A stretch of DNA of 64,000 nucleotides from Diadophis punctatus similis (taxonomy: Eukaryota > Chordata > Lepidosauria > Squamata > Dipsadidae), in NCBI GenBank assembly GCA_023053685.1, contig JALIGW010000004.1:81655297-81719296 (forward strand), written 5' to 3'. A model generated the notes under the pieces. It saw nothing but the letters and a program-made list of their open reading frames with translations. It was not told the origin of the DNA and made no database searches. A program made the translations under genes and the position numbers. Below are positions 1-64,000 of this stretch, in pieces. Each line of letters begins with the position of its first letter. The first letter of the stretch is position 1.

Positions 1-168
1 CTCAATGAGTTTGTGGGTAGACAAATCGCTGGACAATGATAATATTTTGGATCCACAGCCGCCCCAGATGGTACTTCTGTCAGAGGAATAACTTGATTCA
101 CTTAAACACATGAGTGGCGTGCTGTCACTTCCGACGTGAAATGTCCTTAAGGGTGTAGCACTATTGCC
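1..168 (-). CDS. LRRK2: LRRK2 exon 47, cut by the window edge (WD40)
   Basis: Encodes [47 protein letters not shown] and THKLIE to base 1. Acceptor CTCTGCAG. The exon and the remaining WD40 blades continue to the left of the window. Confidence 0.94.
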
Positions 169-3100
169 CTGCAGAGAAAACACAAGAAAAGAAAAGAAAC
201 ATAGAATGACCCCTGTTCTAGTCCAAGCCCCTGCAGAAGACCTTGTATCATTCTGGACACATGGTTGTCCAATTTCTTCTTAAAAGCCTGCAGTGATGGG
301 AGAACCCACAACCTCTGGAGGCAAGTTATTCCACTGATCGTTTTCACTGTCAGGAAATTTCTCCTTCGTTCTAGGTTGGACCTCTCTGTAATGATCTTCC
401 ACTTGTAGGTTCCTGTGCTTCTCTCAGATGCTTTGGAGAATAGGTTGACCATCTCTTTTTTTGTGATGGCCCCTCAATTACTGGAAGACTGCCATCATGT
501 TCACCTAAAGCATTATTTCCTCAAATTACTGGCTATCAGCAATTGCAATAGCACTTAGACTTATATACTGCTTCATAGTGCTTTGCAGACCTCGCTAAGC
601 GCTTTTACAGAGTCAGCACGTTGCCCCCAACACTCTGGGTCCTCCTTTTACTGACCTCCGAAGGACGGAAGGCTGAGTCAACCTTGAGCCGATCGGGATC
701 GAACTGCTGAGTTGCTGGCGGTCAGCAGAAGTAGCCTGCAATACTGCACTCTAACCACTGCGCCACCACAATTCTTATTGCTAGGTATAGACACACACTC
801 AGCGCTTTTAAACCTGGAATACCCTTGCAAATAATCTCACTTTTATGTTACTTGTGTGCTACTCGGAACTTAGAAGATCAGCCAAATGTAGTGCATGTCT
901 ATTGAGAAAATTTGCATGAGACCAATTTTTCTCATTGTCAGAGTTCCAAGTAATACACAATAGCAAACACAACTCCGAGGCAGGTAGATTCCTCAAAGAA
1001 TAGTTTTATTGGGCATATCATATTGGCACAGGCTGGTGAAAACCAACTCTGAAGGTTCCCACGGTTTTCACCTAATTGAAAGTTTTCCCGCCTTTCCCAA
1101 ACAGTCACATGGTCCAATCAAGGTGTCAGTCCGGTTGCCTGGTAACGCCACTCCTCCTCTCTCTGGCCACCTGTGAGAATGTCCTTGGTTCCCAGGAGAA
1201 AGTATTTTGTTTTGGCTACAAAACCCCAGCTATTTCTATTCCCCCCTCCTTATCCCTCCGCTCCAGTGTGGCAACACTGAAGCTTCAAAATGGCTTCGGT
1301 CAGGCCACCTTCAGGGTTGAAACTCATCCTTAGTAATTTTAAGGCGTGTGGACTTCAGTTCCCAGACTTCCTCAGCCAGTGGTTGAGACACAGTGCATTA
1401 GACTCATGGGACTTACTCATAAGTACAAAATTGCAGCTAAAACTACTTAAATGTAAATGAGCATACACTTACCAAGGCGACTATGAAAATAATTTTTGAA
1501 CAGAGCAATGAGAATAGTCAAGAGTCAGGATATTTGCTATGCGTGATCTATAATTATTTCAGTGAGTTTAATGTAACACTATGAATGTGTTATATTGAGA
1601 CATTATTCAAGTCATATTGATGTCAAAGTTTCTGAAATTAAGCAAAACTTGCAACTTAAATTGATGCGGTGCGCCTACGAAAAGATTTGCTGGTTGTCTC
1701 TAAATTAAAGGCAACGTTATTGTAAAAATAACCCATATTTTCTTTTTAAAAAGTGAATTAAAACTAGAAAAAAAAGGGCACGACAGTATTGAAATCGATA
1801 AAACCGCTAATTCAAGGACAATCTATACAATTCTGTTTCATTTTATTGCTCCCTCTCTTCCTGCTATTATTTGAATAGCATCTGTCAAAATTTAAGAAAG
1901 CATAAACTTTCTAAATTAATGCAAAGGAAGGGTTTATTACAAACATGTCTGTCATTAATTACGTATCTCTTGGAAGACTGTAGTAATATGTACCTTGACT
2001 GCTCGATCCTCAAAAATAGCCAGCTGTCCGTTGGCTGTACCAACCAAAAAGACATTCCTGTACTTGCTGAAATTGAAGGGGAAAAAATGCACAAATGAAT
2101 TAAATTTAAATTCAAATGCATTCAATGAATTCAATGAAATAAGACTTGCAGCATTGAAGCCATGCGGCTAAATGTGTAACCCTGGAGATAAGAAAAGCTG
2201 AAATTGCCAGCCCATGTACTAAAAGGACAATCTAAATATGTCAACCTCAAAACAGCCCCACAATTAGCCCTGGGTCAAAAGTCAGCAATAATTCCGGTCA
2301 CGCGGTGCTCAAAACATACAATAATGTCTAAATATGGATGAATAACTAAAGTCATTTCATTAAAAAATCAACACTTCTGTACTTTTAAGGCTATTTTGAA
2401 GCAATGTAGAGTATGGAATGGAATATTCAGCCATATTGTAGGAGGAGTGGTAGAATCTGGGGGTGGAGTCAAAAGAGACATCAACCTAGAATCCCTACGT
2501 ATCCGCAAGCAAACTAAGCCCAACCCACCTTGAATTCTAGTGATCCTTATCTAACGCTAACCAGGTGCTGTTAGTTGGGAAGATTCCTGCTCATCGATTT
2601 TTAGCAATAAATCAATTTAACTAGACCTTCACAAATGAGCCTGATCTTTTGTGCCTGACACATACTTATGCTCAGGGGCGGGTTCCTAATTTTTTTACTA
2701 CCACTCTGTGGGCGTGGCTTATTTTGTGGGTGTGGCTTGCCAGCTATGTGACCGGGTGGGCGTGGCTTCTCGGACTGCTGAAGGGAGGGGAACTGAGATA
2801 GGTCCTGCCGCCCGTTCTTTCAGCGTCTCACACGCTCCCTCAGCCCATCCTCCCCTGCTTGGACTCACTGTGGGGTAGGAAGGCAGCACATGAGCAGTGC
2901 CAGAAAGTCGGCTTCTGGGCATGCGCAGAAGAAATGTTTTTTTTTTAAAATAATTTTTTTTAAAAAAAATGGCGGCGCCCAGGCACCAGCAACCGACTGC
3001 ACCGGTACTGTGACATCACCAGCGGGCCGCTACCGGTGCTATAGAGTGGACCGCACTGGTAGGAACCCACCACTGCTTATGCTTTGACAATAATGTCTAC

Positions 3101-6100
3101 ATACAGATGAATAACTAAGTCGATTCATTACAAAATCAACACTTCTGTATTTTTAAGGCCATTTTGAAGCAATGTGCACTATGGAATGGAATCTAAATTC
3201 AGCCACACAGAGAAGGGGTGGTAGCATTTGGGAGCGGAGTCAAAAGAGGCAGCAGCCTAGAATCCCTAAGTAGCCACAAGCAAACTGAGCCCAACCCACT
3301 TTGAATTCCATTAACTGTTATCTAACTCTAATCAGGTGCTGCTAGTTGGGAAGATTCCTACGCATCGCTTTTTTTTAGCAATAAATCAATTTAATTTAGA
3401 CCTTCACAAAGGGACCCGGCCTTTTGTGCCTGACACGTACTTATGCTTTGACAAGGGACTGCAGTAAAGGCAGGTGACCGAATCTGTCATCATGTGAAAC
3501 TGATGCTTGCGTTCTCCATCTTGGGTGTGAAAGGCCCAGAGGGATCCTGACTGGGTTCCTGCAATTAACCAGTTCTCCTTCTCTGCAGAAAACGTCACCA
3601 AGGCCAAGCACAATATCCTAATATCGTCAACGTCCTGTGAGGAGAGAGGGAGGGGAGAAAAAGAGGAAACTTTGGACCACGAATTCATCAAAAAAACAAC
3701 AACAACAGAAATATGAATCCTAACGTGCGCTCGATGGCTTGGACCTACAATGGCTTCATTAATTAAAGCAGCGGTCCCCTGGTTTTGAGGATAGGTGGTG
3801 ACCGCGGTGGCGAGGGGGAAGGGAGAGGGTTGGTTCTGTGCAAGCAGCCGACGGGCACGCTTGCGCACCTAGTTCCATTTGCACAAGCAGAGGGCGTGCG
3901 TGTTTACAACTCCCACAAATGGAGCTTCACACTCATGTGTGTGCCTGCCATTTGCAGAAGTGGAGTTGTGCATGTGAGTATGCTTGCACGCAGCTTGTGC
4001 GGCCTGGTTCCAAACAGGCTACGCCCAGTACCGGGCCTGGGCCTGGGCGTTGGGGACCCTTGAATTAAAGTATCTAGGGCAGCCTTTCTCAATCTTGACA
4101 ACTTTAAGACAGGCGGACTTCAACTCCCATAATTCTCCAGGCAGCCATGGAGAATGCTGGGAGTTGAAGTCCATCTGTCTTAAAGTTGCCATGGTTGAGA
4201 AATATTGGTCTATGACAGGGGTGTCAAACTGAAGGCTCAGGGGCCGCATCCGGCCCAAGAGGTGCTTAGATCTGGCCCGCGGGACCAACCTGGAAACAGC
4301 GAAGGACCGGCCCACTGTGCCTCTGCCAGTGAAAATGGCGCTTGGGAGGGCTGCGTGCATTTTCACTGGCAGAGAGCTCGGGCCACCACAGGCACCCCCA
4401 ACATGAGTGACATCAAGCTGGCCATGCACACCCTAGTCACACACGCCCCCTCCCCCAGGTCAAACACAACCCTGATGCAGCCCTCATTGAAATTGAGTTT
4501 GACACCCGCAGAACCGGGCCGAACTGGGAGCAACATATAACGGGCCGAACCGCTGAGTACAACATATAACAAAGCATCACTTTGAAGGTCAACCTTGAAA
4601 CCTACTTCACAGGTGTGTTCATCGGTATTTACGTCGACAAATGACAGCTGGGCTTCTCCTCTGCCACCGCTTCCGATCCAGATCCCGGTTTTTTTGTTAC
4701 TCTGGTTTGTAGCCACCATGCACTCCGACGCAAAAGGAGAGGGCACCGGAATGTGTCTCAGGAAACAAACCAGTTCTGCAGAGTTCAACATTTCATAAAC
4801 CTGCAGACACCACATTAGAATAGAATAGAATAACGGAATTGGAAGGGACCTTGGAGGTCTTCTAGTCCAACCCCCTGCCTAGGCAGGAAACCCTACATCA
4901 CTTCAGACAAATGGTTTTCCAACATCGTCTTAAAAACTTCCAGTGTTGGAGCATTCACAACTTCTGGAGGCAAGGTGTTCCACTGATTAATTGTTCTCCC
5001 TGTCAGGAAATTTCTCCTTAGTTCTAGGTTGCTTCTCTCCTTGTTTAGTTTCCACCCATTGCTTCTTGTTCTACCCTCAGGTGCTTTGGAGAACAGTTTG
5101 ACTCCCTCTTCTTTGTGGCAGCCCCTGAGATATTGGAACACTGCTATCATGTCTCCCCTAGTCCTTCTTTTCATTAAACTAGACATACCTAGTTCCTGCA
5201 ACCGTTCTTCCTATGTTTTAGCCTCCAGTCCCCTAATCATCTTCATTGTTCTTCTCTGCCCTCTTTCTAGAGTCTCAACATCCTTTTTGCATCGTGGCAA
5301 CCAAAACTAGATACATTAGCCAAAAACACAATAGCGTCTAAGAGGGTCTATCTTTTGCTAAATGTTTTTGCATGCAAAAGTTCCTAACGCTAAAATATGT
5401 AGCATTGGGAACATCTGTCTCTCTTTTACTGATCTCTACTGAGCCTACCTGGTCAGATGTAGGCCTTTCTTGAGGATTTTCTTTCAAACATTTCTTAATT
5501 AAATCTTCGAATCTTGGCCAGGGGGGACAACCGTACTCTTTGACAGGATCTAGGATAGATAATTCTGAGCTTAACTTGGAGAATCGTTAAAGAGACTAAC
5601 ATTTGTCTTGCAAAAGCACAACCGGTTTAAGGGGCCCTTGGTGCCCTCTGAGTTTGGTGGTTTTGTTCGAAATTCTGTTTATATACCGTATAGCACCACA
5701 GAGCAAACGAAGAGTACAATCACCACGTGTTTTACTGCTTAACTGTAACAGGAAACAGGAAACTCTACTTAGAACAAAAGAGCATAGAGCATATACCAGT
5801 GATGGTGAACCTTTTTTGGCTCGAGTGCCAAATGGATGTGCGTACGCGAGATAGCGCGCACATGCGTGCCCACACCCATAATACAATGCTCTCCCCCCGT
5901 GCATGCGCACAACCCATCCACTTGCCCCGCCACGCATGAGCACAACCCCCCCATGCTGCCCCCTGCGCATGCGCTCAGGCCTCACTGAAGCCTCCAGATT
6001 TCCGGTAGGCCAGTTGGGCTGTTTTTCGCTCTCCCCAGGGTTCAGAAAAGCCTCCTGAAGCCTGGGGAGAGTGAAAAACGGCCAAATGGGGCCATTTTAC

Positions 6101-9100
6101 GCCATCACCAGGGTTCAGGGAAGCATCCTGAACCCTGGGGAGAGCGAAAAATGGCCCAATGGGCCAACCGGAAGTTCGGAAACGAACTTCTGGTTGGCCT
6201 GTTGGCCCGTTTTTCGTTGTCCCCAGGGTTCAGGAGACTTTCTTGAAGTCTGGGGAGAGCGAAAATGGCCTAAAATCAGCTGACATAGGGCAACGCCTCG
6301 CATGCCCTCAGATATGGCTCCGCGTGCCACCTGTGGCACGCGTGCCATAGATTCACCATTACTGGCATATACCATGGATCCAAATTTGTAAACACTGCCA
6401 TCTACTGGCTGAATAGAACTGTAGTTGTTGAATAGAATTCACCTGTTTCTGTGTTTTCTTTTTACATTTGCTGGACAGAATAAGATAAGGTAGATTATTA
6501 CAAAGGTACAAATGTATAGTGCATATAATAAGCAGACAGAAAGAAAATGGAACATACCTGGCAGTTTTCCATGGATAGCTAATTCATCAAATTCATTAGG
6601 AAATTTTATGCCCTCTAATATTCTCCCACCAGCTGTCAAAATGTCATACAGCAGCAAGCCAAATGAATAAACATCCGCTTGCTGATTGTAAATAACATTT
6701 CCTCTTGCAACTTCTGGTGCTCTAAATCCTTAAAAAAAATAGAAATCCACGAATCATCAATTGTTATGGTCTCTACTTTTAACAGATGCTGTTCTTGTTT
6801 TAATTTAAGAATCTTAAATGATATTCGAAACACATAAACAAGAAAATCAAAATATTATTTCTGCTGTGAAAGATGCAAAAAATTCTCCAGAAGGTAATTA
6901 CGAAAAGAAAACTGTTCTGGCGAGTTAATAACAACAAGCATCTACAATCTCCATAGGATAGCCAAGGAAACCTTGCATGTTGGTAACATCAACAGACACA
7001 GAGACATAAACAACAGCTACATACTGTGCAAAAGTGACAATCAATAAGGCAAAAAGGGAACAGAAAAACCAAAACAACAAGTAGCTACACATTCCTTTAA
7101 CCATCTCTTTCTGAATCTAGATCTTGATTACTATACAGCCCTAACATACAGGTCTATCAGAATGTGAAGAAAATAACTGGCTAAATCAGTGGCCCCCAAT
7201 CTTTTGGGAACAAGGGACCGGTTCCGTGGAGAGAAGTTTTTTCTGTGGATCGGAGGGGACGTGGTTTCCTGTGCTGCCTGCATCCCACAGATGGGGCTTC
7301 ATTTGTTTGCGTGGACCGGTTTCTGGCATGCAGTGGCCCGGTGCCAGTCCACAGACCAGGGCGTTTGGGACCCCTGGGCTAAATAATTCATTAAAGGACC
7401 GAGCCAGGAGGGTAAATGGCTCGTTGCATTTCTGTTCAAAAAAATCCATTCGTGTTTATTCGACTAAACAACTTCCAGTTTCACCTGAGTACCTCGGAAT
7501 GTCCTTGTTACTCAGGTGTAGGAGCTACTGAGTTGTTGATACCTGGTGTGCCTTCGGAGGTTTTTATTCCCATTCGGCAACAATATTGGGAAATGCCATA
7601 ATCGGCAATTTTGGCAATGACCGCTGAATTGGGATAAAGCGTGAAGAGCAAGACGTTGTGAGGCTTTAAGTCGCGATAGATGATCATTGAAGAATGGAGG
7701 TACCTGTTATGAAAAAGGAAGACAGAGATGCACAAGAGAAGAATAGAAATAACATCCGGTACGTATGATGGGTGCTTTTATCCCAAAGATTTAGAGCAGA
7801 GGGGTCCAACTTTGGCAAATTGAAGACTTGTGGACTTCAACTCCCAGAATTCCCCAGCCAGTCATGAATTCTGGGAGCTGAAGGCCAGAAGTCTTCAAGT
7901 TACCATGATTGGTGAGCCGCGGTGGCGCAATGGTTAGAATGCTGTATTGTAGGCTAATTCTACTGACTGGCAGGGGTCGGTCCTCAAGTTTGACTCAGCC
8001 TTCCATCTTTCCGAGGTTGGTCAAATGAGGACCCAGATTATTGGGGGCAATAAGCTGACTCTGTAAACTGTAAAACACTGTGAGGCAGTATATAAGTCTA
8101 AGTGCTATTTCTACTAATTCTTCCCTCCCTCCCCTCCCTCCCTCCTCCCCCTCCCTCCCTCCCTCTGATTCCCTTTCTCATTCTCCTTCCGGGTAGCGCA
8201 GTGGTTAGAATGCAGTATTGCAGGCTGACTGTGCCCACTGCCAGCAGTTCGATCCTGACTGGCTCAAGGTTGACTCAGCCTTCTGAGGTTGGTAAAATGA
8301 GGACCCAGATTGTTGGAGGCAAGATGCAGGCTCAGTAAACCATTTAGAGAGGGCTGTAAAGCACTGTGAAGCAGTATATAAGTCTAAGTGCTATTGTAAT
8401 TCCTTCTTCCCTCCCTCCCTCCCTTCCCTCCCTCTGATTCCCTTTTCTCATTCTCCTTCTGGGTGGCACAGTGGTTAGAACGCAGTATTGCAGGCTGACT
8501 GTGCTCACTGCCAGCAGTTCGATCCTGACTGGCCCAAGGTTGACTCAGCCTTCTGAGGTTGGTAAAATGAGGACTAGATTGTTGGGGGCAAGAGGCTGAT
8601 TCTGTAAACCACTTAGAGAGGGCTGTAAAGCACTGTGAAGTGGTATCTAAGCAGGGGTGAAATCCAGCAGGTTCTAACAGGTTCTGGAGAACCAGTAGCG
8701 GAAGCTTTGAGTAGTTCGGAGAAGCGGTAGAGGAAATTTTGAGTAGTTCGGAGAAGCGGCAAATGCCACCTCTGGCTGGCCCCAGAGTGGGGAGGGAATG
8801 GGGATTTTGCAGTATCCTTCCCCCAAGAGTGGGGAGGGAATGGGGATTTTGCAGTATCCTTCCCCCAAGAGTGGGGAGGGAATGGGGATTTTGCAGTATC
8901 CTTCCCCCAGGAGTGGGGAGGGAATGGAGATTTTGCAGTATCTTTCCCCTGCCACGCCCACCAAACCATGCCCACCAAGCCACGCCCACAGAACCGGTAG
9001 TAATAAAATGTGGATTTCACCACTGTATATAAGTCTAAGTGCTATTGCTATTGGACACCCCTTATAGATATCGATGGATAGAGACACATAGAGATACATT

Positions 9101-10845
9101 CATGCAGACATACTGAAAAAGAAAGGGTTTTTCTATTTTTTTTTACCTCAAGCCATCTGCCACATGCAGAGCTATCCTGTGCTGTAAGGTTCTGGTTAGA
9201 CCTGCATTTTCTTGCTGGAGCAACCGATCTAAAGACCCCTTGGAGGCTAATTCCATGACAAGCATCCGGGGACGCACAGCCGCAGCCATCAGGAATACCA
9301 GGCTAGGATGGTGAAGGTGACAGAGCACCGTAAGTTCCTAGACACAGCAAAGTGAAAGTGAAAGGACAGCTGTACTCCTGCCATGTTTTCTCAAAGGTGC
9401 TTCTCCCCGCCCCCCGCCCGCAAAAGGCAACTGGGTTGTTTTTTTCCTTGAGGAGGAAGAAGAAGAAGAAGAAGACGTTTCGCTTCTCATCCAAGAAGCT
9501 TCGTCACTGGCGGGAGGGATGGAAGGATAGATTTTGAAGGGTGTTCACCCCAAAGGGTATGGCTGAATGTCTATGGAGATTCTCAGCCATCCAGGCCATA
9601 GTGGTATCAAAGGCAGTGGTGGGTTGCTACCGGTTTGCCCCGGATCGGGCGAACCGGTAGCGGTGGCGGCGTGAGGCTCCGCCCACCCGCCCAGATGTCT
9701 CTGTGCATGCGCAGAAGCTTCTGTGCATGCGCAGAAGCTTCTGTGCATGCGCAGAAGCGCGAAGGTAATTGAAACCCACTACTGATCAAAATTGCTTTTT
9801 TCAAAAGGCAACTGGACTGTTTCATAGAATAGAATAGAATAGAATAGAATAGAATAGAATAGAATAGAATAGAATAGAATAGAATAGAACAGAACAGAAC
9901 AGAACAGAACAGAACAGAACAGAACAGAACAGAATAAGAAAAAAAATAGGAATAGAGAATAGGAATAGAGAATAGGATAGGATAGGATAGAATAGAATGC
10001 AGAATAGAATAGCAGAATAGACTAGAATAGAATAATAGAATAGAATACTAGAATAGAAAAGAACAGAACAGAACAGAATAGAATGCAGAATAGAATAGGA
10101 CAGAATAGAATTAGAATAGAATAGAATAGAGAAAGAATGGAATGGAATGAAAAGAAGAATAGAATAGAATAGAATAGAATAGAATAGAATAGAATAGAAT
10201 AGAATAGAATAGAATAGAATAGAATAGAATAGAATAGAATAGAATAGAATAGAATAGAATAGAATAGAATAGAATAGGAATAGGAATAGGAATAGAATAA
10301 GAATAAGAATAAGAATAAGAATAAGAATAAGAATAAGAATAAGAATAGAATTCTTTATTGGCCAAGTGTGATTGGACACACAAGGAATTTGTCTTTGGTG
10401 CATATGCTCTCAGTGTACATAAAAGAAAAGATACACTTGTCAAGAATCATGAGGTACAAACACTTAATGATTGTCATAGGGTACAAATAAGCAATCAGGA
10501 AACAATCAATATTAATATAAATCGTAAGGATACAAGCAACAAGTTACAGACATACAGTCCTAAGTGGGAGGAGATGGGTGATGGGAACGATGAGAAGACT
10601 AATAGTAATATGCAGCCATAGTGAATAGTTTGACAATGTTGGGGGAATTATTTGTTTATTTATTTTCAGGAAAAATTATTTTCAGAAGGAGGGAGGAGGA
10701 GGTATAGAGGAGGGAGGATGGGAAGAGGAAGAGGAAGAGGAAGAGGAAGAAGAAGAAGAAGAAGAAGAAGAAGAAGAAGAAGAAGAAGAAGAAGAAGAAG
10801 AAGAAGAAGAAGAAGAAGAAGAAGAAGAAGAAGAAGAAGAAGAAG

Positions 10846-10922
<77 letters not shown>

Positions 10923-13900
10923 CTTTTGAGGCAACCATGACCTGCATGACTGAGAATCTCCACAGACATAATGCTATGTTTGTCGTATAGGCTAAAGAAA
11001 GAGATTTTTCCAGCCAAGTCTCTCCCTCACAGATCCAAAGCTTCACAGACCATTTCAGAGAAGTTGATAAGGCTTCCGAATCGACAAAGAAAAAGTAGAC
11101 ATTAAAAAATGTGAAAGTTGAAAATAAATAAGTGATTCCCCAAAATCAGCAAAGGGGGGGGGGGAATCCCCCAATAAGCAAACTCTAGTTTTATTCTGGA
11201 ATTAATGCAACCATAGGCCACATTGAAAATGGTTTGACCTGTATGTGGATATTTGCAACAAATAATTAATAACCCTTATCGGCTACAAGGTCAGCAGCCA
11301 TTAATTAAATTGCACAATTCCGGCCCTTGTGATTTCTACACAGTAATTTATGGCTTTGTGATTTATTCGCAGACTGTGAATTGACTCACCTGTCTCAAAA
11401 GCCTAAGAGACGTGTGCTTATTAAAAACCTTTACAGCTACTTCTTCGCCACTATAAACAGCACGGTACACAGATCCAAATCCACCATCACCTTTCCGACA
11501 GAAAATATGAGATAATATTTAAAAAAATAGGTAACATTTCCCCCCTCCCCTCTGTGGCAGCCCCTCAAATATTGGAAGACTGCTATCATGTCTCCCCTGG
11601 TCCTTCTCTTCACTAGACTAGCCATGCCCAGTTCCTGCAACCGTTCTTCATATGTTTTAGCCTCCAGTCCCCTAATCATCCTGGTTGCTCTTCTCTGCAC
11701 TCTTTCTAGTCTCAACATCTTTTTTATAGTGTGGTGACCAAAACTGGATGCAGGATTCCAGGTGTGGTCTTACTAAGGCTTTACAGAGTGGTATTAGTAC
11801 CTCACTTGATCTTGATTGTATCCCTCTGTTAATGTAATTTAGGATTGTATTGGCTTTTTTGGCTGCCGCTGCACACTGCTGGCTCATGTTTAGCTGGTTG
11901 TCCACTAAGACTCCAAGATCCCTCTCACAGTTACTGCTATTAAGCATGGTTTCACCCAGTTTATATGTGTACTTTTGGTTTTTCTTACCTAAGGGTAGGA
12001 CCTTACTTTTCTCTACATTGAATTTCATTTTGTTAGATAGGGCCCAGTGTTCCAGTCTGTCAAAATCCATCTTAAGTTAAAACTTTCTGATGGTGAGAGC
12101 GATCAACCAGTGGAACAGCTTGCCAGCAGGGGCCGTGAGAGCCCCAACACTTGTGACCTTCAAGGAGAGACTGGACTACCATCTGTCTCAAGTGGTGTAG
12201 GAACTCCTGCTTGAGCAGGGGGTTGGACTAGATGACCTACAAGGTCCCTTCCAACTCTAATAATAAATCTAAATAAATCTAAACGTAAGGAATATCACTA
12301 CCAGGGTCTGATGCAGCATTTAAAAATCGTCCTCAACTTTGTTAATAACAACTATTACATTAAGATTCCTAATTTAATTTAAATGAAGTCTTTGCCCTCA
12401 AGTGCTTTGGTTGCAACTCATTTATTCATCTTGCCTAGAAGTGTTTGTCTTTCTCAGCTGTAGAAAGCAACACAACCATTGTTTTTTTTACCGAGAAGGT
12501 TCTCTGGAGCTTGGTGGAATTCCAGTTCATCGTTGTTCAACATGATGTTTCTAGGTAAATCGGCCAAAATCAAATCGGGAGCAATTTGAGCTATTGGAAC
12601 AGTAGACTTTGGTTGATCTGGATTTATTAACAGGTCACCTTGATGGACAAAGAAGAATAGACATGGAAATGTAACCAATTAAACGGAAAAATAAACTAGT
12701 ACTACTGTAGAACCTCTACTTTCTGAATCTCTAGAGGCATCAAACCAAATTCCACTGTAATTTATCTCATTTCTGTAATGACACCATTCCACAAATGATG
12801 TGATCTATGTACATAAGGATGCATAGCTACAATGATCCATTTGGGAAACATTGGTTATCTCCTCCCCTCAATTAAAAAAAATCATTGTATATTCATTTCA
12901 GTAAGATAATATAAACTTTTAACTCTAACAGTTCCAGGTTATACGGAGAAATGCGTCAGGATCTACATACATGCACACCAATGTACCCGTGTTTCCCCGA
13001 AAATAAGACCCTATTTTTGTGAACCCTGAAATAAGCGCTTGGCCTTATTGCCATGCACTCAAAAGCCCGATTGGGCTTATTATCAGGGGATGTCTTATTT
13101 TGGGGGAAACAGGGTAGCAGTAGTGGGTTCTAAAACCCTTTACTACCGGTTTGCGCGCGCGTGACGCATCTGCACATGCGCAGATGTGTCTCTGGTGGGT
13201 AGGCAGAGCCTCCCACCGGCGCTACCGGTTCTTAGAACCGGGCCGAACCGGGAGCAACCTACCGCTGCAATGTAGTCACTACAACATATAAACAGTTTCA
13301 TGTTACATGAATGGACAAAATCAAATATTTTTAACTTAAGCAGGAAAAGGCTGCATTTTCTAACTGATTGACAGGTTAGGACAGGGGTAGGCAAAGTTGG
13401 CTCTTCTATGACTCATGGACTTCAACTCCCAGACTTTCTGAGCCAATCATGCTATCTCAGGAATTCTGGGAGTTGAAGTCCATGAGTCATAGAAGAGCCA
13501 ACTTTGCCTACCCCTGGGTTAGGACAACTGTGAAATTGCCAATGTTGCAAAATCAAGTTACCTCTTCTCTATCAGCTGTAATTCTTCTTTCCCCTGTGTG
13601 CACCAAACAAAATTCTTTAACATTTCTACTGCCCAGGAAGTAGGCAAGTAACATTAACGCAATTATTAATAGTATGAAGAATAGGAAGACATTGTTCTGC
13701 CCCAGCTAAGAACGTAGCACCACACCCAGTTTGTACGAACTTATTTAATCCAATAACCGCTACTAATAACTGTCTTAGCAGTGAAGATGCACACACCAAT
13801 CTACAAGCAGTCTTTTCTTGCAAGCAACCAGCTGCTAATTAATCTTCATTAACAGCTGGTATCAGTTCAAAAAGTCTTAAAGCAAAGAAGAGCAATAGGT

Positions 13901-16900
13901 TGTTATTTTGACGTAAAAATACTATGAAATTGACAATAAGAAGTATATATTTATTAATGTAGACCAGGGGTGGATTTCTTTGAGGGCCGGATCAACATTG
14001 TAGTTGTCCTCTGCGGGCCGGCCGGGGGTGGGGAGACAGGATGGACGGTAGATGGACGGACGCTTCCTGCAGTACCCTGCCAGCCAAAACAGGGCACGGG
14101 TTCGGCCCCGTTTTCAGCCTAGATGGCCTTCTGCAGCACTCTGCCAGCCAAAACAGGGCTGGGGGCGGGGCCCCACAGCGCCCCATTTTCAGAGTGCTGC
14201 AGTAGGTCTTCCAGGCTGAAAACGGGGCACTAGCAGAGGCACTGAGGGTCGGTCCTTTGCTATTTCCAGGCCGGCCTCGCAGGCCAGATCTAAGCATCCC
14301 GTGGGCCGGATCCGGCCCAGGCGCCTTGAGTTTGACACCCCTGCTGTAGACCGAAAAAAGTATTTTGGAATGGATTGCTCAAAATACCGTAGTAAACCTA
14401 CCTTCCTCTGCCTTTTTAAGTAGGTCATCGAGCAATATTTTCTGATGTTCCTCGCCATCCTCAAAGCTGTACAAAGCCCATTTTTTCAACAGTGTTTCTC
14501 CTTCACCACAAATATCTACTTCCAATAAGCCCGGGAACCACTCTTCCATAAGAGAATCGATGTGATCTACAACTTGCCCCAAAATGATGCAACCTTCAGA
14601 AAGTCGGGGAGGGGGGGAAGAAAGAAAGAAAGAAAGGTTAAAAATTGTGGTTTGCTGCCTCTGTAATTAGAAATACACTATGAGGTTTTCTGCTGAGCAA
14701 AACCAACAACATGTTCTGACCCAGATCCCCAAACATGACAAACCCTCTATAGTTGAAGCAATGATTCCTTTATTAGGAGCCACAGAAGCCCCAGCAAAAA
14801 AGTTTCTCTCTCTCTTTTTTTTTAATTGGAAAAGTTTTATGCGTACAAAGTACAAACCTTTTTTTTTGTTATTTCCCCCCCCCCACCCCTCACCCCCCTC
14901 CTCCCCATCCCTTCCCCTCCAACTCCCCGTCCCTGGACTTCCCAGAACATACACAGGGTATAATATAGTTTACACAAATACAAAACTAAAATATGCTAAC
15001 AAATTATTAACTTCCAAATATCATAAACTCTTAACTCCTTATACTGTAAGTTGAACAAAAAGTTAAGTTGAAATATGTCCTTCATCGTCTGTTTTAATCC
15101 ATCCATCTTCTCCTTTATCAAGTATATCATTTAAATAGTCTTTAACATGTTCTGAAATTTTTGCCCTTTGCAATATTGATTTTAAATAAATCTTCCTCTT
15201 GCAGTTTTATGCCACCAATACCTGACAGCAATTGTTAAATTCCAAGCCAACTTAAACCAAATCTAAAAATATTTAACAACTTTCTCTCTCAACGCAGGCT
15301 AACAGGTCTGTCCATCCGGAAGATGAATAGTTGTCTGCCACACCTATTCATCTCCGCCCCCTGCCTTTTATCAGCAGAGCTATGGTGGGGCTTCGCTAGC
15401 AGCGGTGGCTCTTCCGTCCCAAGGACCGGCCCACAGATTTCCACTGCTCTCCTCTCCTCTGCCTTCTGCGCATCCGCACTTCAGGCACTGGACCCAGCTG
15501 TTCCTCCTCTTCCTCATCAGCCACCTCCAGACCTGGGGGCTGTTGACTCTCCATCTGAGGGCTGATGGACTGCCTAGGCTCTGCCTCTGTCTTTCTCTCA
15601 CTGCCAGCTCCATTCCCTCAAAGCTCTCAAGTTGCCTTGATGCTGACCCTGACTCCCACACCTCCTCCTTCTCCTCCTCTGATTCGGCTGCTGGAGGGGC
15701 TGGTGGCCGACAGGTCACCACACAACACCTTAATTTCCCCACCACCCTCCAGAAGGTTGGGACGCATATTTAAGAGCCGAGGTGGCGCAGCGGTTAGAGT
15801 GCAGTACCGCAGGCCACTTTAGCTGACTGTGATCCGCAGGTCAGCGGTTCAAATCTCACCGGCTCAAGGTTGACTCAGCCTTCCATCCTTCCGAGGTAGG
15901 TAAAATGAGGACCCAGATTGTTGGGGGCAATATAAATATATGCATTGCTTACTGGTGTAAACCACTTGGAGAGTGCTTGCACTGTGAGGCGGTATATAAA
16001 TCTCACAAAATAAATAAATAAATAAACAACCTTTTCTGCAAGAAGGGACCGTGATTTTTAGAAAGCTGTTTAGATTGTTTTCCAGAACTGCCGATTCCAC
16101 CAGGGTGTAAGCTTCTGGAGACCAGTTCAGATATATGCCTTGCCTCCAGTACATCTTGTTAGGACGAAGAGCTCGTTCTAAGAAGAAAAAGAAGGATGTT
16201 AAGTCTGTAATGTTTTTCCCCCCTCCATTGTAAAGTCACACATGATCCCTTTCTCTGGCATGATTTTATGCGTACGAAACGTCGCAACGCGAACTGGTGG
16301 CGAAGGTAAGTGAAACCCACCCCTGATTCCAAGCATGAAGTCTTAGAACCTTAACGGTAGATTCCAAACATTAGCTGTCTTGTGTAAGTAACACATGTGT
16401 TCCAGATCCCTAAATGAAGTCCCTTAAAGGAGTTTGCATTTATAAATATTCATAATCTATCTACCATATTTTACTTGCCTCCCGACCTACAGCTGACAGG
16501 CTTGCAAGCCACGTGGTAAAATGAAACTAACTACGGTGGCTGTAATGAGACAAAATGCTGGGAGATAAACTGCTGGCAAGTTACACTGCTGAAATTGCAA
16601 GGAGGTAAGCTACAGCTACTGTAGCCTAGAGGTAGAGCTCTTGCCTCACAGTCAGGAGGTTGTGAGTTCTATCCTAGGTAGAAGCAGAGTCTGTTAATAT
16701 GTTATTTTGTTAAATGTTTGTAGAGTGTTCAAATTATAAGACTTATTTTTAAAGACTGCTTTATTATTGTTCTAGACAACTTAACAAAATGAAGAAGCTT
16801 TTTAAAATAAATTCTTGCTCTGAAGAGGCCCAGTGCTATTGTATCTTCTTTTACATAGCAGAGAATACTTCCAGAAAGCCACATCAATTTTAAAGATCTG

Positions 16901-19900
16901 TAAAAGTATAATCTGAAATGTCCTGTTTTAGTATTAAGTATTAGTATTAAAATAAGGCAGCTGAATTAAACCCTGACTTAGTCATGTTTGGAGTAGATCT
17001 ATTTAAATAATTGGGAGGAGTTAGTGTGATTACATTTAAGAAAACTTTCTGGGATTAATATACTGCCATAATGTACATTTCTCCAATTCTTTGCTATTTC
17101 TATGGGTCAAGCACACATGCACAGAAATACACAGCAAACAGTGTATATCATCTGTACTGTTTGCTGTTTGCTGTTTGGCAAATTGCTGGGAGGCAGAGGC
17201 CTTTTTTCCTTGTTTTCCTCCCCCAAAACTAAGGTGCGTCTTATACTTCGGTGCGTCTTATACTCCGAAAAATACGGTACCTATCTCCTATTGAACACCT
17301 CCAATCCATAGAATTGTCTTTCTGTCGGAAGATCCTTTGCAACGAAACCAGGATAACAATTCCAAAATTTCATCTAACAGCCTGACCTTTATCTGTTTGC
17401 ACCTGAAAGTAGCTTTCATTGAAATTGGACAAATGCAAGCAATATTTTCTGTATCAAATTTGGTTCAGCCTACAGCCTCTTGGACCTCATGCTAAAATTG
17501 TAACGGGAACTAAGCAACCACATGAGTGGCTTTAAAGCCAAATGCCAATAGCTGAATTAAGACGCAAAGTCTGTGGTAACTCAGCTAATTTCCTAATAAC
17601 GAAGGCCCTTTGTACAGATTTAACTAATTTCCTTCCATTCTTGTACCTCTTCCTGAAAGCATGTATGAAGATACTTCAAGCAGTCGATTAATTAGCCGGG
17701 ACCAGAATCCCATAGGAAAATACGGCATCTCATACAATCTTATAATAAGCTCAGAGTTTTCACAGTGAGGCAGTTCTATCACAGGCCGTTGATCCGACAA
17801 GCTTAAAGAGAGAGAGAGAAAAAAAAGTAAGAAAGGGATTTAAAAAGGGAGCTATTTTTCACTTTTTTGAATGTTTCATTTCCCAATTTGGCAATTGGGG
17901 TGACAGTCAAAAGGTAGAAAGTATCTTTTTTGAGTTATAATTATTGGCTGACATTACAACAAGCAAGCATCTCTAAGAAGTCCCTGTGGTTTATTGTGCA
18001 CCTTAGGATCATTGCACAAATGGTAGCAAATGCATAAATTTGCTTCAGTGACCCCTGATACAAATTAAATAATATTTTTACTTACTTACTTACCGTGTTT
18101 CCCCGAAAATAAGACAGGGGCTTATATTTTTTTGACCCCCCAAAAATGCCCCTGGCCTTATTTTCGGGGGTGGCTTATAATTTTCGGGGTGCAGGCGGGG
18201 CGGGGCACGAGACACACCACTTACTGGAGTTTGCCAGCTCCGTGGTCTCTCGGCTAGTCTCTTTAGGAGAAAAAACTTGCAAACAGACAAGCCGAGAGAC
18301 CACGGAGCTGCAAAGCTCCAGTAAGTGGTGCGTCTCTCTTGGCGGGGTGGGGTGGGGCGGGGCAGGCGTCCTACCTGGGACTTGTCCCGGGACCTCCGTC
18401 GCGTTCTTCGGTCTTCTCTCCACAGCAGCCCATTCCAAAAGAACGTCTCACGAGTGCGAGAAGTTTGAACTCGTGAGACGTTCTTTTGGAATGGGCTGCG
18501 AAGAACCCGACCAAGGTAGGAGGGGCGTCTCGCGCTGGGATTTGGCAGGGCGGGAGAGCGTCCCTTCAAAATGCTTCAAAGTCCTTCGAAGCATTTTAAA
18601 GGGATCCGTTTTGCCTGCCATGAAGGAAACCAATGTTCCCCGAAGAAAAGGAGGCAAGCATTGGTTTCCTTCATGGCACGCAACCCAGGTTGCTCTCTTC
18701 TGCGTTCTTCCCTGCATGCCCTAGGACAAGGAGGGGGTTGGCCTTGGTCTTCATCTGAACCCCCTCTCCCTTATTCTACCTCATCCCTGCTCTGCCCAGC
18801 CTGACTTTGCCCTTCCCCAGTTTCCTCCACAGCTAAGGGAGCCACTCTCCCGCTCTCTGTCAGCTGTTCATCTTCCATCTCAGATTCAGACTCCGACGGG
18901 GGCATGACAGCAGGTATTTTGGAATTTTGTTTCTATTCCAACAATCAAGAAGCAAAGAAGGCAAAGAACTACCAACTCGGACAAATAAACTAACAGTAAA
19001 CAATAGTAAGGAATCACCATTCCCAGCAACACTGACAGGGAAATTCAGTGGTATATAAAATGAGAGCAAACCTCACTCCTTTCAAGCACTGATGATGTTA
19101 CCTAGTCGGGTCGTGAAACATCTACAAGAAAACAACCAAGCTCAGAAGCACCAGAGACCTGCAAATTTAATAATTCACATCAGGGGTGATATCCACTTAC
19201 TTTCCGTACCAGTTCGCAAATGTGAGCGCACGTGCTTCGCTCGCAGGCACCCCGTCCACGCATACGCACGGCCTTCTGCGCATACGCCTTGCTCACATGT
19301 GCTTGAAAACGTGCTAAATAGGACGGCATAGCGCCGGAGCGGGTGGGCGGGGGTGGCCCCACCCGCAGGTCGCTACTACCGGTTCAGGCGAACCGGTCCG
19401 AACTGGCTGAAAATACCACCTCTAATTCACATCCTCTCTAATGAAGTCATAATGTATGAGATGTTACTTATTCCCCACATTTTCCCTCCCCCGGCAAATG
19501 CCCATGTAACAATCCATTTTAATTTTTGATTACCTGCTCGGAATAAGCAGTTGATCTTCTCCTAACGGCAAAGCAATCTGGAATTTCTCTAGAAGCTTGA
19601 AGTATTGGCACTTGCAAATCTCAGGGAATTTACTGTTCTTTAGCAGGGAGTTTTCCACATCTGAACGTTTTATGATCCCTTTGGGGTATTTGGTAAAGCC
19701 ATCCACCTTCACCGTCAAGATCTACGGAAGAGAAATCCGTCTCACAAACCTCACTATGATTTGCTTAGTTTAAAAATCACGTCACACGCCAAACTTTTTT
19801 GCTTCGTTCTCAAATAAAAACCAGAAGAATATTCTTTATTGGCCAAGTGTGATTGGACACACAAGGGATTTGTCTCCAGTGCGTTAAGCTCTCAGTGTAC

Positions 19901-22900
19901 ATGCAAGTAACAAAGTGATAAATCATAAAAGTGATAAATCATAAATCATACGATACAATCATAACGTCACATACAAAACTGTTACACACAAAGCAGTATT
20001 ATTCCTCTCCTATCGAGAACTTAAATGAAAAGCTAGGTATTGAAAAAATTCTCAAACCTGTTTTAATATTTTTTTATTAATTTTATACTTTTATACAATA
20101 TCCTTATTATTGTTTTCCCTGTTAACTATTTTGTATATAGGTGACAGGCTAACAACTTGTAAACAGTTTAACAGTTGAGTAGTTTAAAATTCTTTTAGCC
20201 TGTTTTATAAGGGGTAGGAAATTAATGCTGTTGTATTATATTAATCAACGTTCAACTAATGAAGCTGTTATGTGTATATGTGTTAGTCTTTTTTTCTAAG
20301 ACATTTTTTAAAATGTCTTTGTTGTATTTTTTCTTTTTTTCTTTTTTTAAATTAGTCAACATTAGATATTTAATATAGTCAACATTTAATATAGTCCTGT
20401 TAGCATATTTTAATTTTATGTTTATTAAATACTATACCCTGTGCTTTTTCTGGGAAGTTGGGGTGGGTGGGTGGGTGAGTGGGGGGAGGGTAAGGGGGGT
20501 GGGGAGGGGTCTGGGGGGAAGGGGGGAGAAAAGAGAAAAATGTTTGTACTTTGTACTAATAAAACCTTTTGAATAAATTTAAAAAAACATTTAATATAGT
20601 CAACATTTAATATAGTCAACATTAGAATAGAATAGAATAGAATAGAATAGAATAGAATAGAATAGAATAGAATAGAATAGAATAGAATAGAATAGAATAG
20701 AATAGAATAGAATAACAGAGTTGGAAGGGACCTTGGAGATCTTCTAGTCCAACCCCCTCCTCGATTTATAATCACAATTCAGCCAAAAATTTCCATTGTT
20801 AAGTGAGACAGTTGTTAAGTGAGTTTTACCCCATTTTACGACCTTTCTGCCTCCGTTGTTAAGTGAATCACTGCAGCTGACAAGTTAGTAACCCGGTTGT
20901 TAAGTGAATCTGGCTTCCTCATTGACTTTGCTTGTCACAAGGTCGCAAAAGGGGATCACGTGACCCCCGGAACACTGCAACTGTCATAAATATGAGTCAG
21001 TTGCCAAGCGTCTGAATTGCGACCACGTAACCCTGGGGATGCTGCAACGAAGTGTGAAAATTATAGTAATAAGTCACTTTTTCAGCGCCGCTGTCACTTT
21101 GAACAGTCCCTAAATGAACCGTTGTAAGTCATGGACTGTCTCTATTTTGGTGTTTCGCATTTTAACTTCCCTTGAATAAACTAAATATCGTATAGGAAAA
21201 ATTCTCAGACCTGGAAGATAAGAGAGAAATAACCACCCAAGAGGCAAAAAAAGGGACAATCCAGAAAACCTGGTTTGGAACCGCACTTGAGACTGACCTG
21301 GGCTATGATTTTGCACAGCCATTTGGGATCAACAAAATAGAAATTTCTGAGCTGAAGTGCTGGATCCTGAAAGTGGAGCAGGACACCTAAATAAAATAAA
21401 AAATAGTCCGCTTAGCATACATCAGTGTGTACGGAACATTTTAACAATAGTAGTATTGTTTATTGCAGGTAGTCCTCGACTTACGACCACGATTGAGCCC
21501 AAAATTTCTGCTGCGAAGTGAGACGTTTGTTAAGCCCCATTTTACGACCTTTCTTCCCTCAGTTGTTAAGTGAATCACTGCAGTCATTAGTCACACGGTT
21601 GTTACGTGAATCTGGCTTCCCCACTGACGTTGCTTGTCAGAAGGTCGCAAAAGGGGAATAGAATAGAATAGAATAGAATAGAATAGAATAGAATAGAATA
21701 GAATAGAATAGAATAGAATAGAATAGAATAGAATAGAATAGGAAATGGAATGGAATGGAATGGAATGGAATGGAATGGAATAGAAATAGAATAGAAATAG
21801 AAATAGAAATAGAAATAGAAATAATAGAAATAGAAATAGAAATAGAAATAGAAATAGAAATAGAAATAGAAATAGAAATAGAATAATTAGAATTAGAATT
21901 AGAATGAATAGAATAGAATAGAACAGAATAGAACAACAGAATTGGAAGGGACCTTGTAGGTCATCTAGTCCAACCCCCCGCCCAATCAGGAGACCCTACA
22001 CCAGTGATGGAGAACCTTTTTTTGCTTGGGTGCCAAAAGGGCGCGCGAGTGTGTGTGCCCACACCCATAATGCAATGCCCTGCCCCACACGCATGCACGC
22101 ACACCACCCCCCGCGCTGCCCGCCCGCACATATGCGCAGGCCTCACTAAAGCCTCCAGACATCTGGTAGGCCCGTTGGGCCATTTTTCGCTCTCCCCAGG
22201 CTTCAGGATGCAAAAATGGCCTCAAATATTGGAAGACTGCTATCGTGTCTCCCCTGGTCCTTCTCTTCACTAGACTAGCCATGCCCGGTTCCTGCAACCG
22301 TTCTTCATATGTTTTAGCCTCCAGTCCCCTAATCATCTTTGTTGCTCTTCTCTGCACTCTTTCTAGAGTCTCAACATCTTTTTTATAGTGTGGTGACCAA
22401 AACTGGATGCACACTATTGGGTTTGTTGGCCTCCTTGAGTAACTTATCAAGTAATAAAAGCAGGATAACAATAGAATAAATAAGCCAACTGCCCAACTTA
22501 GCGCAACTTTTTTGTTAAACGAAAAAAAGGGATGGCGGACCCACTGACTATCATGGTCCAAAAACATTTTTACCCGATTCGTTCAGAAAATGCACAGCGT
22601 GAGGAAGCTCGTTTTCATCCAATTGCAGCTGCTTTTCTTGCACCAATTCATAAAGCTGACTCTGGCCAATCACAGGGAATTCAGCCGGCAACGTTTTGCG
22701 TATTTCTAGAATGCTCTTCTCAAGTTCTAAGTAGCTGTCTGGAATTAACTGGCCAATCACGGGCTGGTCTCTGATCTGCAGGAAAAATAAATGAAAATAA
22801 ATAAATGTTGTTCAACTATTTCGATGAATACCTTAGGGATGAATTGCACTTTCCTACAGTCAATAATTTCTCCTGAAATATGGATTGCAGCTTGGACCAG

Positions 22901-25900
22901 TCTTGAACTCAGAAGAACAGGGTTGGAAGGGACCTTGGAGGTCTTCTAGTCTAGTCTAGCTCAAGGTTGACTCAGCTTTCCGTCTGTCCAAGGTCGGTAA
23001 AATGAGGACCCAGATTGTTGGGGAAAATATGCTGACTCTGTAAACCGCTTACAGAGGGCTGTAAACCATTGTGAAGCGGTATATAAGTCTAAGTGCTGTT
23101 GCTTTCCTTCCTTTCCTTTCCTTTCCTTTCCTTTCCTTTCCTTTCCTTTCCTTTCCTTTCCTTTCCTTTCCTTTCCTTTCCTTCCTCCCTTCCTCCTTCC
23201 ATCCTTCCTTCCCTTCATCTCTTATTCCCTTTCTCATTCTCCTTCCTGGTGGCACAGTGGTTAGAATGCAGTATTGCAGGCTGACTTTGCCCACTGCCAG
23301 CAGTTCGATCCTGACCGGCTCAAGGTTGACTCAGCCTTCCGCCCTTCCGAGGTTGGTAAAATGAGGACCCAGATTGTTGAGGGCAATAGGCTGATTCTGG
23401 AAACCGCTTAGAGAGGGCTGTAAAGTGGTATATAAGTTCTATTGCTATTTATACTTGTGTATTAAAGCAAAATGGCTTACTTTAAAATCCAGACATTCTT
23501 TGATGATGATTTGTCGAAGTTTAGTCATGGACTCAGACTCTTCTGTAGCATTCACAAAGTGATAGTCGTGGATTTTAGGAAACCCCTTCTGATTCATCAG
23601 CTCCTTGGTGATTTTACTGATACAAGCTCTCCGCTGCTTCTCGTTAGCGATGTCTAAATGAGTCCCAATGAGGATCACAGGGGAGAAGGATGCTCGGGTC
23701 TATAAAACAGGAGTTGCAAAGTTCTCCATTAAGGCTCTTCTCCAATAACCCTCCTTTTATGTGCAGCTGGTTTTATTCCACTATGTTATCATCAATCCTA
23801 GCCACCTTGCAACCAGGATGTCACCTGAGATTTGTCAAGCACTTTAAAATTCTCATTAACCACCAGGCCATCTATAAGCAACACAGGGAGTAAAAAATTA
23901 CTTAAACCAGGGGTGTCAAACTCAAGGCCCACGGGCTGGATCTGGCCCGCGGGCTGCTTAGGGCCTCCCTGGGAATAGCAGTGATTCCCTGAACAACTGT
24001 GGAGGCCGTCACGGCCGAAAATGGATGATGAGCTGGACAAACCCACCCTGGCCACGCCGCCCCCTCCTCCGAGGTCAAACACAACTCTGACGCGGCCCGC
24101 AATGAAATCGAGTTTGACGCCCCTGACTTAAATTCTTTGACCGTTAGTTGACTACATACTTGTGCACAGATAGCAATAATAAACTTTTCCCGGCTTTGAA
24201 CTCGATGAATGCTCCTGGTTATTTGCGCCTGACAAATTTTCTATCATATCAGGTTTTTTTTTTTTAAAGATCAGTAAGTACCGTATTTTTCGGAGTATAA
24301 GACGCACCTTTTTACCCCCAAAAAGAGGGTGAAAACTTGGGTGCGTCTTATACACCGAATGCAGCCCCACCCACCCACCCACCCACCCCCACCCTTTGGC
24401 CTCTGTCTTCCAGCAATTTACCTGTTTGCAGCAAAGAGGGAAGAGCCTGTAAAGCCAAGCAAGTCACTAGCAGCTTCCCGACCTACAGCTGATTAGGTTT
24501 GCCATGTGGGAAAATGAAAGTGAAACTAACTGCAAAGAGGCAAATAGCTGGGAGAGACACGCAGATTTTTATTTTTTGCTGAACTGGATGGAAGGGGGTA
24601 AGTGAATAACTATAAATGTCTGTAGAATGTTCAAATTATTAGACTTATTTTTTAAAGACTGCTTTATTATTGTTCTAGAGCCAGGGGTCTCCACCCTTGG
24701 CAACTTTAAGACTTGTGGACTTCAACTCCCAGAATTCAACAGCCAGCTTTGTTAGCTTTGCTGGCTGTGGAATTCTGGGAGTTGAAGTCCACAAGTCTTA
24801 AAGTTGCCAAGGTTGGAGATCCCTGTAAATCTAGACAACTTAACAAAATAAAGCTTTTTAAAATAAATGCTTGCTCTGAAGAGGCCCAGTGCTATTGTAT
24901 CTTCTTTTAAATAATAGAGAATAATGTATACTTCCTGAAATTTTAATTAATTTTAACAGCTCTGTACAGGTATAGTATGAAATGTAACAGTGTCCTGTTT
25001 AGTATTAGAGTTTAGTTACCTTGGAGTAGATCTATTTAAATAATTGGGAGCAGTTAGTGTGACTACATTTAAGAAAACTTTCTGGCATAATGTACATTTC
25101 TCCAATTTTTTGCTATTTCTATGGGTCAGGCACACATGCACAGAAATACACAGCAAACAGTATATATCATCTGTGCTATTTGCTGTTTGCTGTTTGGCAA
25201 ATTGCTTGGAGGCAGAGGCCTTTTTCCCTTGTTTTCCTCCCCCAAAACTAAGGTGCATCTTATACTTCGGTGCGTCTTATACTCCGAAAAATACGGTTTG
25301 TTTGTTTGTTTGTTTGTTTGTTTGTTTGTTTGTTTATTTATTTATTTATTTGACAACAAGTGGAAGGAAACAGGACACATGAAAAAAAATGGCACAAATA
25401 AATGGATATAAAGAAGCAAAACATAGCCATAAACACATAAAACGAGTACATACAAATGGGTACAGTAGGACAGGGACGGTAGGCACGTTGGTGCACTTAT
25501 GCACGCCCCCTTAGGGACCTCTTAAGAAACGTGTAAGGTCCACGGTAGACAGTTTAAGGTAAAAGGTATGGGGGTTAGAGAAACAATGTTACCTTGATAT
25601 TAAACAGCCATGGTTTCATGGCATCCACTTCTGATTCTCCTTTGCTCAGGTCATACACCGCGAGGTATAGAGCTCGCTGAGTCATAAAGTGGGGATGAGC
25701 GCTGTAGAATTCTTCCTGACCTGCAGAAGAGCAAGTACAGCAGTAATTGGCAGGTGGCATGTATGCCCACGTACGCTCTCCATGACCTCCAATTCTCACC
25801 CAAAGGGGGAAGAGAATTCAAACAGAGTTTAAATCGTTTCAGGCTGGCGTCAAAAACAAGAACAAAATGTTACAGATCGTGAAGAAACAGTGGGTTTTCC

Positions 25901-28900
25901 AATTTGCTCTCTCACACACCCAACACCAACGATATATGAGGAACATGGTTAAAACGGAAAGTTTACCTCAAACTTTACCGTGTTTCCCTGAAAATAAGAC
26001 ATCCCCGCATAATAAGCCCTCCCCCCAAAATAAACCCTCCTCCGAAAATAAACCCTCCCCCCAAAATATTTAACCGCATGCGCAGCCGGCCCCCACCATT
26101 TCCTCTGGTTAGGGTTAGGGAGACAGAGATGGAAATCAGGTAAGATGGCAAGAGGAGCCCCGTCTTGTTCCACGCACCCCAAAATAATAAGACCTCCCCG
26201 AAAATAAGGCCAAGCGCTTATTTCGGGGTTCAAAAAATATAAGACAAGGTCTTATTTTCGGGGAAACACGATAGACGTTTAGAAAAACAAAACTGTGTTC
26301 CTGTAGGGGGACAGGGGTGTCAAACTGGCGGCCTGTGGGCCGGATGCATCACGTGCAGGCCACGCCCACTCCAGCTCCGTGAAGGGAGAAAATGTTGCGA
26401 TACGTCACTTGACGGCAATGTGACGCTACGAGTTTGTCACCAGTGCTATCAGAGAAGAGCAAGCAGTGTCTGGGGGCGGAGTCAAGAGAGGAATCAGTCT
26501 GGAATCTTTGTGTCGTCACAAGCGGTCTAAGTCCAACCTCTCTTGAAGTCCACTGACTCTGAATTAGCACCAACTTAATGTTGACCGTTAGTTGACTAGA
26601 TTCTCTGTTAGTTGACTAGCTAAGCAATAAATCAGTTTAATTGCAACTTATTATGTGATTCTGATTCTTAGAGCCCGAGCGTTCCTCTATTCTCATGCCG
26701 TTATCTGCTAGATCTAAAGAAAGGCTCCGGGTTTTATTCCCCTCTAGTAATTCACACGCAATATTAATTTCTACAATTGCAAAGTACAAATAGTTCTCAA
26801 CTTACAACTGTAATCGATCGAGGTCATTAAGCAGGCTGTCACGTGACTGACCCAATTTTATGACTTTTTGGGAGCTGTCTTTCCTTCCTTCCTTCCTTCC
26901 TCCCTCCCTCCCTCCCTCCCTCCCTCCCTCCTTCCTTCCTCTTATTCCCTTTCTCATTCTCCTTCCTGGTGGCGCAGTGGTTAGAATACAGTATTGCAGG
27001 CTGACTCTGCCCACAGCCAGCAGTTCGATCCTGACAAGCTCAAGGTTGACTCAGCCTTCCATCCTTCCGAGGTCAGCAAAATGAGGACCCAGATTGTTTT
27101 TGGGGGGGGCAACATGCCGACTCTGTAAACCGCTCAGAGAGGGCTGTGAAGCGGTACCAAGCGGTATATAAGTCTAAGTACGATCGCTCTTGCTATTCTC
27201 CTCAATTCTGAACAGCGTTTTTTGTGTTTGTTTTGCGGGCACGAGAAAATACCTGCAAAGTCCCAGACATTTAAAACTGTATCTTTCTTGATTTTGCCTC
27301 TTCGGGGGATCTTCCAGTCATTCACATCAATTCCAATAGTCGGCTTCTGAGGTCCCAAAGCTGGCCTCTTGCATTTCATTAGCTGTTGTAACAAGGTTGT
27401 TTTACCGCTGCCGGCGTTTCCAACGACCATGAGCTTCATTCTATGGTAGGGCACAGCTTTCTTTAAACGCTGTTGGAGGAACCTGGCCAAAAGAGAAGGA
27501 AAAGGCTGTTTTAATTACAGAACTGCTTTTTTAAAAAAATAATTTTTAATTTTATTTATTTATTTATTTTGTCAACACGTGTACAAGATAACAGGTATGA
27601 TATAAACATAAACAAAAGCAAAGTAGGTATAGGTAAAAATTAGACAATAGGACAGAAGGACAGGGACGGTAGGCACGATGGTGCACTTATGCACGCCCCC
27701 TTACAGACCTCTTAGGAATGGGGTGAGGTCGACTGTAGACAGTCTAAGGTTAAAGTTTTTGGGGTTTGGGGAAGAAACCACAGAGTCAGGCAGTGCATTC
27801 CAGGCACTGATCACTCTGTTGCTGAAGTCGTATTTTCTGCAGTGGGGGTTTCGAGCGGTTTACATTGAGTTTGAATCTATTGTGTGCTCTTGTATTGTTG
27901 CGGTTGTCTCTAATCCAGTGGTTCCCAACCTTTTTGTGATCGAGTACCACTTGGAGGTCCCGTACAGTCGCCGCGTACCACCTGGTTCCAGAGAAACTAA
28001 ATTCACTTTATTTCCATAATTGTACCATTCTTTTGGCCCCGCGCATCCAGCAACTGGATTCTCAGGCCGCTGGGACCAGGTGGGTGGCGTGTGGCAACAG
28101 TTGCAAATCGTTGCCAGATTATCTTGTGTTAGGCAGTAAACATTTTTGTGAAGTAAAAAATAACTAACTAAAAATCGTTCATGACCCCGAAAGTGTTCGC
28201 GTACCACCTGGAAGGCCCTTACGTACCACTAGTGGTACACGTACCACAGGTTGGGAACCACTGCTCTAATCTGTGTCTTCTCTTGGGAAAAATACTTCAG
28301 GAAAGAAACCATCCAAACAGACCTCTTCAACTGCTAAGACAATTGATAACTCGATGGAAAAAGGGATACCGTATCAGTGAGTTGACAAGGAGAGAGGGGG
28401 AAAAAAGGAAACGTATAATGAAAAAAATGGAGAAAGAACTATTTCAAGGCTCTGTCATTTCCTGATTTACACTGTGAAGCCTTCTTCCAAGACGTGACCA
28501 TTTATTAGAACATTTATTAGAACGGTTGCAGGAATTGAGTATGTCTAGTTTAATGAAAAGAAGGACTGGGGAGACATGATAGCAGTGTCGCAATATCTCA
28601 GGGGTTGCCACAAAGAAGAGGGAGTCAAACTATTCTCCAAAGCACCTGAGGGTAGAACAAGAAGCAATGGGTGGAAACTAATCAAGGAGAGAAGCAACTT
28701 AGAACTAAGGAAAAATTTCCTGACGGTGAGAACAATTGATCAGTGGAATAACTTGCCTCCAGAAGTTGTGAATGCTCCAACACTGGAAGTTTTAAAGACG
28801 ATATTGGATAACCATTTGTCTGAAGTGGTGTAGGGTTTCTTGCCAAACAGGGGGTTGGACTAGAAGACCTCTAAGGTCCCTTCCAACTCTGTTATTCTGT

Positions 28901-31900
28901 TATTAGCAGTGTTTTTCCAGTGAAAACAGCTACCCAAAACCATTGAAAGAATGGTCAGAACAAACTCACCGGATAATATCCCTTGCTTTGTCTCCCACGT
29001 GTTTAAAATCTAAATTAAGACGTAATCCTTCCAAAGGAAGATCCCATATATTCAACAATTTCCCCATTTCATCTGGAAAACAACGGATCGCTGGATTGTA
29101 ACTAACATCAAAAGATGTCAAGTTTTCCAGAAATCCAATGTCAGGAGGGATCTAGAGACAAAAGAAGAAGATTTAAATATATTTTTTGAGAATAGAACTG
29201 CTAATCTATCAGTTATCAATATCAGTTCAATGCCAAACTAATCTAATTTTTAATTAGACATTTAACTAGACAATTAGCTAGGTAGCTAGTTAATTCTTGG
29301 CCAATCGTTACCCTTTTTTCGAACAGCGTTCAGGTTAATGTTACAGGTAGTCCTCGACTTAGAACCGTTCATTTAGTGACCATTCAAAAGTTACAACGGC
29401 ACTGAAAAAAGTGACTTATGACCGTTTCCCCACACTTATGACCATTGCAACGTCCCCCGTGGTCACGTGATCAGATTTCCGACGCTTGGCAACTGACTCG
29501 TATTTATGACGGCCGCAGCGTCCTGGGGGGGTGTCACGTGATCCCCTTTTGTGACCTCCTGACATGGAAAGTCAACGGGGAAGTCGGATTCACTTAACAA
29601 CCGTGCGACTAACTCAACAGCCGCAGCGATTGACTTAACCGATTGTGGCGAGAAAGGCTGTCAATCGGGACAAAACTCACCGTTCTGCTTAGCAATGGAA
29701 ATTTTAAGCTCAGTTGAGGTCGTAAGTCAAGGATTGCCTGTGACTTACTCCCTATTGTCACATTCTCCAAACCCAATATTGCTGTTTTTTTTTTAATTCT
29801 TAAAACATTTTTCTCTGCTTCTGTGGGAGGAAAGTTTATTCTGGAGAACCATGCCTTCAACATCAAATTATTCAGATCCATTCTCTATCTCCAGCGAATC
29901 TGCGCCCTTCGTATATATTCTTCTGAAGATTTATTTGCTTGAGGTTTAGCAATACAGTTTGCTAGACTTTCCTCTCTGGCGTCTTTCATTCTAAGTCTAG
30001 CACTTAGACTTATATATCGCTTCACAGTGCTTTATATCCCTCTCTAAGCGGTTTATAGAGTCAGCCTATTGCCCCCAACAATTTGGGTCCTCATTTGACC
30101 AACCTCGGAAGGATGGGACGCTGAGTCAACCTTGAGCCAGTCAGGATCGAACTGCTGGCAGTGGACAGAGTCAGCCTGCAATACTGCACCCTAACCACTG
30201 CGCCACCAGGAAGGAGAATGAGAAAGGGAATAAGAGATGAAGGGAAGGAAGGAAGGAAGGAAGGAAGGAAGGAAGGAAGGAAGGAAGGAAGGAAGGAAGG
30301 AAGGAAGGAAGGAAGGAAGATAGCTCTTTGACTTATCTACTGTTTTACAGTACTTTCCAACTCTCTATAAGCAGCTTAGAGAGTCAGCCTATTGCCCCCA
30401 ACAATCTGGGTCCTCATTTTACCGACCTGGGAAGGACGGAAGGCTGAGTCAACCTTGAACCTGGTGAGATTCGAACTGCAAAATTGCAGGCAGCCGGCAG
30501 TCAGCAGTAGCAGCCTGCAGTACTGCACTCTAACCACTGCGCCACCGTGGCTCATAAAGTAAGCTTTGCATTAAGACAGATATGAAAAACCAATCTTTTT
30601 TTCTCAGCAGTTATTTGGACAGAAGCCATTCTGCTTCTCTGTCTTAAAATAACTCAGAGCTGATTACTTTGAGTTTATTTACAGCCCAGTCCAATACAAT
30701 CAGGGCTGAAGGAACGTAATTTTTCAAGAAAAAGCAATTGCTTCAAACATTCCCGAAAAGTATTTTGAAAAAAGCACAGTGATAAAGTCAGAACAACTAC
30801 CGTATTTTTCGGACTATAAGACGCACCTTTTTCCTCCCTAAAAGAGGCTGAAAATTTGGGTGCATCTTATACTCCGAATGTAGCTTTTTCCGAAGCTTTT
30901 TTTTCCAGCCCTAACGAGGTGCTAACAATCTTTCCGGCTTCCTATTCCCTCCGAAGAAGATTTTTTCCAGCCCTAAGTCTTTGCAGGCTTGTTTTCATTC
31001 CTACTCCCTCTGAAAAAGCGATGCTTTTCAGCCCTAACGATCTTCCTGGCTTGCTGCATTTATTTTTATTCCTACTCCCTCCGAAGCAGGTTTCCTGCCC
31101 TAAATCTTTGCAGGCTTGCTTTCATTCCTACTCCCTCCGAATAAGGTTTTTTTCAGCCCTAACCAGGGGATAAAATAATGTGCTGAAGCTGACCAGACTA
31201 AGGACGCTAGCCAGATGAATACCTGGTAGGTAGATTTCCCCCCCTATTTTCTTCCCCCAAAACTAAGGTGCGTCTTATACTCCGGTGCATCTTATACTCC
31301 GAAAAATACAGTACTATCTTGTGATGTGTGTTACCTCTCTTAATCTGTTGTTAGACAGGTGTAGCTTTTCCAGCCGAGACCAAGAAGAAGCTCTGTCATT
31401 CAAGTCCAGAATGCTTATTTGATTGTGGTTAAATATCAATTCTCTTAAATTGGACGATTTCCAAAATGCAGGCCCAGGTAGCGTCGCAATTCTATTGCTG
31501 CTTAAATCCACCGATCGCAAACTGGCAAAGAGAGACAGGAATACAATTGCTATTAAATGAAAAGTTAGACTTTGTAACTCGCGCCAATCATTTCCAAACA
31601 CGAGGGCTATGCAGAATATATACATACCGTATTTTTCGGAGTATAAGACGCACCTTTTTCCTCCCTAAAAGTGGCTGAAAATTTGGGTGCGTCTTATACT
31701 TCGAATGTAGCTTTTTTTTCCAGCCCTAACTAGGTGCTAACAGATCTTCCCAGCTCTTACCTTGCAGGCTTTTTCATTGTTACTCTCTCAGAAGAATATT
31801 TTTCCAGCCCTAAGTCTTTGCAGGGTTTTTTTCATTGCTCTACTTGCTCCAAATAAGTTTTTTTCTAGCCCTAACTAGGTGCTAATATCTTCCCAGCTCT

Positions 31901-32257
31901 TACTGGCTTGCAGGCTCTTTTCATTGTTACTCTCTCAGAAGAAGGTTTTTCCAGCCCTAAGTCTTTGCAGGGTTTTTTCATTGCTCTACTTGCTCTGAAT
32001 AAGTTTTTTTCTAGCCCTAACTAGGTGCTAACGATCTTCCCAGCTCTTACTGGCTTGCATGCTCTTTCATTGTTACTCTCTCAGAAGAAGGTTTTTTAAA
32101 GTCCTAACCAGGGGATAAAATAATGTGCTGAAGCTGACCAGACTAAGGACACTAGCCAGATGAATACCTGGTAGGCAGATTGTTTTCCCCTATTTTCCTC
32201 CCCAAAAACTAAGGTGCGTCTTATACTCCGGTGTGTCTTATACTCCGAAAAATACGG

Positions 32258-32307
<50 letters not shown>

Positions 32308-35300
32308 CTGTACCCGGCCATGCGTTGCTGTGGCTCAGTGCGAAGCGGAGCGTGAGAGCGAATCACCTGGTCGATGCGCCTTCCTAGAAACTCCGAGCAT
32401 CACCACGTCTAAGAACCCCAGTTTTAAGAATCAACACCGCTCAATTCTCGGAATTTGAGCTGGAGGCTTTGCTCCATTCCCTCCCCCCTCCCTCGCCGGT
32501 CCGTAAAGTCAGAAAGGTTGGAGACCCCTGTAAGAGATATTTGGGATTACTGGAAGTCCCCACGAATCAGTACAAGAACAGGAGATGCAAATTTTAATGT
32601 ATGTGTCCTAGTAACTTACTGTGGTAGAAGAAGAATTGCCTCTGGAACAGTGAAAAAAGCATTCTGAGATAGTTTCAATGTAGTTATGCTACAAGGCAAG
32701 TTCTTTACGGTATCTAAAACACAGAGAAATAAACGTGTTATTAATCGGTTTGGAAAATCATTTAGTCCTAAGACAACTAAACAATGCAGTTATCAAACAG
32801 ATATCCTATACAGGTAGTCCTCAACAATTTGTTTAGTTAATTGTCAATTAATCAATTAATTGTTTAATATTTGATTATTCGTGTAATAACCGCAGCCAGA
32901 ATTGTATTTGCACAAAACTGGAAAAGGAGGAGAATATGATAAGGAAAATATTAGAATGTGCAGAAATGAATAGGTTAACACTGGCAATTAAAGAGAAAGA
33001 ACAAACTGGTTATTATGCGATATGGGAAACATTTTATCGATGCTTAGAGGACAAATATAAAAATTAGAAATAAAAGTAGATGAGTAAAATACAGAAAATA
33101 GGTAATAGAGTTAAGTAAACTAAGAAGAGGATGTAAAGTATCAGATATTTAATGTATTGGTATTAAGCTAAGAATAGATTAAATAATGAATATGATTGTA
33201 AATTTTAACTATTATTGCACAAACATTTGTGCCCAGACGACACACTGTTTAATGGAAGATGGATTATTTGTACTAAAATAAAATAATTATTTTTAAAAAA
33301 CAATTTGTTTAGTGACCATTTGGAGTTCCAAGAGCTGAGGTGGCTCAGTGGTTAGAGGCAGGTACTGCAGGCCACTTTAACTGACACTGATCCGCAGGTC
33401 AGCGGTTCAAATCTCACCGGCTCAAGGTTGACTCAGCCTTCCATCCTTCCGAGGTAGGTAAAATGAGTACCCAGATTGTTGGGGGCAATGTAAATATACA
33501 TTGCTTACTGGTGTAAACCGCTTAGAGTGTGCTTGCACTGTGAGGCGGTATATAAATCTCACAAATAAATAAATAAATAAATGGCACTGGAAAAAGTGAC
33601 TCATGACTGTTTTTCACACAACCCTTGCAGCATCCCCAGGGCCACATGATCAAAATTCAGACACTGGGCAACTAACTTGTATTTATGACGGTTGAAGTAT
33701 CAAAGGGTCAAGTGATTCCCCTTTTGCGATCTTCTGATGAGCAAAGTCAACGGGGAAGCCAAATTCAATTAATGACTGTATTACTAACAGCCATGGCAAA
33801 GAAAGGTTGTAAAATGGGACAAAGCTTATTTATTGACTCTATTGCTTAACAATCAAAATTTTGGGAAGTATTGAGACTCTGGAAAGAGCGCAAGAGAAAA
33901 AGCAACGAAGATGATTAGGGGACTGGAGACTAAAACATATGAAGAATGGTTGCAAGAACTGGGCCAGTGGTGGGTTGCTCCCGGTTCGGACCGGTTCGCC
34001 TGAACCAGTGGCGGACATTTGTCCCCGCTCGCCAAACCGGCAGCGACGGCCGCTCCTCCGGTTGCCGCTCCTTGAAAGCGGCTGGCAAAGAACCATCTGT
34101 GCATGCGCAAAGGCTTCTGTGCATGCGCAGGGGGACATTTTCCTGATGTGACGTAAGCCCACGCGCGCATGCGAAGCACTTCTGACGTGATGCTAACTGG
34201 TAGGGAAGGTAAGTGGAACCCACCCCTGAATTGGGCATGCCTAGTTTAATGAAAAGAAGGACCAGGGGTGACATGATAGCAGTCTTCCAATATCTCAGGG
34301 GCTGCCACAAAGAAGAGGGAGTCAAACTATTCTCCAAAGCACCTGAAGGCAGGACAAGAAGCAAATACGATGGAAACTAATCAAGGAGAGAAGCAACCTA
34401 GAACTAAGGAGAAATTTCCTGACAGAGAGAACAATTACCGTATTTTTTGGAGTATAAGATGCACCGGAGTATAAGACGCACCTTAGTTTTGGGGGAGGAA
34501 AATAGGGGGGGAAATCTACCTACCAGGTATTCATCTGGCTAGCGTCCTTAGTCTGGTCAGCTTCAGCACATTATTTTATCCCCTGGTTAGGGCTGAAAAA
34601 AATCTTCTTCGGAGGGAGTAGCAATGAAAAAGCCTGCAAGCCGGGAAGATCCTTAGCTCCTCGTTAGGGCTGGAAAAAACATTCTTCGGAGCAAGTAGCA
34701 ATGAAAAAAAGCCTGCAAAGACTTAGGGCTGGAAAAAAACGTATTTGGAGGGAGTAGCAATGAAAACAAGCCAGGAAGAGCCGGGAAGATCGTTAGCACC
34801 TCGTTAGGGCTGGGGGAAAAAGCTTCAAAAAAAGCTACATTCGGAGTATAAGACGCACCCAAATTTTCAGCCTCTTTTAGGGGGAGGAAAGGTGCGTCTT
34901 ATACTCCGAAAAATATCGTAATCAGTGGAACAACTTGCCTCCAGCAGTTGTGGGTGCTCCATCACTAGAAGCTTTTAAGAAGAGATTGGACAACCACTTG
35001 TCTATAATGGTATAGAGTTTCCTGCTTGAGCGGAGGGTTGGACTAGAAGACCTCCAAGGTCCCTTCCAACTCTCTTATTCTATTATTAATATGATATCAG
35101 CAACGTGTTGAGGTCTGCCTGTTTTTAAATGTAATTTTATTCGCTTCCATTCCTAACACCGCTCCGTCTAGTACTACATACTCACAAATTCTATTTACTG
35201 CTGCATTGAGTATTTCCAATTTCAAACAGTCCTGCAGAAATTCGGTATCCAGGTACGGTATGTCGTTCTTGCTAATGTTTAAACTTTTCAGTTCTTTGAA

Positions 35301-38300
35301 ACTGGTTCGCGCGACTAACGTTGAAAGTTTGTTACTAGGAGAAAGAAAGAAAAAAACAACAACCCAGCATTGCGGCAAAGGTCACACAAAACAGCTGCCT
35401 TGCTACAGGCCCAGTGTTGATTGTTCAATTTATTTATTTTATTTATTAAAGCAACTGATATGGTGACCCAACTCACGCATAGGTGGCTCCAGGAGGCTTA
35501 CGACACTTAAAACCCCACTCCGTAAAATCCCACCAAAATATAAATACCATCCTGCAGATCCTTTCTCCTATACAAGTAGTCCTCGATTGACAACAATTCA
35601 TTTAGTGGCCATCCAAAGTTACGACGGCACTGAAAAAAGTGACTTATGACTGTTTTTTTTTACACTTACGAATGTAGCAGTATTTCCACGGTCATGTGAT
35701 CAAAATTCAGGCGCTTGGCCATCTGAATATGAGCCGTTGACTCATATTTATGACGGTGGCAGCGTCCCGGAGTCACATGATCCTGTTCTGCGACATTCTG
35801 ACCGCCAAGTCAATGGGGAAACCGGATTCACTTAACAACCGTGTTCCTGACTTAACAATAGCAGTGATTCCCTGAACAACCGTGGCAAGAAAGGTCGTTA
35901 AATGGGGCAAAACTCACTTAATCAATGTCTCACTTAAGAACAGAAATTTTGGGCTCCATTGCGGTCGTAAGTCGAGGCATACCCGTACTCAAGTCAACCT
36001 CAGTTTCTGATGACAACATGAACCCAACCATGTGGTTTTCCTGGCAGTGTTACCGACATGGTTACTCACAGCCTTCTTGGAGGATGGTTGTGAAAGTTGG
36101 GCCTTCATTCCATATTTTCCTCATCCTGCCTTTCCCTACTCATATCAACGCTGGAGAGAAATATATAATAAAAACCCAGTTTACGTTCTCACCCTTCCAA
36201 AATGAGATGTTCCAGCTTGATGAGAATATTGCCAAGATATCTAGGGATGCCCAACAGTTGGTTGTATGACAAATTGAGTAATTTTAGAGTTGGACAGGTG
36301 GTCGTTGGACTGAAACATAAGGTAGGCCCGATTTCGTTTCGCGAAACGTCGAGGTGAACGATCTGAGGCATTTCCAAGAGATACTGAGGGAAAGACTTCA
36401 AACGGTTGCTGTGGAGATCCAGATAAGTCAAACATTTCATGGTCTAAAAGAAAAAAAGTTATGACAAATAAGCTTATTTAATAAATTATGGTACGGTAAA
36501 TACACGGATGAGGTGATATAAAAAGTAGCTTATTTAAGGGATCACTTAAAAGAGATATAGCTATCAGGGAAAATGCAAAAAATCGTAACGATTCAAGGAA
36601 CTCCTATAATAAACATAAACAGATTCCCCAGTTTGTATCTTAACTTAGTTTTACTTTAACCTAGTGAGATTTGAATAAAACACAAAACATAAAATCCTAG
36701 GGGCTAGAAGGGACCTCGGAGGTCTTCTAGTCCAACCCCGTGCTCAAGGCGTTATACCACCCCAGTCAAATAGTTGTCCAGTCAATTTTTGAAAACATCC
36801 AATGATTGAGCACCTAAAGGTCCCCAAACTCTTCAATTCATTGAATCCTTCATGAAATTTCACTTGCTCATCGACACTCGCCCCAAAACCATTTTCTATT
36901 TCTTCCTAGTCCAGGTTCTACAAATTACCCATTATGTCAGCTAAAAACTAATCATTTGGAATTCAATACACCTTAGTTTTTATTTAATTTTATATCATTT
37001 TGATTATCTACTGTTAAGGGGAGAGAAGCCATTGCAATTTATATAATAAAATGTAACTAATAAATCAGGAGCAAAAAAAAGTTATTTGCCATGATTTGAA
37101 CGTAGAGAAAGCCCTTAAAATGTTGGAAAACTATACTACACAAATAAGCCTGACTCTTTAACGGGACACAGACTTTATTACAAATATTACTAACATATTT
37201 TTTTTCTTTTTACAACTCTGTAATCCCTTCATTCGGGGTGGAGTTGGGGCAAATGAATGGAGCTGAGCATTTACTGGCCGGATGCCCTTCCTGGTGCCCA
37301 GGGGTCGGTTCTAATTTTTTTTAACTACCGGTTCTGTTGGCATGGCTTATTTTGTGGGTGTGGCTTGATGGTCATGTGACAGTGGGCATGGCTTCATGGT
37401 CTTCCCGTGCATTTCCCCCAGCCGCCTGACCTGTGAGGGAAGCACACAGATTGCGGCACCGGAGCTCTTCCCGTGCGTTTCCCCCAGCCGGCCTGGCCTG
37501 CGAGGGAAGCACACAGGAGATCGCGGCACTGGAGCTCTTCCTGTCGTTTCCCCCAGCCAGCGTGGCCTGAGAGGGAAGCACACGGGAGATCGCGGCACCG
37601 CAGCTCTTCCCGTGCGTTTCCCCCAGCCGGCCTGGCCTGTGAGGGAAGCACACGGAAGATTGCGGCACCGCAGCTCTTCCCGTGCGTTTCCCCCAGCCGG
37701 CCTGGCCTGTGAGGGAAGCACAGGGAAGATCGCGGCACCGCAGCTCTTCCCGTGCGTTTTCCCCAGCCGGCCTGGCCTGTGAGGGAAGCACACGGAAGAT
37801 CGTAGCTGCAGTTTACTCGTGAGCAACATTGGCCGGGAGAAGCAGGGAGAAAGGCCAATGGTGCTCACGAGTAAACTGAGGCTCCTAAGGGGGGGTCGGG
37901 CCTCCCCGCTCACAACATCTTCACCTGGGGTGCCGCGATCTCCCGCGCACATCTGACAAAAATAGAAAATAAAATAATAATTTATATAATAATAACAATA
38001 ATAAAACCATAACAACAAAAGAACAACAATAATTATTATTTTAAAAATAATAAATAAAAAACAAAAAAAACAAGAAGAAAAAAAATTCAAAGAGCAGACT
38101 CAAATGACCACTAGATATTGTTTTGCCATTAATTTTCTTTTTCTATAAAAATGACATATCTAGAATTGTTTTTGTTCTATAAAGATATTTTGCAGCTTTA
38201 ATTGTACCTAATGAAATACGAACTTTTAGTAATAGTTGATCCCATTCTAGAAGAAACCAACACAAACTTTCGTTAAGATTATTTTCCCCTTGTCCTCTCA

Positions 38301-41300
38301 ATTTTTGCAAAGTGACTTTAGCCACACATCTCATTTTTTATTTATTAAAAATTTATTTATTTATTAAAATTTCTATGCCGCCCAACTCCCATTCACATTC
38401 TTTCAAATGGTTTAATCCAAGTCTGGAGATTTAACAACCTTCCAATGTGAACATAATCCATAACTACATAACGGCAGCCTCCTTAGAAACCATGTCCTTA
38501 AAGTAACGAATCACGCAACTACGGTGATGGGACTAGTGAAAAGTTGTTCCAGGTTGCGTCTTAACTTCTTTCAGGACCTATCTCAGTGATGGCGAACCTA
38601 TGGCATGGGTGCCACAGGTGGCACGCGGAGCCATATCTGCCGGCACACGAGCCGTTGCCCTAGCTTAGTTCCAAGGCGCATGTGTGCACCACTCAGCTGA
38701 TTTTCGGCTCACGGGGAGGCTCTGGGAGGGTGTTTTTGGCTTCTGGAGGGCCTCCGGGGGGCGGGGGAGGGCATTTTTGCTCTCCCCAGGCTCTAGGGAA
38801 GCCTCTGGAGCCTGGGGAGGGTGAAAAACGGGCCTACTGGGCCCACCGGAAGTCAGGAAACGGGCCATTTCCAGCCTCCAGAGGGCCTCCGTGGGGGCGA
38901 GGGAAGCTGTTTTCGCCCTCCCCAGACATTGAATTATGGGTGTGGGCACTTGCGCATGTGCGATAGCAGGCGCGCACGCGCTTTTGGCACCTGAGGAAAA
39001 AAAGGTTCGTCATCACTGACCTATCTAGTATTTTCAGATTCCTTCGTCCTTCTCTTCTGAGAGACTCACCTCGCACAGTTGCTTCGGAACGCACAAAAGT
39101 TGGTTGTGATGCAGTTCTAATTTGTCGAGGTGTTCGAAATGAGTAATTAAGCAGAGACTTTGACCGATGAGATCTATGTTCTCCAGCTCATTTGAGGACA
39201 AATCGAGGGATTTAATATATTCTCTGTCGGAGACCAGTGAAAGGAAACTGTCCGAGCTCTTCATGTTGGATTGGAATACAGGTGTGCCTTCTAATTTAAA
39301 ATTTAAAAAAATCAATTTCATTAGCAACATCTGTTGCATTGGTTTCATGGATTTTTGGCTTAGCTGTCCCAAACACTTAAAAACTTTTAGATTACCGTAT
39401 TTTTCGGAGTGTAAGACGCACCTTTTTCCTCCCTAAAAGTGGCTGAAAATTTGGGTGCGTCTTATACTTCAAATGTAGCTTTTTTTTTTCCAGCCCTAAC
39501 TAGGTGCTAACAGATCTTCCCAGCTCTTACCTTGCAGGCTTTTTCATTGTTACTCTCTCCAAAGAATGTTTTTCCAACCCTAAGTCTTTGCAGAATTTTT
39601 TTTCATTGCTCTACTTGCTCCGAATAAGTTTTTTTGTAGCTCTAACTAGGTGCTAACGATCTTCCCAGCTCTTACTGGCTTGCAGGCTCTTTCATTGTTA
39701 TTCTCTCAGAAGAAGGTTTTTTAAAGTCTTAACCAGGGGATAAAATAATGTGCTGAAGCTGACCAGACTAAGGACGCTAGCCAGATGAATACCTGGTAGG
39801 CAGATTGTTTTCCCCTATTTTCCTCCCCAAAAACTAAGGTGCGTCTTATACTCCGAAAAATACGGTAAATGTCTCAAAAAGTTTAGTAATGCAGAAGTCT
39901 AACTGTTGCCTAAAAATACAGGTAGTCCTCGACTTACGACCACAATTGAGCCCAACATTTCTCTTGTTAAGTGAGTCACCTGTTAAGTGAACTATGCCTC
40001 ATTTTACAAGCTTTCTTGCCACCATTGTTAAGTGAATCACTGCCGTTGTTAAGTTAGCAAAACGGTTGTTAAGTGAATCCGGCTTCCGCATTGATTTTGC
40101 TTTTTTGGAAGGTCACAAAAAGTGATCACATGATCCCAGGACAAGGCGACCGTCGTAAATATGAGTCAGTTGCCAGGTGTCTGAATTTTGATCAGGTGGC
40201 CAAGGAGATGCTGCAACGGTCATTAAGTGTGAAAAATGATCACAAGTCTCTTTTTTCAGTACCGTTGTAACTTCGAACGGTCACTAAATGAGCTGTTGTA
40301 AGTCAAGGACTACCTGTAGTGAGAATAGGTAACCCTTTCATGCATTTAAATATTTGCACGTGAGACTAAGAAATAAAGAGATTAAGAAGTAAACAAGCGA
40401 AATTATAGTATGCAAACCACGGTATAGGTAATCCTCGACTTATGACCGCAACCGAGCCCAGAATTTATGTTGCTAAGTGAGAAATTTGTTAAGTGAGTTT
40501 TGCCCCATTTTACGACTTTTCTTGCCACATTTGTTGAGTGAATCACTGCCGTTGTTAAATTAGGATCACAGTTGTTAAGTGAATCCGGCTTCCCCATTGA
40601 CTTTTCTCGTCAGAAGGTTGCAAAAGGGGATTACGTGACCCTGGGATCGTCATAAATATGAGTCAGTTGCCAAACTTCTGAATTTTGATCACCTGACCAC
40701 GGGGATGCTGCAACGGTCATAAGTGTGAAAAATGGTCATAACTCACTTTTTTTTCAGTGCCGTTGTAACTTCAAACGGTCACTAAATGAACTGTTGTAAG
40801 TTGAGGACTATTTGTACGTGGGTTCAAACCCCACAATACACCCACAGCAAACTGGTATCAACCCAATAATAGTAACGCTATTAACAGTCTTGCTCATATT
40901 ACAGCATTCTGCGCCATTATAGCTTCATTTTGTTTTTAAATATTTTCGATCAGGTACGCTTCGATAAGATACGTTTAAACTTTAAAATCTATTATAACTT
41001 TTTACTTACTTTTCGACTCTTCAGAAAATATGTTTTTTCTTCTTTGGTTCTTTAGCGGTTCGTAAGGTGAGCCAGCCCCCTGAAAAAAGGCCAAAAAAAT
41101 AAAAAATCTGGACATCCGAACATTTTAATTTGAATAGTTAGAACAATTTACCAGCGGAACGACTTGCCTCCAGAAGTTATAAATGCTCCAACACTGGAAA
41201 TTTTAAAGAAGAGATTGGATAAACATTTGTCTGAAATGGTATAGGGCCGTGATGGCGAACCTATGGCACGTGTGCCACAGGTGGGACGCAGAGCTTCTCT

Positions 41301-44300
41301 GCGGGGACGCCAGCCGTTGCGCAAGCCCAGCTCCATCGCGCATGTGCGCACGCCTCCTGCTGGCCGTCTGGTCTTTGGGTCTCTGCCACGCATGCGCAGG
41401 GGGAGGGGCGCATCCGGGGGACGCACATGTGCATGCGTGGGGGGCGTATGCATGGGGGGTGCTCACATTGCATTTTTGGTGTTTGCGCATGTGCGCGCAC
41501 CCCCACACCCTATTTTGGGCCTGGAAGGCCTCCTGCACCAACCTAAAAGCCAAAAATGGGTGATGGGCGGGGCGCATGCGCAGGGATGCGTGCAAGTGCA
41601 CAGGGATGCGCGTGTATGCACGGGGACAGGACGCATGCACGGGCGGCACTCACATTGCACTTTGAGAGTGCGCGCGCATGCGCGTGGTTGCTTTTGGCAC
41701 TCAGCACGAAAAAGGTTCGCCATCACTGGTATAGGGTTTCCTGCCTAAGCAGGGGGTTGGACTAGAAGACCTCCAAGGTCCCTTCCAACTCTGTTATTCT
41801 ATTCTTTAAGGATATTCTACATTCAAGACACGATTCCTTGCTCGCAAAGAGTGCTAATCTAATTTGGCTGAGTGATTTAATTTCCCTTGTCCAAGTAAAA
41901 TAGACACTACTGATAAAAGAAAGACGTGGCTAAATATAGGTTGTCCTCGACTTACAACAGTTCATTTAGTGACCGTTCGAGGTTACAAGGGCATTCGAGA
42001 AGAAAGCGACTTCGGACCGTTTTTCACACTTACGACCGTTGCAGCCACCCCGTGGACATGTGATCAAAATTGAGACGCTTGGCAACTGGTTCATATTTAT
42101 GACGGTCGCAGTCCCCTGAAGTCACTTTGAGCCACTGTAACTTTGAACGGAGGCTGAAATGATCGTCGTTAAATGAGGACTACTTGTACAACTGGAGCCC
42201 CTTTGAACTATTGGTCTCACCACAGATTTGGAATGTCTTTGTAGCGGAGGAGTATAACTTTGAAGAGGTTTCTGAAGGTCGTCAGCTGCCACCGAGTAAG
42301 ATTTCTGCCTCACCATAAATGAGCTTTCACTCCCTGAGGCAAAAAGAAAACAATTGATTAAAATAAATTACACATATATGTATAAAACAGGGAAGTGGAA
42401 AAAAAACTAAAGACATGCAAAGACACCAAACTCCAACTAGTAACAATCCAGATGTCAGAAATGTAGCATGATACTCTGCCCTTTTACGACTTTCATCCCC
42501 AGGGAGTAGGACGGCATATAAGAATCGCTAAATAAATCCCTCTTAAGTAATTTGGGGTAGAGAGTCGCGGCGACTGGATAGAGCTGAGCATTTACTGGCC
42601 GGATGCCCTTCCTGACACCTACGTGGAGTTCGCAGCAGATTTTTTTTTCTTTGCCCCTGGGGAGAGAGAAATTATCTGCACTACCTAGGATTGAACTCTC
42701 AACCTTCTGAACGGGAGGCGATTAGCTTCACCACTAGGCCACCACGCCGCTCAGAAATGTAGCACGATATGACCGAAGATTATACAGGCAGTCCTCAACC
42801 TACGACTACAACGGAGTCCAAACTTTCCCTTGCTAAGTGAGACATTTGTTAAGTGAGTTTTGTCCCATTTTACAACTTTTCCTCCCACAGTTGTTAAGTG
42901 AATCCCTCGAGTTTGTAAATTAGTAGCACGGCTGTTAAGTGAATCTGGCTTCCCCGTTGAGTTTACTTGTCAGAAAGTCGCAGAAAGTCGCAAGTGTGAA
43001 AAACGGTCATCAGTCACTTTTTTTCAATGACGTAACTTTGGACGGTCGCTAAATGAAGTGTTGTAAGTCGAGGACAACCTGTACGGTAACCTCAATCAAT
43101 TTATTTACAAACAATAAAATTAACTCTCATCAGAACATGAATAATAACAGGGTTTTAACTTTTAAAGAAGACTTTTAGAGTAAATAGTACGTCTATTTAA
43201 TGTTAAGCCACATTTAACATTATTTAATGTTAAACAAACAAGAAATATAGTTAAAATTGAAAAGTAACATGTACATAGAGCAACAGCTGCATCTCCTGAC
43301 CTCTCCTTCTGTAAAGTAGCTTACTAAAAGTTTACTTGGGCTTCTTTGCTCCTATTAAAGGTCATCAGACAACGTAGGATAAGTGCACAAAATATAAATT
43401 CATGACTTGATGTTTAAGTCAGTCCTTCTCATGCAATAACTTGCCACTTCTGACTTACAAATTTCAAGTTTCCAACCAGTGAAGTTAATTATAACAATAA
43501 TATGTTCTGCCTTTACCATAATCCATAGATTACCGTATTTTTCGGAGTATAAGACGCACCGGAGTATAAGACGCACCTTAGTTTTGGGGAGGAAAATAGG
43601 GAAAAACAATCTGCCTACCAGGTATTCATCTGGCTAGCATCCTTAGTCTGGTCAGCTTCAGCACATTATTTTATCCCCTGGTTAGGACTTAAAAAAACCT
43701 TCTTCTGAGAGAGTAACAATGAAAGAGCCTGCAAGCCAGTAAGAGCTGGGAAGATCGTTAGCACCTGGTTAGGGCTAGAAAAAAACTTTTTGGGAGCAAG
43801 TAGGGCAATGAAAAAAAACCCTGCAAAGACTTAGGGCTGGAAAAACCTTCTTCTGAGAGAGTAACAATGAAAGAGCCTGCAAGCCGGTAAGAGCTGGGAA
43901 GATCGTTAGCACCTAGTTAGGGCTGGAAAAAAAGCTCCGAAAAAACTACATTCAGAGTATAAGACGCACCCAAATTTTCAGCCACTTTTAGGGAGGAAAA
44001 ATATACTACAAAAAATACGGTATGCAGACTAAAGCAGATTAGGTTATTATAACATTGCACATTACAACTAGAGGAATGGAGGCAGAGATAACATATTTAA
44101 TATTTTTTTGTTAAAAAATGTGCTGTAGAAAACTTTAGAATCCCACACACCCTTGTGATATATACACATCACTCCCATGTTCATACACCCAATGGAACAT
44201 GTTATTTTTATATGCTAGTGTTGATATATTAGTAGAGGGATAAATCTGTTCATTTCATTAAGCACACGTACCTTCGCTGTCTACGTCGTCAGTCAACGAG

Positions 44301-47300
44301 AAAACACAGTCCACTAAAGGGTCAGGTAAGAACGTCCATTCATCCAACTTCTGCATTTCATCGTTCTGGCTATTTATGTCAGATCTTGACTGATCTTCGT
44401 AACTACTCCTCCTCTGGTATCGAAGGACCATTACGGCCAACGGAGAACTTGGATCTTACGGGCAAGAAAGAAAAGTAATGCTATTTCACAAATATTGGAC
44501 AGACTACATACCGGTACTACAGGGGTGTCAAACTCAAGGCCCGCGGGCCGTATCCGCTACAACTACACGTATTTTAAGATTAGCATCCCTTCTACGAACA
44601 CATACTGGTTTGCTTCCGGAAAGATGCAAGTCTGCTTCGAAACAAGGGGATCAGCCAAGACGGTTCAATCCTCCCGATACCGAATCCTCCCAGGCAAATG
44701 CTGCGGTTGGTCACATCCAGGCAAAGTTTTTTTAGAAGCAGACTGATGATCTCGCTGTTCCCTTTCTTGATGCTGACTGTTAAAGCGCTCCGAACGTCTT
44801 GTTCCCGGGCGCCACTGTTGAGCAGGAGTTCGACCACTTTTGGGTTGCTTCCTTTCTCACATACCTAGGAGGAGGAGGAGGAGGAGGGGAATGGGGAGGA
44901 GAAAGAAAAGGGGAAGAAGGAGGAGGAGGAGAAAGAGAATGGGAAGGGGAGGAGGAGGAGGAGGAGGTGAAGGAGAAAGAAGGGGCAAGGGGAAGAGGGA
45001 GGGAGGAGGGGAAGAGGAGGAGGAGGGGAAGAAGAAAGAAGGGGAAGGGGAAGGAAGGAGGAGAAGGAGAAGGAGGAGAAAGGGAAGGGGAAGAGGAAGG
45101 GAGGAAGGGAAGGGGAGGAGAATTATTATTGTTGTTGTTGTTGTTATTATTATTATTATTATTAATTATTATTATCTCTTTTATTCATTAAACATGAAAC
45201 TCAGTCAACTGAACATTTAAAAAAGTGTCACAAATACCACTGACTGGTGCCAATGGTTGATACGGGTTGCTGCCAGAGTCCTAGGTATCAACCAAGTATT
45301 TTCTTAAAATATATGATGTTCCGAGTAGTGCAGTTTTTTGCAGTTCCTCTGGTGTTATTGCAGGAAGCTGCAATTTCTTGGTGTGTTTTGTGAAATTCTT
45401 GGACATGGTACCAAGTGCCCCTATGACAATGGGTATCACTGTTACATGTTTCATCCATAGCCGTGTAGTTTCAATGGCCAGGTCGCGGTATTTTGTAATT
45501 TTTTCCAGTTCTTTTTCTTCGACTCTGGCATCTCCTGGTACAGCGATATCAATAAACTGTACTCTTCAGCCTTCGACAACCGTGATATCTACGGAAGATG
45601 TCGGGTTTTTTGGATCTGGTATAGCAGGATGTGAAAATACAGCCATTGTATTCTGTAAACCACATTTTATGTAAATGTGGACTAGCTCAATGGCTTACTC
45701 AATAAAACATGGCTTCAACAAGCCACACCTCTGTCTATGGAGATTCTCAGTCATCCAGGTCATGGTTGTCCCAAAGGTGCTTTTTTCAAGATGCAACTGG
45801 GGGTTTTCTTTGAAGACGTTTCACTTCTCACCCAAGAAGATTCTTCACTTCTGACTGGATGGTGGGGGACGGAAGGATTTATACTCCTTGCGGACAGCTG
45901 GTCATTTGCATCCTTTTAAGAGAATCATTGAGGCCACTTGGAGGTTTGTCAGCGTCCTCAGGGTCACCTGATTGGTGCAACTGGGTGTGGAGCCTTCTTG
46001 GCTGCAGGATGTTTTTCTACCCTGGATCCCTTCACTGCTGAAGACATGCGCAGGCTGTTGGGGATGAGTCCGTGTTGTCTCCATCTCAAACTGAAGCGCA
46101 CATGGTTCTTGTAGTCTGCAGTTTTTCTGGAAATCCATTCATACTCCCGCACCATTCGAAGGGTGCTCACTCCAAAGTGCATAGCTAAAAGTCTATTCTC
46201 AGTCATTGAGGCCACAGTTGTCCCAAAGGTGCTTTTTAAATCTGTGATGAAACAGATAAAACCTTCAAGTGGCCTCAACGACTCTTTAAAAAGGATGCAA
46301 ATGACCAACTGCCTGCAAGCAGTATAAATCCTTCCGTTCCCCACCATACAATCAGAGCTGAAGAAGCTTCTTGGATGAGAAGCGAAACGTCTTCAAAGCA
46401 AAACCAGAAAGCCCAGCTGCCTCTCGAAAAAAGCACCTCTGGGAAGCCATGCCACCTTGCCAAATACATTGGATTAAAGTCGTTCTTGCCATTTTAAGGA
46501 GAGGAACAAAGGTTTCACACCAATGTGTTAAAAACCATGCAATTTTACACTTGAGCCTGTCTGCCCACGGTTTTAACTTACGTACTTCGTAAATTAAGGG
46601 CTTCTCCTTAGAGCTTGTATTCACGTCGGCGCCCAAGAGCAGCAAACATTCGGCCATAACGCTGTTGCATTCCTCACAAGCCTTCTCCAGCATCAGGTTT
46701 TTCAAGTCGTCATGTTCAGTTATTTTGGCAAAGCACTTACAACAAAGACTTTGAAACTAGAACGGGAACAAAAGAGGATTGAAACGTGGGTGCACATTGA
46801 CCACTTTGATTAAAGAAAAGAACATACCGTATTTTTCGGAGTATAAGACGCATCTTTTTGCCCCCCAAAAGAGGGTGGAAACTTGGGTGCGTCTTATACA
46901 CCGAATGTAGCCCCACCCACCCCCACCCTTTGGCCTCTGTCTTCCAGCAATTTACCTGCTTGCAGCAAACAGGGAAGAGCCTGTTAAGACAAGCAAGTCA
47001 TTAGCAGCTTCCCGACCCCCAGCTGATTTGCCACATGCTAAAATGAAACTGAACCTACCTGCAAAGAGGCAAATAGCTGGGAGAGACACACAGATTTTTA
47101 TTTTCTGCTTCACTGGATGCAAGGGGGTAAGTGAATAACTATAAATGTCTGTAGAATGTTCAAATTATTAGACTTATTTTTTAAAGACTGCTTTATTATT
47201 TGCTTTGCTGACTACTTTATTATTTGCTTTGCTGGCTGTGGAATTCTGGGAGTTGAAGTCCACAAGTCTTAAAGTTGCCAAGGTTGAAGACCCCTGTTCT

Positions 47301-50300
47301 AGACAACTTAACAAAATAAAGAAGCTTTTTAAAATAAATGCTTGCTCTGAAGAGGCCCAGTGCTATTGTATCTTCTTTTAAATAATAGAGAATAATGTAT
47401 ACTTCCAGAAATTTTAATTAATTTTAACAGCTCTGTACAAGTATAGTCTGAAATGTAACAGTGTCCTGTTTAGTATTAGAGTTAAATCCTGACTTACCTT
47501 GGAGTAGATCTATTTAAATAATTGGGAGGAGTTAGTGTGACTACATTTAAGAAAACTTTCTGGCATAATATACATTTCTCCAATTCTTTGCTATTTCTAT
47601 GGGTCAGGCACACATGCACAGAAATACACAGCAAACAGTGTATATCATCTGTGCTGTTTGCTGTTTGGCAAATTGCTTGGAGGCAGAGGCCTTTTTTCCT
47701 TGTTTTCCTCCCCCAAAACTAAGGTTTATACTCCGGTGCGTCTTATACTCCAAAAATACAGTAAGTACTTTTGTTTCCACATGGAAACCACTTCTGAACT
47801 TTGTGCTTGATGCCGAGAAGAACGAAACTTTGACTTTGGGATTTACCGATTAGATTGATAGATCTTTATACGGAGTGGTGCGGTGGCCTAGAGGTGGAGC
47901 TCTCATCTCACAATCAGGAGGCTGTGAGTTCGATCCTAGGTAAGGTAAAGGTAAAGGTTTCCCCTCGCACATACGTGCTAGTCATTCCCGACTCTAGGGG
48001 GGCGGTGCTCCGTTTCAAAGCCGAAGAGCCAGCGCTGTCCGAAGACGTCTCCGTGGTCATGTGGCCGGCATGACTCAACACCGAAGGCACATGGAATGCT
48101 GTTACCTTCCCACCAAGGTGGTCCCTATTTTTCTACTTGCATTGTTAGATGCTTTCGAACTGCTAGGTTGGCAGAAGCTGGGGCAAGTAGCGGGAGCTCA
48201 CTCCGTTACGCGGTGCTAGGGATTCGAACCGCCGAACTGCCAACCTTTCTGATCGACAAGCTCAGCGTCTTAGCCACCGAGCCACTGCGTCCCCTCGATC
48301 CTAGGTAGAGGCAGATATTTCTCTCTCTGGGCACAGTGAGAATATATCTGCTGAACAAAACTCCGCATTGGTGACAGGAAGGGCAGCCGGCCATTAAAAC
48401 ACTCCGCTAGCTCCATTCAGTTGCCCAGACTCCACCCCGCAAGGGATTATGGGGTCGTTCAATGATGATAATGATGATTGATAGATCTTTATAGAAATGG
48501 CTTGTTTATATTATTAGGAAAAAGCAAAAAGTTGTGATTTGATGCAGGGGCGGGTTCCTAATTTTTTTACTACCACTCTGTGGGCGTGGCTTATTTTGTG
48601 GATATGGCTTGCCAGCCATGTGACTGGGTGGGCGTGGGTTGTCGGTCATATATTAGTTATTTCAGAGAGATGTTACTACTATTTTTGCTATTTTATACCT
48701 TACATGAAAAGCTTTCCATACAAAGTGTGTGTTACACCATGGCAACACAGCAACCTTTATATGCAGAAAATGCTATAGTTAAAAGACAAGCAAGTCTCAT
48801 ACAGCATTTTTGGTTTCAGTCATGGATTCCTTAGACGAAAATATTGAGGACTGTTAAAAGAACAGTATCTTTTAACAGTCCTCAATCGATTTGTCTAAAG
48901 AATAACAGTATAAAACTGTATAAAATTAACAGTATAAAAGGTTAAGCTTTTGGAAAACGCCCACTTTCGGAAGCTTTAAGCATTTAAAAAAATGGCGGCG
49001 CCCAGGCACCGGCAACCGACCGCACCGGTACTGTGACGTCACCAGCGGGCCGCTACCGGTGCTATAGAGTGGACCGCACCAGTAGGAACCCACCACTGAT
49101 TTGATGTCAATGCCTTCTTTTACTGTAACAGAGAGAGTCGGGAGTCAAATGTTTCTTTTTCTTTTCTTCTTATCTTTCCTCACTTCTCTTTCCCCTTTCC
49201 TTCCCCACTTCTTTCCTCTTTACTTTGTATTTTGTATTACTCTATACCTCAATAAACATGTTAACATTAAAAAAAAGAAAGAGAGAAACTTGGGTGCATG
49301 TCCGCTTGAGGTTTAAATTACGTTAACGTTAACGTATTTCATAAATTAAAGATTCTCTTCCCAGGAGTGTTAAAATAATCGAGCTGAAAGGCCGAGACCC
49401 AGTCAAAAGGAGTAAAGGAGAATTCGGGTAGGCCTCGACTTACGACCGCAATGGAGTCCAATATTTCTGTGGCTAGGTGAGGCGGTTGTTGAGTGAATTT
49501 TGTCCCATTTTACGACCTTTCTCGCCAAGGTTGTTAAGTGAATCACCGCAGTTGTTAAATTAGAAACGTGGCTGTTAAGTGAATCCGGCTTTCCCATTGA
49601 CTTTGCTCGTCAGAAGGTCAGCCTCGGGACACGGCAACCGTCATAAATATGAGTCGGTGGCCAAGCATCTGAATTTTGATCAGGTGACCATAGGGGGAAA
49701 TGCTGCAACGGTCACAAGGGTGGGAAAATATTCACAAGTCGCTTTTTTTTCAGTCACATTGTCACTCTGAACGGTCACTAAATGAACCGTCGTAACCCGA
49801 GGACTACCTGTACACCAAAATTATGAATTACCTGCTGATCTCTTTGTGCATTGAAACACACGGAGAGCTGGTAGAAGAGGCAGGTCTCGAACGATTCCTG
49901 TACGAGCAGGTTTGCAAACCAAGGGGAGGAGTCGAGTATGGTTGCAATCATTTGAAATCCCTATAATGAAATTATATAATGAATGGAAATGTATCATCGG
50001 CTCAAATGTACCGTTAATAAATCTGGAATGGAGAGTTTGAGGTTAAAACATTTCTTAGCTGGTTCCAATGTGGGCAGATTCTATCACGGACGTAAATTGA
50101 GGATTATTATCTGTGCATTAATTGCAATGGAATGGAATGAATGGAATGGAATGGAATGGAATGGAATGGAATGGAATAGAATAGAATAGAATAGAATAGA
50201 ATAGAATAGAATAGAATAGAATAGAATAGAATAGAATAGAATAGAATAGAATAGAATAGAAAATATGGAATGGAATGGAATGGAATGGAATGGAATGGAA

Positions 50301-53300
50301 TGGAATAGAATAGAATAGAATAGAATAGAATAGAATAGAATAGAATAGAATAGAATAGAATAGAATAGAATAGAATAGAATAGAAAATATGGAACGGAAC
50401 GGAACGGAACGGAACGGAACGGAACGGAACGGAACGGAACGGAACAGAACAGAACAGAACAGAACAGAAAATATGGAATGGAATGGAATGGAATGGAATG
50501 GAATAGAATAGAATAGAATAGAATAGAATAGAATAGAATAGAATAGAATAGAATAGAATAGAATAGCAGAGTTGGAAGGGACCTTGGAGGTCTTCTAGTC
50601 CAACCCCCTGTTCAGACAGGAAACCCTATACCAGTGATGGCTAACCTTTTTGCCGTCGCGTGCAAAAGCGGGGGGAGAGCGGGGAGGCCGCGCGCGTGTG
50701 CCTACACCCATAATTCAATGCGCCCCGCCCACCCGCGCAAGCGTGTGACCCCCCCCCCCCCGTGCTCCCCTGCTTTTGGCACATGGTGGCATGGTGGGCT
50801 TTTCACCCTCCCCAGGCTCCAGAGGCTTTATAGGAGCTTGGGGAGGGCAAAAACGGCCTCCCCCACCGAGGCCCTCCGGAGGCCGGAAACACCCTCTCAG
50901 AGCCTCCGCGCGAGCCCTTTACTTACCTCAAAACGGGCCGTGGAGACTCCTAGGAGGGAAGGCGAAAAACGCGCGCAATGGCTCCTGTGCCAGCAAATAT
51001 GGCTCCGCATGCCACTTGTGGCACGTGTGCCATAGGTTCGCCATCACGGCCCTATACTATTCAAGACAAATGGCTGTTCAGTCTCTTCTTCAAAACCTCC
51101 AGTGATGAAGCACCCACAACATCTGGAGGCAATGATTAATTGTTCTCACTGTGAGGAAATTTCTCCTTAGTTCTAAGTTGCTTCTCTCCTTGATGAGTTT
51201 TCACCCATCGCTTCTTGTCCCGCCCTCAGGTGTTTTGGAGAATAGCTTGACTCCCTCTTCTTTGTGGCAACCCCTGAGATATTGTGACCATTGTTCCCTC
51301 TAAGGTGCGCGGCCACACGGCCACGCATGTGATGAGAGAACGCCGCGCGGAAGTTTCTAACTTCCGCCCGGCATTTTCTAATGGGAGAGGCTGCGCGCCT
51401 GCGCGGCCGCGCAGATAAAAAGAGAACGCCGCGCACCATTTTCTGCTATTACAGGGAACATTCATTGTGACACTGCTATCATGTCTCCCTTGGTTCTTCT
51501 TTTCATCAAACTAGACATGCCCAATTCCAGCAACTGTTCTTCATATATTTTACCTTCCAGTCCCCTAATCATCCTTGTTGCTCTTGGTTCAACACAAAGA
51601 GAAAAAAAAATCAAATATTTGAATTTAAGTTTCCCCCAAGAATCTTCCTGCCCAAGTAAATGTGGCATTTGTGTATACCTGAGCCTGAATTTCGACAACG
51701 TCCTTAAAGCGTCGTAACGTCGAAACCAAAGGGGAGACCAAGGCATAGAAAGTAGCCGTACTTAAGATCTTTTCTGATATCAAGGATCCCAGAAAGTTTA
51801 AACCTAAGTGTTGTATTTCTAGAAAGAAAAGAAAGTTGCAAATATTACAACGGAAATATTTATCAAGCACAAAAGAGCAATAGCAGTAAAATTGTAATTG
51901 GGTCCAGTGCCTGACACGCGGATGCGCAGAAGGCAGAGGAGAGGAGAGCAGTGGAAATCTACGGGCCGGTCCCTGGGACAGAAGAGCTCTGGGGATAAAA
52001 GGCAGAGGGTAGAGATGAATAGATGCGGCAGACAACTATTCATCTCCCTGCCGGACGGACTTGTTAGCCTGCGGTGAGAGGGAAACTTTTTGCTGGGGCT
52101 GCTGGCGCTCCTAATAAAGGAAACATTGATTTAACTACAGAGGGTTTGTTGTGTTTGGGAAGCTGGATCAGAAGAACATGCTTGAGCAGTGGGTTGGACT
52201 AGAAGACCTCCGAGGTCCCTTCCAACCCTTTTATTCTACGTTCTGTGTTCTAATTTGGCTGGAAATAACGAACAACTCAAATCTGAAAATACGGCTAAGC
52301 ACTGCAGGCAAACGCTCTACGTCAACCTTCTAAAATACGGCTATCCATCATACGCATCTCAAAGCAATTACAGAAAATTTGGGGAATTGGCTCATACATC
52401 TGCACATTCTCCAGGTTGACCATTTGATTTGATGAACTGGACATTCTCAGATTCAAAATAACTGGTTTTCTGCTTGCCTTGATCATCCGGATACATCTGT
52501 AGTGTATGGAGCAGGGTATCTGCCATTCCTAGGTTGGATAACATTTGTAATAAAGTCAGACGGTCTCTTATAGTGGAAAGTATTTGAAGTCCACATTTCT
52601 GAATGCCGGGATTTCCAATAAACTAAAAGCAAAAAAAAAACAACAACCAAAAAACCAAAAACCCAGATGATTATATTTGTTTACATAAATCTTCAATTTA
52701 TCGAGCCTTGAATGCAAATGCAGACAATCCTTAACTTATGACAATTCATTTAGTGACCAAAATCGCAACCGCACTGAAAAAAGTGACCCATGACTGTTTT
52801 TCACACTTATAAATGAACAAAACTCCGCATCGGCAACAGGAAGGGCATCTGGCCAGTAAACACTCAAACGTTACTTGTCAGAAGGTCGCAAAAGGAGATC
52901 ATACGACCCTGGGACATTGCAACGGCTACGGTTTACGAACAACCAGTCGGTGGCTCATGGCCAATTATTTTATAAGGATCATCAGATTAGATTGCAGGGG
53001 GAGTGGTGCGGTGGCTTAGAGGTGGAGCTCTCGCCTCACAATCCGGAGGCTGTGAGATTGATCCTAGGTGGAGGCAGATATTTCTCTCTCTGGGCACACT
53101 GAGAATATATCTGCTGAACAAAACTCCGCATCGGCAACAGGAAGGGCATCCGGCCAGTAAACACTCAGCTCCATTCAGTTGCCCAGACTCCACCCCACAA
53201 GGGATCTCGGGTCATTAAAAGGAGATGATTTCATAGACTGATTACTTCAATGAAGACAATGCAACTCAGACCTTATTTAGCTGTTATAATCAGCTTGTGG

Positions 53301-53668
53301 TATTGAAAAGAGTTACCTATTAAATACATGGTGACTACGATAACACAGTAAGGTGACCAGACGTCCCGCTTTTGGCGGGACAGACACGCTTTTCAAGCAT
53401 GTGTCCCTCGTCCCGCATTGTTTCCAAAAAGTCACGCTTTTTTGGAAAGAATGCCATTTTGAAAAGAAACAGCGGGACGTCTGGTCACCTTACTCTTGGC
53501 TCTCCTGCTCCCCCTCCGCCAGCGCTGGGCTGCTGGAGTGACAGGGGGAGAAAGGAGATCAGGAGGCGGCGGCGGATCACAACAACCCCAGCAGCAGCTC
53601 CAGGCAGAGAGAGAGAGAGAGAGAAGCGAGCGAGCAAGTCACTCCGCCGCGCGCGCCTGTATGCGCGC

Positions 53669-53701
<33 letters not shown>

Positions 53702-56700
53702 CGTGAGTGCGCGCGGCGGAGTGACTTGCTCGCTCGCTTCTCTCTCTCTCTCTCTCTGCCTGGAGCTGCCGCTGGGGTTGTTGTGATCCGCCGCCGCCTC
53801 CTGATCTCCTTTCTCCCCCTGTCACTCCAGCAGCCAAGCGCTGGCGGAGGGGGAGCAGGAGAGCCAAGAGACGCTGGGTTGGAGCACCATCTCCGGGCTG
53901 CTCCCCTTCCCAAGCCAGCCCCGCTCGCTCGCTTTCCAGCCAGCCAGCCCAAGCCACTGCCGGCTCCCGAAGGGGAGGCGGGAGGCGAGGAAAGGCCTCC
54001 CGCCTCCCACCCACCCACCTGGACGCTGACATTTGCGTTCTTTTGCCCTCTGCGCATGTGCACAGCGTTCTGCGCATGCGCAGAGGGCAAAACTCAAATG
54101 GCGGCGTCCAGGCGGGCCCGCCCCCCGTCAATGGTGTCCCACTTAAAAAAAAAATCTGGTCACCTTATAATACAGATGTAACAAAAATTAACTGTACCGT
54201 GTTCAGAGCACCAAGGACAAGTGAATGACCTCCTTCTAACAAAAACTGACTTTTCATAAGTGTTAACATGGTTTGCTGCTTAGTGTCTTCTGAACGAACA
54301 TGATGCTGAGTTTTTAGCAAATCTGCAACACAGATAAACAATTTGTAAAAGCGATTATTGTAATTGAAATGCATCAAAGATACATGCATACCCACACTTA
54401 CACTTATTGTTTCATAGTTCAAAATCTTATGCAATATGAACACAATGAACTCTTTGGAGTGAATTCTTCATTATTTAATGCTATTAAACAGATTTCTAAC
54501 CAAGGTTTTATGTTGGAGGCATCTCAAAGGAGGTGACCGGGCAATCATTTTGTGCTTAGAAATAGTTTTATGAAATAAGTATAGAAAAACAGAACAAAAA
54601 CAAATTGAACCATTACATTTCGATTCTAAAGTTTTAAAAGAAAACTGTCCAGTGATTCAGTAATGAGAAGAATTATGGTAAGTACGGACTAAAATAGAAA
54701 GAAGGAATACATTTCTTTTAAGATGCTACCATGGTAAAAATGCAAGATAGAGAGAGAAAGCATTATTGAGAAATTTCAAAAAGAAAAGGGATCGTTCATT
54801 TTAGCAATCAAAACTGAAGCGATATGCCACTCTAAAACCATCGTATACTGATTTCCTTTGGAGTGCAACATTAGAAGTACATTCGATGTAATTTGATAAA
54901 AACGATGCATTGACAATGTATTATTGACTACCTATAGTTCAATGAATTGAACAATTGAACCAAGCATTTTTAGCTTAAACGGGATCTCATTTTGATTTGA
55001 AAGTCTGTATAACACCTCTTATAATATTATAAGTTTCGAATAATGTATTAGAACAGGGGTGTCAAACTCAATGCTCACGGGATGCTTAAATCTGGCCTGT
55101 GGTGCCGGCTTGGAAATAGAAAAGGACCGGCCCACAGTTCCTCTAGCAGCCAAAATGGCGCCCCGTTTTTGGCTTGGACGGCCTCCTGCAGCACTCCGTT
55201 TTGGCCGGCAGGGTGCTATAGGAGGCGTTCATCCTGTCTCTGTCTCCCCCGGCCGGCCTGCGGAGGAGAACTACAATGCTGATCTGGCCCTCAAAGAAAT
55301 CCAGTTTGAAATATATTAGAACACTGTATATTTATTTTGTGATAGTTCAGATTATTTGCTGCTTGAATCCGCCACATTTCTCTTATCTGTTCCTGGTTTT
55401 CTCATCTTCCCCCTCTTTCAAAATATACAATTAGAAATAAATAAATAAATAAGAACGAGGATATAAACAAGACTCTTTATTCGTAGTACCTAGTTTGGGT
55501 TAGTTTATGGTACTACCTTCTGTAAGGTGTCTTACCTGGAACCATGCAACGTAAAATTACTTTAAGTGCTTCTAACTGTACTGATGCCAAGCTTTTATGC
55601 TTCTTCATAGTCTTTATACATCCAGATGCAGCAGCAATCATGATATCCAACTGTAAGAAACTGGAAAATAAATAATGGAAAGGCTAAAATACCAACGTCT
55701 TGGTAACCTGTTTGTTTATTAGAACATAGAATCCTTAGGCCAGGAGGGACCTCAGAGGTCTTCTAGTCTAACCCCCCCTGTTCAGGACAGGAGATCTTAT
55801 TCCAACCTGATGAGAGCAGTTGTCCACCCTGTTTTTGAAAACCTCAAGTGATGGAGCACCCACAACATCTGGAGGCATATTGATTGATCGTGTATTGGTG
55901 TTGATTAATTGTTCTCACTGTCAGAAAATTTCACCTTATTTCTAAGTTGGATCTCTCTTTCATAAGCTTCCATCCATTACTTCTTGTCCAGCCTTCGGGT
56001 GCTTTGGAGAACAAGCCAACCCTCTCTTCTCTGTGATAGCTCTTCAGGTATTGGAAGACAGCTATCGTATCACTCTTAATTCTCTTTTATTAGACTAAAC
56101 ATATCTAGCTCCCTCAACCGTTCGTCCTACGATTTAACCTCCAGCCCCCTTAGCATCTTTGTTGCACACTTTCCAGGACTTCAGCATCTACGAGGGTGAG
56201 TCAAAACGTAATGCCATTTTCTTTAGGACAGGTATAATTACCAACACAGGAACATGTAGCATACATCAAAATGAAGCTGGTCCTCTGTGGATCACATCCC
56301 TACTTCTCAACATAAGTCACCGTTTCTCTCAATAGCAATGTTCCACCGTCGAATGAGAGCATGTATCCCTGCCTCGTAAAATTTGGTTGACTGTCCTTTG
56401 AGCCACTTCTTCACTGCAGTTTTCACTTCCTCGTCACTGGAATAATGTTTGCCTCTCAAACCCTCTGCGTACATTGCTATAATCTAAAGTATTGTCCTCA
56501 AACACATTTTGTAATCGCCTGTGAATGTTCACAGTGGTTTCCCCCTCAGCAACAAGGAATTCAATCACTGCTCTTTGGTTTTGACGCAACTCTAAGGGGG
56601 CAGCCATTTTGAATTTTCCTTGCAAGTCTAAAAACCTGAAAATTAAGAATCAAAATATTTCAGAATGTAAATGATATAATCATTTATAACTGGGAAAAAT

Positions 56701-59700
56701 TTCAGGTGTTTTTATCAAAAACGTCACCTGAAATAAAGAAAATGGCATTACTTTTTGACTCACCCTCACGTAGAACAAGGGTATCAAACTCAAGGCCCAC
56801 AGGCCGGATCCGGCCCTGCAGGGTGCTTAAATCTGGCCCACGAGGCCGGCCTGGAAATAGCAAATGATCGGCCCACAGTGCCTCTGGCGGCCTAAACAAG
56901 GCGCGGGAGGCCGCGCACTTTCCCCCACGCCCCATTTTCAGCCAGAGAGGGCTAAAATTTTAGGGGAGTGAGAACAATTCCCGAAGAAACATGAAGTCAG
57001 GAAACAATCAACCCAGAGGATTGTTGATTTGGGATCGAGTAGTTCAGAGTTTAGGTTTCGTTACCTTCCTTCGAAAGCATGGTTCAGCAATCGGCAAGCA
57101 CTTTCTGCAATTTCGGGAGAATCTGACCGTTTCCGCATGATCTCCAGTACATTCATATGTATGCCTTTGGCCAAGAGAATTTCTCTGGCATTTGCTAGAG
57201 TAAGAAAAAAAATAAAATAAAGAAATTATATGGGCTAAATGCAGGCAGCTAACATTTAGAATGTCCCAAAGGTGCTTTTTTTTCAAGAGGCAATTGGACT
57301 TTCTGGTTTTTCTTTTGAAGACGTTTCGCTTCTCATCCAAGAAGCTTCTTCAGCTCTGACTGAATGGTGGGGGAATGGAAGGATTTATATTCCTTGCAGA
57401 CAGCTGCTCATTTGCATCCTTTTAGAGGGTCGTTGAGGCCACTTGGAGCTTTATCTGTGTCCTCAGGGTCACCTGAGTAGTGTAAATGGTTCCTGTGGTC
57501 TGCAGTTTTTTCTCTGGAAATCCATTCCTACTCCCACACCATTCCAAGGGTGTTCATCCCAAATTGTATAGCTAAAAGTCTGTAGAGTTTCTCAGTCATC
57601 CAGGTCATGGTTGTCCCAAAGGTGCTTTTTCTGGAGGCAACTGACTTCCTTGTTTTTTCTTTTGAAGATGTTTCGCTTCTCATCCCAGAAGCTTCTTCAG
57701 CTCTGACTGAATGGTGGGGAACGGAAGGATTTATACTCCTTGAAGACAGCTGGTCATTTGCATCCTTTTTAGAGGGTCATTGAGGCGACCCTGAGGACAC
57801 AGGCAAACCTCCAAGTGGCCTCAACGTATTAAGGGCTGGTTTTGCAATTCCATCCTTCCCCACTGAGGCATTATTCGATTTTTATTTACCATTTTGCTTC
57901 ACGAGAGTAGCTAAGGCATTGGCAGCAGCCTGGAACACTTCTTTGGAAGAGGAATAATACATCAACATGGCCAACATCATCTCTCTGTGCGCTGGGTACC
58001 TAAGACAAACAAAACAATAGAGTTATTTCACAGGAAATTCCCTATGATATAGTTATTTGAGCAGGAATGAAAACAAATATAAAAATAACTTTAAAAGCTA
58101 GGTTACTACAGGTACCGTATTTTTCGGAGTATAAGACGCACCTTAGTTTTGGGGGAGGAAAATAGGGGAAAACAATCTGCCTACCAGGTATTCATCTGGC
58201 TAGTGTCCTTAGTCTGGTCAGCTTCAGCACATTATTTTATCCCCTGGTTAGGGCTGAAAAAACCTTTTTCGGAGGGAGTAGGGAGTAACAATGAAAAAAT
58301 CCTGCAAGCCGGGAAGATACTTAGCATCAGTTCGGTGGGCGTGGCTTGGTGGGTGTGGTGTGGCTTGTTGGGCATGGCTTAGTGGGCGTGGCAGGGGAAG
58401 GATACTGCAAAATCTTCATTCCCTCCCCACTCCAGGGGAAGGATATTGCAAAATCCCCATTCCCTCCCCATTCCAGGAGAAGGATATTGCAAAATCTCCA
58501 TTCCCACCCCACTCCAGGAGAAGGATATTGCAAAATCCCGATTCCCTCCCCACTCTAGGAGGAAGGATACTGCAAAATCTCCATTCCCACCCCACTCTGG
58601 GGCCAGCCAGAGGTGGTATTTGCCGGTTCTCCAAACTACTCAAAATTTCCGCTACCGGTTCTCCAGAACCTGTCAGAACCTGCTGGTTCTGGGAAAGAGA
58701 GACTTAAACAAAAACGATTTGCAGCGGACAAAGATATTGCAAAAGATTGCACTCAAGCCACTAACATTTTTTCTTCATCTCCAATCTTCTCATTAAGAGC
58801 AGGTTGATACATAAGTAGGTTATTCAAAGCCCAGCAAGCAGCTTCCTAAATAAAGAGAATAAAAAGTAATTATTTGGCCAGCACTTCTAATTTCAGAGCA
58901 TACTAATGACAAGCACCAGCGTGACTCATGTGAAATAAAAAAGTTTCCAAACCTGTACAAAGTTTTTTTAAAAAAAAAAACAATACCATTTTAATGTTAA
59001 TCTTATACAGAAATGTAAACATGGACTCTCAGAAATACAGGTACTGTGTTTCCCCGAAAATAAGACCCTGTCTTATATTTTTTTGATCCCCGAAATATGG
59101 CCTTGGCCTTATTATCGGGAGGGGTTTTTTTTATTATTTTCGGGATGCAGCCATGAAGCGGGATCGGCGTGGCCAGTTCTGGCCCGCAGCATTGCAAGGA
59201 TCGGGTCAGAGCCGCTGCCGCCCGAGATCAGCAGGCCAGATTTGGTGAGCTGGACGCACCGCTACCGCTCGGGTGAAGAGATAGAGGAAGCGCTGTGAAA
59301 GACCCCAGTTCTCACGTTCTTCTCCTCCCAGGTGGCGGCAGCACGTTCAGCTCCCCAAATCTGCGGCTCCCTGCCGATCTCCGGACACACGGCTGCCACT
59401 CAGGAGAAGAAGAGAGAAGAGGCGCTGCAAGGCTCGGGAGAAGAAGAGAGAGAGGCGGCGTTCCCCCCCTCGCCGGCCGAGATCAGCAGGCAGATTCGGG
59501 GAGCTGACTTCCAGCTCCTGCCATGCCCGGCGAGCGGGGGAGAAGAGACGGCAAGGGGAGCCCCACCTCACTCCATGCGTTTCATTTTTCCGCTGCCGCA
59601 CCCCTCTCGCCAGCCAAGATCAACAGGCCAGATTCGGGGAGCTGAATGCGCTGCCGCCGCCCAGGAAGAGAACAACATGATAAATGGGCTGTCTCGCAGC

Positions 59701-61526: not shown

Positions 61527-61683
61527 CTTGGGAGACAAACGATTGTTTATTAAACTTCAAAAACACAACCATCTCGTTTAATTTTCGCAGCACAAGACGA
61601 GCAAAGTAAATACACAAGCAACTTCACTCACAAATGACTCAATTTGTTTTCGAACCAAGATACTCGTCAACGGCAAAAAAAAA

Positions 61684-61720
<37 letters not shown>

Positions 61721-62017
61721 AGACCCCCCCAAAAAAATATTTTAATAGTTTGACTGGTTATTCTTAAAATTCTAAATTGATTTTTCTGAAAGTAAAAATT
61801 CCCTTAGGGCAACAGGACGTTACATAATTAAACTGCAGCACTAAATTACATTTCATGCCTTGGTTACAACGCTATTAATTTTAAGCTCCGGCATTCCAGC
61901 CGTCAACTTTGTTTTACTTTCAATCAGAATGAAAACAAACTCAAGACCATCCAGGCTACGTACTAAGAGAGGTTCCAGTTCAATACGACGATCATTATCA
62001 CGACCTTAAACAAATAG
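61527..62017. other. Intron 8 sequence, with (CA)n at 61685-61716
   Basis: No exon 8 candidate was found here; otherwise AT-rich sequence with no recognised element. Confidence 0.55.
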
Positions 62018-62405
62018 AGGTAGCCCTAAACTTAGAACGGTTCATTTAGTGACCATTCAAGTTACAACGGCACTGAAAAAAAATGTGATTTTTCACACTT
62101 AAGACCGTTGCACCATCTCCATCAAAATTCTAGATGCTTGGCAACCGACTCACATTTATGACGGTGGCAGTGTCCCGGGGGGGAGGGTCACGTGATCCCC
62201 TTTGGCGACCTTCTGACAAGCAAAATCAATGGGGAAGCCCGATTCGCTTAACGACTGTGCTTCTAACTTATCAACTGCAGGGATTCACTTAACAACGGTG
62301 GCAAGAAAGGTCTTACAATGGGGCAAAACTCAACCTTAACAAAAGGTCTCCTTCGACAACAGAAATGTTGGGCTCAATTGTGGTCGTAAGTCGAGGACTA
62401 CCGGT
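62018..62405. mobile_element. MITE (AGGTAGTCCTCGACTTA family)
   Basis: AGGTAGCCCTAAACTTAGAA to TAAGTCGAGGACTACCGG. Confidence 0.8.
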
Positions 62406-62442
62406 ATGTAATGGTGATTTTTTTAAAAAAATGAGTGGCAGT

Positions 62443-62660
62443 CAGGGGTGAAATTCAGCAGGTTCTGACAGGTTCTGGAGAACCGGTAGCGGAAATTTTG
62501 AGTAGTTCGGAGAACCGGCAAATAAAACCTCTGGCTGGCCCCAGAGTGTGGAGGGATGGAGATTTTACAATATTCTTCCCTTCCACGCCCACTAAGCCAC
62601 CCCACGCCCACCAAGCCACACCCACCGAACCGGTAGTAAAAAATTTGGATTTCACCACTG
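62443..62660. mobile_element. hAT-like MITE (CAGGGGTGAAATTC family), complete
   Basis: Flanks GTGGCAGT and GTGGCAAT match at 7 of 8; right end GGATTTCACCACTG. Lacks the VNTR of 8652-9025. Confidence 0.88.
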
Positions 62661-62674
62661 GTGGCAATATAAAC

Positions 62675-63800
62675 TCTCAACAGTAGTAACTGTGAGAGGG
62701 ATCTTGGAGTCCTAGTGGACAACCATTTAAGTATGAGCCAGCCGTGTGCAGCAGCTGTCGAAAAAGCCAACACAGTTCTAAGCTGCATTAACAGAGGGAT
62801 AGAATCAAGATCACATGGAGTGTTAATACCACATTATAATGCCTTGGTAAGGCCACACTTGGAATACTGCATACAATTTTGGTCGCCATGTTGTAAAAAA
62901 AAGAAGTTGAGACTCTAGAACAGTGATGGCGAAACTTTTTCTTCTTGCGTGCCAAAAATGCCAGCACACAACCCCCCCACGCGCGCCACACTGCGCATGC
63001 ACGCATCCCCGCACATGCGTCCACCCGTTGGGCCATTTTTCACCCTCAGGCTTCCCTGAAGCCCCTGGAGTATGAAATACGGCCCAATGGGCAAACCGGA
63101 AGTTTAGAAAAACGGACTTCCGGTTTGCCTGTTGGGCCATTTTCGCACTCCGGACGATTCAGGAGGCTTCCCTGAAGCCTCCTGAAGCCTGGGGAAGGTG
63201 AAAACGGCCGTCTACAAGGCCGAAAATCAGCTGGCCAGCCCGCGCATGCACACTGGAGCTGACATAGGGCAACGCCTCACGTGCCCTCAGCTATGACTCC
63301 GCGTGCCACCTGTGGCACACGTGCCATAGGTTCGCCAACACGGCTCTAGAAAGAGTGCAGAGAAGAGCAACAAAGATGATTAGGGGACTGGAGGTTAAAA
63401 CATATGAAGAATGGTTGCAGCAACTGGGTATGTCTAGTTTAATGACGAGAAAGACTAGGGGTGACATGATAGCAGTGTTCCAATATCTCAGGGGTTGCCA
63501 CAAAGAAGAGGGAGTCAAGCTATTCTCCAAAGCACCAGAAGGCAGGACAAGAAGCAATGGGTGGAAACTAATCAAGGAGAGAAGCAACTTAGAACTAAGG
63601 AGAAATTTCCTGACAGTTGGAACAATTAATCAGTGGAACAACTTGCCTCCAGAAATTGTAAATTCTCCAACACTGGAAGTTTTTAAGAAGATATTGGATA
63701 ACCATTTGTATGAAGTGGTGTAGGGTTTCCTGCCTAAGCAGGGGGTTGGACTAGAAGACCTCCAAGGTCCCTTCCAACTCTGTTATTCTATTTCTATTTC
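62675..63800 (+). mobile_element. CR1-type LINE 3' part carrying a hAT
   Basis: Plus strand encodes [56 protein letters not shown] and NLPPEIVNSPTLEVFKK, then the 3' end to TGTTATTCTATTTC. Split by 62921-63343. Confidence 0.93.
62921..63343. mobile_element. hAT-like MITE (CAGTGATGGCGAAAC) in CR1
   Basis: Perfect duplication CTCTAGAA at 62913-62920 and 63344-63351. Confidence 0.93.
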
Positions 63801-64000
63801 ATAAGTCAACTGGATGTGTTGGAAATACAATTTCAAGATTTCCTAGCCTAATGGGAACTGAAAAAGTTACAAGCCAATATTTGGTGGGTTGCAGAAAGAG
63901 AAAGTTTAAAATTTAATGTTTCCCTTTTAGTCTAGATTTATTTGCGGGTTCATTTTTTTAAAAAAAAAACGGCCTGAGGGGGCAAATTCATCTGGGGAAT
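63801..64000. other. Intron 8 sequence at the window edge
   Basis: No exon or repeat recognised. Confidence 0.5.

Follow-up and report, generated by a model that had tools for sequence, protein, structure and literature searches.

Separate histories of the switch-II glutamine and the P-loop alanine in a colubroid snake LRRK2

The LRRK2 gene of the snake Diadophis punctatus similis encodes Gln at the position of human R1398, in switch II, and Ala at the position of human T1343, in the P-loop, and our comparison of Roco proteins indicates that these two residues have different histories. Judging from the alignment, Gln is the ancestral Roco state, and Arg its replacement in marsupials and placentals. 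Ala is derived and, among the sauropsid rows, confined to colubroid snakes. We favour, as the probable explanation, an ordinary LRRK2 that has retained the ancestral switch-II Gln and in which the phospho-feedback of the P-loop would be unusable.

The LRRK2 gene of the window

The window (the whole stretch of 64,000 nucleotides that was analysed) shows the order ARM/ANK/LRR-ROC-COR-kinase-WD40 on one strand, with collinear tblastn matches to a human probe and to Thamnophis LRRK2 (Table 1). The domain names follow the human numbering. Of the 2533 residues of the Thamnophis protein, 2445 find a match when the flanks are searched together with the window. The splice model has 32 exons and 1776 residues and contains no stop codon, GT-AG borders and stop-free joins having been imposed by the script; the model omits one poor exon join and lacks two small exons. 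A search of the snake's own genome for the Roc family listed the exon with the P-loop once (C313:81682547-81682732), among 100 GTPase-domain matches.

Table 1. Coordinates of the LRRK2 features in the window.
Feature	Position	Strand	Content	Basis
LRRK2 gene body	1..61608	(-)	human residues ~282 to 2337; both ends extend beyond the window	tblastn matches, splice model
Preceding LRRK2 exon	28970..29151	(-)	last LRR, linker	tblastn match, splice model
LRRK2 exon (human exon 29 in the numbering of the sequence-only reading)	27253..27482	(-)	end of LRR-ROC linker, P-loop, switch I, start of switch II	sequence, splice model, PDB match
GCC codon	27413..27415	(-)	Ala at human T1343 (Ras Gly12 position)	sequence, alignment
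LRRK2 exon (human exon 30 in the same numbering)	25593..25720	(-)	switch II and downstream	sequence, splice model
CAG codon	25716..25718	(-)	Gln at human R1398 (Ras Gln61 position)	sequence, alignment
Next ROC exon	23481..23699	(-)	begins with the Thr codon that corresponds to human A1440	tblastn match, splice model
COR domain exons (n=6)	14402..22775	(-)		tblastn match, splice model
Kinase domain exons (n=6)	5449..12638	(-)		tblastn match, splice model

The 193 residues of ROC match human LRRK2 chains of the PDB at residues 1321-1513 (E ~1e-97) and LRRK1 with E ~1e-18; the best named protein matches, among those listed, are snake LRRK2. By sequence, the gene is an LRRK2 orthologue whose ROC is nearer to LRRK2 than to LRRK1, and it looks like an ordinary, intact gene of a colubroid snake. 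The resemblance to human LRRK2 (PDB 7lht, 6vno and others) lies in the ROC match, the collinearity, the kinase residues (K1906, D1994, DYG 2017-2019), and the conservation of R1441, N1437, Y1699, and S1671. The snake protein differs at T1343, R1398, A1440 (Thr), S1444 (Phe), T1503 (Ile), T1404 (Ala), T1357 (Cys), and S1292, where it has Leu (codon 29055-29053, counted from an ungapped tblastn match); it also has Asn for K1293 and Ser for A2021. S1292 is lacking in all the non-viper colubroids seen.

Both codons of interest are where the sequence-only reading had placed them, and its correspondence between Ras and LRRK2 positions is correct. The exon that carries the P-loop reads GGA AAC GCC GGC AGC GGT AAA ACA (GNAGSGKT): the GxxxxGKT motif, including K1347 and T1348, is present, and position 1343 has Ala instead of a phosphorylatable residue. 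The same exon ends with GAC TTT GCA G before GT, and the following one starts with GT CAG GAA GAA TTC TAC, so that DFAGQEEFY is encoded across the intron, with Gln instead of the Arg of therian type.

Distribution of the two residues among Roco proteins

Protein searches provided the best 120 of 1016 matches, 53 of 53 with candidates capped at 7996, and the best 120 of 787 (65 of them new). From the 238 proteins thus gathered, we tabulated 232, the others having no alignable ROC (P0131, P0134, P0141, P0144, P0168, P0174). The 189 tetrapod rows, including human and the window, were reduced to 142, meant as one per species, by leaving out isoforms, repeat records, a bird-like row (P0050, Thr/Gln), a short frog row (P0122, Thr/Gln) and, without good reason, Macaca mulatta (P0104, Thr/Arg). 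Many rows represent clusters at 90%, and the boa, crocodilian, monotreme, and marsupial are single rows; shark, lungfish, coelacanth, and salamander are absent from the sample. Group labels, such as colubroid or prokaryote-like, are our own and follow the names of the records and general taxonomy. All the counts below are among the matches listed.

The pair at 1343/1398 is Thr/Gln in the boa (1/1), 11 of the 12 lizards (Varanus has Ser/Gln), and all the turtles (8/8), crocodilian (1/1), birds (52/52), and echidna (1/1). It is Thr/Arg in the marsupial (1/1) and in 35 of 38 placentals, the other placentals having Thr/Cys (two) or Thr/His (one). Gln at 1398 was found in every sauropsid row that covers the site, including five of five colubroids, in 21 of 22 frog species, in 14 of 15 invertebrate or unnamed rows, and in all 25 prokaryote-like rows. 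Teleosts have Gly (5/5), and no vertebrate row covering the site has Arg outside the marsupial and placentals. Parsimony requires four changes at this position. The Roco protein of Chlorobium tepidum also has Gln after DxxG (Q519; PMC4781896, PMC13345514).

Position 1343 is less uniform. All six colubroid rows have Ala: the window, Thamnophis, two vipers, and two elapids. The elapids show a second change in the P-loop, G1344S. Thr is found in 131 of the 142 tetrapod rows, which indicates that the site is constrained in most of the lineages seen. Four of the 22 frog species have Ala, Val, or Ser, and the five teleosts have Ser, Ala, or Pro; the 15 invertebrate or unnamed rows have Gly (6), Ala (4), Gln (3), Ile (1), or Glu (1), and the 25 prokaryote-like rows usually have Gly (19, with four Pro and two gaps), in contrast with the Ala of the snake. 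Six changes are needed by parsimony. Since the position is not strictly kept in teleosts, frogs, and invertebrates, a feedback that uses it may be a trait of tetrapods or of a narrower group.

The natural Ala/Gln pair, proposed from the sequence as a trait of one lineage, thus cannot be a single event, since animals and prokaryote-like rows far outside the snakes also have Gln. The accompanying suggestion of an ancestral state holds for Gln, found in non-therian tetrapods bar one frog row, but not for Ala, which is absent from the boa and lizards seen and thereby also excludes that everything is ancestral. We found no support for a protection of Thr1343 by Arg1398: none of the 39 marsupial and placental rows lost Thr, but this subtree makes up ~19% of the tree length and six changes would spare it ~28% of the time (hand calculation).

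What the P-loop alanine may do

In human LRRK2, T1343 is an autophosphorylation site tied to negative feedback from the kinase to the GTPase (PMC11658767), a role that the sequence-only reading missed and that matters more here than the analogy with Ras. In that study, human T1343A has a lower KM, a kcat reduced from 0.36 to 0.10 per min, and neither a rise of KM nor a monomer-dimer shift with ATP; Rab10 phosphorylation in cells increases about twofold, as with G2019S, and kinase activity in vitro is close to wild type. This mutant has the P-loop residue of the snake, and neither protein can be phosphorylated there, but its background is Arg1398 and S1292 whereas that of the snake is Gln and Leu. 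A contact between pThr1343 and Arg1398 was described in the RCKW structure and in simulations (PMC10317166), and a 2026 preprint presents Arg1398 as a gamma-phosphate sensor unique to LRRK2.

The sequence part of the explanation that we favour is observed; for the functional part, we infer that ROC would still bind GTP and, using a canonical Gln in switch II, hydrolyse it at a slow rate. The kinase could no longer phosphorylate the P-loop at 1343, and the feedback of human T1343 type would therefore be absent, or be carried by candidate phosphosites that remain in the protein (T1348, T1349, S1403, T1410). The KM of the GTPase and the fraction of dimers are predicted to be insensitive to ATP, and steady Rab phosphorylation to lie modestly above that of a Thr-bearing relative. 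Some results on human mutants speak against this explanation: T1343G had no significant effect in full-length LRRK2 and slightly reduced both activities in RCKW (PMC10317166), and T1343A, as given above, keeps an in vitro kinase activity close to wild type.

A serious rival, with an appreciable probability, is neutral or near-neutral drift, in which Ala, as one of many substitutions of a fast-evolving LRRK2, would alter regulation little because P-loop phosphorylation is minor or redundant. The distance from the amniote node to the tips averages 0.409 in colubroids (6 rows), compared with 0.231 in lizards (12 rows) and 0.244 in the boa. At 32 positions conserved to at least 95% among the remaining rows, every colubroid with coverage departs from the common residue, whereas turtles differ at 1, birds at 3, lizards at 2, and placentals at 17, a rough yardstick for groups of different size and age. 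These changes are not clustered in ROC, which has 4 in 109 positions against 28 in 792 elsewhere (p = 1.0). It is this fast pace throughout the protein, with no enrichment in ROC, that gives drift its weight; the T1343G result also fits it, and the elapid G1344S may mean relaxed constraint. Against it stand the ATP-insensitive KM and doubled Rab10 phosphorylation of T1343A and the constraint on Thr in most tetrapods seen.

The proposal that Ala and Gln together render ROC Ras-like and give it a different, presumably faster hydrolysis cycle seems unlikely. Gln does correspond to Ras Gln61, and engineered mutants at both sites exist: in a fragment comprising GTPase, COR and kinase, human T1343G/R1398Q speeds up GTP hydrolysis (PMC2851569). 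This mutant shares with the snake the Gln at 1398 and a non-Thr residue at 1343, but the latter is Gly instead of Ala. Gly is also what Ras has there (PMC2851569, PMC10317166), so the description as Ras-like at both catalytic positions breaks down at the P-loop. R1398Q alone made no significant change in full-length human LRRK2 (Biosa 2013, cited in PMC4781896), and the lower kcat of T1343A is unlike a fast Ras-like cycle. Gln is usual in the non-therian Roco rows seen and therefore cannot mark a special cycle in snakes. Snake LRRK2 may still have a different GTPase cycle. Finally, the imposed borders, poor join, and missed exons of the splice model might suggest a pseudogene or an error of assembly or splicing, but the same Ala in five other snake records, the stop-free model, and the extensive Thamnophis match make this extremely improbable.

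Possibly lineage-bound features of the human switch

We tentatively suggest that Arg1398 and Thr1343, the two residues to which the human LRRK2 switch is now attributed in the main, are of recent origin and bound to certain lineages. Human-type feedback and gamma-phosphate sensing could then be optional additions to a Roco switch that is older and based on Gln. Arg1398 would then have arisen after monotremes left and before the marsupial-placental split; colubroids and, independently, some frogs would have dispensed with the phosphorylatable Thr of the P-loop. As the snake residues show, two regulatory features of the human protein are not common to all animals. No bird, reptile, frog, monotreme, or teleost in the sample has Arg1398, so it cannot be required by any mechanism that all LRRK2 proteins share. 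Human ROC chemistry should not be assumed for chicken, frog, or fish LRRK2.

In titles and abstracts, for the most part, of open-licence papers, we found neither a statement restricting Arg1398 to marsupials and placentals nor a report on snake LRRK2 at 1343 and 1398, which, given this coverage, is weak evidence of novelty. S1292 and T1343 are known autophosphorylation sites of human LRRK2. Non-viper colubroids, which also lack S1292, would have an LRRK2 that runs without either site, in a T1343A state by nature, and colubroid snakes offer a natural test of LRRK2 without the T1343 feedback site. The marmoset records have His at 1398, the protective residue in humans, and deserve a check before marmoset is used as a model.

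The LRRK2 gene and its codons for residues 1343 and 1398

A snake LRRK2 gene lies on the minus strand of the window. A tblastn search with human LRRK2 as the query matched human residues ~282-2337 collinearly, and a 32-exon splice model encodes 1776 residues with 0 stops; the script required GT-AG borders and stop-free joins, which are thus not independent evidence for the model. Among the snakes compared, the LRRK2 of Thamnophis elegans is the closest to the model (92.3% identity), followed by those of Notechis (89.4%), Crotalus (88.5%), and the boa Candoia (82.8%). On these identities the source is most likely a colubroid, closer to Thamnophis than to the other snakes compared. When flanks of 20 and 30 kb from the same genome record (1.78 Gb, 419 contigs) were added at the two ends, 2445 of the 2533 Thamnophis residues were matched, leaving out the first 86 and two more. 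The gene looks intact.

Features of the ROC coding sequence at human LRRK2 positions 1343 and 1398
Feature	Position	Strand	Remark
Ala in GNAGSGKT, codon GCC	27415-27413	minus	aligns with human T1343
Gln in DFAGQEEFY, codon CAG	25718-25716	minus	aligns with human R1398
Intron interrupting the DFAGQEEFY coding sequence	27252-25721	minus	splice model

The window sequence and its alignment to human numbering bear out the Ala and the Gln of the sequence-only reading, at the positions it gave. Its interpretation of the two as a Ras-like pair is corrected here: Gln, which is common far beyond snakes, is ancestral, and Ala, which changed in the snake lineage at a site of phospho-feedback, is not Ras-like.

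Closely similar dispersed repeats, seen by eye, flank the two ROC exons (~27700-27560 and 25515-25400, minus strand). Two ORF fragments, one on the minus strand (22582-21986) and one on the plus strand (28549-28833), resemble remnants of LINE reverse transcriptases.

Residue 1398 across Roco proteins

Three protein searches listed 238 database proteins among their matches, of which 232 have an alignable ROC. Among these, Gln1398 is found in 4/5 colubroids, the boa, 12/12 lizards, 10/10 turtles, one crocodilian, 65/65 birds, one echidna, and 23 of the 24 frogs (the other has Asn), as well as in 14/15 invertebrate or unnamed rows and 25/25 prokaryote-like rows. The fifth colubroid, the Pseudonaja protein P0008, appears to run on into sequence that is intronic in the window. 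Given this spread across non-therian, invertebrate, and prokaryote-like rows, Gln1398 is the old Roco state.

Among the same matches, Arg1398 occurs in the one marsupial and in 59/67 placental rows, and outside vertebrates in a single unnamed row (P0145). Arg1398 most likely arose after the monotreme split and before the marsupial-placental split, a placing for which a single echidna row and a single marsupial row are available, and it looks like a marsupial/placental trait. We regard this comparative result as the most valuable outcome of the analysis. A 2026 preprint called R1398 unique to LRRK2, from 20 UniProt Roco proteins of which 10 have Gln, and described the Q-to-R change as lineage-specific; the words ‘mammal’, ‘vertebrate’, and ‘ortholog’ are absent from its available text (PMC13345514). 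Our table narrows the uniqueness claim, since in these alignments Arg1398 is not LRRK2-wide.

The remaining placental rows have His (six) or Cys (two). All six marmoset (Callithrix jacchus) records—P0221, P0224, P0225, P0228, P0229, and P0230—read DFAGHEEFY, with His as in R1398H, the protective variant in humans; they represent one species, possibly one assembly, and may reflect a polymorphism. Cys1398 is found in two baleen whales, Balaenoptera ricei (P0217) and Eschrichtius robustus (P0223). The 5/5 teleost rows with ROC among the matches listed (P0124, P0125, P0126, P0129, P0138) have Gly1398 (SGGEE), a third switch-II type within LRRK2. At residue 1343, two of the five have Ser, two (both of them icefish) have Ala, and one has Pro; none has Thr.

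Residue 1343 in colubroids

Thr1343 is present in 131 of the 142 tetrapod rows, and Ala1343 in 6/6 colubroids, window counted. Among the other squamates, the boa has Thr, as do 11/12 lizards (Varanus has Ser). The frog exceptions are Ala in Ascaphus and Discoglossus, Ser in Pelobates, and Val in Gastrophryne, where it accompanies Asn1398. Among the matches listed, Gly is the most frequent residue in the 15 invertebrate or unnamed rows (6), which otherwise have Ala (4), Gln (3), Ile (1), or Glu (1). It is also the most frequent in the 25 prokaryote-like rows (19), where the others have Pro (4) or a gap (2). On a FastTree tree built without these two columns, parsimony requires 6 state changes for residue 1343 and 4 for residue 1398. 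Given this distribution and the parsimony result, Ala1343 is best interpreted as a change in colubroids that has parallels in other lineages, rather than as a state common to all non-mammals.

Drift in a relaxed colubroid lineage is a good rival to an adaptive reading of Ala1343. Colubroid LRRK2 is fast, with a mean root-to-tip distance from the amniote node of 0.409 vs 0.231 in lizards and 0.244 in the boa, and changes at conserved positions are not enriched in ROC (4/109 vs 28/792 elsewhere, p = 1.0).

The elapids Notechis (P0002) and Pseudonaja (P0008) read GNASSGKT, so that the Gly after residue 1343 (the Ras Gly13 position) is also changed, to Ser. A parrot protein (P0041) has the same SSGKT, yet keeps Thr1343.

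Expected effect and other regulatory sites

T1343 is an autophosphorylation site of human LRRK2. In the full-length protein, ATP increases the GTPase KM (554 to 1036 uM) and reduces kcat (0.36 to 0.14 per min), the values for T1343A being 265 and 0.10 without ATP and 328 and 0.10 with it; cellular pRab10 is ~2x with T1343A, as with G2019S (PMC11658767). In the RCKW structure, phosphorylated T1343 touches the R1398 backbone, and in simulations the R1398 side chain sits on the pT1343 phosphate (PMC10317166). Compared with this human contact, the snake protein lacks both partners, whereas most sauropsid rows have Thr1343 without Arg1398. We infer that phosphorylation at the P-loop 1343 place would not be usable by snake LRRK2 for slowing its own GTPase. 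Several results speak against this: T1343G caused no significant change in full-length human LRRK2 (PMC10317166), T1343A kinase activity in vitro was at the wild-type level (PMC11658767), and R1398H results disagree among papers (PMC4781896, PMC10317166, PMC9472821, PMC13345514). It is thus uncertain how large the effect of the snake residues would be, and even in which direction it would go.

Many other sites are unchanged in the window: S910, S935, T1348, T1349, S1403, T1410, T1452, T1491, R1441, Y1699, and the kinase motif residues. Residue 1292, an autophosphorylation site (S1292) in human LRRK2, is Leu in the window (29055-29053), Thamnophis, Notechis, Pseudonaja, and the boa, Ser in both vipers and 12/12 lizards, and mostly Thr in frogs. 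In the rows displayed, Ala replaces T1404 in snakes and Anolis, and Asp replaces E1616 in snakes and Xenopus. Among the same rows, snakes and chicken have Ile at T1503, where Anolis, echidna, and Xenopus have Thr; at S1444, Phe is found in the window, Thamnophis, and Crotalus, whereas the boa has Leu and Notechis has Ser. Two positions, with repeat records counted, separate 6/6 colubroids from 183/183 other rows: Y1645 (Cys vs Tyr) and A1440 (window 23699-23697; Thr vs Ala). The colubroid A1440T adjoins the R1441 disease hotspot.
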